The notes beneath the pieces were generated by a model. It made no database searches. It was not told the DNA's origin and was given only the letters and a program-made list of their open reading frames with translations. A program made the position numbers and the translations under genes. From Arenicola marina (Eukaryota; Annelida; Polychaeta; Arenicolidae), in contig OZ025252.1 of NCBI GenBank assembly GCA_964019135.1, forward strand, positions 6,340,823 through 6,404,822: a DNA stretch of 64,000 nucleotides, given 5' to 3'. This document shows, piece by piece, positions 1 through 64,000 of the stretch. Positions within the stretch are counted from its first letter, which is position 1; every line of letters starts with the position of its first letter.

Positions 1-336
1 AAGAAACAGGCAAAATAAAAATAATAAAATAAATAAAAAAGCGAGAAACATCATCGTTATCAATACATTAAAATTATTAAGTATATGCACGATCATCAAC
101 ATAATGATATAATACAGACTGGTGATATCACAGCTGATTCATTCTCGCGGTCTATACACAGTTCAACTTATGGTATTGATGCCTATCCGTTCACCATGCA
201 CACTGTAAAACTCATGCGGTACATTATTTGACATCCAGATTTTTTTATGTTGCCATGTAACAGCAATAGAATCTGACACTTATGTTCCGGCTCACGGTCA
301 GTGTCGTACTAACTTCCTGTTTATGTTGCTTTCAGC
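1..336. other. AT-rich sequence without recognised feature
   Basis: No supported gene, RNA or repeat is seen. It is probably intron or flank upstream of the ASB coding exon, because the 3' splice site at 3388-3389 implies an upstream exon that I could not locate. Confidence 0.4.
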
Positions 337-3300
337 TCCCTGTGAGTTTGTTAGTGTATAACCTCCCCTTGAGTCTTGTTTGTGTATAACCTCCCCTTGA
401 GTCTTGTTGGTGTATAACCTCCCCTTGAGTTTTGTTGGTGTATAACCTCCCATTGAGTTTTGTTGGTGTATAACCTCCCATTGATTATTGTTGGTGTATA
501 ACCTCCCCATTATTATTGTTGGTGTATAACCTTCCCATTATTATGGTTGGTGTATAACCTGCCCTTAAGTATTGTTGGTGTATAACCTTCCCTTGAGGTC
601 TGTTGGTGTATAACCTGCCATTGATTATTGTTGGTGTATAGCCACCCCTTGAGGTCTGTTGGTGTATAACCTCCTATTGATTATTGTTAAGACGAAAATC
701 TGCGATTTTCGTCTTATGTCGGTGTGTTCGGTTTGTCTGTCTGTCTGTCTGTTTGTCTTGTCACGCATTATCTCTCCAACGCCTCACGATATCGACTTCC
801 AAATTCACAAAAAGATGCGGAGTGGCCATCGTCAGGCCCAATTATCAGATGGGCAATGTAGGTCAAATTTCAAGGTCACAGGAATTTTTTGAAATTCGCT
901 TAACCATTGATAGATAGGACCAAAAATCGGACAAGTCGCTATAACGTTCACAGTTTCCATTTATTCGCGCTGCAAATTATTTCACGCATTAGGCCTATCA
1001 GTACCTTGTATGTCGTCTTTAAATTTTGCAAATCGCCCGAATAGTTTTCATGCAAAAAATTCTTAAACTTTAACATTGACCCCTATGAGAGGATTTTGGC
1101 GGGAAAATGACTCCTCAATTTCTCCATGAAGGGTACAAGTGAGACAAACGACGCTTTGCATAGGACATAAGATTAGTATTTAGGGTCGGATGACGATACT
1201 GATCCAGGTTACGCATAACAGGTCAAGGTCAAATCAAGGTCAAGGTCACGGAACATGATTTTAGCAGTAACTCCGTTAATATTGGGTCTAGAGATCCGCG
1301 GTTTGTTTCAGAGTATTTCTCAGAGTAAGACGCAAAGGAAATGTGGTCTCAGATTTCACGTCACATTTCGAGTTATTAGATGATCTAATTTTTACTTAAC
1401 GAAAATGATACAAAAACCGGTGTGACAACATGCATGTAGTTAGATTAAATATGTGTGGTGGAATATGTCCTAATATTACTGACATCATGTGTGCCAAATC
1501 CCATCGAAATCGAACCGGTAGTTATGACGCAAAAAAATAATCTTACTTTAACATGGCCAATCCCATTGTGAAGCATCGACAGGCCAAATGACTGCCAGCG
1601 CGGTGACCGATTTCGCAATAGACCTCGTTCGGTACGGGTTTGACGCTCAGTGACTTTTTTTGAGATTCATACGTTCTCGCTATCCTCCAGCTATGTTATA
1701 CGCGGGTTTATTAATACGGCCTCTGAACTTTATCTGCGACCTTTCATAGTTATCGGGTCAAGGTCAGTTGCACCTATACCCCGATTTTCGTCTTCCCTCT
1801 CAAGCTACGCTTGACAAATCTAGTTGGTGTATAACCTCCCCTTTATTATTGTTGGTTTATAACCTCCCCTTAAGTTTTGTTGGTGTATAACCTCCCCTTG
1901 AGTCTTGTTGGTTTATCACCTCCACTTTAGCCTTGCTGGTGTATAACCCCCCCCACCCCGCCCCACCCTTTCAGTCTTGTTGGTGGATATTCTCCCCTTT
2001 AGTTTTCTTGGTGTATATCCCCCCCCTTTAGTTTTCCTTTAGTTTTCTTGGTGGATATCCTCCCCCTTTAGTTTTCTTGGTGTATATCCTCCCCTTTAGT
2101 TTTCTTGGTGGATATCCTCCCCCTTTAGTTTTCTTGGTGGATATCCTCCCCCTTTAGTTTTCTTGGTGTATATCCTCCCCCTTTAGTTTTCTTGGTGTAT
2201 ATCCTCCCCCTTTAGTTTTCTTGGTGTATATCCTCCCCCTTTAGTTTTCTTGGTGTATATCCTCCCCCTTTAGTTTTCTTGGTGTATATCCTCCCCCTTT
2301 AGTTTTCTTGGTGGATATCCTCCCCTTTAGTTTTCTTGGTGTATATCCTCCCCCTTTAGTTTTCTTGGTGGATATCCTCCCCTTTAGTTTTCTTGGTGTA
2401 TATCCTCCCCTTTAGTTTTCTTGGTGGATATCCTCCCCTTTAGTTTTCTTGGTGGATATCCTCCCCTTTAGTTTTCTTGGTGTATATCCTTCCCTATAAT
2501 CTTCAATCTTGAATCTGACGTCACCTTCAGTCTTGTTGGTGTATACTCTCCCTTTGAGTCTTTTCGAGGTATAACCTCCCCTTGAGTCTTGGTCTTTAAC
2601 CTCTCCTTGAGTCTTGGTCTTTAACCTCCCCTTGAGTCTTGGTCTTTAACCTCCCCTTGAGTCTTGTTGGTGTAAAACCTCCCCTATAGTCTTGGTGTAT
2701 AACCATGTTGAGTCTTGCTGGTGTGTAACATAGGCTTGTGTCTTGCTGGTGTGTAACATAGTCTTGGGTCTTGTTAGTGCATAATCTCCCATTGAATTGT
2801 TGGTGTCTAACCTCCCCTTGAGTCTTGCTGGTGTATAACCTCCCCTGGAGTCTTGTTGGGGTATAACCTCCCCTAGAGTTTTGCTGGTGTATAACCTCCC
2901 CTGGAGTCTTTTTTGGTTTATAACCTCCCCTGGAGTCTTGTTGGTGTATAACCTCCCCTTGAGTCTTGTTGGTTTATAACCTCCCCTGGAGTCTTGTTGG
3001 TGTATAACCTCCCCTTGAGTCTTGTTGGTGTATGACCTCCCCTTGAGTCTTATTTGTGTATAACTTCCCCTTGAGTCTTGTTGGTGTATAACCTCCCCTT
3101 CATTCTTGTTGGTGTATGACCTCCCCTTGAGTCTTGTTGGTGTATAACCTCCCATTGAGACTTGTTGGTGTATAACCTCCCCTGGAGTTCCGTTGGTGTA
3201 TAACCTCCCCTTGAGTCCTGTTTGTGTATAACATCCCCTGGAGTTTTTTTGGTGTATAACCTCCCCTTGAGTCTTGTTTGTGTATAACCTCCCCTTGAAA

Positions 3301-3365
3301 CTTGTTGGTGTATAACCATGTTAAGTATTGTTGGTGTAGAACCATGTTAAGTCTCGTTGGTGTGT
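337..3365. repeat. Minisatellite, unit about 26-29 bp, split by an insertion at 689-1823
   Basis: Degenerate tandem units built on TTGGTGTATAACCTCCCC plus a TTGAGTCTTG-like spacer. About 13 units lie before the insertion and about 55 after it. A sub-array at roughly 1985-2500 has a distinct unit (TTTAGTTTTCTTGGTG then TATATCCTCC), a local homogenised variant. The array ends about 25 bp before the splice acceptor of the ASB exon, so it probably fills the 3' part of that gene's intron. Minus-strand frames of up to 169 codons here only reflect absence of stops in the repeat. Confidence 0.9.
689..1823 (+). mobile_element. Non-autonomous Helentron (Helitron2)-like element
   Basis: A 1,135-bp block interrupts the minisatellite exactly between two T bases of a repeat unit, with no longer target duplication. 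The 5' end is AAGACGAAAATC followed at once by its own inverted copy. The same inverted copy (GATTTTCGTCTT) recurs near the 3' end at 1783-1794. It is followed by a perfect 6-bp-stem hairpin (TCAAGCTACGCTTGA, 1800-1814) and the terminal CTAG. Terminal-plus-subterminal inverted repeats, a 3' hairpin, CTRR-like end and T|T insertion are the known signs of Helentron-type elements. A short GTCT microsatellite lies just inside the 5' end. No Rep/helicase coding is seen. A diverged relative lies at 19465-20040. Confidence 0.72.
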
Positions 3366-3389
3366 AACATTGTGATGTTGTTGTTGCAG

Positions 3390-4834
3390 ACATGGGGGGC
3401 TGCGCATCCAACACGATGAAGGCCCCCAACGAGAAGCGGTTTAAGCGGGCCATCAAGTTATACGAGGTGACCGAGGTCAAGTCGCTGACCAACCTGCTGA
3501 ACCGCAACAAATGCTTTGAGAGCGGGGAGAGCCCGCTGACGCTGGCGGCGCGCGAGGGCCACGAGGCCGTGGTCCAGACCCTCATCGCCAGCGGCGCCGA
3601 CGTCAACCGCCTGGACAGGAACGGTCGGGGCCCCCTCCACCTAGCCGTCCAGCTCAACGACGTGGAGACGGTGAAGATCTTACTGGAGGCCCGCGCCAAC
3701 CCCAACAAGTACGATAGCGAAAACGCCACGCCGCTACACGTGGCCGCGGAGAAGGGATACGCGGACATCGTCGGCTTGTTGCTGGAGGGCGGCGCCAACC
3801 CCAACGAGTGCCGCAAAGGGGTGTCCCCGCTGGCCTACAGCGTCGTCCACAGCCACGCCGACTGCGTGGAGACGCTTCTCAAACACGGGGCCGACCCCAA
3901 CGTGCTGGACGCCCGCGGCAACACCGCCCTCCACGTGGCGGTTGCCAATAGCGACGTGGCCAGCGCCAAGGCGTTGCTGGAGTACAAGGCGGACATCACG
4001 GCGCCGAGCCGTGACGAGACCGGTCTCCTGGTGCTCGCCTGCCTCACCGGCTGCGCAGGCGCCGCGCAGCTCCTCGTCGATGCCGGATGTGACGTCAACG
4101 TCCATCGGTCGGACGAGCCGTCGACGCTGATCGCCGCCACCGCCGTCAGCAGCGCCGACTGCCTCGACGTGCTGCTCGCGGCCGGCGCATGCGCAAACGC
4201 GCAGGACAAGCGAGGCCAGACCGCGCTCCAGGTGGCGGTGATGAGCATTACGGACACCGACAAGGTCACCTTCTACGGGAAGTACTTCTCCAACGTGTAC
4301 AGGGCGTGCAGCAAGTACGACCCCGGCACGGTGTCCCAGGAGGACGCCACCAAGTGCGCCATGAGCCTCGTCCAGAATGGCGCCCTCCTGGACGCGGTCT
4401 GGGACAAGTTCGTGGGCCTCTTCCCCCACCCGGACGGCATCAGCTTCGAGCAGATGGTGCTGGGGGAGGTGCTGGTCCAGTCCTTCGGCTTCCAGTCGCT
4501 GGCTCCCAGCAAGCTGAAGCGGCTGGTGGAGCAGCTGATACGCCTGCGCGAGTACGGTCTGCTCAAGCTGATGTACTCAGCGGGCGTGGACCCCTCCTGG
4601 GATGACCAGAGCACGCTGGCCCTGGCCAATGAGGAGGGCGACAAGGACATGTTCTCCTGGATCAAGCGGCTCCGGACGACGCCCAGGACGCTACAGGATC
4701 TGGGCCGCCAGAAGATCCGGCGTCTGCTCTCGGCCAATGTCCTCTACAAGGTCGAAAGGTTGCCTATCCTGTCGCAGGAACTCAAAGATTATGTCTGCAT
4801 CATGGATACAGACCACTACAGCATTGTTACGTGA
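3390..4834 (+). CDS. Ankyrin-repeat and SOCS-box (ASB-family) protein, coding exon
   Basis: 480-residue frame from ATG 3392 to TGA. A pyrimidine/TG-rich acceptor ending TTGTTGTTGCAG at 3389 lies two bases before the ATG, so an upstream exon, probably 5' UTR, exists. At least seven ankyrin repeats fill about residues 44-285 (PLHLAV, TPLHVAA, TALHVAV cores with ADVN/ANPN turns). After a diverged middle part comes a C-terminal SOCS box at about 432-470 (TLQDLGRQKIRRLL, then VERLPILSQELKDYV). ASB proteins are substrate adaptors of Cullin-5/Elongin ubiquitin ligases. The usual BC-box cysteine is glycine (438) and the Cul5-box LPxP is LPIL, so ligase assembly may be weakened. The N-terminus MGGCAS fits an N-myristoylation signal with Cys4 as a palmitoylation candidate. 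The exact ASB subfamily is not assigned. Antisense frames here are shadows of GC-rich coding sequence. Confidence 0.9.
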
Positions 4835-4844
4835 TGTTGCCTCG

Positions 4845-4962
4845 CGTCGCTTAGGTGTCACGTGACATAGCCAGCGTCGCTTCAGTGTCACGTGATGTGG
4901 CCCGCGTCGCTTCAGTGTCACGTGATGTGGCCCGCGTCGCTTCCAGTGTCACGTGATGCGGT
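4845..4962. repeat. 30-bp tandem repeat, 4 units, just after the ASB stop
   Basis: Four units of GCGTCGCTTCAGTGTCACGTG plus a short spacer, starting about 10 bases after the stop codon and so probably in the 3' UTR. Each unit contains the palindrome CACGTG (an E-box core). Confidence 0.8.
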
Positions 4963-5396
4963 CGGCATTTATTTAATGCTGCAGCCGACTTAACTTCCGA
5001 AGAACACATCGAGGCGTTGGACATATCACCACCCAGCAGGGGGGTGGAGGGGGGGAGGGGGGGGGGGGGGTCGCGGCGGACAGAGCACGGAGAGAGACCT
5101 TGCAACCTTCCTGGAGTGACCACTGTGTCCAGAGAGTGCTCACCCCTGTCACGAGTTGGACGCAGGGCAGACATAGCTCCATAGACTCAAAGTCTATGGT
5201 GTAACTTGGTTGTTTGTTGTTCTTTGCGCCGCTAGAGGGCCACTGTGCACTCCTGATGATGAAGTCATTGACCAGGTTGGATACTGTTGTAGTACGATGG
5301 CCTGGTGCGGCGATGGAGGCGGTATCATGCCAGCCCCCCGCATGAACAGCACGTTAACGAGGCGTCATGAAATACATGGCACGTGATTGCACTGTC
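4963..5396. other. Probable 3' UTR and intergenic sequence
   Basis: Contains a poly-G run near 5040-5070. No clear AATAAA was found close to the ASB stop, so the transcript end is not placed. Short frames here have no recognisable domain. Confidence 0.35.
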
Positions 5397-6245
5397 AAAA
5401 CCCATATCGCCCTGAGCCTGGCTTGCACCAACGTCAGACCCCATATTGCCCACAGCCTGGCTTGCACCAAACATCAGACTTCCATATTGCCCACAGCCTG
5501 GCTTGCACCAACGTTAGACCGCTATATGGCCCACAGCGTGGCTTGCACCAAACATCAGACTTCCATATTGCCCACAGCCTGGCTTGCACCAAACATCAGA
5601 CTTCCATATTGCCCACAGCGTGGCTTGCACCAACGTTAGACCGCTATATGGCTCACAGCCTGGCTTGCACCAACGTTAGACCGCTATATGGCCCACAGCC
5701 TGGCTTGCACCAACGTTAGACCGCTATTTGGCCCACAGCCTGGCTTGCACCAACGTTAGACCGCTATATGGCCCACAGCCTGGCTTGCACCAACGTTAGA
5801 CCGCTATATGGCCCACAGCCTGGCTTGCACCAACGTTAGACCGCTATATGGCCCACAGCCTGGCTTGCACCAACGTTAGACCGCTATATGGCCCACAGGT
5901 TGGCTTGCACCAACGTCAGACCGCCATATCGCCCACAGGTTGGCTTGCACCAAACGTCAGACCTCCAGATCGCCCACAGCCTGGCTTGCACCAGTGTCTG
6001 ACCACCATATCGCCCACAGGTTGGCTTGCACCAAACGTCAGACCTCCAGATCGCCCACAGCCTGGCTTGCACCAAACGTCAGACCTCCATATCGTCTACA
6101 GCCTGGCTTGCACCAACGTCAGCCCCCATAACGCCCATGGCATGGCTTGCACCAACGTCAGACCCCCATATCGCCCACGCCCTGGCTTGCACCAACGCAG
6201 ACCTCCAAATCGCCCACATCCTGGCTTGCACCAAACGTCAGTCGG
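5397..6245. repeat. 40-41 bp minisatellite, about 21 units
   Basis: Unit of the form CCCACAGCCTGGCTTGCACC followed by AACGTTAGACCGCTATATGG. Variant spacers (ACATCAGACTTCCATATTG, ACGTCAGACCTCCAGATCG) cluster in sub-blocks. No coding role is inferred. Confidence 0.95.
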
Positions 6246-6494
6246 TTATGGACATTTGGCATAAATCACTTCGCTTCACAATATATCCAACATATCACGT
6301 GGCCCTTTTTTCAACGTGTTTTCTTTGTATTTTCTTAATTGATGTCCTAAATGTTTGCACGCTTTACCTAAATATTTAGCAAAATTTAAAGACTTTCTTA
6401 CACTGATGAACATGACCAGTTATACCGATATATATAGATATATATGGTGCGTGACCCCTGCCACACGGCGCCGGGAGGCCGCGTGGAGGGCCAC

Positions 6495-8405
6495 ACCAGT
6501 CTCTGGAAGGCGACACCAGTCTCTGGTAGGTGACACCAGTCTCTGGTAGGTGACACCAGTCTCTGGAGGGCCACACCAGTCTCTGGAAGGCGACACCAGT
6601 CTCTGGAAGGCGACACCTGTCTCTGGAAGGCGACACCAGTCTCTGGAAGGCGACACCAGTCTCTGGAAGACGACACCAGTCTCTGGAAGGCGAGACGAGT
6701 CTCTGGAAGGCGACACCAGTCTCTGGAAGGCCACACCAGTCTCTGGAAGGCGACACCAGTCTCTGGAAGGCGAGACCAGTCTCTGGAAGGCGACACCAGT
6801 CTTTGGAAGGCCACACCAGTCTCTGGAAGGCGACACCAGTCTCTGGAAGGCGAGACGAGTCTCTGGATGGTGACACCAGTCTTTGGACGGTGACACCAGT
6901 CTCTGGACGGTGACACCAATCTCTGGACGGTGACACCAGTCTCTGGAAGGCGAGACGAGTCTCTGGACGGTGACACTAGTCTTTGGACGGTGACACCAGT
7001 CTCTGGACGGCGACACCAGTCTCTGGAAAACGACACCAGTCTCTGGAAGGCGACACCAGTCTCTGGTAGGTGACACCAGTCTCTGGAAGGCGACACCAGT
7101 CTCTGGAAGGCGACACCAGTCTCTGGAAGGCGACACCAGTCTCTGGAAGGTGACACCAGTCTCTGGAAGGCGACACCAGTCTCTGGAAGGCGACACCAGT
7201 CTCTGGAAGGCGACACCAGTCTCTGGAAGGCGACACCAGTCTCTGGAAGACGACACCAGTCTCTGGAAGGCGACACCAGTCTCTGGAAGGCGAGACGAGT
7301 CTCTGAATGGTGACACTAGTCTTTGGACGGTGACACCAGTCTCTGGACGGTGACGCCAGTCCCTGGACGGTGACACCAATCTCTGGACGGCGACACCAGT
7401 CTCTGGACGGCGACACCAGTCTCTGGAAGGCGACACCAGTCTCTGGACGGCGACACCAGTCTCTGGACGGCGACACCAGTGTCTGGACGGTGACGCCAGT
7501 CCCTGGACGGTGACACCAATCCCTGGACGGTGACACCAGTCTCTGGACGGTGACACCAGTCTCTGGACGGTGACACCAGTCTCTGGACAGCGACACCAGT
7601 CTCTAGACGGTGACACCTGGTCCAGTCTCTGGACGGTGACACCAGTCTCTGGACGGTGACACCAGTCTCTGGTAGGTGACCCCAGTCTCTGGACGGTGAC
7701 GCCAGTCTCTGGACGGTGACACCAGTCTTTGGACGGTGACACCAGTCTCTGGACGGTGACACCAATCTCTGGACGGTGACACCAGTCTCTGGACGGTGAC
7801 GCCAGTCCCTGGACGGTGACACCAGTCTCTGGACGGTGACGCCAGTCCCTGGACGGTGACACCAGTCCCTGGACGGTGACACCAGTCTCTGGACGGTGCC
7901 ACCAGTCTCTGGACGGTGACACCAGTCTCTGGACGGTGACACCAGTCTCTGGACGGCGACACCAGTCTCTGGACGGCGACACCAGTCTCTGGACGGTGAC
8001 TCCTGGTCCAGTCTCTGGACGGTGACACCAGTCTCTGGTAGGTGACACCAGTCTCTGGACGGTGACACCAGTCTCTGGACGGTGACACCAGTCTCTGGAC
8101 GGCGACACCAGTCTCTAGACGGTGACACCTGGTCCAGTCTCTGGACGGTGACACCAGTCTCTGGTAGGTGACACCAGTCTCTGGACGGTGACACCAGTCT
8201 CTGGACGGTGACACTAGTCTCTGGACGGTGACACTAGTCTTTGGACGGTGACACCAGTCTCTGGACGGTGACACCAGTCTCTGGACGGTGACACCAGTCT
8301 CTGGACGGTGACACCAGTCTCTGGACGGTGACACCAGTCTCTGGACGGTGACACCAGTCTCTGGACGGTGACACCAGTCTCTTGACGGTGACACCAGTCT
8401 CTGGA
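6495..8405. repeat. 20-bp minisatellite, about 95 units
   Basis: Unit CTCTGGACGGTGACACCAGT. The left part (to about 7320) is mainly of the AAGGCGACACC type and the right part mainly ACGGTGACACC. A 25-bp variant carrying an extra CTGGTC occurs three times (near 7617, 8008, 8130), marking later block duplications. As 20 is not divisible by 3, each strand gives the same 20-codon cycle in all three frames. This explains several overlapping minus-strand frames of up to 562 codons. Confidence 0.97.
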
Positions 8406-8574
8406 TCGGACAGTGCTAACGTGTGTATTATGATGGTGCTTACATATCGGACTTCTTCAATGTGCCAGTCACAGCATTGCGTGCCAAAGATGACCACAGC
8501 GGCGAACGTTAATAAACTCATCGTTTTGTATTCGAGAATGTTTCTCTGTATGAGTTCATTGGTGCGGGTTAATT

Positions 8575-8830
8575 CGTTGTGACGTGACTAGCGTTGTGAC
8601 AGCGTGATGTTACTAACGTGACAGCGTGACGTTACTAGCGTGACAGCGTGACGTTACTAACGTGACATCGTGACGTGACTGTCGGGACGTGACTAACGTG
8701 ACATAGTTACGTGACATCGGGACGTGACTAACGTTGAAACGTCACGTGGCTAACGTGACATCGGGACGTTACTAACGTGACATCGTGACGTGACTAGCGT
8801 GACATCGTGACGTGACTAACGTTGAGACAT
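8575..8830. repeat. Degenerate tandem repeat of about 20-22 bp
   Basis: Diverged units built on ACGTGACTAACGTGACATCG, about 11 copies, merging into unique sequence on both sides. Confidence 0.75.
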
Positions 8831-9112
8831 CGTGACATGGCGTGGATTACGAATCCAAAAGTATGGCTTATGAAGCAAAAATCTTGACCCTGTCTCTTTC
8901 TTCTCGGTCGCCTCGTCGGCGAGACGGTCGCAAAAGAGCAATAAAGTTGCCTTTTTTGTTTCCTCGGCACCGCAAATTTCAGTAGGTCGGGACATGAGAA
9001 ACATACAATTATCTGAGAGCATCACGAATGAACAGTAGGAGAACAGGCTTTCTGAACGTTTTTATATTCACGGCTTCAAACAAAGAGGCACGGCAGTTAA
9101 TAATCTTTTAGT

Positions 9113-9376
9113 ATTGGTTGGTTGGTTGGTTATTCAAGACGCTTTAACTACCTTTGGTCATATCGCGCGTCAATGGGAGAAGGAAGGGAGAGTGGAGCCA
9201 TGTCCCCGGGGGTAACCCCCCACGCTTTACGAAGAAAGACATGGGATCTTTATCCTGCGACCACACAGACATGGCCACAGCGGGGCTCGAACCACCGATC
9301 CACGTGCCTTTAGGCTCTCAGGTGGCCAGAACACTCAATGCGAGCGCTCTAGCCAACGGAGCTATCGGGCCGGCCT
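9113..9376 (-). mobile_element. tRNA-derived SINE, family B, copy 1
   Basis: On the minus strand the element begins near 9376 with a box-A-like stretch (TAGCTCCGTTGGCTAGAGCG) and has a box B (GGTTCGAGCCC) about 45 bases further on. The body contains GTGGCCATGTCTGTGTGGTC. It ends in a TAACCAACCAACCAACC tail at about 9113-9130. Internal RNA polymerase III boxes plus a simple tail are the usual SINE structure. Copy 2 lies at 20085-20207. Confidence 0.75.
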
Positions 9377-9379
9377 CCA

Positions 9380-10665
9380 CTTTTAGTGTAATAGAAGGCT
9401 AGTATAGAGCAGTAACTAGCATAACTAAAAACGTAATATTTGAAACGTACCACTTAATACAAAAAGGCTTGAAAATCGCTCAAAATATCAATGTAACTTT
9501 TTTCCAATGTAAATTTTTTATATGCGTAGAAACGAAGAAAATTATGAGTAAAGTGAAAAGCGGTGGTCGCGGCGTTGACGAGTGGCTGGCTGGGTTTACT
9601 TCATGACGCCATGGTTCAAATTAAGAGATATTTTCGGGACAAAGCGAAGACGTTATGATGTAGTCGGTTTTGATAAACTTGTCGGCGTGCGGAATACCCT
9701 ACCTAAGCCCCACTTCTGCGGCTGTAAAACGAGCGTCATACACTGCCACAGCCAAAGAACAGGGGCTGCACCCCACCCCACCTCCATGGACGGACATGTA
9801 GACCACAGGGGGTCACACCGTGTCCTAGTTGGTAGTGTTCGACTATACACCGTTCCACACTCCGACACTAAGCCCCGCCCACGCTGGAGTGCTTTTTCGT
9901 TAATCATGAGTAGGAAATTGACAATCATAGCTTATGGTGAGTAAAAGAGAGATGTACTCATCTCTGAAACTGACAAGAAAGTGATATGCTGCTTTGTTTG
10001 TCAGACACAACGCACGTGGAAGTCCTTTTTTCGCCACATGGTTGGATAAAAGCAACAGTGACTCGATCCGTGTAAGTCGTCCGTACTCTGCGGAGACAGC
10101 CCAACCGACCGCGGTGTGTGGTTCGAAACCCATCCGTGCAAATGTCCTTGTTTGTGTTTCATCAAGATTCCAGGTATTTCAAACACAAAGAGTTGGGGGC
10201 GGGGGGGGGGGGGGTACTGCGGGAGACTTTGATCCCTCTCTACCCGGACCCTATTTATCATCGCCATTGGACACCCAAGTCGTACTGGTAACAATCAAAA
10301 ACAACATTCCAGGAACAATTTATTTGTCAAAATCCGACAATATTCGCAAACATGACGATAGCTACCACGGAGTTTGTTCAGTAACTAGGCCTATCTACAC
10401 ACGTATTCGTTGTGCCAGTGGAAGGTGTCCAATAAAACACGTGGCATCTCCCTATCTCACCATACCATTCACATACCGGTCCAAGGTGTAGAGGAAAGAC
10501 AGGATAGGAGTTGTAAATGTGTTGGTCTCGCCATTACGTAGGCGGCTGTACCTCACAGACCTTTCTTCTACTGCAGTTAAACCAAAAAAATTGGTGGTTT
10601 TAGCGGGGACTTTTAATAACGCTGGAAGAGAAACACAGAAAGCGTACTTTTCGTAGCCATGCTGT
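9380..10665. other. Intergenic sequence with no supported gene
   Basis: Only short unrelated frames are seen. A box-B-like GGTTCGAAACCC at about 10121-10132 hints at another tRNA-derived fragment but no convincing box A or tail was found. A poly-G run lies at 10197-10214. Confidence 0.4.
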
Positions 10666-10745
10666 ACCTAATAGTAGCGATGGTAACCTAATAGTAGCGA
10701 TGGTAACCTAATAGTAGCCATGGTAATCTAACAGTCGCCACGGTA
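10666..10745. repeat. 20-bp tandem repeat, 4 units
   Basis: Four units of CTAATAGTAGCGATGGTAAC with minor changes in the last. Confidence 0.85.
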
Positions 10746-10911
10746 ATCAATGTCAAAGTGACACCAATTCAAAGCCCGAAGTACTTAAATATGAAATAAT
10801 TGTTCAGCTTCCTGCAAGAATTGCAGTCAGTGGAAAGATTCCGCTTGACAGGACAACCTCACAGCTTCCATTTGAACGTGGCAAGTACACAAACCTCCAA
10901 TGTCATCACGC

Positions 10912-11215
10912 CCCCTAGCGACCAGCGTAGCCGTGTCGTATTGTAGCTTGTGGAGCGCCACTGTGTGGCGGAGTATGGTTGACTGCTGCTGCTGCTGCTG
11001 TGGCCCCTAGTGTGTCGTAGCCGTGTCGTAATGTAACTTCCGGAGCGCCACCGTGCGGCGGAGTATGGTCGCTGACTGCTGCTGCTGCGCCCCTTAGCGA
11101 CTGGTTGGGAGACGTAGCCGTGTCGTAATGTAGCTTGCGGAGCGCCACCGTGCGGCGGAGTATGGTCTCTGAATGCTGCGGCTGCACCCCCTAGCGACTG
11201 GTTGGGTCGCTGGTA
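10912..11215. repeat. About 90-100 bp tandem repeat, 3 units
   Basis: Three copies of a block holding GTAGCCGTGTCGTAATGTAG, GAGCGCCACCGTGCGGCGGA, a CTG-rich stretch and CCCCTAGCGACTGGTTGG. The GCCACCGTGCGG core also occurs in the small element at 14101-14449 and its relative at 31724-31806, so this may be a tandem derivative of that family. Confidence 0.8.
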
Positions 11216-11833
11216 GCCAGGGTTTCCACGGAGACGCGAAGACCCGACCGGAGTAGTCGGCTGGCGGCGTCCAATGGCTCACACGGGGACTAACATCTAT
11301 TATGCGATAAATGCCACCCAGAGGCAATATTAACTTTACTTAGCATTAAACGCTGTATTCTAAAGTTTGCGACTATAATATAGCATTGATAAACAGAAAA
11401 CTACGCACTACATAATATCCAATACACTATCCACACCAGGTCACAAATCACGGGACCGTATTCATGGCCGAGCACGTGCAGTTTGTCCTTGAGGACCAAG
11501 GTCAAGGGAACGGTACACGCTGCCGTGGAGTCCTTCCATGGATTCATGTGGGATAAAGAAACTTAACGGGTATAAATGTTAGCGCCGAAGGGTATACAAT
11601 ATGTTCAATGATCGCAGGGACCTGAGGGTCAGTGACCAGTCCATAGACCTGTAGTGGGCACTCTGCAGTAGCGTGTATGATCATGAAATATTCAGGCACA
11701 CTGTTGGTTTGGTGTTGCGTACGGCGGTTGCGTGCGACTAGTATACTAAAGTAAATAGAGCGTTATTGAGTAGATGTAATAGTTCGGCGCAGAACCTCCC
11801 ATCCCCGGCCACCCCCCACCCCCCTCCCCCACC
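11216..11833. other. Region after the PLA2G15 stop (3' UTR side)
   Basis: For the minus-strand PLA2G15 gene this is downstream of the stop codon. No convincing AATAAA was identified close to the stop on that strand. No other gene is supported. Confidence 0.4.
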
Positions 11834-12660
11834 CTACATGTTATCAACCAGTACTTCGCGCAGGAAGCGGAGCGTGTCTTTGGACTTGAGAATCCCGTTG
11901 TGGGAGGTGTTTGGGAACTCGCGGGTGACGACCATGTTCTCGTCTGTGTCCTGCCAGGCCCGGCAGGCGGCGGCACTGCGCAGGTTCACCGTGCCGTCGC
12001 CGTCCCCCGTCACCCACTGCGGCTGGTCGTCCGGGAACTGCCCCTCGCCATACACCAACGCGTCGGGGGTGGGCACCCCGGAGCTGTACACGCAGAAGGC
12101 GTCCACCCCGGGGGGCTGGGTGTAAAACCCCGCCATCTCGGCCTGGAAGTGCTTCCACATGGACTGGCCCTGGGGGAACCCCAAGTCCCGGAAGAGGGCG
12201 TTTAGGTCAGCCAGGGTGTAGTTGCGGTCCGGGGTTGTGACCAGCACCTCCTGGTGGCTCCACTCGGCGGGGGACGGCAGCATCATCATGCTGGACTCGC
12301 AGGCGCGCTGCACGTTACGGAAGCTCAGAGGGTGGAGACTCTTGTGGCGCCATGTGTAGCCCGAGATCATGGCGTTGACCATCATAACGGAACCCCGCCA
12401 CGGGGAGTTGAGCGTCACCATAGACTGGACGTATTTCCTCTTCCAGCTCTCGTCCTGGTGGACCAGGAAGTAGTGGGTCAGCGGGCCGCCCATGCTGTGC
12501 GCCAGCAGAGTCACGCGCACGTTCCCATTCTCCCGATACGTCGCCTCCACCAGGCGGCGCAAGCGGTCGTAGAAGTTGGGCATGGAGGGCGCCCCGTAGC
12601 GGAAGTCATAAGGCGCCCCTCGCAGGTTCAGACCCGACACGTAACCCATCTGACGTAAGC
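11834..12660 (-). CDS. PLA2G15: PLA2G15 exon 3 (catalytic part)
   Basis: Acceptor TCTGTTGCAG|GC at 12661; runs to the stop at 11834. It carries the Ser216 elbow, the Asp motif and His414, so all three catalytic residues lie in one large exon. The upstream open stretch to 12736 is intron. Confidence 0.92.
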
Positions 12661-15600
12661 CTGCAACAGACAACGCGCTCATTGGTATGTCGCCGATCTC
12701 TCTCTCCCACTGATTGCCCACATAAAGAGATACCAAACTGATCAGTCACAACACAAAAGAGACACCCGATCGCTTTTTACAGTGCTAACATATATTACAA
12801 CATGCGTTCTTTATCTTATACTTAAATAACATTATTGTGTAAACAATATTTATTTACTATTGGCAAACAATACAAAGTACTATATTTACGCCTCTAATTA
12901 ATAACAATTAAAATTAAAATTGCACTAAAATCGATGGCTTAAGGACTCTTACAAAGCCTTAACAAGTAGTATTGCCGAGCGCACCGTCTCATTACTGCCA
13001 CTGATAGTTAGACACAGCAGATGGCTGGAGCACGGCTTGTGACTGACCTTTGATGAGCGGCGCGGCGTACGACCCGACGCCCGCCAGCCAGGCGGCCACT
13101 GAGGGGTCCAGGTACTCAATGGTGCGGGTCTCCCCCCACCCGGGGACACGTATCTCCACCCCCTCCACCGAACTGTACCGCTCTGTAACCTCGTCGAACG
13201 TCAATTTGTTGAACTCGGCCCAGCAGTCCATGTTGGCTGGAAAGTATGATCCAGTGTTATGTGTTGATAATAGGCCTAAATGGCATGCGGCTCGCAACAT
13301 TGGGTATGCGCATTGGTCTCATATCACCGCCCCACTCCCCACCCCCACTCGGGCCAATCCCACGGCCAGAACCATCAGCTGTGTACGGGGTGAGAGACAC
13401 AGCCCAGTGGCATTTCATTGTAAAATGGAGGTCTGGGTTGACCATTTCAGGGTTGTGTCGGTTCAGAGGCGCCGCAGATCGACTGACACAGGCCGGGGTG
13501 GGGGGTGTGTGTGTGGGGGGGGGGGGGGGTGGTCGCGTACCGCCTACATAGAATCAATTCTATGAGGGGGGGGGGGGAGGGGGCAAAGGGGAGGGGGGGG
13601 GTTGCCATATTACGAAGAATACTTTTCTTTATTCCCAGGTCACGATAAATTAAAAGCAGAACTCTTCGCATGCAATGGAAGGGTGGATACACGATACTAA
13701 ATAGACGATTTCCCGATTCACGGGCATTTAATATTAAATTCCCAGTTCACGATTAATGAAAATCCTTGATCACGGCGGTCGGCTAATACCCCATTCCCAG
13801 TTCACGAAGAATTATTTTCCTCATTCCCAGTTCACGGTGAAATGAAAAGCCCAATCCCTATGTAGGCGGTGGGCGACCCCCCCCCCCCCCCCCCCCCCAC
13901 CGGGCCTGTGTCAGTCGATCTGCGGCACCTGTGTGTGGGTTGTGTGGCCGCGTTGTGACGTCATTCACAAAGTCTGTCCCCATAACTATGTGCATTCACA
14001 ACTCAATTGCTAGGTCAGTAAACAGGAAGTAATGTGTCAACCAATTAGCATGGCTAAACAGCTAGTGATCATGTGATGACCTTCCACACGTGCATTGATC
14101 CAAGCTCCCCGCACGGTGGCGCTACGTCGGGGGCAAATTTCAAGATTCTTGAAATACGATCAAATGAGCTGTAATTTCTTGCAACATTATACTTTGCAGG
14201 AATAAAACATAAAACTAACGAGCTCTGTGTATTAATGCAGCAAAACACATCTTGTACCTTTCGAAAAAGTTATACTTTGACTGAACTCTTTCTTTTCATC
14301 ACTATTTTGTAGAAATGCGCGGCGCATTTTTACTAACAATTTGCGCCGCGCCGCCCTGGCGAGCAAGTGCGAAAGTGCATTGATGAGGTAGGCGACAACA
14401 GAGATATTACGTACAGAGCCCTAGCGGAGTGAGTCGAAGGCAGAGAGTGGCATTGATCAACCTTTCTGCAGTGGGCAATAGGGCTATAAAGTCTCGTTCG
14501 CTTAGACTTCCGGTTTACTCATTTTGGGGACAAACAAACGAAGCACGTGTTCGGAACGAGTTTAGAAGCTCTGCGCACACTGGTATGCTGACTATCTGTG
14601 ACGTAGGCGTGACGTGTATGTTACGCAAAGAGAGAGACCGGGAACCAGACTACCTGCGCAAGTCAGGCGCCGAGGGGTGGGTCCATTGCGGAAGGCCTGG
14701 CGATATGATTCAGAATATTTAAGAAATATAGCTTAACAAAACGGATAGACGACATATTTTTTATTCGTTTGCTCCATCACAATGACGAATATTTGTTACG
14801 ACGGGACACTACGACTGAGAAACTAACGTTTTTTGCATTTCCTACGAAAACGAGGCATTATGACGTCACACGGATTCTCCCCGAGTGACAACGTTGGCGC
14901 AACGCTTCAAACAGAAAACTTACAGAAATGAAGAAACTTGGTCTTTCCGTGATCCAAAAGTGATACGAAAACATCCAACTGGTCTTGTTTTATCTTTACC
15001 ATGTGGTTTAATGACGCATCCGTGTGCTGTTACTCCATGCACTGCACAGTTTGACAGCGGAATGGTTAAGTCGATCACTTGCTCTCGCCATTTTTGTTAC
15101 CGCGGAGGCACGCGAAACTCTGTGACGTCACTCGCTGTGTGGTGAACTTGCGAAAGCCCGGGTGCAGGGCTAAATTTAGAACGTTATTTTTAGCTTTCGA
15201 GTATTTTGAAGACGGATTTTTCCTTGTATATTCCCAAAGTTCTGCGCTTCGTCGCCTCCAAATATTTTAACGTATATCTCTCATAGCCATGTTTAGTGAA
15301 ATGGTACTCATAGTCTTTAGAATAAACCTGGAAAGAAATTGACTTATAGCTGCCTATACTTCAACATGGAGCACGTGTGTTTGTTTGTCCCCAAAACTGA
15401 AGTCTCGCGGCCCGATCGCGAGAACTGTATAGCCCTATAGGGCTGTACAGTTCTCGCGGGTTCTATTTCCGGTTTAGGTCTTTTGGGGACCAACAAAAAA
15501 ACACGTGCTCTTAGAACGAGTGCGCATCACGCTGGTGCCTTGCTGCAACTGCGTGACGCGCACTCATTGTAGTCAACGTTTTAGTGTTGGGAACCGGCCA

Positions 15601-18600
15601 GCTGCGCGGTTTGTGCGTGAAGATTATTTTGAGCCCTATTTTGAGCCAAATCATCCATGTTTACAGTTTTACGACAAACGGAGCACCATTGTCCTCACCT
15701 GCTCAGTCCATATAAGGAGCGTTGTTACGTAACCATAGATACCGCGCGCAGACACGCGCGTCATGATGATTATTACGTCATACGACATGGAAAACCCCGC
15801 GCAACACATTATATCGCCTGACACTGACAGTCACTCAATTCAATTCTTTATTTGGTCTACGACATGTAAATACACGCGTGTTGCCATGCAACGAGAACAC
15901 AGAAACAGAACATTTTACACACGTTCTTTCATGGCTACGTCGATAAATTTACCGACCGCAAACAGTGCCGCAGGGTGATCGCTTGAGAGCAGGTCATTTA
16001 AGCCTTTATGTCCCTCCCCACTAAAGGATAACCCCAACCCCATAATTTCGGTTTTAAGTATTTTTCTATGCTTAGAGAATTTTTCGCAATGCAACATAAA
16101 ATGAATCTCATCTTCCACACACCCAGATGTACACTGTCTACATACACGTTCTGTGGCAGGTACTGGTATTGGCTTATTGTATCGGCCGAGCTCGATTTCG
16201 AGTTGGTGGCTTGATAGTCCGAGTCTGGCAAACCACCGTTGATATTTCTTAGGTAGTCCAGCACCGAGATAAGGTTCCATGTTGTAATTAGATTTTAAGG
16301 TTGCATATGTTCGTAATTTATTACCCCCTCCCGATGTGCCAGTGCTCGATCTTAAAGTTTTCCAGAATTGTGTTTTATACTCCTCTTCCAGCTTGTTTTG
16401 AATATGGGAGAACATGCGTGTGCTACCGTCTCCCCATCTCTTATCCAAACAGTTATGTACCCCAGCCTTAGATAATATACATTTAATAGCAGACGCTAAG
16501 GTGTGAGTCCCATTTCCATCACAGTCCATTTCCGTTTTAAATGCTGCGCGGAGTATTTTGTTTTTACTGGTCAAGATATGGTCCCAAAAGCGAACGGTTT
16601 GTGTCATGACATAAATTAATAAGGGGTATTGCCCTAGTTCGGCATAGGCCCCGATGTTGGATGCATTTCGCGGTACCTGTAGGAGGCTCTTGCAAAACTT
16701 GGTCAGTAATTGTTCGGCATTACATTGTGTCATTTTGTTAAAGACATCTGATGATGTTACGAGTTCCTGCACCCATACTGGACAGCCGTAAGTGGCGATA
16801 GGCCTGATCATACTATTAAAAAGAGATAGATGGACCTGTGGTTCGAGTATATTACATGAGAACAGTGAGCTTCTTAAATTAAACATAGCCTTCGATGCCT
16901 TTTGGACTAGTACCTTCATAGCAAGTTTGAATGATCCTGATTTTGTAAAAGTAACACCTAAATATGTGTAATTGTCCACTTGTTCTAAGTGAAGACCTTT
17001 GAGATAAAACGTCACCTCGCGTGCCCGTAGGCCGCCCTTCTGAAATATCAAAATTTTAGTTTTATCAGTATTTATCGTCATGCCCCATCTGTCACAAAAG
17101 GTACCTAAGCATCTCAAAGCATTTTGTAGACCGGTGGGAGATTTTGATATAAGGAGTAAGTCATCAGCATACAACAGACATTCAATGGAAAGGTCTTGTA
17201 ACCGTACAGGATCAATGTTCGTATTTTTTAAATTGTCAACCAAATCATCGATAAATACGTTGAAGAGAGTTGGGCTCAGCGAATCTCCCTGTTTGATGCC
17301 AATATTAGTCTTATATGCCTCTGTTATGCCGGCGGAGAGCTTTACACTGTCCTGGGTTGTCATATACATGTTTTTAATGATGGAATAAAAGTTTCCGCCA
17401 ACTCCGACACGAAGTAGTTTTAAGAAAAGGTTGTTTCTCGGCACACTGTCGAAAGCTTTTCTAAAATCGACGAAACAGCAATATAGTTTTCTTTTATTAT
17501 GCTGTACGTATTTATTTATTACGCTTTTTAGAGTGCATATGTGATCTGTCGTGCTAAAGCCTTTACGAAAAGCTGCTTGGTTGTTACTTATTATGCCACG
17601 TTGTTCTAGATAGTTGCTTAATCGGTTGTTTAAGACACTATTAAAAACTTTTCCCAGGCAACTCGAGATGGTTATTCCTCTGTAGTTGTTACAGCTCTTG
17701 GGGTCTCCTTTTTTAAATATAGGCACCTGGTACCCAATATTCCATTCAGTGGGGTAAGACCCAGACATAAAGATATGGTTAAAGAGTTTTGTTAAGCTCG
17801 GCAGTATAATACCACTGGCGCATTTAAGCATCTCATTTGCAATCATATCGGCGCCGACTGATTTGTTGTTCTTAAGTTTCTTAATAACGTCCTTAATTTC
17901 CTTTATGGTAATAGGAACGTCCAGCATTAAGTGTTTTGAATTGAATGTTTGACCCTCCCTGTTATGAAGTTCGTCTTGCAGATCAGGGTGCATTTTGCGG
18001 GCGTTACCCTTATTTCCAAGATCCCGAAAGTGGTTGTACCACTGTTCGCTTGTAATGTCTTCGCTTACCTTGTAGGCCCCATCACTCGATAGTTCTTTAA
18101 GTTTGTCGAGGGTTTTCCAGAAGGCCTTGGTATCAGATTTTTCAAGTGTAAGTAGTTTTTGGAGTAACCCGTTTTTGTAATTATTTTGGCTATATTTAAT
18201 GAGCTTTTTATATTCATTGCATTTTCGGTAGTACCTATCCCTGAGTTCCCTATGAAAAGGGTCTGCTTCAAATCGCCTTTTTAGTTTGCGCATCTCAGTT
18301 CTAGAAGTGTAGCAGGCTCTGTCAAACCACTTATGTTTGGGAGATTGTTTATTTTTGTTAAGTATCTTCTTTGGGGCTTTCAGCTTTAGGCTGGTTTGAG
18401 CTGCCAGTTTTATTATCTGATTGAAATCTTGCAGCATTTGTTCATTGTCTCATGAGACAACCGCATTCTGGTTTATCAACTAAGCTTATCTAACCAATCA
18501 TACATTACATAAATCTACTCGGATGGTTATAATTCGGATATGCACATAACTTCAGTGGTTATTTTTGCTTCGAAGGACAGCTTTAGCCGATCTTGTGTGT

Positions 18601-20664
18601 GAGGCGAGTGAAGGCAAACAATCGGAAGGTAGGCAGCAGGTACAGGCCTTTGATGCTAGGCATTGACGTAGCGCATAGGTATCCCCGTCTCGTGGGGTCT
18701 CGATAAGATCCCGAAGTGACAGTACAGCCCTATATGAATACTTAGGGGCGCACCATTTCATATCAGGGGGCGGGGCAGGGGGGGGGGGAGGGGCCTAGAA
18801 AATATTTAAAAAAAAATAGTTTGTTGGAACTATTTGGGGGAAAAAAATGTTTGCTAGCCAGATGCTACAAAAAAAATAACTTGCTTTCATAATTCAAAAA
18901 GAAAAATGTTTGACACCGTATAAATAAATTTCGAATGGAATTACCAGGCTAAAAATTATTTGATGACAAAGACACAAAAAACAAAAAATAAATGTCAATA
19001 AATTTGTGAAAAATAAAAAAAATGCATGGTAATTTATTTTCTAGCCCCACCCCCTCCCCTTGATATGAAATGGTGCGCCCCTTCATAGTTACTACCTCAG
19101 TAACTTTGCTTAAGACGTTGTGTGACGTCACGCCTTGGTCTCAAGTGTTTATTATCTAGAAGAATGCACGGGGAACAGACCTAACCGTGCCACCTCCTCC
19201 CACCCCCCTGTCCCGCCCACCTCCTCCCACCCCCTGTCTGCATCCTCCGACCCCCCTGTCCCGCTCACCTCCTCCCACCCCCTGTCTGCATCCTCCGACC
19301 CCCCTGTCCCGCTCACCTCCTCCCACCCCCTGTCCCGTTCTTTCATTTATTAGCAGATAAGTGACCCGCCGCGAATTGTTATGATATGATAAGACATGCC
19401 GTGGTGTGGTGACCCTGACTGTTACCACGCGATTGATGTAGGCCAGCTGTTCTTAATAGTTAATAGCTCTCGTAGGGTCCTATGTCAAAGCTTAGCAATT
19501 TTTGGCAGAAAAACTACTTAGGCGATTTACATAATTCAAAGACGTGATACAAGTTACCTACGGGCTCAATACGTGACATAATGTACAGCGTCATTAAACG
19601 TGAACCTTATAGCGACTTTCCCGATTTTTTTTACCATCTACCAATGGTTAAGGAACAAACAAAAAATCCTGTGACCTTGACCTTTGACGTACATACCCCG
19701 CTTACGAACTTGACCGAGCCATGTCGGATACCTATCGATGGGTAAAGTTACAGAACGAAATGTTGCGTTCTGCGACCTACAGAGCGCACACACACACACA
19801 CACACATACAAACACCCACACATACATACATACACACAGACATACCAACGTAGTGATAGATGCCGGAAAAATCGTAGATTTTCCTTCATAACAATGGAAC
19901 GCATGTCAATGTTGAAGGGGTAGGGTGGTGTGTGGGGTAGCCCCAGTTCTGTGTGGGGTGGGGTGTAGGGTAGCCCCAGTTCTGTGGCCGTAGGACGGGC
20001 AAAAAATCTGACGTCTACTGTCAGATTTTTTGCCCGTCCTGCACAAGACAAAACTGGGGCGTGTGGGTGTTAGTGTTGGGGATTAGATCCGAAAGCTGCG
20101 ACCACACAGACATGGCCACGGCGGGGCGCGAAGCACCGACCCACGTGCCATTCGGCTCTCATCTGTGACCAGAGCGCTCTAGCCCACTGAGCTATCTGGG
20201 CATCCCCTATATTAATTAGCCATGAAGAACACGGGCTCTTCAGGGCTAGGTCAGAGTCAAACAACCTTGAAATGGGGTTGTTCCAGACCCAAATGGTAAA
20301 TTAGTACTTAAACACATCAATGTATCATGTATATTGGGTATGATAAACCTGCGGATTGACATGGGGTCCCACCTGGTAAGAACTGCCAGAGGTTGACCCA
20401 GTCCCTGATCCACCCCTTGGTCTTGGTGGGGCAGCCTTCCTTCACCGGGGTGGCCATGTCCAGCTTCAGGTCCAGCTGGTTGCCGCCGTGACCCGGGATG
20501 AACACCACGGGGGACAGGCTCCCGAAGGCCTCGTCGCTCCGGCTCTCCGACGACGACAAGGCCGAGCGGACCCCCCGCGCACTCCGGGCCGCCGAGGGGG
20601 GCGTGAGGATGATGAGCAGCACCCCTACCGCCAGGCCCAGGGGTGACCAGGGTGAGGGCGACAT
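11834..20664 (-). CDS. PLA2G15: Group XV (lysosomal) phospholipase A2, LCAT-like, three exons
   Basis: Coding exons 20664-20373, 13236-13048 and 12660-11834 (292, 189 and 827 bases) join in phase to 435 residues plus stop; the human protein is 412. Residues 1 to about 27 form a signal peptide (APOLAR core GLAVGVLLIILT). Family blocks follow: VVFIPGHGGNQL, a DCW near residue 100, VRVPGWG-type motif, RGAPYDFR, and the lipase elbow AHSMGG with Ser216. The acid lies in GDGDGTVNLRS (Asp380 or 382) and the histidine is His414 in NTSHNGIL. Cysteines before TKTKGW and in DCW match the lid disulfide. The enzyme deacylates and transacylates phospholipids in lysosomes. GDGDGTVN and GAPYD favour PLA2G15 over LCAT. 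Intron 1 is about 7.1 kb and full of mobile elements; intron 2 is 387 bp. It looks intact. Confidence 0.93.
13048..13236 (-). CDS. PLA2G15: PLA2G15 exon 2
   Basis: Bounded by acceptor TACTTTCCAG|CC and donor AAAG|GTCAGT. It joins exon 1 so that the split codon becomes Ala, giving FLPANMDCW, which aligns with the LPxxxDCW region of PLA2G15/LCAT. The exon also encodes EIRVPGWGETRTIEYLDP. Confidence 0.9.
13463..13936. mobile_element. Foldback element in PLA2G15 intron 1
   Basis: Two inverted arms of about 75-85 bp face each other (13466-13552 and 13857-13932). Each contains GCCGCAGATCGACTGACACA, then a long G or C run, then CCGCCTACATAG. The centre holds several diverged copies of TTCCCAGTTCACGA. 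No coding sequence and no clear target duplication are seen. Confidence 0.65.
14101..14449. mobile_element. 349-bp element with 9-bp target duplication
   Basis: Flanked by exact direct repeats GCATTGATC at 14092-14100 and 14450-14458. The element runs from CAAGCTCCCCGCACGGTGG to GTGAGTCGAAGGCAGAGAGTG and has only weakly inverted ends (CA...TG). A 9-bp duplication is usual for Mutator-like DNA transposons; the family is not otherwise shown. An internally deleted relative in opposite orientation lies at 31724-31806. Confidence 0.6.
14474..15438 (+). mobile_element. Inverted-repeat DNA element, family ATAGGGCTATA, copy 1
   Basis: Terminal inverted repeats of about 70 bp: the left end reads ATAGGGCTATAAAGTCTCG then TTTTGGGGACAAACAAACGA, and the right end carries GTTTGTTTGTCCCCAAAA and TATAGCCCTAT. 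The interior is shared with the inverted copy at 41541-42605. An 86-codon frame (14885-15145) is conserved in both copies, but no transposase domain is recognised. Confidence 0.75.
15439..15650 (+). mobile_element. Truncated left end of the ATAGGGCTATA family, abutting copy 1
   Basis: Immediately after copy 1 a second left end begins (AGGGCTGTACAGTTCTCGCG, then TTTTGGGGACCAAC). It fades out after about 200 bp. The junction forms a near-perfect palindrome of about 42 bp at 15418-15459. Confidence 0.6.
15829..18455 (-). mobile_element. 5'-truncated non-LTR retrotransposon (LINE)
   Basis: On the minus strand the element holds a reverse-transcriptase frame (18437-15915) and then a short 3' UTR ending AATAAAGAATTGAATTG near 15835. 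The tandem AATTG resembles the short repeat tails of non-LTR elements. The endonuclease part is absent, so it is 5' truncated near 18440-18455 (a TTGTCTCATGAGACAA palindrome lies there). It sits in PLA2G15 intron 1 in the same orientation as the gene. No target duplication was found. Confidence 0.85.
15915..18437 (-). CDS. LINE reverse transcriptase (840 codons, open)
   Basis: RT blocks appear in order from about residue 200: SCLGKVF, QAAFRKGFSTTDH, CCFVDFRKAFDSV, IGIKQGDSLSPTLFNVFIDD, and the catalytic LLYADDLLL, followed by the NTDKTKILIF region and a thumb. A Cys/His cluster near the C-terminus (ERVCRQCTSGCVEDEIHFML) fits the post-RT segment seen in many LINEs. The upstream endonuclease is missing, so the first ATG is just the first one in the truncated copy; an in-frame stop lies a few codons upstream. 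The unbroken frame suggests recent insertion. It looks like the Jockey/CR1/L2 assemblage, but the clade is not assigned. Confidence 0.85.
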   Translation of the reverse strand: MLQDFNQIIKLAAQTSLKLKAPKKILNKNKQSPKHKWFDRACYTSRTEMRKLKRRFEADPFHRELRDRYYRKCNEYKKLIKYSQNNYKNGLLQKLLTLEKSDTKAFWKTLDKLKELSSDGAYKVSEDITSEQWYNHFRDLGNKGNARKMHPDLQDELHNREGQTFNSKHLMLDVPITIKEIKDVIKKLKNNKSVGADMIANEMLKCASGIILPSLTKLFNHIFMSGSYPTEWNIGYQVPIFKKGDPKSCNNYRGITISSCLGKVFNSVLNNRLSNYLEQRGIISNNQAAFRKGFSTTDHICTLKSVINKYVQHNKRKLYCCFVDFRKAFDSVPRNNLFLKLLRVGVGGNFYSIIKNMYMTTQDSVKLSAGITEAYKTNIGIKQGDSLSPTLFNVFIDDLVDNLKNTNIDPVRLQDLSIECLLYADDLLLISKSPTGLQNALRCLGTFCDRWGMTINTDKTKILIFQKGGLRAREVTFYLKGLHLEQVDNYTYLGVTFTKSGSFKLAMKVLVQKASKAMFNLRSSLFSCNILEPQVHLSLFNSMIRPIATYGCPVWVQELVTSSDVFNKMTQCNAEQLLTKFCKSLLQVPRNASNIGAYAELGQYPLLIYVMTQTVRFWDHILTSKNKILRAAFKTEMDCDGNGTHTLASAIKCILSKAGVHNCLDKRWGDGSTRMFSHIQNKLEEEYKTQFWKTLRSSTGTSGGGNKLRTYATLKSNYNMEPYLGAGLPKKYQRWFARLGLSSHQLEIELGRYNKPIPVPATERVCRQCTSGCVEDEIHFMLHCEKFSKHRKILKTEIMGLGLSFSGEGHKGLNDLLSSDHPAALFAVGKFIDVAMKERV
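18747..19081. mobile_element. 335-bp MITE with about 50-bp inverted ends
   Basis: The ends are inverted copies: GGGGCGCACCATTTCATATC, a G-rich stretch and CCTAGAAAATA on the left, and the reverse complement on the right at about 19030-19081. The interior is A/T rich and non-coding. A target duplication could not be fixed. Confidence 0.75.
19185..19340. repeat. C-rich tandem repeat of about 46 bp, 3-4 units
   Basis: Units of CCTCCCACCCCCTGTCTGCA plus CCTCCGACCCCCCTGTCCCG; the first unit is diverged. Confidence 0.8.
19465..20040 (-). mobile_element. Truncated Helentron-like relative of the element at 689-1823
   Basis: Read on the minus strand, the sequence shares several ordered blocks with 689-1823: AAGGTCACAGGA, CTTAACCATTG, AGTCGCTATAA and a CTTGTAT...CGTCTTT stretch. 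It starts with an analogous hairpin: two 21-base arms at 19992-20012 and 20020-20040 with a 7-base loop. A CA/GT microsatellite (19789-19806) lies at the same relative place as the GTCT run of the other copy. Similarity stops near 19465, so the 3' half is missing. Confidence 0.6.
20085..20207 (-). mobile_element. tRNA-derived SINE, family B, copy 2 (partial)
   Basis: On the minus strand, box A (TAGCTCAGTGGGCTAGAGCG) and the GTGGCCATGTCTGTGTGGTC body match the copy at 9113-9376, while box B is altered (GCTTCGCGCCC). The 3' part and tail are missing, consistent with an older truncated copy. Confidence 0.65.
20373..20664 (-). CDS. PLA2G15: PLA2G15 exon 1
   Basis: Starts at the ATG at 20664, directly before the signal-peptide-like stretch, and ends at a CCAG|GTGGGA donor (phase 1). 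Encodes the signal peptide, a low-complexity Ser/Arg linker and the VVFIPGHGGNQL block. A GC-rich stretch upstream is a plausible promoter but shows no specific element. Confidence 0.9.
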
Positions 20665-21480
20665 GCTGTGTCCACCGCAGACAGACTGCCCGCTGTCTGC
20701 GCCCTCCTAACCTCCGTCACGAGCCTCGAGCCGCCGACTGACCGACTGGCAACCAACCCCCGGTCGACAACGCTCCGCTGTGTGAGGTAAGGCTAACTAC
20801 CTCCCAGTGTACCAAGTGAGCGATGTGACACCGACAGAGGGAGCGAGCGAGGATGAGTTCTGGCGTCACTTGGTGTGATAAGTGACTGACCAGTACCAAG
20901 ATCTGTCCACCCCGAAGCCGCCTCCTGTGACCCACTCTGTGATGAGTCCTTATACTATAGACGTGACTTGTTGCAAGTTCCACTCCGCCCTGTCCGAGTT
21001 CGACTGTCAACTGATGAACGCGGAGTCCTGCCGCCTGGTAGACTATAGGCTGGAGTCGGTCGGTGTGAGTGTCCCCCACACCCCGCGCCGCCCCCTGCAC
21101 TCCATGGGTGCCCGTCACCCCGACAGACGCCCTCCACCACCCCCTACCGCCCCGCCCACACCCCGTGTGCACGGTAAATCCACCCACCCGCTGTGGCCTT
21201 CGCTCAGTTCTGTGATTGGCTCCAGACATCTCCTGTTTAATGTCTGTCAGCACCAAACACAAAATGCCCACCTGTCCGCAGACTAGATCAAACATGGACC
21301 ATGAATGGCCGATCTAGAACTGGAGTCTATTAATAGAAGGCGATTCGAAACAATGTGTCGCACGAGGCTTTCGGTAGTATCGGATGACACAAGTGGAAGG
21401 ACCTGTGGCGGGTCGGGATCGGCGGTTTTTGACGTAGTACACACGTACTCAGTGCCCACGTGCTGACGTAGTGCACACAT
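20665..21480. other. Upstream flank of PLA2G15
   Basis: GC-rich sequence before the PLA2G15 start; likely 5' UTR and promoter. No TATA box or other specific element could be assigned. A 134-codon plus-strand frame (20882-21286) has no recognisable domain. Confidence 0.35.
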
Positions 21481-21484
21481 ACTG

Positions 21485-21730
21485 TTTATTTTTTAAGGCT
21501 CATATACTGCTTTATTATAAGGAAAAAATACATACTGTTTTTCTGTGACGTCATAGACACCTACTGTTTATCTCTGACGTAATATATCGATATGGTTTCT
21601 GTACGCACGGCCGCTTTGTGACGTAATAATCAATAGGGCCGTAGTGTGACCTAATACATCAATAGGACCGTAGCGTGACGTAATAAATGTGACGTAATAA
21701 TCAATAGAGCCGTAATGTGGGGCCGTGGTG
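21485..21730. repeat. Degenerate tandem repeat around GTGACGTAATA
   Basis: Diverged units with GTGACGTAATA and ATCAATAGGGCCGTAG, about 35-40 bp apart, roughly five copies. Confidence 0.6.
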
Positions 21731-22044
21731 TGATGTCATTCACAGGTGTGATCACTTACGGAGGTCTGACGCCCTACTCATACGCTGTACTTTGGATACG
21801 CTAATGTACTTAACGCTAAGTAGAACAGTTGTCAAGCGTCTATCGGATCCAATGTAGACACATTTTCGACAAGGAGGTGGATATTCTCAATTAACTTAGT
21901 GTTAAAATTCTATTTGATACAATTTCTGTACTATGAATCCAATTTATGCTGACTTATATGAGGAGGCTACGACGGCAAAGGCACTTATGGCTAAGCTATG
22001 TGTGGTTTAGGAATACGGCCCCTGGCCCGTTTCATTTTGAGGGG

Positions 22045-22270
22045 ACAGGAAGGGGGGGTCCAATGTCCAGTGTCCATTTTTCCAAATTCTCAGTGTCGAA
22101 TGTCGATTTTTCACGATGTCCCGTGGCGCTTTTTGACTAAGTTCAGTGTCGTTTTTTTCTAAAATGTGTATCGATGTCGCTTTTTCAGATCCTCAGAGTC
22201 GAAATTTAAGGGTTGATGTCGAAAGTCGATTTCTCAAATATGCCTGTGTCGCGTGTCGCCATTTACCTTC
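22045..22270 (+). repeat. Dispersed repeat, copy 1
   Basis: Contains ordered blocks GGGGTCCAATGTCCAGTG, TTTTTTTCTAAAATG, GATGTCGCTTTTTCAGA and GTGTCGCGTGTCGCCATTTA. They recur in the same order and orientation at 22745-22915. The family is not recognised. Confidence 0.65.
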
Positions 22271-22352
22271 CAGACCCCTATTTTCTTTTCTTCGTAACGG
22301 TTGGTGCCCTGCTATTTCCGTAGAACTACTTCTGTGTTGTCAGACGTTGATC

Positions 22353-22541
22353 GAGGGCCTCCCTGGTGTAGTGGTTAGCGCACTAGACCGCAGATCAATA
22401 GGTCCTGGGTTCGAATCCGAGCTCGGGCACCTAATCTGGGGCATGTTTCATTCCTTCATCCTTCATCGTCTCGGGAGGTTCCTTGGCCCAATTTAGCCTG
22501 TATGTGCACAAAAGTGGCCTAAAACACCAACATTCCATTCC
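22353..22541 (+). mobile_element. tRNA-derived SINE, family A, copy 1
   Basis: 189-bp element with box A (GGTGTAGTGGTTAGCGC) and box B (GGTTCGAATCC), a unique body and an end at AACATTCCATTCC. It is flanked by exact 13-bp target duplications TCAGACGTTGATC (22340-22352 and 22542-22554). It differs from the copy at 24005-24190 at only a few positions, so both look recent. Confidence 0.9.
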
Positions 22542-22744
22542 TCAGACGTTGATCTGGATTTACAATAGTGTGTCAATCATGGCCAGTGGCTTGGGAACTC
22601 ATTTGCATACTTAGAACATATGTTAATTAGCTGCACCCGCGCGGGAATCGGCGCCTGACTACACAATGAAGATATAATCGTAGTATTATTTCACAAACAA
22701 AAACAATGCTAAAATAGGGATCTAGAAGGGGAGGGGGAAGGGGG

Positions 22745-22915
22745 GCGGGGGGGTCCAGTGTCCAGTATCCAGTATCCATTTTTCAGAACTCTGGGTGTTC
22801 TAAAACACCTTTTTTTCTAAAATGCCACTATCTGTGTCGATGTCGCTTTTTCAGACCCTCAAAGTGTCGGAATTTATCAAATATGCCTATGTCGCGTGTC
22901 GCCATTTATCCCTTT
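22745..22915 (+). repeat. Dispersed repeat, copy 2
   Basis: Shares the ordered blocks of 22045-22270 with a partly different middle. SINE A copy 1 lies between the two copies. Confidence 0.65.
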
Positions 22916-23989
22916 TAGACCCTTACCTATTGTACGCGTGTAGGTGACCAGTGTCACGAGGGAAAGGGTGCAGGGGCCAGTAACTACTACCACACACACG
23001 TCCGGCTGACGTGACAGTGCCCGACTCTGGCGGCCGGGGTCTCTGGCGGCCGGGGTCTTTGCCTCTGGCTGTGCGTGTCCAGAGCGGCTTAGCGGTCCGC
23101 TAGATGGTCCGGTCGGTGCACGTGTCCTGACGTCTCGGCCCCTCGTGACGGTGGTGTGACTGCAAGGCGAGGACGCGCGTCCTGCCGTCAGCACAACTCG
23201 AGCGGGACTCGACCTCAACCCCCAGACTCCTCACCCACTCCTTATCCAATCCAGGCAGACTCTGGGAGGAACGGTATCAGCCGAGCTGTGTCATCGGGGG
23301 CGGGTCAGAGTCCGGGCCGCCACGACAGTCGGTCAGAAACTCTGTTTTTGCTGTTAGAGATCCTAAATGACAACAATGTTCTGATTCGTCCGCAACTTCA
23401 ACTGTTTAGTGCTGGCCTGGTGGGTGGAGTTCGAACTAACTGACCGCAGGGTTCACCCGTATGTCTCGCCAGTCAGACTGGGGCATACCGCAAATTATTT
23501 GTGTCAACATTGATGTTTTGCAGACTGAACTAGCGCCACTGATAATGATGATATCAGTGACAAGGCTTGCGAGCATGGGTCTATGATTCACACGAATACC
23601 AGTGAAACATGACATGACAATGGGCGGTCGAAGACAATGTCCAACTGAATACTTCTTTCCTAGCGACCTCTGTTCTGGAATAGTCGTCGTCATCTCGCTT
23701 TTGACTCCTGATAATACAAGCTAAAATATCACTCGTTCCATGATCTGTTTCGCCTTAAAGCAGAACAGGTTTGGCCAGTTCAATTTCCTTTTATCGTTTT
23801 GAAACATGATACAGCACAGGGGTGGATCTAAGAACTTGTTTACGACCGAATTTGTTTACGACCGAATTTGTTTACGACCGTTGTTTACGTGACGTTTGCA
23901 TGGAAAAACGTCAATTCTTCCTCGAAAAGGATCATCCCCTTAACATCCCCTTACTTGAGGGGTGCTAACTGTGCTAATAAGGTCCCTGT
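22916..23989. other. Intergenic sequence without supported gene
   Basis: Short frames only, none with a recognisable domain. A three-fold TTTACGACCGAATTTG-like repeat lies at 23838-23884. Confidence 0.4.
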
Positions 23990-24004
23990 TTCGACGGCCC
24001 TGTT

Positions 24005-24190
24005 GGGGGGCCTCCCTGGTGTAGTGGTTAGCGCACTAGACCGCAGATCAATAGGTCCTGGGTTCGAATCCGGGCTCGGGCACCTAATCTGGGGCATGTT
24101 TCATTCCTTCATCCTTCATCGTCTCGGGAGGTTCCTTGGCCCAATTTAGCCTGTATGTGCACAAAAGTGGCCTAAAACACCAACATTCCA
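24005..24190 (+). mobile_element. tRNA-derived SINE, family A, copy 2
   Basis: Nearly identical to copy 1 (for example CCGGGCTC for CCGAGCTC), flanked by exact 15-bp duplications TTCGACGGCCCTGTT (23990-24004 and 24191-24205). The right duplication also forms the first CCCTGTT of the 14-bp minisatellite, so the SINE sits exactly at the array edge. Confidence 0.9.
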
Positions 24191-24196
24191 TTCGAC

Positions 24197-27100
24197 GGCC
24201 CTGTTACTGTGGCCCTGTAACTGGGGCCCAGTTACTGTGGACCTGTTCCTGCGGCCCCTGTTACTGTGGTCCTGTTACTGGGGCTCTGTAACTGTGGCCC
24301 TGCTACTGTGGCCCTGTTACTGTGGCCCTGTTACTGGGACTCTGTTATTGTGGCCCTGTAACTGGGGCTCTGTTACTGTGGTCCTGTTACTGGGGCTCTG
24401 TTACTGTGGCCCTCTTACTGGGACTTTGTTATTGTGGCTCTGTTACTGGGGCTCTGTTACCGCGGCCCCGTAACTGTGGCTCTGTTACTGGGGCTCTGTT
24501 ACTGTGGCTCTGTTACTGGGGCTATGTTACTGTGGTTCTGTTACTGGGACTCTGTTACTGTGGCTCTGTTACCGCGGCTATGTTACTGTGGCCCTCTTAC
24601 TGGGACTCTGTTATTGTGGCCCTGTTACTGTGGCTCTGTTACTGGGGCTCTGTTACTGGGACTCTGTTGCTGTGGCTCTGTTACTGTGGTCCTGTTACTG
24701 GGGCTATGTTACTGTGGTCCTGTTACTTGGACTCTGTTACTGTGGCGCTGTTACTGTGGCTCTGTAACCAGGACTCTGTTACTGTGGCCCTGTTACTGGG
24801 ACTCTGTTACGGTGGCCCCTGTTACTGTGGCTCTGTTACTGTGGCTCTGTTACCGGGACTCTGTTACTGTGGCTATGTTACTGTGGCCCTGTAACTGGGG
24901 CTATGTTATGGTGGCTCTGTTACTGTGGCCCTGTTACTGTGGCCCTGTTACTGTGGCCCTGTAACTGGGGCTATGTTACTGTGGCTCTGTTACTGTGGCT
25001 CTGTTACTGTGGCCCTGTTACTGTGGCCCTGTTACTGTGGTCCTCTTACTGTGGCCCTGTTACTGTGGCCCTGTTATTGTGGTCCTGTTACTGTGGTCCT
25101 GTTACTGTGACCCTGTTACTGTGACCCTGTTACTGTGCCTCTGTTACTGTGGCTATGTTACTGTGGCCCTGCTACTGGGGCTCTGTTACTGTGACCCTGT
25201 TACTGTGACCCTGTTACTGTGACCCTGTTACTGTGGCTCTATTACTGTGGCTATGTTACTGTGGCTCTGTTACTGTGGCCCTGTTACTGGGGCTATGTTA
25301 CTGTGGCCCTGTTACTGAGGCCCTGTTACTGGGACTCTGTTACTGTGGCCCTGTTACTGGGGCCCTGTCACTGTGGCTCTGTTACTGGGGCTCTGTTACT
25401 GGGACTCTGTTGCTGTGGCTCTGTTACTGTGGTCCTGTTACTGGGGCTATGTTACTGTGGTCCTGTTACTGGGACTCTGTTACTGTGGCGCTGTTACTGT
25501 GGCTCTGTAACCAGGACTCTGTTACTGTGGCCCTGTTACTGGGACTCTGTTACGGTGGCCCCTGTTACTGTGGCTCTGTTACTGTGGCTCTGTTACCGGG
25601 ACTCTGTTACTGTGGCTATGTTACTGTGGCCCTGTAACTGGGGCTATGTTATGGTGGCTCTGTTACTGTGGCCCTGTTACTGTGGCCCTGTTACTGTGGC
25701 CCTGTAACTGGGGCTATGTTACTGTGGCTCTGTTACTGTGGCTCTGTTACTGTGGCCCTGTTACTGTGGCCCTGTTACTGTGGTCCTCTTACTGTGGCCC
25801 TGTTACTGTGGCCCTGTTATTGTGGTCCTGTTACTGTGGTCCTGTTACTGTGACCCTGTTACTGTGACCCTGTTACTGTGCCTCTGTTACTGTGGCTATG
25901 TTACTGTGGCCCTGCTACTGGGGCTCTGTTACTGTGACCCTGTTACTGTGACCCTGTTACTGTGACCCTGTTACTGTGGCTCTATTACTGTGGCTATGTT
26001 ACTGTGGCTCTGTTACTGTGGCCCTGTTACTGGGGCTATGTTACTGTGGCCCTGTTACTGAGGCCCTGTTACTGGGACTCTGTTACTGTGGCCCTGTTAC
26101 TGGGGCCCTGTTACTGTGGCTCTGTTACTGGGGTTATGTTACTGTGGCCCTGTTACTGTGGCCCTGTTACTGTGGCTATGTTACCGTGGCCCTGTTACTG
26201 GGGCCCTGTTACTGTGGCTCCGTTACTGGGGTTATGTTACTGTGGCCCTGTTACTGTGGCTCTGTTACTGTGGCTATGTTATGGTGGCCCTGCTACTGGG
26301 GCCCTGTTACTGTGGCTCTGCTACTGGGGCTATGTTACTGTGGCCCTGTTACTGTGGCTCTGTTACTGTGGCTCTGTTACTGTGACTATGTTACTGTGGT
26401 CCTGTTACTGTGGCCCTGTTACTGTGGCTCTGTTACTGTGGCTACGTTACTGTGGCCCTGTTACTGGGGCCCTGTTACTGTGGTCCTGTTACTGTGGTCC
26501 TGTTACTGTGGCCCTGTTACTGTGGCCCTGTTATTGTGGTCCTGTTACTGGGGCTCTGTTACTGTGGTCCTGTTACTGTGGCCCTGTTACTGGGGCCCTG
26601 TTACTGTGGTCCTGTTACTGTGGTCCTGTTACTGTGGCCCTGTTACTGTGGCCCTGTTATTGTGGTCCTGTTACTGTGGTCCTGTTACTGTGGTCCTGTT
26701 ACTGTGGTCCTGCTACTGTGGTCCTGTTACTGGGGCTCTGTTACTGTGGTCCTGTTATTGTGACCCCTGTTACTGGGACTCTGTTACTGTGGTCCTGTTA
26801 CTGTGGCTCTGTTACGGTGGCCCTGTTACTGTGGCCCTGTTACTGTGGCCCCTGTTACGGTGGCTCCGTTACCGTGGCCCCTGTTACTGGGGCTCTGTTA
26901 CTGTGGCCCCTGTTACTGGGGCTCTGTTACTGTGGCCCCTGTTACTGGGGCTCTGTTACTGTGGCCCTGTTACTGTGGCTCTGTTACTGGGGCCCCTGTT
27001 ACTGGGGCTCTGTTACTGGGGCCCCTGTTACTGTGGCCCTGTTACTGTGCTCCTGTTACTGTGGCTCTGTTACTGTGGCCCAGTCACTGTGACCCTGTTA

Positions 27101-30100
27101 CTGTGGCTCTGTTACTGTGGCCCTGTTACTGTGGCCCTGTTACTGTGGCCCCTGTTACTGTGGCCCAGTCACTGTGACCCTGTTACTGTGGCCCTGTTAC
27201 TGTGGCTCTGTTACTGTGGCCCTGTTACTGTGGCCCTGTTGCTGTGGCCCCTGTTACTGTGGCTCTGTTACTGTGGCCTCTGTTACTGTGGCTCTGTTAT
27301 TGGGGCTATGTTATTGTGGCCCTGTTCTTTGGGCTCTGTTACTGTGGCTCTGTTACTGTTACTGTGGCTCTGTTACTGTGGCCCTGTTACTGTGGAATTG
27401 TTACTGTGGCCCTGTTACTGTGGCCCTGTTACTGTGGAACTGTTACTGTTGCCCTGCTACTGTGGCCCCTGTTCTTGTGACTCTATCACTGTGACCCTGT
27501 CACTGTGGCCCTGTTACTGTGGCCTTGTTACTGTGGCCCTGTTACTGTGGCCCCTGTTACTGGGGCTCTGTTACTGTGGCCCCTCTTACTGGGGCTCTGT
27601 TACTGTGGCTCTGTTACTGTGTCTCTGTTACTGGGGCCCCTGTTACTGGGGCTGTTACTGGGGCCCCTCTTACTGGGGCCCCTCTTACTGGGGCTCTGTT
27701 ACTGTGGCTCTGTTACTGTGTCTCTGTTACTGGGGCCCCTGTTACTGGGGCTGTTACTGGGGCCCCTGTTACTGTGCTCCTGTTACTGTGGCTCTGTTAC
27801 TGTGGTCCAGTCACTGTGACCCTGTTACTGTGGCCCTGTTACTGTGGCCCTGTTACTGTGGCCTTGTTACTGTGGCCCTGTTACTGTGGCCCCTGTTACT
27901 GTGGCCCAGTCACTGTGACCCTGTTACTGTGGCCCTGTTACTGTGGTTCTGTTACTGTGGCCCTGTTACTGTGGCCCCTGTTACTGGGGCTCTGTTACTG
28001 TGGCCCCTGTTACTGGGGCTCTGTTACTGTGGCCATTGTTACTGTGGCCCCTGCTCCTGGGGCTCGGTTACTGTGGCCCTGTTACTGTGGCCCTGTTACT
28101 GTGGCCCCTGTTACTGGGGCTCGGTTACTGTGGCCTCTGTTACTGTGGCTCCTGTTACTGTGGCCCCTTTTACTGTGGCTCTGTTTCTGTGGCCCCTGTT
28201 ACTGTGGCCCTGTTACTGTGGCCCCTGTTACTGTGGCTCTGTTACTGTGGCTCTGTTACTTTGACCCTGTTACTGTGGCCCCTGTTACTGGGGCTCTGTT
28301 GCTGTGGCCCCTGTTACTGGGGCTCTGTTACTGTGGCCCCTGTTACTGTGGCCCCTGTTACTGGGGCTCTGTTACTGTGGCCCCTGCTACTGTGGCCCCT
28401 GTTACTGTGGCTCTGTTACTGTGGCCCTGTTACTGGGGCCCTGTTACTGTGGCTCTGTTACTGTGGCCCCTGATACTGTGGCCCTGTTACTGTGGCCCTG
28501 TTACTGTGGCCCTGTTACTGTGGCCCTGTTACTATGGCCCCTGTTACTGGGGCTCGGTTGCTGTGGCCTCTGTTACTGTGGCTCCTGTTACTGTGGCCCC
28601 TTTTACTGTGGCTCTGTTTCTGTGGCCCCTGTTACTGTGGCCCTGTTACTGTGGCCCCTGTTACTGTGGCTCTGTTACTGTGGCTCTGTTACTGTGACCC
28701 TGTTACTGTGGCCCTGTTACTGTGGCCCCAGTTACTGTGGCTCCTGTTACTGTGGCCCCTTTTACTGTGGCTCTGTTACTGTGGCTCCTGTTACTGTGGC
28801 CCATTTTACTGTGGCTCTGTTACTGTGGCCTCCGTTACTGTGGCTCTGTTACTGGGGCTATGTTATTGTGGCCCTGTTCTTTGGGCTCTGTTACTGTGGC
28901 TCTGTTACTGTGGCCAAGTTACTGTGGAACTGTTTCTGTGGCCCTGTTACTGTGACCCTATCACTGTGACCCTATCACTGTCACCCTGTCACTGTGGCCC
29001 TGTTACTGTGACCCTGTTACTGTGGCCCCTGTTACTGGGGCTCTGTTACTGTGGCCCCTGTTACTGGGGCTCGGTTACTGTGGCCTCTGTTACTGTGGCC
29101 TTTTTTACTGTGCTCTGTTACTGTGGCCCTGTTACTGTGGCCCTGTTACTGTGGCCCTGTTACTGTGGCCCCTGTTACTGTGGCCCAGTCACTGTGACCC
29201 TGTTACTGTGGCCCTGTTACTGTGGCTCTGTTACTGTGGCCCTGTTACTGTGGCCCCTGTTACTGGGGCTCTATTACTGTGGCCCCTGTTACTGTGGCCC
29301 TGTTACTGTGGCCCCTGTTACTGTGGCCCCTGTTACTGTGGCCCCTGTTACTGTGGCCCCTGTTACTGTGGCTCTGTTACTGTGGCCCTGTTACTGGGGC
29401 TCTGTTACTGTGGCTCTGTTACTGTGGCCCCTGTTACTGTGGCCCTGTTACTGTGGCCCTGTTACTGTGGCCCCTGTTACTGTGGCCCTTGGTACTGTGG
29501 CCCCTTTTACTGTGGTTCTGTTACTGTGGCCTCTGTTACTGCGGCTCTGTTACTGGGGCTATGTTATTGTGGCCCTGTTCTTTGAGCTCTGGTACTGTGG
29601 CTCTGTTATTGTGGCTCTGTTACTGTGACTCTGTTACTGTGGCCCTGTTACTGTGGAACTGTTACTGTGGCCCTGTTCCTGTGGCCCCTGTTTCTGTGAC
29701 TTTATCACTGTGACCCTGTCACTGTGGCCCTGTTACTGTGGCCCTGTTACTGTGGCCCCTGTTAATGGGGCTCTGTTACTGTGGCCCTGTTACTGTGGCC
29801 CTGTTACTGTGGCCCTGTTACTGGGGCTCTGTTACTGTGGCCCTGTTATTGGGGCTCTGTTACTGTGGCTCTGTTACTGGCGCTATGTTATTGTGGCCCT
29901 GTTCTTTGGGCTCTGTTACTGTGGCTCTGTTACTGGGGCTATGTTATTGTGGCCCTGTTCTTTGGGCTCTGTTACTGTGGTTCTGTTACTGTGGCTCTGT
30001 TACTGTGGCCCTGTTACTGTGGAACTGTTACTGTGGCCCTGTTACTGTGGCCCCTGTTCCTGTTAACCTGTTTATGTGGCTCCTGTTCCTGTGGCCCTGT

Positions 30101-31360
30101 TACTGTGGCCCTGTTACTGTGGATCTGTTACTGTGGAACTGTTACTGTGGCCCTGTTACTTTGGCCCTGTTACTGTGGCCCTGTTACTGTGGAACTGTTA
30201 CTGTGGCCTTGTTACTGTGGGCCTGTTACTGTGGACCTGTTACAGTGACCCTGTTACTGGAGCTCTGTTACTGTGGCCCCTATTACTGGGGCTCTGTTAC
30301 TGTGGCCCTGTTACTGTGGCCCTGTTACTGTGGCCCTGTTACTGTGGCCCTGTTACTGTGGCTCTGTTACTGTGGCGCCTGTTACTGTGGCCCTGTTACT
30401 GTGGACCTGTTGCTGTGGCTCTGTTACTGTGGCTCTGTTACTGTGGCTCTGTTACTGTGGCCCCTGTTACTGGGGCTCTGTTACTGGATCCCTGTTACTG
30501 CGGCCCTGTTACTGCGGCCCTGTTACTGTGGCCCTGTTACTGTGGCCCTGTTACTGTGGCCCTGTTGCTGTGGCTCTGTTACTGTGGCTCTGTTCCTCTG
30601 GCCCATGTTACTGTGGCCCATGTCACTGTGGCTCTGTTACTGTGGCTCTGTTACTGTGGCCCTTTTACTGTGGCTCTGTTTCTGTGGCCCCTGTTACTGT
30701 GGCCCTGTTACTGTGGCCCCTGTTACTGTGGCTCTGTTACTGTGGCTCTGTTACTGTGACCCTGTTACTGTGGCCCTGTTACTGTGGCCCCAGTTACTGT
30801 GGCTCCTGTTACTGTGGCCCCTTTTACTGTGGCTCTGTTACTGTGGCTCCTGTTACTGTGGCCCCTTTTACTGTGGCTCTGTTACTGTTGGCCTGTTACT
30901 GTGGCCCTGTTACTGTGGCCCTGTTACTGTGGCTCTGTTACTGTGGCCCTGTTACTGTGGCCCTGTTACTGTGGCTCTGTTACTGTGGCCCCTGTTACTT
31001 TGGCCCATGATACTGTGGCTCTGTTACTGTGGCCTTGTTACTGTGGCCTAGTCACTATGGCCCTGTTACTGTGGCCCTGTTACTGTGGCTCTGTTACTGT
31101 GGGCCTGTTACTGTGGCCCTGTTACTGTGGCCCTGTTACTGTGGCTCTGTTACTGTGGCCCTGTTACTGTGGCCCTGTTACTGTGGCTCTGTTACTGTGG
31201 CCCCTGTTACTTTGGCCCATGATACTGTGGCTCTGTTACTGTGGCCCTGTTACTGTGGCCCAGTCACTATGGCCCTGTTACTGTGGCTCTGTTACTGTGG
31301 ACCTGTTACTGTGACTGTTACTGTGGTCCTGTTACTGTGGCCCTGTTACTGTGGCCCTGT
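24197..31360. repeat. 7.2-kb minisatellite, 14-bp unit, about 510 units
   Basis: Unit CTGTTACTGTGGCC with 15-bp variants (an extra C) and a few altered cores (TGGGGCT, TGGGACT, TGTGACC, TGTGGTC, TGTGGAA). A 743-bp block is duplicated in tandem: about 24630-25360 recurs at about 25373-26103. Long plus-strand frames (to 762 codons) repeat a Leu/Trp/Cys/Val-rich peptide and only reflect stop-free 14-bp arithmetic. No gene is inferred. Confidence 0.97.
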
Positions 31361-31723
31361 TATAGCAAATGTTAGGTGGGCAGAAGGCTCTCATATTGAC
31401 ACATCGAGAGAAATGGTAGCTTTCTGCTCCGGGGATTAAGAGAAGAAAAGGCGAAAAAAGTGGTCATTTGAGCGCCACATATGTATATACCTCAATATAT
31501 CTAGTTCCCCGCCCCCTTCTTTTATTAAGAACTACCCGGGACCCCGTCCCAGCCCCGTCCCTTCTAGTCCTCTTAGGGCGTGTTTACATAAAACCAACAA
31601 GGAACGAAAGACGAGGTTTGAAAGCAGCTACACAGGTTTTCCAGCCTGCATGGCCAGAGCTGGTTAGCAAAGACCTCTGACGGTGACGTTATGACTGAGA
31701 CGGCACCTCCCCATGGCACAGCT
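31361..31723. other. Unique sequence between two large arrays
   Basis: No supported gene. It separates the 14-bp and 20-bp arrays. Confidence 0.4.
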
Positions 31724-31806
31724 CACTCTCTGCCTTCGACTCACTCCGCTAGGGCTCCATTATATGTAAAAGCTAGCTTGCGTACCGCCACCGTGCGGGG
31801 AGCTTG
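31724..31806. mobile_element. Internally deleted relative of the 349-bp element
   Basis: Both ends of the 14101-14449 element are present in reverse orientation: CACTCTCTGCCTTCGACTCA then CTCCGCTAGGGCTC on the left, and GCCACCGTGCGGGGAGCTTG on the right. Only about 80 bp remain. No target duplication is seen. Confidence 0.6.
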
Positions 31807-31954
31807 GGTATGGTATACTTGGGCACAGCTATGCAGATGTAAGCTGGACCATTTTTAGGGTGAGTTCGGGTATGCGAGCGAAGTAATCGGCGTAGATATT
31901 TCGAGCATGCGCACTTATACTTTCCGTTCATGTGCGCATCAGGACAAACCGAAC

Positions 31955-34900
31955 ACAAACACCTCACACCTTACCTTCACCCTTTACACCTTACCTTCAC
32001 CCTTTACACCTTACCTTCACCCTTTACACCTTACCTTCACCCTTTACACCTTACCTTCATCCTTTGCACCTTACCTTCACCCTTTACACCTTACCTTCAC
32101 CCTTTACACCTTACCTTCACCCTTTACACCTTACCTTCATCCTTTACACCTTACCTTCTCCCTTTACACCTTACCTTCATCCTTTACACCTTACCTCCAT
32201 CCTTTACACCTTACCCTCACTTTTACACCTTACCTTCACCCTTTCCATCTTACCTTCACCATTTCCACCTTACCTTCACCCTTTACACCTTACCTTCACC
32301 CTTTACACCTTACCTTCACCCTTTACACCTTACCTTCATCCTTTACACCTTACCTTCATCCTTTGCACCTTACCTTCATCCTTTACACCTTACCTTCATC
32401 CTTTACACCTTTTCTTTATCCTTTACACCTTACCTTCATCCTTTACACCTTACTTTCATCATTTATACCTTCCTTCGTCCTTTACATCTTACCTTCATCT
32501 TTTACACCTTACCTTCATCCTTTACACCTTACCTTCATCCTTTACACCTTACCTTCACCCTTTGCACCTTACCTTCACCCTTTACACCTTTACACCTTAC
32601 CTTCACCCTTTACACCTTACCTTCACCCTTTACACCTTTACACCTTACCTTCACCCTTTACACCTTACCTTTACCCTTTGCACCTTACCTTCACCCTTTA
32701 CACCTTTACACCTTACCTTCACCCTTTACACCTTACCGTCACCCTTTGCACCTTACCTTCACCCTTTACACCTTACCTTCGTCCTTAACACGTTACCTTC
32801 ATCATTTACACCTTACCTTCATCCTTTAAGCCTTACCTTCATCCTTTACACCTTTACACCTTACCTTTATCTTTTACACGTTACCTTTACCCTTTACACC
32901 TTACCTTCACCCTTTACACCTTACCTTCATCCTTTACACCTTACCTTTATCATTTACACGTTACCTTCATCATTTACACCTTACCTTCATCCTTTAAGCC
33001 TTACCTTCATCCTTTACACCTTTACACCTTACCTTTATCTTTTACACGTTACCTTTACCCTTTACACCTTACCTTCACCCTTTACACCTTACCTTCACCC
33101 TTTACACCTTACCTTCATCCTTTACACCTTACCTTTATCATTTACACGTTACCTTCATCATTTACACCTTACCTTCATCCTTTAAGCCTTACCTTCATCC
33201 TTTACACCTTTACACCTTACCTTTATCTTTTACACGTTACCTTTACCCTTTACACCTTACCTTCACCCTTTACACCTTACCTTCATCCTTTACACCTTAC
33301 CTTCATCCTTTACACCTTACCTTTATCCTTTACACCTTACCTTCATCCTTTACACCTTACCTTCATCCTTTACACCTTACCTTCATCCTTTACACCTTAC
33401 CTTCATCCTTTACACCTTACCTTCACCCTTTACACCTTACCTTCATCCTTTACACCTTACCTTCATCCTTTACACCTTACCTTCACCCTTTACACCTTAC
33501 CTTCATCCTTTACATGCTAGCTTTATCCTTTACACCCTACCTTCATCCTTTAAGCCTTACCTTTATCCTTTACACCTTACCTTCATCCTTTACACCTTAC
33601 CTTCATCCTTTACACCTTACCTTCACCCTTTACACCTTACCTTCATCCTTTACATGCTAGCTTTATCCTTTACACCCTACCTTTATCCTTTAAGCCTTAC
33701 CTTTATCCTTTAAGCCTTACCTTTATCCTGTACGTCTTGGCTTTATCCTTTACACCTTAGCTTTATCCTTTACACCTTATATTCACCCTTTACACCTTAC
33801 CTTCAACCTTTGTATATTACCTTCATCTTTTACACCTTACCTTCATCCTTTACACCTTAGCCTCATCCTTTAAGCCTTACCGTTATCCTTTACACCTTAC
33901 CTTCGCCCGTTGCACCTAACCTTCATCCTTTACACCTTACCTTTATCGCTTACACGTTACCTTCATCCTTTACACCTTACATTCACCTTTTACACCTTAC
34001 CTTCAACCTTTGTATATTACCTTCATCTTTTACACCTTACCTTCATTCTTTACACCTTAGCCTCATCCTTTAAGCCTTACCGTTATCCTTTACACCTTAC
34101 CTTCGCCCGTTGCACCTAACCTTCATCCTTTACACCTTACCTTTATCGCTTACACGTTACCTTCATCCTTTACACCTTACATTCATCCTTTACACCTTAC
34201 CTTCATCCTTTACACCTTAGCTTCATCCTTTAAGCCTTACCTTGATCCTTTACACCTTACCTTCATCGTTTACACCTTACTTTCATCCTTTACACCTTAC
34301 CTTCACCCTTTACACCTTACCTTCATCCTTTACACCTTACCGTCACCCTTTACACCTTACCTTTATCCTTTACATGCTAGCTGTATCCTTTACACCTTAG
34401 CTTCATCCTTTAAGCCTTACCTTTATCCTTTAAGCCTTAGCTTTATCCTTTACACCTTAGCTTTATCCTTTACACCTTAGCTTTATCCTTTACACCTTAC
34501 CTTCATCCTTTAAGCCCTACCTTTATCCTTTACGCGTTACGCCCATCTGTTACACATTACCTTCATCCTTTACACCTTACCTTCACCTTCACCCTTTACA
34601 CTTCACCTTCATCCTTTAAACCTTACCTTTATCCTTTAGACCTTACCTTCATCCTTTACACCTTACCTTCATCCTTTGTACCTTACCTTCATCCTTTAAG
34701 CCTTAACTTTATTCTTTACACCTTACCTTCATCCTTTACACCTTACCTTCATCCTTTACACCTTTCTTTCACCCTTTACACCTTACCTTCATCCTTTACA
34801 CCTTACCTTCACTCTTTACACCTTACTTTCATCCTTTACATGCTAGGTTTATCCTTTACACCTTAGCTTCATCCTTTAAGCTTACCTTTATCCTTTAAGC

Positions 34901-36830
34901 CTTAGCTTTATACTTTACACCTTAACTTTATCCTTTACACCTTAGCTTCATCCTTTAAGCCTTAGCTTTATCCTTTACACCTTACCTTCATCCTTTACAC
35001 CTTACCTTTATCCTTTACACCTTACCTTCATCCTTTACACCTTACCTTCACCCTTTTCACCTTACCTTCATCCTTTACACCTTACCTTCACCCTTTACAC
35101 CTTACCTTCATCCTTTACATGCTAGCTTTATCCTTTACACCGTAGCTTCATCCTGTAAGCCTTACCTTTATCCCTTAAGCCTTACCTGTATCCTTTAAGC
35201 CTTACCTTTATCCTTTACGCCTTACGCCCATCCTTTACACCTTACCTTCACCCTTTTCACTTCACCTTCACCCTTTACACTTCACCCTCATCTTTTACAC
35301 CTTACCTTCATCCTTTACACCTTAGCTTCATCCTTTAAGCCTTACCGTTATCCTTTACAACTTACCTTCATCCTTTACACCTTAGCTTCATCCTTTAAGC
35401 CTTACCTTTATCCTTTACAACTTACCTTCATCCTTTACACCTTAGCTTTATCCTTTGCACCTTACCTTCATCCTTTAAGCCTTACCTTTATCCTTTACAC
35501 CTTACCTTCATTCTTTACACCTTAGCTTTATCCTTTACACCTTAGCTTCATCCTTTAAGCCTTACCTTTATCCTTTACAACTTACCTTCATCCTTTACAC
35601 CTTAGCTTCATCCTTTAAGCCTTACCTTCATCCTTTACACCTTAGCTTCATCCTTTAAGCCTTACCTTTATCCTTTACAACTTACCTTCATCCTTTACAC
35701 CTTAGCTTCATCCTTTAAGCCTTACCTTTATCCTTTACAACTTACCTTCATCCTTTATACCTTAGCTTTATCCTTTGCACCCTACCTTCATCCTTTAAGC
35801 CTTACCTTTATCCTTTACACCTTATCTTATTCCTTACACCTTACCTGTATCCTTTAAGCCTTACCTTTATCCTTTACGCCTTACGCCCATCTGTTACACC
35901 TTACCTTCATCCCTTACATGCTAGCTTTATCGTTTACACCTTAGCTTCATCCTTTAAGCCTTACCTTTATCGTTTAAGCCTTAGCTTGATCCTTTACACC
36001 TTAGCTTTATCCTTTACACCTTACCTTCATTCCTTAAACATTATCTTCATCCTTTACACCTTACCTGTATCCTTTAAGCCTTACCTTTATCCTTTACGCC
36101 TTACGCCCATCTGTTACACCTTACCTTCATCTGTTACACCTTATCTTCATCCTTTACACCTTACCTTTACTCTTTACACTTCATCTTCACCCTTTACACT
36201 TCACCTTCATCCTTTATACATTACCTTCATCATTTACACCTTACCTTCATCATTTACACCTTACCTTCATCCTTTACACCTTACCTTCATCCTTTACACC
36301 TTAGCTTCATCCTTTAAGCCTTACCTTTATCCTTTACACCTTACCTTTATCCTTTAAGCCTTACCTTTATCCTTTACGCATTACGCTCATCTGTTACACC
36401 TTATCTTCATCCTTTACACCTTACCTTCATCATTTACACCTTAGCTTCATCCTTGAAATCTTACCTTTATCCTTTACGCCTTACGCTCATCTGTTACACC
36501 TTACCTTCATCCTTTACACCTTACCTTCATCCTTTACACCTTAGCTTCATCCTTGAAACCTTACCTTTATCCTTTAGGCCTTACGCTCATCTGTTACACC
36601 TTACCTTCATCCTTTACACCTTACCTTCATCCTTTACACCTTACCTTCATCCTTTACACCTTAGCTTCATCCTTGAAACCTTACCTTTATCCTTTACGCC
36701 TTAGGCTCATCTGTTACACCTTACCTTCATCCTTTACACCTTACCTTCATCCTTTACACCTTAGCTTCATCCTTTAAACCTTATCTGTATCCTTTACGCC
36801 TTACGCTCATCTGTTACACGTTACGAGTAA
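31955..36830. repeat. 4.9-kb minisatellite, 20-bp unit, about 240 units
   Basis: Unit TTACCTTCATCCTTTACACC with many point variants (CACC/TATC cores, AAGCC, ATGCTAG, ACACG). Longer periods are visible. A segment with CGCCCGTTGCACC recurs exactly 200 bp apart (33901 and 34101). A TTACACGTTACC segment recurs at about 32789, 32957 and 33145. The first 1.3 kb lacks stops and gives overlapping plus-strand frames up to 417 codons; no gene is inferred. Confidence 0.97.
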
Positions 36831-37186
36831 CCGTTCTTCGATTTCCTCTTGAATTACCTTTGTCTTCATAACATATTTGGGCATATGTAAAATATGTATC
36901 AAATAGTATTGTCACATTTTGAATTAAGATTAAAATGCATAAATATCAGACGGAAAGTTCACATCTAATATACAAAATAAGGAAATGTCAAACTTGGTCA
37001 ACGAAAACATACACTTAAATCAATTCCACCTGAATACTTCCAAATATTATGCCAAAATGACTTACAATAATACACTGAAATACCCTTTGACGGCCTACAG
37101 CCGTGTGGTACTATAAACCGCTACATAATTAGTACGGCAGTGTTTACAAAGTCCGCCAATAACAATATGACACTGGTGTTGGGCCC
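36831..37186. other. Unique AT-rich sequence between arrays
   Basis: No feature recognised. Confidence 0.4.
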
Positions 37187-38462
37187 CACTCGTTACGCCA
37201 CTCGTTACGCCACTCGTTACGCCACTCGTTACGCCACTCGTTACGCCGCTCGTTACGCCGCTCGTTACGCCGCTCGTTACGCCACTCGTTACGCCACTCG
37301 TTACGCCACTCGTTACGCCACTCGTTACGCCACTCGTTACGCCACTCGTTACGCCACTCGTTACGCCACTCGTTACGCCACTCGTTACGCCGCTCGTTAC
37401 GCCACTCGTTACGCCACTCGTTACGCCACTCGTTACGCCACTCGTTACGCCACTCGTTACGCCGCTCGTTACGCCACTCGTTACGCCACTCGTTACGCCA
37501 CTCGTTACGCCACTCATTACGCCACTCGTTACGCCACTCGTTACGCCACTAGTTACGCCGCTCGTTACGCCGCTCGTTACGCCACTCGTTACGCCACTCG
37601 TTACGCCACTCGTTACGCCACTCGTTACGCCACTCGTTACGCCGCTCGTTACGCCACTCGTTACGCCACTCGTTACGCCACTCGTTACGCCACTCATTAC
37701 GCCACTCGTTACGCCACTCGTTACGCCACTAGTTACGCCGCTCGTTACGCCGCTCGTTACGCCACTCGTTACGCCACTCGTTACGCCACTCGTTACGCCA
37801 CTCGTTACGCCGCTCGTTACGCCACTCGTTACGCCGCTCGTTACGCCGCTCGTTACGCCGCTCGTTACGCCACTCGTTACGCCGCTCGTTACGCCGCTCG
37901 TTACGCCACTCGTTACGCCGCTCGTTACGCCACTCGTTACGCCACTCGTTACGCCACTCGTTACGCCGCTCGTTACGCCACTCGTTACGCCACTCGTTAC
38001 GCCGCTCGTTACGCCACTCGTTACGCCGCTCGTTACGCCACTCGTTACGCCGCTCGTTACGCCACTCGTTACGCCACTCGTTACGCCGCTCGTTACGCCA
38101 CTCGTTACGCCGCTCGTTACGCCACTCGTTACGCCGCTCGTTACGCCGCTCGTTACGCCACTCGTTACGCCGCTCGTTACGCCGCTCGTTACGCCGCTCG
38201 TTACGCCGCTCGTTACGCCACTCGTTACGCCGCTCGTTACGCCGCTCGTTACGCCGCTCGTTACGCCGCTCGTTACGCCGCTCGTTACGCCACTCGTTAC
38301 GCCGCTCGTTACGCCGCTCGTTACGCCGCTCGTTACGCCGCTCGTTACGCCGCTCGTTACGCCGCTCGTTACGCCACTCGTTACGCCGCTCGTTACGCCA
38401 CTCGTTACGCCGCTCGTTACGCCGCTCGTTACGCCGCTCGTTACGCCACTCGTTACGCCACT
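37187..38462. repeat. 12-bp minisatellite, about 106 units
   Basis: Unit ACTCGTTACGCC with one common two-state site (CACTCG or CGCTCG). Length is kept at 12 bp throughout, so both strands stay open and encode tetrapeptide cycles (TRYA-like on plus; TSGV- or NERR-like on minus). A 15-unit (180-bp) block is duplicated, shown by the same rare variants ACTCATTACGCC and ACTAGTTACGCC at 37512/37692 and 37548/37728. Expression as protein is not supported. Confidence 0.97.
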
Positions 38463-38674
38463 TCGTCAGATACCATCCCTCTGTACAGCTTAGTACATCC
38501 GTACCCGGCCATATCTGGGCATCAGATAAGCTCGCACCTTGACCGCCACTCTTCCTGCTCAAAGCCGTGTAACAAAACGTCCTGTGGCTGGGTTATCAGG
38601 GCATGTAGGCAACAACAGAGGCCTGTCAGGTGGACATCTCTCTGTACAACACAGCTAGGGGTCTTCATAGGAGT

Positions 38675-38860
38675 CTTTATAGTCCACAGGCTGCAGCCCC
38701 AGGGCACGGTGACATCCAGGAGTCTTTCACAGTCCACAGGCTGCAGCCCCAGGCCACGGTGACAGCCTTCATAGTCCACAGGCTGCAGCCCTAGGGCACG
38801 GTGACAGCCTTCATAGTCCACAGGCTGCAGTCCCAGGGCACGGTGACAGCCTTCATAGTG
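38675..38860. repeat. About 42-45 bp tandem repeat, 4 units
   Basis: Units of CATAGTCCACAGGCTGCAGC plus CCCAGGGCACGGTGACAGCC with small changes. Confidence 0.85.
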
Positions 38861-38869
38861 ATTATCGTA

Positions 38870-39165
38870 CAAAGAGCGACAGTGATTCTCCTAGTGACAG
38901 CGACATTATCACCCCTGGTGACAGTGTCTGTCTCTCCTAGTGACTCATCTAGTGGCATCCGTAGTATCAACCCTAGTGACACTTCTGGTAACACTGCTAG
39001 TGACACTTTTGGTAACACTGCTAGTGACACCCCTAGTGACACTGCTAGTGACACTCATAGTAACCCTTCTAGTGACACTCCTAGTGACAGTCCTGGTGAA
39101 ACTCCTGGTGACACTCCTAGTGACACTCCCGGTGACCCTCCAAGTGACACTCCCCAGCTGACACT
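38870..39165. repeat. Degenerate 12-15 bp tandem repeat before the ABCG5-like start
   Basis: Diverged units of CTAGTGACACTC and CTGGTGACACTC. Ends about 60 bases before the ATG at 39228, so it may lie in the 5' UTR or promoter. Confidence 0.75.
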
Positions 39166-39227
39166 CTCGGCTAGGCCTCCAGACAGACTGGCTCGCGTCC
39201 TGGATATCTGAAGGTCCGGATCACAAG

Positions 39228-39702
39228 ATGAAGGTGTACACACTCGGGCACAACACCTCCCCTGACTTCCCGGCGGCACGGTTCCGGTCCACTGAGGTGG
39301 TGTCGCGGCTCCCGACCAAGGGAAGCCCTGGGGAAGCCCCAGGACCGGAGGATGACGTCATCGCCACGGAATCCTCCCGGGACGTCCGGAAAACCGCGAC
39401 GCTCGTGAAAGACCCGGATGTAGTGTCAGATGGAGGATATGATAAACTGGGGAAGGATGGTTTAGGGCGGGAGTCCGACCAGATTAGTATGTCCCCCTCT
39501 AATCTATCCCTGTCCAGTTGTGACGTCACCGACGGTTCTCCCCACAGTCTCAAGGTGGATGGGATCAGCTACAAGGTCAAGGTCAGAGAGGGGTCGTGGT
39601 GGCGAGGCGGGTGCTGCCGTCAGAAACAAGACAAGGACATCCTACGTCACGTCAGCATTCACCTGAAGAGCAGCCAGCTATCCGGCCTGATGGGCAACTC
39701 CG
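39228..39702 (+). CDS. ABCG5: ABCG5-like exon 1
   Basis: From ATG 39228 to donor TCCG|GTAAGG, phase 1. Encodes the N-terminal extension and the start of the ATPase up to the first half of Walker A, which the intron splits after the first base of Gly159. An in-frame Cys-rich stretch ([11 protein letters not shown]) lies before the ATPase. A further 5' exon cannot be excluded. Confidence 0.85.
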
Positions 39703-42700
39703 GTAAGGTAACTCGGGCAATGCACGTCCCCTCAGTCTGATGGGCAACTCCAGTGATGTAATTCGGGCAATAGACGTCAAGTATAATGGCAACTACGGTA
39801 AGGTAACTCGGGTAATGAACGTCATGTTAGTCTGAAGGGGAACTCCGGTAAGGTAATTGGGGCCATGCACGTCATGTCAGTTTTGCTGCAATAAGCAATA
39901 TTATAGACCAGCATAATTACCCTCTCTCACACCAGGGCACGAGAAGACCTCTCTATTACTGTCTTCCCTGCTCCCCCCCCCCCCCCAGGAATCGGGAAGA
40001 CCACTATGTTACTGGCTTCTCTCCCCCCAGGAAGCGGGAAGACCACTATGTTACTGGCTTCTCTCCCCCCAGGAAGCGGGAAGACCACTATGTTACTGGC
40101 TTCTCTCCCCCCAGGAAGCGGGAAGACCACTATGTTACTGGCTTCTCTCCCCCCAGGAAGCGGGAAGACCACTATGTTACTGGCTTCTCTCCCCCCAGGA
40201 AGCGGGAAGACCACTATGTTACTGGCTTCTCTCCCCCCAGGAAGCGGGAAGACCACTATGTTACTGGCTTCTCTCCCCCAGGAAGCGGGAAGACCACTAT
40301 GTTACTGGCTTCTCTCCCCCCAGGAAGCGGGAAGACCACTATGTTACTGGCTTCTCTCCCCCAGGAAGCGGGAAGACCACTATGTTACTGGCTTCTCTCC
40401 CCCCAGGAAGCGGGAAGACCACTATGTTACTGGCTTCTCTCCCCCAGGAAGCGGGAAGACCACTATGTTACTGGCTTCTCTTCCCCCAGGAAGCGGGAAG
40501 ACCTCCCTGCTTGACGTTATCTCCAGCCGCCACAGCGGTGAGGTGGAGGGCGCCGTGTACCTGGACAACGTGCGGCTCACTGAGAGCGTGTTCCGCCGTA
40601 CCGCCAGCTACGTCATCCAGGCGGACCGCCTACTGGCCCACCTCACCGTCAAAGAGAGCCTCCTCTATACCGCCAAGCTCAAGTTCGCCGCTCAACTAAC
40701 AAACGATGCCCTGGCCATCAAGGTAGACAATGCAAAGAGAATGAACCAGTTGATAGACGATGTAAACAGTTGCAACGAAAGTTAAAGTGACGTCAATAGA
40801 GAGTTATTGCACTACGTTTCCGCGCAACGGCCTACGCATCCCGATCCCTCAGGGCCGATACGTTTGCGTTTCGGTTTTTCACTCTCAAACGGCGCACAAA
40901 TGAGTTATTGCAGTCGGTGTTCAGTCGACAACCGTAAAGCGACGGCCGGCGTTCTTCACAAATTACGAAGGTGATTACAATCGAAACAGAATAGAATACA
41001 ACCAGAACAAAGAGTTTAAACAGTTTCGTTTAAAAGTGTTACTATCCGTCTATTTATATTGCTTCGTTCGCTCTCTTACCTTTACACAAACAAAAACACA
41101 AACAATATGTAAGGCCATGTAACAGAGCAGGACTAATTCTCTGATGGATAAGACACATAGTGCAATAACCATTCCCAGAAAAACAACTTCTGAAAATGGT
41201 TATTTCATTCATTTTTCCACTTACATTGATGAACAAACTGAACAGTTTTCCCCCGAGGAATAAGTTCCTCAACAAACAGATTAAAAGTTGAAACGTTATT
41301 CTTATTGAAACAACACTTTTATGCTCAATGTGAAACCATCTAAACAGTTTACATCTTCATTGAACATTTACTTTTATAAAGGTTCTGACCACTAATCAGG
41401 ATCTGGCCTGGCCAATACTATTTCTAAATGTAGTTTTGAACTAGGGTGAGCCTGAATAAATGAAAGTAATAAATCAATGATATTCATGTAACATTCTTTT
41501 TACAAAGTTGCTACCCTTCAAAGACTTCGGGTATTTATTACACACGTGCTCCATGTTGAAGCATAGGCAGCTATAAGTCAATTGCTTTCCAGGTTTATTC
41601 TAAAGACTATGAGTCCCATTTTACTAAACATGGCTATGAGAGGCTTACGTTAAAATGTTTGGAGGCGATGAACCGCAGAACTTTCGGAATATACAAGGAA
41701 AAATCCGTCTTCAAAACACTCGAAAGCTAAAAATATCGTTATATTTCCGAGTTCCCCAAACAACGAGTGACGTCACAGAGCCTCACGCGTCTCCGCTTTA
41801 ATAAAAATGGCGAGAGCATGTGATCGACTTAACCAGTCCGCTGTCAAAATTTGCAGTACATGGAGTAACAGCACACGGATGCGTCATTAAACTACATGGT
41901 AAAGATAAAATAAGACCAGTTGGATGTTTTCGTATCACTTTTGGATCACAAAAAGACCAAGTATCTTCATTTTTGTAAGTTTTCTGTTTGAAGCGTAGCG
42001 CCAACGTTGTCACCGGGGAGAATCCGTGTGACGTCATAATGCCTCGTTTTCGTAGGAAATGCAAAAAAACGTTAATTTCTCAGTCGTATTGTTCCGTCGT
42101 AACAAATATTCGTCATTGTGATGGCGCAAACGAATAAAAAATATGTCGTCTATCCGTCTTGTGAAGCTATATTTCTTAAATATTCTTAATCATATCGCTA
42201 GGCCTTCCGCAATGGACCCACCCCTCGGCGCCTGGCTTTTGCGCAGGTAGTCTGGTTCCCAGTCTCTCTCTTTGCGTAACATACACGTCACACCTACGTC
42301 ACAGATAGTCAGTATACCAGTGTGCGCAGAGATTCTAAACTCGTTCCGAACACGTGCTTCGTTTGTTTGTCCCCAAAATGAGTAAACCGGAAGTCTAAGC
42401 GAACGAGACTTTATAGCCCTATTGCGCAGGTACTCTGGTTCCCTGGCTCTGTCTTTGCGTAACATATACGTCACGCCTACGTCACAGATACTCAGGATAC
42501 CAGTGTGCGCAGAGATTCTAAACTCGTTCCGAACACGTGCTTCGTTTGTTTGTCCCCAAAATAAGTAAACGTAAGTCTTGGCGAACGAGACTTTACAGCT
42601 CTATTGAAATTGCTTCTTTGCGGTGAGGAAAATGTCTATACGAAACTCGAGTTGCTGAAATTATAAACAACCCATCATCGTCCATTGTCTCTCTTTCTAT

Positions 42701-45700
42701 AGTACAGTCAGTCTTAGTCTCAGACATAAACACACATGTATGTTTCAAACCACGCCGGTGGTCGAGTTATACTGGTCTGTGCGGCATTGTGCACAGGGTG
42801 AACTGGCCACTGCGCTGGCCACTGCCACTGCAGGCGACCGATGAATGTTCCACTTTCATTCGACAAATTATTTTGCTTTGCCGCGTCTAAAGACATTCAC
42901 AGCTATATATAAGCACTTGTAAAGTATCCTCTCCCGATAACTGCAAAAACTGAGACATGCCTTCGCATAAAACTAAAAGATATGCAGGAAATTCCCTTGG
43001 GCTGTTATACGTACGGGCAAAACGATAAAATAGCGATTTATACGTTGTCCCGCAAACGGATCCCGCAAACGTATCTATGTAGGTCAGGAAACACCCCGAG
43101 TTCTGATGACGTAATGCTCATCAGGTTACGTTAACGGAATACGTTTAACGAAAACCTATTGCAATAACTCTCTTATCCTAAAAAATATTCGAGATTTGTG
43201 AACATTAGCTTTTCGCCACCTAGATTGCGCGCAAGATTTGTTCAAAGAGCTCATGTTTTCTTTACGGTTTTGGCCCTTTAGGTGGACAATCTACTGCAAG
43301 AAATGGGACTCAAGCACGTGGCCAACTCTCACATAGGGGGCACTATAGACCGAGGGATATCGGGAGGCGAGCGACGCCGAGTGAGCATCGCTGTACAACT
43401 CCTACAGGACCCATGTAAGTTTAGGGAGTGAGCATCGCTGTACAACTCCTACAGGACCCATGTAAGTTTAGGGAGTGAGCATCGCTGTACAACTCGTACA
43501 GGACCCATGTAAGTCTAGGGAGTGAGCATCGCTGTACAACTCCTACAGGACCCATGTAAGTCAGGGAGTGAGCATCGCTGTGCAACTCCCACAGGACCCA
43601 TGTAAGTCTAGGGAGTGAGCGTCGCTGTACAACTCCTACAGGACCCATGTAAGTCTAGGGAGTGGGCATCGCTGTACAACTCCTACAGGACCCATGTAAG
43701 TCTAGAGAGTGAGCATCGCTGTACAACTCCTACAGGACCCATGTAAGTCTGGGGTGTGAGCATCGCTGTACAACTCCTACAGGACCCATGTAAGTCTAGG
43801 GAGTGAGCATCGCTGTACAACTCCTGCAGGACCCGCGTAAGTCTAGGGAGTGAGCATCGCTGTACAACTCCTACAGGACCCATGTAAGTCAGGGAGTGAG
43901 CATCGCTGTACAACTCCTACAGGACCCATGTAAGTCTGGGGAGTGAGCATCGCTGTACAACTCCTACAGGACCCATGTAAGTCTAGAGAGTGAGCATCGC
44001 TGTACAACTCCTACAGGACCCATGTAAGTCTAGGGAGTGAGCATCGCTGTACAACTCCTACAGGACCCATGTAAGTCAGGGAGTGAGCATCGCTGTACAA
44101 CTCCTACAGGACCCATGTAAGTCTGGGGAGTGAGCATCGCTGTACAACTCCTACAGAACCCATGTAAGTCTAGGGAGTGAGCATCGCTGTACAACTCCTA
44201 CAGGACCCATGTAAGTCTAGGGAGTGAGCATCGCTGTACAACTCCTACAGGACCCATGTAAGTCAGGGAGTGAGCATCGCTGTACAACTCCTACAGGACC
44301 CATGTAAGTCTAGGGAGTGAGCATCGCTGTACAACTCCTACAGGACCCATGTAATCTAGGGAGTGAGCATCGCTGTACAACTCCTACAGGACCCATGTAA
44401 GTCTAGGGGAGTTAGCATCGCTGTACAACTCCTACAGGACCCATGTAAGTCTAGGGAGTGAGCATCGCTGTACAACTCCTACAGGACCATGTAAGTCTAG
44501 GGAGTGAGCATCGCTGTACAACTTCTACAGGACCCTTGTATATCAGGGAGTGACCGTCGCTGTACAACTCCTACAGGACCCATGTAAGTCTAGGGAGTGA
44601 GCATCGCTGTACAACTCCTACAGGACCCATGTAAGTCTAGGAAGTGAGCATCGCTGTACAACTCCTACAGGACCCATGTAAGTCTAGGGTGTGAGCATCT
44701 CTGTACAACTCCTACACGACCCATGTAAGTCTAGGGAGTGGGCATCGCTGTACAACTCCTACAGGACCCATGTAAGTTTAGGGAGTGAACATCGCTGTAC
44801 AACTCCTACAGGACCCATGTAAGTCTAGGGAGTGAGCATCGCTGTACAACTCCTACAGGACCCATGTAAGTCTAGGGAGTGGGCATCGCTGTACAACTCC
44901 TACAGGACCCATGTAAGTCCAGGGAGTAAGCATCGCTGTACAACTCCTACAGGACCCATGTAAGTCTAGGAAGTGAGCGTCGCTGTACAACTCCTACAGG
45001 ACCCGCGTAAGTCTAGGGAGTGGGCATCGCTGTACAACTCCTACAGGACCCATGTAAGTCTAGGGATTGAGCATCGCTGTACAACTCCTTCAGGACCCAT
45101 GTAAGTCAAGGGAGTGAGCATCGCTGTACAACTCCTACAGGACCCATGTAAGTCTAGGGAGTGAGCATCGCTGTACAACTCCTACAGGACCCATGTAAGT
45201 CAGGGAGTGAGCATCGCTGTACAACTCCTACAGGACCCATGTAAATCTAGGGAGTGAGCATCGCTGTACAACTCCTACAGGACCCATGTAAGTCTAGGGA
45301 GTGAGCGTCGCTGTACAACTCCTACAGGACCCATGTAAGTCTAAGGAGTGAGCATCACTGTACAACTCCTACAGGACCCATGTAAGTCGGGGAGTGAGCA
45401 TCGCTGTACAACTCCTACAGGACCCATGTAAGTCTAGGGAGTGAGCATCGCTGTACAACTCCTACAGGACCCATGTAAGTCTAGGGAGTGAGCATCGCTG
45501 TACAACTCCTACAGGACCCATGTAAGTCAGGGAGTGAGCATCGCTGTAGAACTCCTACAGGACCCATGTAAGTCTGGGGAGTGAGCATCGCTGTACAACT
45601 CCTACAGGACCCATGTAAGTTTAGGGAGTGGGCATCGCTGTACAACTCCTACAGGACCCATGTAAGTCTAGGGAGTGAGCGTCGCTGTACAACTCCTACA

Positions 45701-48700
45701 GGACCCATGTAAGTCAGGGAGTGAGCATCGCTTTTCAACTCCTACAGGACCCATGTAAGTCTAGGGAGTGAGCATCGCTGTACAACTCCTACAGGACCCA
45801 TGTAAGTTTAGGGAGTGAGCATCGCTGTACAACTTCTACAGGACCCATGTAAGTCTAGGGAGTGAGCATCGCTGTACAACTCCTACAGGACCCATGTAAG
45901 TCTAGGGAGTGAGCATCGCTGTACAACTCCTACAGGACCCATGTAAGGCTAGGGAGTGAGCATCGCTGTACAACTCCTACAGGACCCATGTAAGTCTAGG
46001 GAGTGAGCATCGCTGTACAACTCCTACAGGACCCATGTAAGTCAGGGAGTGACCGTCGCTGTACAACTCCTACAGGACCCATGTAAGTCTAGGAAGTGAG
46101 CGTCGCTGTACAACTCCTACAGGACCCATGTAAGTCTAGGAAGTGGGCATCGCTGTACAACTCCTACAGGACCCATGTAAGTCTAGGGATTGAGCATCGC
46201 TGTACAACTCCTTCAGGACCCATGTAAGTCAAGGGAGTGAGCATCGCTGTACAACTCCTACAGGACCCATGTAAGTCTAGGGAGTGAGCATCGCTGTACA
46301 ACTCCTACAGGACCCATGTAAGTCAGGGAGTGAGCATCGCTGTACAACTCCTACAGGACCCATGTAAATCTAGGGAGTGAGCATCGCTGTACAACTCCTA
46401 CAGGACCCATGTAAGTCTAGGGAGTGAGCGTCGCTGTACAACTCCTACAGGACCCATGTAAGTCTAAGGAGTGAGCATCACTGTACAACTCCTACAGGAC
46501 CCATGTAAGTCGGGGAGTGAGCATCGCTGTACAACTCCTACAGGACCCATGTAAGTCTAGGGAGTGAGCATCGCTGTACAACTCCTACAGGACCCATGTA
46601 AGTCTAGGGAGTGAGCATCGCTGTACAACTCCTACAGGACCCATGTAAGTCAGGGAGTGAGCATCGCTGTAGAACTCCTACAGGACCCATGTAAGTCTGG
46701 GGAGTGAGCATCGCTGTACAACTCCTACAGGACCCATGTAAGTTTAGGGAGTGGGCATCGCTGTACAACTCCTACAGGACCCATGTAAGTCTAGGGAGTG
46801 AGCGTCGCTGTACAACTCCTACAGGACCCATGTAAGTCAGGGAGTGAGCATCGCTTTTCAACTCCTACAGGACCCATGTAAGTCTAGGGAGTGAGCATCG
46901 CTGTACAACTCCTACAGGACCCATGTAAGTTTAGGGAGTGAGCATCGCTGTACAACTTCTACAGGACCCATGTAAGTCTAGGGAGTGAGCATCGCTGTAC
47001 AACTCCTACAGGACCCATGTAAGTCTAGGGAGTGAGCATCGCTGTACAACTCCTACAGGACCCATGTAAGGCTAGGGAGTGAGCATCGCTGTACAACTCC
47101 TACAGGACCCATGTAAGTCTAGGGAGTGAGCATCGCTGTACAACTCCTACAGGACCCATGTAAGTCAGGGAGTGACCGTCGCTGTACAACTCCTACAGGA
47201 CCCATGTAAGTCTAGGGAGTGAGCATCGCTGTACAACTCCTACAGGACCCATGTAAGTCTAGGAAGTGAGCATCGCTGTACAACTCCTACAGGACCCATG
47301 TAAGTCTAGGGTGTGAGCATCTCTGTACAACTCCTACACGACCCATGTAAGTCTAGGGAGTGGGCATCGCTGTACAACTCCTACAGGACCCATGTAAGTT
47401 TAGGGAGTGAGCATCGCTGTACAACTCGTACAGGACCCATGTAAGTCTAGGGAGTGAGCATCGCTGTACAACTCCTACAGGACCCATGTAAGTCTAGGGA
47501 GTGAGCATCGCTGTACAACTCCTACAGGACCCATGTAAGTCTAGGGAGTGGGCATCGCTGTACAACTTCTACAGGACCCATGTAAGTCTAGGGAGTAAGC
47601 ATCGCTGTACAACTCCTACAGGACCCATGTAAGTCTAGGAAGTGAGCGTCGCTGTACAACTCCTACAGGACCCGCGTAAGTCTAGGGAGTGGGCATCGCT
47701 GCACAACTCCTACAGGACCCATGTAAGTCTAGGGATTGAGCGTCGCTGTACAACTCCTTCAGGACCCATGTAAGTCAAGGGAGTGAGCATCGCTGTACAA
47801 CTCCTACAGGACCCATGTAAGTCTAGGGAGTGAGCATCGCTGTACAACTCCTACATGACCCATGTAAGTCTAGGGAGTGAGCATCGCTGTACAACTCCTA
47901 CAGGACCCATGTAAGTTTAGGGAGTGAGCATCGCTGTACAACTCCTACAGGACCCATGTAAGTTTAGGGAGTGAGCATCGCTGTACAACTCCTACAGGAC
48001 CCATGTAAGTCTAGGGAGTGAGCATCGCTGTACAACTCCTACAGGACCCATGTAAGTCTAGGGAGTGAGCATCGCTGTACAACTCCTACAGGACCCGCGT
48101 AGGTCTAGGGAGTGGGCATCGCTGTACAACTCCTACAGGACCCATGTAAGTCTAGGGAGTGAGCATCGCTGTACAACTCCTACAGGACCCATGTAAGTCT
48201 AGGGAGTAAGCATCGCTGTACAACTCCTACAGGACCCATGTAAGTTTAGGGAGTGAGCATCGCTGTACAACTCCTACAGGACCCATGTAAGTCTAGGGAG
48301 TGAGCGTCGCTGTGCAACTCCTACAGGACCCATGTAAGTCAGGGTGTAAACTGTGTGTACTTGAGCTCAGAAGTGACATCATGTTTTGGCTGCAGACTTG
48401 TTGCTGCTGGACGAGCCGACCACCGGACTCGACAGCTTCACGGCCCACTACCTCGTGGACACGCTGGCCACCCTGGCGCGACGCCGGAACAAGATCATCC
48501 TGCTCTCCATACACCAGCCTCGCTCTGACATCGGCCACCTGTTTGACAACGTGGGCCTGCTGTCCGAGGGTCGTATGGTCTACTTCGGCCCACGGGACCA
48601 GCTCGTACCCTACTTCTCCAGACTGGGGTACCAGTGTCCCGTCTACGCCAACCCTCTGGACTTCTACGGTGAGCTGCCGCGCTTTGGGGGTGTCGCCTTG

Positions 48701-51700
48701 TCTGGCCCCAGCCCTTCAGTCTTCATATGACAACCATGTACACACTGCCACATGGGGGAGGGTCTCTACTATAAAAACATGGTTGGGGGGGCGGGAGGGG
48801 TTTTGTCGCTGGACGCTTATGAAGTTTCTTATGAAAACATTACCCTCTATAGCGAATATTTTTCGTAAACCACATTGATTTCCCCTTTAGAGCTAAAATA
48901 TTCATTAAGATACCCCATAGAACTGATATTTATATATGAAAGTCAACATAACACCTTACCCAGCCAAATTTGTCTTACTAGTGACTTCCAAATAGATAAA
49001 TCTAATAAATAAATCGAATAAGATTTAATAATAAGATTTATTAATCGCCATAGCGATGATATAACATACATGATCAACTTATTATTAGTATGGCAGCTAA
49101 TCCCTCTACTGGTATCTTTTTCCTGCATGAGTGCATGAGTGTCTGGCCCGTTTAATCTCTGTCGTCTAATTTCTGGCGTTCAATCTCTGGCGATGTTGCT
49201 GTTGTTGCAGTGGACCTGTCCAGCATTGACCGGCGCACCACCGCGGTGGAGGCCCAGTCCAGGCACAGGGTCGACACACTCTGCCAGAGTTACGTCGACT
49301 CCGACGTCTACCTGTTAATCGCCAAGGAGGCAGCAATAACCGGAAGTCAGGTCTCCAGCGACACTCGTAGCAAGGCGGAAACACATGACGCGAACCCTAG
49401 CGGGTATAGCGGGCTGCGGTTCTTTACTCTGGTCGGAATATTGCTGAGGTATAAGGACGATCAAGGCACCTGCTTTAGTTTAACGTCCATGATGGGACTC
49501 AGACAATAAATATTATAGATGTATAAGTAACGTGATAGAGTTTTCTAATCATTGACTGATGTCGTTACTTATATTTCTGACATCTTATCTCTGACGTGTT
49601 ATCTGATGTGTTATCTCTGACATCAAATCTCGACGTCTAATTTCTGATGCCTAATCTGTGAGTCTAATCTCTGACGTCTAATCTCTGACGTCTAATCTCT
49701 GATGTCTAATCTCTGACGCCTAATCTCTGATGTCTAATCTGTGAGTCTAATCTCTGACGTCTAATCTCTGATGTCTAATCTCTGACCTCTAATCTCTGAT
49801 GTCTAATCTGTGAGTCTAATCTCTGATGTCTAATCTCTGACGTCTAATCTCTGACGTCTAATCTCTGACGTCTACTCTCTGATGTCTAATCTCTGACGTC
49901 TAATATCTGACATCTAATCTCTGACGTCTAATCTCTGATGTCTAATCTGTGAGGCTAATCTCTGACGTCTGATCTCTGGCGTCTAATCTGTGAGTTTAAT
50001 CTCTGATGTCTAATCTCTGACGTCTAATCTCTGATGTATAATCTATGACGTAGTATATGTGACGTATTTTCTTTGCCGTCTAATCTATGACGTGTTAGCT
50101 CTGACGTCTAATCTGTGACGTGTTAGCTCTGACGTCTAATCTATGACGTCTTATCTCGGACGTGCTATATCTGATGTGTTATATTTGACGTATAATCTGA
50201 AGTCTTATCTCTGACTGGGACAACTTATGTCTGATTCGACGTCATATAAGACTGTTGTCTTTCTTGTGATATACGTGACCAGGCATTTATAGACTATAGC
50301 ACTGACCTTCGGCTCCTTAGAACCTTAACCCAGTAAACACCATATTTGCATGATGATCTGTATTTTATGCAATCTTGCACAGCTACGACAGTTCAGTACG
50401 TGCGATATGACGCCGATCCTGAATCCTGATTCCCCATCCTCCCTTCCAGCCGGATGTACCTGAACCTGTGGCGGGACCGCTCCGGATTCATGTACCGGAT
50501 CATCCCCGTCATCTACATATCCGGATTTATCTGGATCTTCTGCTGGCAGTTGACACCGGACTTCAGGACCGGCATTCAGGATCGGACTGGCGTCTTCTAC
50601 CAGAGCACGTCCACCGCCGTAGTGACTGGGACCCTGACTGCCTCGGCCCTCTGTAAGACTGGTTCTCTGGTTGTCCACAGCTATGGTGTCCGGGGCGGGG
50701 GGGGTGCGGAGGGGCGGGGGGGTAGGGGGGTGCTAGGACCCCATGCCCAGACCGCCGCTGTGGCAAAATAGCCATCTGCAGGAACTACGAATCACAGTAA
50801 CGAGCCGTAACGGGCAATTAAATACATAACTTATTATCACATTGAAAAAGCGATGCCTGAGAGCGATTTCTGTCCTTCGTTCACATAATACCCGTGAGAT
50901 ATAGGCACATAATGAAGTATGTCTCCGGCATTGTTTCGTCGATATCCGCTGCGCATTTTTGTCCGCATTTATTCCCTTCTTCCTTCTTCGAATAATTCAT
51001 TCCTTTCCCCTCCAATTAATACATTATTTACCTTTCCCTCCAATTAATACATTCCTTACATTCCCCTCCAATTAATACATTCCTTACCTTCCCCTCCAAT
51101 TAATACTGTCCTCACCTTCCCCTCCAATTAATACATTCCTTATCTTCCCCTCCAATTATTACATTCCTTACCCTCCTCTCAAATTAAAACATTACTTACC
51201 TTCCCTTCCAATTAATACATTCCTTACCTTCCCCTCCAATTAATACATTTCTTACCTTCCCCTCCAATTAATACATTCCTTACATTCCCCTCCAATTGAT
51301 ACATTCCTTACCTTTCCCTCCAATAAATACATTCCTTACCTTCCCCTCCAATTAATACATTCCTTACCTTCTCCTTCAATGAATACATTTCTTACCGTCC
51401 CCTCCAATTACTACATTTCTTACCTTCCCCTCCAACTAATACATTTCTTACCTTCCCCTCCATTTAATTCATGTCTTACCTTCCCCTCCAATCAATACAT
51501 TACTTACATTCCCCTCCAATTGATACATTCCTTACCCTTCCCTCCAATAAATACATTCCTTACCTTCCCCTCCAATTAATGCATGCCTTACCTTCTCCTC
51601 CAATGAATACATTCCTTACCGTCCCCTCCAATTACTACATTTCTTACTTTCCCCTCCAATTAATACATTTTTCACCTTCCCGTCCAATTAATGCATTCCT

Positions 51701-54700
51701 TATTTTTCCCTCCCATTAATACATTCCTTACCTTTCCCTCCAAATATTACATTCCTTATCTTCCCCTCCAACAAATACATTATTTACCTTCCCCTCCAAA
51801 GATTACATTCCTTACTTTTCCCTCCAAGGACTTCATGCTTCATTTATTCAATCCTTCCCCTGAGAGTAAAACATTCATTTTCATTTTCCCCTCAAATGAA
51901 GACATTTCCCCACTGTTTCGCCAGTAGACATGGCTCGCCCTTGGCTGGCCCATTCCCTAGGTTCTCACGGCCGTGTAACGTGCGTGTCCGTGCGTGGTGT
52001 GATTGCAGTCCCCGTGCTTCGAGACCTCTACTACAGGGAGGCCCGGGAAGGGCTCTACGGCTGCAGTCACCTCCTCGTGTCCTACTATGTCCACGTCCTG
52101 CCCTTCCACGCCCTGTCCAGCATCCTGGGCAGCACGTGGCTGTACTGGTACGTAACGCCTGACCACCCCCCCCCCCCCCCACCCCCTTCCACGCCCTGTC
52201 CAGCATCCTGGGCTGCACGTGGCTGTACTGGTACGTAACGCCTGACCACCCCCCCCCCCACCCCCTTCCACGCCCTGTCCAGCATCCTGGGCTGCACGTG
52301 GCTGTACTGGTAAGTAACGCCTGACCACCACCACCACCTCCACCCCCTTCCACGACCTGTCCAGCATCCTGGGCAGCACGTGGCTGTACTGGTAAGTAAC
52401 GCCTGACCACCACCCCCCCCCCCACCCCCTTCCACGCCCTGTCCAGCATCCTGGGCTGCACGTGGCTGTACTGGTAAGTAACGCCTGACCACCACCACCA
52501 CCTCCACCCCCTTCCACGACCTGTCCAGCATCCTGGGCTGCACGTGGCTGTACTGGTAAGTAACGCCTGACCACCACCCCCCCCCCCCCCCCCAACCCCC
52601 TTCCACGCCCTGTCCAGCATCCTGGGCTGCACGTGGCTGTACTGGTAAGTAACGCCTGACCACCACCCCCACCACCACCCCCATCACCCCCTTCCACGCC
52701 CTGTCCAGCATCCTGGGCTGCACGTGGCTGTACTGGTAAGTAACGCCTGACCACCACCCCCACCACCACCCCCATCACCCCCTTCCACGCCCTGTCCAGC
52801 ATCCTGGGCTGCACGTGGCTGTACTGGTACGTAACGCCTGACCACCACCACCACCACCACCCCCACCACCCCCTTCCACGCCCTGTCCAGCATTTTGGGC
52901 TCTACGTGGCTGTACTGGTACGTAACGCCTGACCATTCCCCCACCACCACCCCCATCACCCCCTTCCACGCCCTGTCCAGCATCCTGGGTTGAACGTGGC
53001 TGTACTGGTACGTAACGCCTGACCATTCCCCCACCACCACCCCCATCACCCCCTTCCACGCCCTGTCCAGCATCCTGGGTTGAACGTGGCTGTACTGGTA
53101 CGTAACGCCTGACCACCCCCCCACCATCACTCCCACCACCACCACCACCCCCACCCCCTTCCACGCCCTGTCCAGCATCCTGGGCTCTACGTGGCTGTAC
53201 TGGTACGTAACGCCTGACCACTACCACCACCACCACCACCACCCCCTTCCACGCCCTGTCCAGCATCCTGGGCTCCACGTGGCTGTACTGGTATGTAACA
53301 CGGGGGGGGGGGGGGACCTGGTGCACGTACTCGCCCCCCCTTTTTGGCTGGAATTTCGTGTCCCCCCACTCTTTCCTCGATCCGTCATGGAGATTCTTCT
53401 GAAATACTTGGGGATAATCCGTGAATACCGATGTATAATAATTATCCTTTTTTCATCAATATTTTACACCACGATGTCTTGTCACAATAAATGAATATCA
53501 ATTCTAAAAAGATATGTATATAGTTTACACTATTTACAGTGGGCTACTATGTAGATTTTTAATTTATTTAATTATTAAGTGGATATGTTCGCAACAAATT
53601 TTAGGCGGCGGTCGATCCGGCTGCGGAATTCAACCCAGACGTCATGTCTTCCTTTCATTGCAGGGCCATAGGCCTGTACCCAGGCGTCATGTCTTCCTTT
53701 CATTGCAGGGCCATAGGCCTGTACCCAGGCGTCATGTCTTCCTTTCATTGCAGGGCCATAGGCCTGTACCCAGGCGTCATGTCTTCCTTTCATTGCAGGG
53801 CCATAGGCCTGTACCCAGGCGTCATGTCTTCCTTTCATTGCAGGGCCATAGGCCTGTACCCAGACGTCATGTCTTCCTTTCATTGCAGGGCCATAGGCCT
53901 GTACCCAGGCGTCATGTCTTCCTTTCATTGCAGGGCCATAGGCCTGTACCCAGGCGTCATGTCTTCCTTTCATTGCAGGGCCATAGGCCTGTACCCAGAC
54001 GTCATGTCTTCCTTTCATTGCAGGGCCATAGGCCTGTACCCAGACGTCATGTCTTCCTTTCATTGCAGGGCCATAGGCCTGTACCCAGACGTCATGTCTT
54101 CCTTTCATTGCAGGGCCATAGGCCTGTACCCAGACGTCATGTCTTCCTTTCATTGCAGGGCCATAGGCCTGTACCCAGGCGTCATGTCTTCCTTTCATTG
54201 CAGGGCCATAGGCCTGTACCCAGACGTCATGTCTTCCTTTCATTGCAGGGCCATAGGCCTGTACCCAGACGTCATGTCTTCCTTTCATTGCAGGGCCATA
54301 GGCCTGTACCCAGGCGTCATGTCTTCCTTTCATTGCAGGGCCATAGGCCTGTACCCAGACGTCATGTCTTCCTTTCATTGCAGGGCCATAGGCCTGTACC
54401 CAGGCGTCATGTCTTCCTTTCATTGCAGGGCCATAGGCCTGTACCCAGACGTCATGTCTTCCTTTCATTGCAGGGCCATAGGCCTGTACCCAGACGTCAT
54501 GTCTTCCTTTCATTGCAGGGCCATAGGCCTGTACCCAGACGTCATGTCTTCCTTTCATTGCAGGGCCATAGGCCTGTACCCAGACGTCATGTCTTCCTTT
54601 CATTGCAGGGCCATAGGCCTGTACCCAGGCGTCATGTCTTCCTTTCATTGCAGGGCCATAGGCCTGTAACCAGACGTCATGTCTTCCTTTCATTGCAGGG

Positions 54701-57700
54701 CCATAGGCCTGTACCCAGGCGTCATGTCTTCCTTTCATTGCAGGGCCATAGGCCTGTACCCAGACGTCATGTCTTCCTTTCATTGCAGGGCCATAGGCCT
54801 GTACCCAGGCGTCATGTCTTCCTTTCATTGCAGGGCCATAGGCCTGTACCCAGACCTCCACCGCTTCGCCGTTTTCTTTGCCGTCACGTTCATCCTGCAG
54901 CACCTGGGGGAGGTGCAAACCTTGACCTGCGTGTCCCTGGCACACAACCCGGCCCTGGCCCAAAGTGTGGGCACCCTACTGGCAGCCCTCTCCTGCCTCT
55001 ACGCCTCGGGGCTCTTCAGGTAACACCAGGGGAGAGGGGGGAGAGGGGAGGGGGGGGGGGACCTGCTGGCAGCCCTCTCCTGCCTCTACGCCTCGGGGCT
55101 CTTCAGGTAACGCCAGGGGGGAGGGGGGGAGGGGGGGAGGGGGGACCTGCTGGCCGCCCTCTCCTGCCTCTACGCCTCAGGGCTCTTCAGGTAACGCCAG
55201 GGGGAGGGGTGAGGGGGGGGGGGGACCTGCTGGCCGCCCTCTCCTGCCTCTACGCCTCGGGGCTCTTCAGGTAACGCCAGGGGGGAGGGGGGAGAGGGGA
55301 GGGGGGGGGGGACCTGCTGGCCGCCCCTCTCCTGCCTCTACTCCTAGGGGCTCTTCAGGTAACACCAGGGAGGAGGGGGGGGAGAGGGGAGGAGGGAGGG
55401 GGGACCTGCTGGCCTCCCTCTCCTGCCTCTACGCCTCGGGGCTCTTCAGGTAACGCCAGGGGGGAGGTGGGACGGGGGGAGGGGGGAGGGGGGACCTGCT
55501 GGCCTCCTTCTCCTGCCTCTACGCCTCGGGGCTCTTCAGGTAACGCCAGGGGGGAGGGGGGAGGGGGGACCTGCTGGCCTCCCTCTCCTGCCTCTACGCC
55601 GCGGGGCTCTTCAGGTAACACCAGGAGGGAGGGGGGGAGGGGGGAGGGGGGACCTTCTGGCAGCCCTCTCCTGCCTCTACGCCTCGAGGCTCTTCAGGTA
55701 ACGGCCAGGGGGGAGGGGGGAGGGGGGAGGGGGGACCTGCTGACCTCCCTCTCCCTGCCTCTACGCCTCGGGGCCCTTCAGTAACGCCAGGGGGGGAGGG
55801 GGGAGGGGGGGACCTGCTGGCCGCCCTCTCCTGCCTCTACGCCTCGGGGCTCTTCAGGTAACACCAGGGGGGAGGGGGGAGGGGGGAGGGGGGACCTGCT
55901 GGCCTCCTTCTCCTGCCTCTACGCCTCGGGGCTCTTCAGGTAACGCCAGGGGGGAGGGGGGAGGGGGGACCTGCTGGCCGGCCCCTCTCCTGCCTCTACG
56001 CCTCGGGGCTCTTCAGGTAACACCAGGGGGGAGGAGGAGGGAGGAGGGGGGACCTGCTGGCCTCCCTCTCCTGCCTCTACGCCTCGGGGCCCTTCAGGTA
56101 ACGCCAGGGGGGACGGGGGAGGGGGGACCTGCTGACCGCCCTCTCCTGCCTCTACGCCTCGGGGCTCTTCAGGTAACACCAGAGAGGAGGAGGAGGGGGG
56201 AGGGGGGACCTGCTGACCGCCCTCTCCTGCCTCTACGCCTCGCCTCGCCCGTCAACCCTATGACGTAGTCGCATGGCTCTTTCAATTTCTCAGACAATGG
56301 CATAGCTACTGACAATGCATTCCTAAACTGATCGCCATTATAAACTTACTGACGAAAGACCCGAATATCTTAAATACATGTACTTCTTTAGCTCTAAAAG
56401 TGGTAAAATCCTCAGTTATATTTACGTCATCTACTTTTCAGAGCGTTCGAAAACCTGATTCCCCCTCTGCAGTGGTTTTCCTACATCAACTTCTTCCGCT
56501 ACGCCATGGAAATCATCGTAGCGAATGAGTACCATGACCTCAACATGACCTGTCCTTACGTGGGTGAGAACAATGACCAATACCATGACCTCATCATGAC
56601 CTGTCCTTACGTGGGTGAGAACAATGACCAATACCATGACCTCAACATGACCTGTCCTTACGTGGGTGAGAACAATGACCAATACCATGACCTCAACATG
56701 GCCTGTCCTTACGTGGGTGAGAACAATGACCAATACCATGACCTCAACATGGCCTGTCCTTACGTGGGTGAGAACAATGACCAATACCATGACCTCATCA
56801 TGACCTGTCCTTACGTGGGTGAGAACAATGACCAATACCATGACCTCAACATGACCTGTCCTTACGTGGGTGAGAACAATGACCAATACCATGACCTCAA
56901 CATGGCCTGTCCTTACGTGGGTGAGAACAATGACCAATACCATGACCTCAACATGGCCTGTTCCACACCCCATAAGGTCATCGTACCCATACAGACCCCA
57001 CAACACATACAGACCCCACAACACATACAGACCTCACAACACATACAGACCCCACAACACATACAGACCCCACAACACATACAGACCTCACACCACACAT
57101 AGACCCCACACAACACACCACACATAGACCCCACACAACACACCACATATAGACCCCACACAACACACCACACATAGACCCCACACAACACACCACATAT
57201 AGACCCCACACAACACACCACACATAGACCCCACACAACACACCACACATAGACCCCACACAACACACCACACATAGACCCCACACAACACACCACACAT
57301 AGACCCCACACAACACACCACACATAGACCCCACACAACACACCACACATAGACCCCACACAACACACCACACATAGACCCCACACAACACACCACACAT
57401 AGACCCCACACAACACACCACACATAGACCCCACACAACACACCACACATAGACCCCACACAACACACCACACATAGACCCCACACAACACACCACATAT
57501 AGACCCCACACAACACACCACATATAGACCCCACACAACACACCACACATAGACCCCACACAACACACCACATAGAGACCCCACACAACACACCACACAT
57601 AGACCCCACACAACACACCACATATAGACCCCACACAACACACCACACATAGACCCCACACAACACACCACATATAGACCCCACACAACACACCGCATAT

Positions 57701-59117
57701 AGACCCCACACAACACACCACACATAGACCCCACACAACATACCACACATAGACCCCACACAACCCACCACACATAGACCCCACACAACACACCACATAT
57801 AGACCCCACGCAACACACCACATATAGACCCCACACAACACACCACACATAGACCCCACACAACACACCACACATAGACCCCACACCCTACAGACACCAC
57901 ACAGACCTCACACCCCATACCAACACCACAGAGACCCCACACCACATACAGACCCCACACCACATACAGACCCCACACCCCATACAGACCCCACACCCCA
58001 TAGTGACCCCACACCCCATACATACCCCACACCCCATAGTGACCCCACACCCCATACAAACCCCACATCTCATGCAAACCTCACACAGACCCCACAGCGA
58101 CTCCACACCTCATATAGACCCACACAGGTCCCACACCCACATAGACCCCACACCGACCCCACACCTCATATAGACCCACCCACACAGACCCACACCGACC
58201 CCACACCTCATATAGACCCACACAGATCCCACACCCACACAGACCCCACACCGACCCCACACCTCATATAGACCCACACAGATCCCACACCCACACAGAC
58301 CCACACCGACCCCACACCTCATATAGACCCACACAGATCCCACATCCCACACAGACCCCACACCGACCCCACACCTCATATAGACCCACACAAATCCCAC
58401 ACCCACACAGACCCCACACCGACCCCACACCTCATATAGACCCACATAGATCCCACACCCACACAGACCCCACAACTCATATAGACCCACACAGATCCCA
58501 CACCCACACAGACCCCACACCGACCCCACACCTCATATAGACCCACACAAATCCCACACCCACACAGACCCCACACCGACCCCACACCTCATATAGACCC
58601 ACACAGATCACACAACCACACAGACCCCACACCGACTCGACACCTCATATAAACCCACACAGATCCCACACTCACACAGACCCCACACCGACCCCACACC
58701 TCATATAGACCCACACAGATCCCACACCCACACAGACCCCACACCGACCCCACACCTCATATAGACACACACAGATCCCACACCGACCCCACACCTCATA
58801 TAGACCCACACAGATCCCACACCCACACAGACCCCACACCCACACAGACCCCACACCGACCCCACACCCACACAGACCCCACACAGACCCCACACAGCAA
58901 TGCACACGCCTCTATCAGACCTCCTCCTGACACCCATTCTCGCTTCCCCACAGATCCGAACTGCACCATCTCCGGAGACCTCTATCTGGACGAGTTCTTC
59001 CCTGGAGCTGTCGACAACATCGTCCGGAACTTCGGGATCCTGGCGGCCTTCGTCGTCGGCTTCTGGATCATCACCATCGTTATCTTTCTGATCCGGGGAA
59101 TCCGGCAGTTGTACTAA
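39228..59117 (+). CDS. ABCG5: ABCG5-like half ABC transporter, ten exons
   Basis: Ten exons (475, 233, 133, 273, 238, 203, 139, 186, 122 and 164 bases) join in phase to 721 residues plus stop. ABCG half-transporters have an N-terminal ATPase and a C-terminal six-helix domain, and work as dimers moving sterols or lipids across membranes. Walker A is residues 156-163 (GNSGSGKT), signature SGGE 263-266, Walker B LLLLDEP with Asp286 and Glu287, and the H-loop His320. The first helix is about 468-484. ABCG5-type stretches include [31 protein letters not shown] and an [10 protein letters not shown] loop whose Asn661 is a glycosylation site. Residues 1-145 are an extension longer than in human ABCG5 (651 residues), without a domain I know. 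ABCG8, its vertebrate head-to-head partner, is not adjacent here. Introns are filled with minisatellites, six of which overlap splice sites. Confidence 0.93.
39703..39988. other. ABCG5-like intron 1, unique part
   Basis: About three partial echoes of the exon-1 end (CTGATGGGCAACTCC, GTAAGGTAACTCGGG) occur at about 39740-39860. This looks like an early or decayed duplication of the donor region. Confidence 0.6.
39989..40503 (+). repeat. Splice-acceptor minisatellite of exon 2, 42-bp unit, about 12 units
   Basis: Each unit holds CTTCTCTCCCCCCAG (pyrimidine tract plus acceptor AG) and then GAAGCGGGAAGACC, the first bases of exon 2 that encode GSGKT of Walker A. Most units are 42 bp, a multiple of three and open in the transporter frame; some are 41 bp. 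The last unit runs directly into exon 2 at 40490. Confidence 0.95.
40490..40722 (+). CDS. ABCG5: ABCG5-like exon 2
   Basis: Acceptor TTCCCCCAG at 40489, donor ATCAAG|GTAGAC; enters in phase 1 and leaves in phase 0. Completes Walker A and encodes [16 protein letters not shown] and the Q-loop region [18 protein letters not shown]. Confidence 0.93.
40789..43178. mobile_element. Possible large inverted-repeat DNA element in intron 2
   Basis: The left end AGAGAGTTATTGCA (about 40789) is matched by inverted TGCAATAACTCTCT (about 43165-43178), with TA on both sides as a possible target duplication. Inside the ends similarity is loose. The block contains the element at 41541-42605 as a nested insertion. 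No transposase was recognised. Confidence 0.4.
41541..42605 (-). mobile_element. Inverted-repeat DNA element, family ATAGGGCTATA, copy 2
   Basis: Reverse-oriented relative of 14474-15438 sharing the whole interior. The end near 41541 is cut inside the terminal repeat. The other end is duplicated: a left-end segment with GTTTGTTTGTCCCCAAAA occurs at about 42360 and again at about 42546, each followed by an AGCCCTATT- or AGCTCTATT-type terminus. An 88-codon frame (42064-41798) corresponds to the 86-codon frame of copy 1. Confidence 0.75.
43282..43414 (+). CDS. ABCG5: ABCG5-like exon 3
   Basis: Acceptor GGCCCTTTAG at 43281, donor ACCCAT|GTAAGT. Encodes the helical part and the ABC signature ISGGERRR followed by [11 protein letters not shown]. 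Its last 34 bases are repeated about 105 times downstream together with the donor. Which donor is used is unknown; the first gives a perfect phase join to exon 4. Confidence 0.92.
43381..48340 (+). repeat. Splice-donor minisatellite of exon 3, 47-bp unit, about 105 units
   Basis: Each unit is the exon-3 end (GTGAGCATCGCTGTACAACT then CCTACAGGACCCAT) plus a donor GTAAGT and CTAGGGA. Nearly every unit keeps the consensus donor. A 1,123-bp (24-unit) block is duplicated in tandem, shown by the rare variants GGGATTGAGC at 45063/46186 and CGCTTTTCAAC at about 45731/46854. Read-through from one unit to the next meets a stop (TGA within GGGAGTGAGC) in the transporter frame. Confidence 0.96.
48396..48668 (+). 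CDS. ABCG5: ABCG5-like exon 4
   Basis: Acceptor TTTTGGCTGCAG at 48395, donor CTACG|GTGAGC, phase 1 at both ends. Encodes Walker [13 protein letters not shown], the D-loop and H-loop SIHQPRSD, and the NPLDFY motif typical of the ABCG family. Confidence 0.95.
48669..49210. other. ABCG5-like intron 4
   Basis: A 542-bp intron with no minisatellite, unlike most neighbours. Ends with TTGCTGTTGTTGCAG. Confidence 0.8.
49211..49448 (+). CDS. ABCG5: ABCG5-like exon 5
   Basis: Joins exon 4 as [13 protein letters not shown], matching the DFYxDLTSVD region of ABCG5. Encodes the linker between the ATPase and membrane domain and ends at LLTR-like [10 protein letters not shown] before donor CTGAG|GTATAA (phase 2). 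Confidence 0.9.
49560..50220. repeat. 14-bp minisatellite in intron 5, about 40 units
   Basis: Units of TAATCTCTGACGTC and TAATCTCTGATGTC with a recurring short variant (TAATCTGTGAGTC). Does not overlap a splice site. Confidence 0.92.
50450..50652 (+). CDS. ABCG5: ABCG5-like exon 6
   Basis: Acceptor TCCCTTCCAG at 50449, donor CTCT|GTAAGA (phase 1). Encodes the first transmembrane helix ([16 protein letters not shown]), the [15 protein letters not shown] loop typical of ABCG proteins and the start of the second helix. Confidence 0.93.
50985..51900. repeat. 29-30 bp minisatellite in intron 6, about 31 units
   Basis: Units of ATTCCTTACCTTCCCCTCCA plus ATTAATAC. The right third is more diverged. 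Does not reach the acceptor of exon 7. Confidence 0.93.
52009..52147 (+). CDS. ABCG5: ABCG5-like exon 7
   Basis: Acceptor GTGATTGCAG at 52008; the split codon becomes Phe, giving [19 protein letters not shown], the conserved ABCG segment after helix 2. Ends STWLYW at donor TACTG|GTACGT (phase 2). The last 47 or so bases recur about 13 times downstream with a donor. Confidence 0.92.
52098..53300 (+). repeat. Splice-donor minisatellite of exon 7, about 80-105 bp unit, 14 copies with the exon
   Basis: Each unit carries CTTCCACGCCCTGTCCAGCA and TCCTGGGCTGCACGTGGCTG of exon 7, then TACTG|GTACGT or TACTG|GTAAGT, AACGCCTGACC and a CCACCA- or C-rich run of variable length. Early units have poly-C, later ones CCA triplets. 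The last donor is GTATGT. The true exon has GGGCAGCACG where most copies have GGGCTGCACG. Confidence 0.95.
53301..53639. other. Intron 7 spacer between donor array and acceptor array
   Basis: About 340 bp of mainly AT-rich sequence. A stretch at 53388-53465 is repeated in inverse orientation at about 59775-59855, after the gene. Confidence 0.6.
53640..54858 (+). repeat. Splice-acceptor minisatellite of exon 8, 45-bp unit, 27 acceptors
   Basis: Each unit holds TCTTCCTTTCATTGCAG (pyrimidine tract and AG) followed by GGCCATAGGCCTGTACCCAG, the first bases of exon 8, then GCGTC or ACGTC. From the first acceptor (53663) to the last (54833) the spacing is exactly 26 x 45 bp, so there are no indels. 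The unit is open in the transporter frame ([15 protein letters not shown] cycle); one unit near 54667 has a stop. Confidence 0.97.
54834..55019 (+). CDS. ABCG5: ABCG5-like exon 8
   Basis: Uses the last of 27 acceptors (54833) and donor CTTCAG|GTAACA. Encodes [20 protein letters not shown] and later [15 protein letters not shown], membrane helices aligned with YWTLGLHPEVARF and the following part of ABCG5. Phase 2 in and out. Use of the last acceptor is inferred from family alignment, because earlier ones would insert 15-residue units. Confidence 0.9.
54975..56240 (+). repeat. Splice-donor minisatellite of exon 8, about 75-95 bp unit, about 15 copies
   Basis: Units carry CTCTCCTGCCTCTACGCCTC and GGGGCTCTTCAG of exon 8, then donor GTAACACC or GTAACGCC and a G-rich run (GGGGGGAGGGGGGAGG) before GACCTGCTGG. 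Read-through past the first donor meets TAA at once (AGG TAA), so downstream donors would not keep the frame. The last unit lacks the donor. Runs of four G-tracts per unit could form quadruplexes. Confidence 0.95.
56442..56563 (+). CDS. ABCG5: ABCG5-like exon 9
   Basis: Acceptor CTACTTTTCAG at 56441, donor TACGTGG|GTGAGA (phase 1). Encodes [31 protein letters not shown] and the loop DLNMTCPYV, matching the [28 protein letters not shown] region of ABCG5 in position. Confidence 0.93.
56531..56960 (+). repeat. Splice-donor minisatellite of exon 9, about 60-bp-apart blocks of 60 or fewer bases, 8-9 units
   Basis: Each unit is the exon-9 end (ACCATGACCTCAACATGACC then TGTCCTTACGTGG), donor GTGAGAACA and ATGACCAAT, in total a multiple of three bases (51 by my count). 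It is open in the transporter frame, so downstream donors would add units of the kind [17 protein letters not shown] to the extracellular loop. Some units read ATCATG or ATGGCC, removing the Asn-X-Thr site. Confidence 0.92.
56970..57098. repeat. 18-bp tandem repeat, about 6 units
   Basis: Units of ACACATACAGACCCCACA with CCTCACA variants, directly after the exon-9 donor array. Confidence 0.85.
57099..57890. repeat. 25-bp minisatellite in intron 9, about 31 units
   Basis: Unit CACACAACACACC plus ACACATAGACCC, with ATATAG and a few single variants. Minus-strand Cys/Val/Gly-rich frames of up to 329 codons are repeat artefacts. Confidence 0.95.
57891..58900. repeat. About 58-62 bp minisatellite in intron 9, about 14 units
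   Basis: Units combine ACACCTCATATAGACCCACA, CAGATCCCACACCCACACAG and ACCCCACACCGACCCC, preceded by shorter CCCCACACCCCATA units. Ends about 50 bp before the exon-10 acceptor. Confidence 0.93.
58954..59117 (+). CDS. ABCG5: ABCG5-like exon 10 (last)
   Basis: Acceptor CGCTTCCCCACAG at 58953; the split codon becomes Asp. Encodes [17 protein letters not shown] (second Asn-X-Thr site, Asn670), then the final helix [19 protein letters not shown] and the short tail RGIRQLY before TAA. Confidence 0.93.
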
Positions 59118-60344
59118 TTCTGGCCGTCCGCGGGCCGCACAGAGACTATCAAATTGGGTGATTGTGCAGTTTCTAGATGACCTTATCCCTATTATCGCTC
59201 AAGCTTATATGATAGGGATATAATATTTCTTGTGTGGGCGATATTAGGCAGGTCAGATACTGCAGAATCACCTTAAATTGAAAGCCGGGTCCTGATGTAC
59301 CGTGTGGCAATATAATCTGGAATTAACGGGTGCTCGGGCTCTGCTTGAGATGTTCAGACTGGTTCCCTGTCTCTACCGATATCCCAAAAACCCACTCTGC
59401 CAGCAGAGGGAATTTCGAGACCGCCAAAAGGCACGAGAGAATGAAAGCGGCTTTGTATAAGAGACATTCGGAGATATCGGACCTGGCTATAAGAGTACAT
59501 GCTTCCAGAGTCTGCCATTAACGGTCTGATACATGAGGCAGGCATAATATTATCAGGGAGGGATACCAGCTAGGGGTCACACTATCGTGGTTATAGGAGA
59601 GCTACGCCACCAGTGTCAGATCGGAGCCGAGTTCCGCATCACGGACGACAGCCGCGAACAATTCTGGTCGCTCTGAGCTATGAAACGACACTAGTCACAT
59701 CGAATTATTTTTATTCGTTGCGGGGATATCCACAAAATAATATCCTTGCTTGGGAAATAGCAGCACAATCTCAAAAAATTTAAAAGATGAATAAATAAAG
59801 GATAATTACTAAGCATCGATATTTACGGATTATCCCCACTTATTGGAGAAGAATCGTCGATCAGAGTTTAATATTACCATGCGGGGCTGCTCTTGATCGC
59901 GGCGAACCATATCCCACTTCCGGTTTAAAATTGCACGCGTCCTTGACCAATCAAACACGGTGTTTGATATCAAAACAACACCTGAGATTGTTATAATTGT
60001 ACAAACATTCTCTTATGTATATGGGTCACGTGCATTCCGGGTCAAGGGAATTATATAATTTATTTATTACAATTCAATCATATCTTCCAATTGTCGACAT
60101 CCAGAAATAAAATGATTCCTTGAAATAACGTGTTTGCCCTTTTCACAAGTTATATGACTGCCTGGGATGAAGTATGAAGCAATATTGAGGTTGTTTTAGG
60201 ACTCTAATGGCGTATCACTCGAGGTTTTAGGTCACTCGAACGCTCTCTTCGCGGATGTGACTTGGCAGATTACGTTATGATTGGTTTGCTCCAGTAGATG
60301 TGAGGGGGTGATAAAGGTAAGGATGAGGATGTGACGCCCTATCA
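59118..60344. other. Probable 3' UTR and downstream flank of the ABCG5-like gene
   Basis: AATAAA occurs at about 59790-59798 (GATGAATAAATAAAGG) and near 60105, both possible polyadenylation signals. A stretch near 59775-59855 is the inverted copy of intron-7 sequence at 53388-53465. No gene is supported. Confidence 0.45.
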
Positions 60345-63300
60345 TAGAACCCGCTCACCATAGAGAGCGATCCGTCGTAGACCTGCCCACCACAGAGAGC
60401 GCTCCGTCATAGACCTGCCCACCATAGAGAGCGCTCCGTCATTGATCTGCCCACCATAGAGAGCGCTCCGACATAGACCAGCCCACCACAAAGAGCGCTC
60501 CGTCATAGACCTGCCCACCATAGAGAGCGCTCCGTCATTGACCTGCCCATAGAGAGCGCTCCGTCATAGACCTGCCTACCGTAGAAAGCGCTCCGTCATA
60601 GACTTGCCCACCATGGACAGCGCTCCAACATAGACCAGCCCACCACAAAGAGCGCTCCGTCATAGACCTTCCAACCATAGAGAGCGCTCCGTCATAGACC
60701 TGCCCACCGTAGAAAGCGCTCCGTCATAGCCTTACCCACCATGGACGGCGCTCCGACATAGACCAGCCCACCACAAAGAGCGCTCCGTCATAGACCTTCC
60801 AACCATAGAGAGCGCTCCGTCATAGACCTGCCCACCGTAGTAAAGCGCTCCGTCATAGACCTGCCCACCATAGAGAGCGCTCCGTCATAGACCTGCCCAC
60901 GATAGAAAGCGCTCCGTCATAGACCTGCCCACCATAAAGAGCGCTCCCTCATAGACCTGCCCACGATAGAAAGCGCTCCGTCATAGACCTGCCCACCATA
61001 GAGAACGCTCCGTCATAGACCTGCCCACCATAGCGAGCGCTCCGTCATAGACCTGCCCACGATAGAAAGCGCTCCGTCATAGACCTGCCCACCGTAGAGA
61101 GCGCTCCGTCATAGAACTGCCCACCATAGAGAGTGCTCCGTCATGGGCAGGCTCCGTCATAGACCTGCCCACCATAGAGAGCGGTCCGTCATGGACCTGC
61201 CCACCATAGAGAACGCTCCGTCATAGACCTGCCCACCATAGAGAGCGCTCTGTCATAGACCTGCCCACCATAGAGAACGCTCCGTCATAGACCTGCCCAC
61301 CATAGAGAACGCTCCGTCATAGACCTGCCCACCATAGAGAGCGCTCCGTCATAGACCTGCCCACCATAGAGAGCGCTCCGTCATAGACCTGCCCACCATA
61401 GAGAGCGCTCCGTCATAGACCTGCCCACCATAGAGAGCGCTCCGTCATAGAACTGCCCACCATAGAGAGCGCTCCGTCATAGACCTGCCCACCATAGAGA
61501 GCGCTCCGTCATAGACCTGCCCACGATAGAAAGCGCTCCGTCATAGACCTGCCCACCATAGAGAGCGCTCTGTCATAGACCTGCCCACCATAGAGAACCC
61601 TCCGTCATAGAACTGCCCACCATAGAGAGCGCTCTGTCATAGACCTGCCCACCATAGCAAGCGCTCCGGCATAGACCTGCCCACCATAGAGAGCGCTCCG
61701 TTATAGACCTGCCCACGATAGAAAGCGCTCCGTCATAGACCTGCCCACCAGAGAGAGCGCTCCGTCATAGAACTGCCCACCATAGAGAGCGCTCTGTCAT
61801 AGACCTGCCCACCATAGAGAACCCTCCGTCATAGACCTGCCCACCATAGAGAGCGCTCTGTCATAGACCTGCTCACCATAGAGAGCGCTCTGTCATAGAC
61901 CTGTCCGCCATAGAGAGCGCACCGTCATAGACCTGCCCACCGTAGAGAGCGCTCCGTCATAGACCTGCCCCCAACAGAGAGCGCTCCGTCATAGACCTGC
62001 CCACCATAGAGAGCGCTCCGTCATAGACCTGCCCACCATAGAGAGCGCTCCGTCATAGACCTGCCCACGATAGAAAGCGCTCCGTCATAGACCTGCCCAC
62101 CATAGAGAGCGCTCCGTCATAGACCTGCCCACGATAGAAAGCGCTCCGTCATAGACCTGCCCACCATAGAGAGCGGTCCGTCATAGACCTGCCCACCATA
62201 GAGAACGCTCCGTCATAGACCTGCCCACCATAGAGAGCGCTCCGTGATAGACCTGCCCACCATAGAGAGCGCTCCGTCATAGACCTGCCCACGATAGAAA
62301 GCGCTCCGTCATAGACCTGCCCACCATAGAGAGCGCTCCGTCATAGAACTGCCCACGATAGAAAGCGCTCCGTGATAGACCTGCCCACCATAGCAAGCGC
62401 TCTGTCATAGACCTGCCCACGATAGAAAGCGCTCCGTCATAGACCTGCCCACCATAGAGAGCGCTCTGTCATAGACCTGCCCACGATAGAAAGCGCTCCG
62501 TCATAGACCTGCCCACCATAAAGAGCGCTCCGTCATAGACCTGCCCACCATAGAGAACGCTCCGTCATAGACCTGCCCACCACAGCAAGCGCTCCGGCAT
62601 AGACCTGTCCGCCATAGAGAACCCTCCGTCATAGTCCTGCCCACCGTAGAGAGCGATCAGTCATAGACCTGCCCACCATAGAGAGCGCTCCGTCATAGAC
62701 CTGCCCACCATGGCAAGCGCTCTGTCATAGACCTGCCCCCAACAGAGAGCGCTCCGTCATAGACCTTCCCACCATAGAGAGCGCTCCGTCATAGACCTGC
62801 CCACCATAGCAAGCGCTCTGTCATAGACCTGCCCCCAACAGAGAGCGGTCCGTCATAGACCTGCCCACCATAGAGAGCGCTCCGTCATAGACCTGCCCAC
62901 CATAGAGAGCGCTCCGTCATAGACCTGCCCACCATAGAGAGCGCTCCGTCATAGACCTGCCCACCATAGAGAGCGCTCCGTCATAGACCTGCCCACCATA
63001 GAGAGCGCTCCGTCATAGACCTGCCCACCATAGAGAGCGCTCCGTCATAGACCTGCCCACCATAGCAAGCGCTCCGGCATAGACCTGCCCACCATAGAGA
63101 GCGCTCCGTCATAGACCTGCCCACGATAGAAAGCGCTCCGTCATAGACCTGCCAACCATAGAGAGCGGTCCGTCATAGACCTGCCCACCATAGAGAACGC
63201 TCCGTCATAGACCTGCCCACCATAGAGAGCGCTCCGTCATAGACCTGCCCACGATAGAAAGCGCTCCGTCATAGACCTGCCCACCATAGAGAGCGCTCCG

Positions 63301-64000
63301 TCATAGAACTGCCCACGATAGAAAGCGCTCCGTGATAGACCTGCCCACCATAGCAAGCGCTCTGTCATAGACCTGCCCACGATAGAAAGCGCTCCGTCAT
63401 AGACCTGCCCACCATAGAGAGCGCTCTGTCATAGACCTGCCCACGATAGAAAGCGCTCCGTCATAGACCTGCCCACCATAAAGAGCGCTCCGTCATAGAC
63501 CTGCCCACCATAGAGAACGCTCCGTCATAGACCTGCCCACCACAGCAAGCGCTCCGGCATAGACCTGTCCGCCATAGAGAACCCTCCGTCATAGTCCTGC
63601 CCACCGTAGAGAGCGATCAGTCATAGACCTGCCCACCATAGAGAGCGCTCCGTCATAGACCTGCCCACCATGGCAAGCGCTCTGTCATAGACCTGCCCCC
63701 AACAGAGAGCGCTCCGTCATAGACCTTCCCACCATAGAGAGCGCTCCGTCATAGATCTGCCCACCATAGCAAGCGCTCTGTCATAGACCTGCCCCCAACA
63801 GAGAGCGGTCCGTCATAGACCTGCCCACCATAGAGAGCGCTCCGTCATAGACCTGCCCACCATAGAGAGCGCTCCGTCATAGAACTGCCCACGATAGAAA
63901 GCGCTCCGTGATAGACCTGCCCACCATAGCAAGCGCTCTGTCATAGACCTGCCCACGATAGAAAGCGCTCCGTCATAGACCTGCCCACCATAGAGAGCGC
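60345..64000. repeat. 32-bp minisatellite, at least 114 units, continues past the window
   Basis: Unit CCGTCATAGACCTGCCCACC plus ATAGAGAGCGCT. Variant units (CGATAGAAAGC, CCATAGCAAGC, CCCCAACAGAG, GAACTGCC) are shuffled in blocks. About 62246-62920 recurs at 63206-63880 with at most one or two changes, a shift of exactly 960 bp (30 units). Part of it begins again 576 bp (18 units) later at about 63878. Confidence 0.97.

Follow-up and report, generated by a model that had tools for sequence, protein, structure and literature searches.

The window, a stretch of 64,000 nucleotides from Arenicola marina (contig OZ025252.1), contains a complete ABCG5-like gene on the + strand (39228-59117). The gene has 10 exons (39228-39702, 40490-40722, 43282-43414, 48396-48668, 49211-49448, 50450-50652, 52009-52147, 54834-55019, 56442-56563, and 58954-59117), and all of its introns are GT-AG. 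The reading frame is uninterrupted over 2166 coding bases, corresponding to 721 aa. The closest solved structure to the gene product is ABCG5 (7jr7_A, E = 1.3e-122), with ABCG8 behind it at 9.4e-73. Tandem arrays make up 13,632 of the 19,890 bases (68.5%) of this animal sterol-transporter gene; they were counted as 13 arrays after overlapping TRF rows with a score of 50 or more had been merged by hand and every variable or compound array had been assigned a single period. The exons are 59% GC, compared to 42% for intron sequence outside the arrays. Elsewhere in the window, Pfam matched three of the 10 open frames submitted (ankyrin/SOCS box, LCAT, and reverse transcriptase), whereas no Rfam match at the gathering score and no tRNA were found in the window.

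For every one of the 18 splice junctions of the ABCG5-like gene, a query of 50 surrounding bases was searched against the window, and arrays were also located with TRF. By TRF and the junction-copy search, seven of the 18 junctions (five donors and two acceptors) are multiplied inside tandem arrays; the remaining 11 are single-copy in the window with the 50-base queries. Along the + strand, the first of these arrays surrounds the donor of exon 1 (39687-39881; spacing 45-50 bp, four diverged copies, 16 exonic bases) and is older-looking. The acceptor of exon 2 lies in an array at 39981-40503 (spacing 41-42 bp, 13 junction copies, 14 exonic bases), and the donor of exon 3 in the largest one, at 43379-48344 (spacing 46-48 bp, 106 copies, 36 exonic bases). 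Further downstream, arrays multiply the donor of exon 7 (52101-53299; spacing 79-105 bp, 14 copies, 47 exonic bases), the acceptor of exon 8 (53633-54855; spacing 45 bp, 27 copies, 22 exonic bases), the donor of exon 8 (54975-56242; spacing 75-91 bp, 15 copies, with 15 of 16 matches spanning the junction, 45 exonic bases), and the donor of exon 9 (56530-56961; spacing 51 bp, eight junction copies and one partial copy, 34 exonic bases). The exonic share of each array is thus 14 to 47 bases, the rest being intronic, and introns 1 and 7 each carry junction arrays at both ends. The acceptors of exons 2 and 8 in the gene model are the last copies of their arrays, and the full frame is obtained by joining first donor copies with last acceptor copies.

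In a reversed-window control, none of the 18 junction queries had a match. Comparison of the units of the seven junction arrays with one another produced no cross matches at E 0.01. A sensitive search for older, degenerate copies at the 11 single-copy junctions returned only short additional matches, 12 to 17 bases long, with a best E of 0.01; the best of these, between the exon-5 acceptor query and the donor-7 array, look like chance and were rejected as old copies. The original prediction, made from the letters of the sequence, had named six junctions of this gene as embedded in arrays. These six arrays are present where it placed them, with unit sizes close to the spacings measured here (41-42, 46-48, 79-105, 45, 75-91, and 51 bp), but its total has to be raised to seven by the donor of exon 1. 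Its description of the arrays as mutually unrelated agrees with the unit comparison, and the seven junctions with unrelated units support repeated, independent tandem amplification at the exon borders of this gene.

Other arrays in the gene do not touch a junction. TRF detected, on the + strand, a 183-bp unit present twice in intron 2 (42239-42606), weak 13-bp and 14-bp repeats in intron 4 (49017-49045, score 51, and 49149-49192, score 53), a 14-bp array in intron 5 (49576-50215), a 28-bp array in intron 6 (50991-51827), and compound arrays of CACACC-like units in intron 9, which were merged as one (56988-58895). No TRF array was confined to the interior of an exon of the ABCG5-like gene.

The order of the units within the 47-bp array at donor 3 bears on how this array may have grown. 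The 105 units cut from it represent 43 distinct types, and a run of 22 successive types is repeated at a lag of 24 units; the longest run reached in 200 shuffles of the unit order was 6. This recurrence is a multi-unit duplication, the pattern expected from unequal exchange. At their intronic ends, six of the seven arrays have a unit that is further from the consensus than the interior units (truncation was counted as divergence); the array at donor 1 is the exception, without a diverged intronic end. At the exon end, agreement of the unit with the consensus is 0.94 to 1.0 in all seven arrays. Growth, copy numbers, and end divergence were all read from one sequence, representing a single haplotype.

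Structures of this type have been described in lancelets. According to the excerpts of the literature cited here, lancelet "mirages" are minisatellite-like tandem duplications of exon/intron boundaries found in Adh3, globin (BflGb6 and BflGb9), troponin C, and PGBD5 genes (PMC3087553, PMC3902484). The units are 10-72 bp long in Adh3 and 150-160 bp in the globins, and mirage length differs between haplotypes in a globin gene and is somatically unstable at Adh3 (PMC3087553). The clusters undergo concerted evolution inside, from which the ends are excluded, and the authors take Adh3 data and RT-PCR of the globins to suggest that regular splicing is undisturbed by the mirages (PMC3087553, PMC3902484). 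In PGBD5 the repeats lie over splice sites, and Adh and troponin C are named as further cases (PMC3902484).

Several features in these descriptions are present in the ABCG5 arrays: the unit spans an exon/intron boundary (7 of 18 junctions), an array may sit at the 5' or at the 3' edge of an exon (five donors, two acceptors), unit length varies by locus (spacings of 41 to 105 bp), and many copies carry AG or GT (all 187 scorable ones). Like the mirage-bearing lancelet genes in these accounts, the ABCG5-like gene is otherwise intact. An Adh paper by Canestro and colleagues from 2002 is cited in later mirage work. Classified by their anatomy in one sequence, the ABCG5 arrays are the same kind of structure as the lancelet mirages. 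The statement in the original prediction that no system of this kind had been described therefore does not stand, given the excerpts in question (PMC3087553, PMC3902484). The intact frame is consistent with regular splicing, as described for mirages. What differs from the lancelet mirages, as far as the excerpts describe them, is scale: a single gene carries seven arrays, with as many as 106 copies, in a copy-number comparison that leaves Adh3 aside.

Two further phenomena are related ideas but are distinct from the ABCG5 arrays. In human segmental-duplication genes, minisatellites with units averaging 30 bp can occur at exon-intron boundaries and alter gene structure; in the part of that study cited here, they are linked to paralogs of recent origin and are able to give rise to novel introns, whereas the ABCG5 arrays are in one gene (PMC2812944). 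In intron gain by tandem genomic duplication, as summarized in excerpts of a review, a new intron arises through duplication of an exonic AGGT (PMC3443670). Duplicated sequence bearing splice signals is common to that process and to the ABCG5 arrays; unlike in the intron gain described there, the ABCG5 junctions were amplified into the adjoining intron. Published mirages were noted one gene at a time in lancelets, as far as the cited excerpts go, and none of the literature matches listed is by title a genome-wide mirage survey. Seven unrelated arrays in one gene show the extent of exon-edge amplification that is compatible with an intact frame. The ABCG5-like gene also offers a test case for how splicing selects one of as many as 106 near-identical copies, and for whether such arrays feed intron gain.

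We consider it quite probable that the arrays are mirage-type minisatellites that straddle the junctions, expanded into the introns, and are carried neutrally, with the outermost copy being spliced. Each array would have been founded by an independent, short tandem duplication of a segment spanning an exon edge, and would have expanded into the adjoining intron, probably via slippage or unequal exchange. The spliceosome would join the outermost copies, that is, the first donor and the last acceptor, so that the inner copies are removed with the intron. Purging would remove arrays that invade the interior of an exon, and the GC-rich DNA at exon edges may found arrays more readily; we propose that together these two effects lead to an over-representation of arrays straddling junctions. 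The neutrality, the choice made by the spliceosome, the purging, and the mechanism of duplication are what we infer.

Whether the arrays overlap junctions more often than expected by chance hinges on the counting unit; an excess is absent by coverage and present by founding unit. Seven junctions lie in arrays, compared to 12.3 of 18 expected when array bases are shuffled within the gene, and a circular shift gave P(>=7) = 0.99. This measure was rejected, as 68.5% of the gene is already array; the shuffle misleads because arrays grow after founding and have come to fill the introns. When each array was counted as one unit, and wholly exonic units were forbidden, seven of the 13 arrays touched a junction versus 1.9 expected, with a P of about 0.0006; this value, and those that follow, are optimistic because the gene was picked post hoc for looking odd. 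The other five variants of the founding-unit count gave P values of 0.0002 or less (0 of 20,000 draws in one of them). With GC matching, 3.2 of 13 arrays were expected to touch a junction versus the seven observed (P 0.006-0.007). Position shuffling, the control put forward in the original prediction, thus yields within this gene no enrichment by bases, but an excess by founding units. The lesson for overlap tests is to count founding units rather than bases.

The excess that remains after GC matching is about twofold over expectation, and GC content and purging may leave a part of it unexplained. A mutational process specific to junctions, in which arrays are founded at exon borders by, for example, transcription-associated breaks or slippage at splice sites, would account for this excess, which persists across all six variants and under GC matching, and for unrelated units at both donors and acceptors. 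We regard such a process as unlikely. The excess comes from a single gene chosen for its oddness, and the expectation rises from 1.9 to 3.2 on GC matching. Moreover, the 11 single-copy junctions within the gene are joined by the four splice junctions probed outside it (three in an LCAT-like gene, one in an ASB-like gene), which are also single-copy in the window. The start and stop of the ABCG5-like gene and the stop of the ASB-like gene were likewise single-copy in the window; a query at the LCAT-like stop, centered about a base off the stop, had one weak extra match of 22 bases.

Under the preferred reading of neutral, mirage-type arrays, the inner copies would be removed with the introns. 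We placed the copies one at a time into the gene model and counted the copies that keep the reading frame, the reference copy included. For the donors, the frame is kept by 1 of 4 copies at donor 1, 1 of 106 at donor 3, 1 of 14 at donor 7, 1 of 15 at donor 8, and 8 of 8 at donor 9; for the acceptors, by 9 of 13 copies at acceptor 2 and 4 of 27 at acceptor 8. At donors 1, 3, 7, and 8, the first copy alone preserves the frame, and therefore use of a spare site there would destroy it. At acceptor 2, acceptor 8, and donor 9, further copies are frame-preserving, and the frame thus does not oblige splicing to keep to the outermost copy; at donor 9 and acceptor 2, other copies could be used in frame, judging from the gene model. 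The 51-bp units at exon 9 translate into 17 residues and variants thereof, with NMT in three of the eight units. The 42-bp unit at exon 2 (39981-40503), read in frame, gives a P-loop-like stretch of 14 residues; the first unit differs from most of the others, which were read by eye.

It is improbable, in our estimate, that exon edges in this lineage are hotspots for the founding of arrays beyond the effects of GC and purging, and that some arrays, namely the 51-bp array of exon 9 and the 42-bp array of exon 2, act as in-frame cassettes. Were the cassette reading true, copy number would alter the transporter, each step at exon 9 adding 17 residues. The site of the exon-9 cassette is presumably an extracellular loop of ABCG5.

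The original prediction had also raised selection for spare splice sites; in another form of this idea, selection exploits such sites for variation of the protein. All 187 copies that cover the splice dinucleotide (of 189 matches in all) have an intact GT or AG, and the frame-keeping copies at the exon-9 donor and the exon-2 acceptor would fit such selection. However, when one random adjacent column pair was drawn per array as a control, about 5% of draws left all seven arrays clean, a share that was 6% once CpG columns had been removed; at about 0.05, the conservation of the dinucleotide is at most suggestive. One donor-8 copy has lost the G beside the junction and retains GT only via a shifted reading. 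Conservation is about the same in the exonic part of the units as in the intronic part, in local alignments that clip mismatches near unit ends, so that change there is undercounted (as seen in the exon-8 acceptor array). The largest array, with 47-bp units, keeps the frame with the first of its 106 copies alone, and four of the seven arrays break the frame beyond the first copy. These results do not support selection for spare sites, and we hold it to be very unlikely.

An assembly artefact, in which the assembler produced part of the arrays or of their lengths, is the most improbable explanation: the exact 22-unit run in the 47-bp array could be a misassembly, and a supplement legend describes one lancelet mirage as seemingly aberrantly assembled in the draft genome (PMC3087553), but the 47-bp array holds 43 distinct types among 105 units, the seven unrelated arrays lie within an otherwise intact gene, and the excerpt on a lancelet gene reports such repeats confirmed by new sequence data (PMC3902484).

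Tandem arrays are also present outside the ABCG5-like gene. Upstream of it, TRF detected very long arrays with units of 14, 20, and 12 bp (24197-31362, 31966-36824, and 37186-38462, respectively), and a 32-bp array (60342-64000) continues to the end of the window. A 30-bp array of 4.4 units (4825-4958, + strand) starts about 7 bases ahead of the stop codon (4832-4834) of the ASB-like gene, which encodes ankyrin repeats and a SOCS box; by TRF, the end of this coding region is thus at the edge of an array. The 50-base query centered on this stop had no second match, so the copies on the stop side of the array have either diverged or are too short to be scored.

The LCAT-like gene (11834-13235, - strand; Pfam LCAT), two exons of which were placed by eye, contains the three single-copy junctions probed there. 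Near it, at 14472-15380 (- strand), is a copy of a dispersed element that also occurs in intron 2 of the ABCG5-like gene (41540-42428, + strand); the two are 91% identical over 912 aligned bases. An open frame of 844 aa (15915-18449, - strand) with a reverse transcriptase domain (RVT_1, Pfam) is perhaps a non-LTR retrotransposon.
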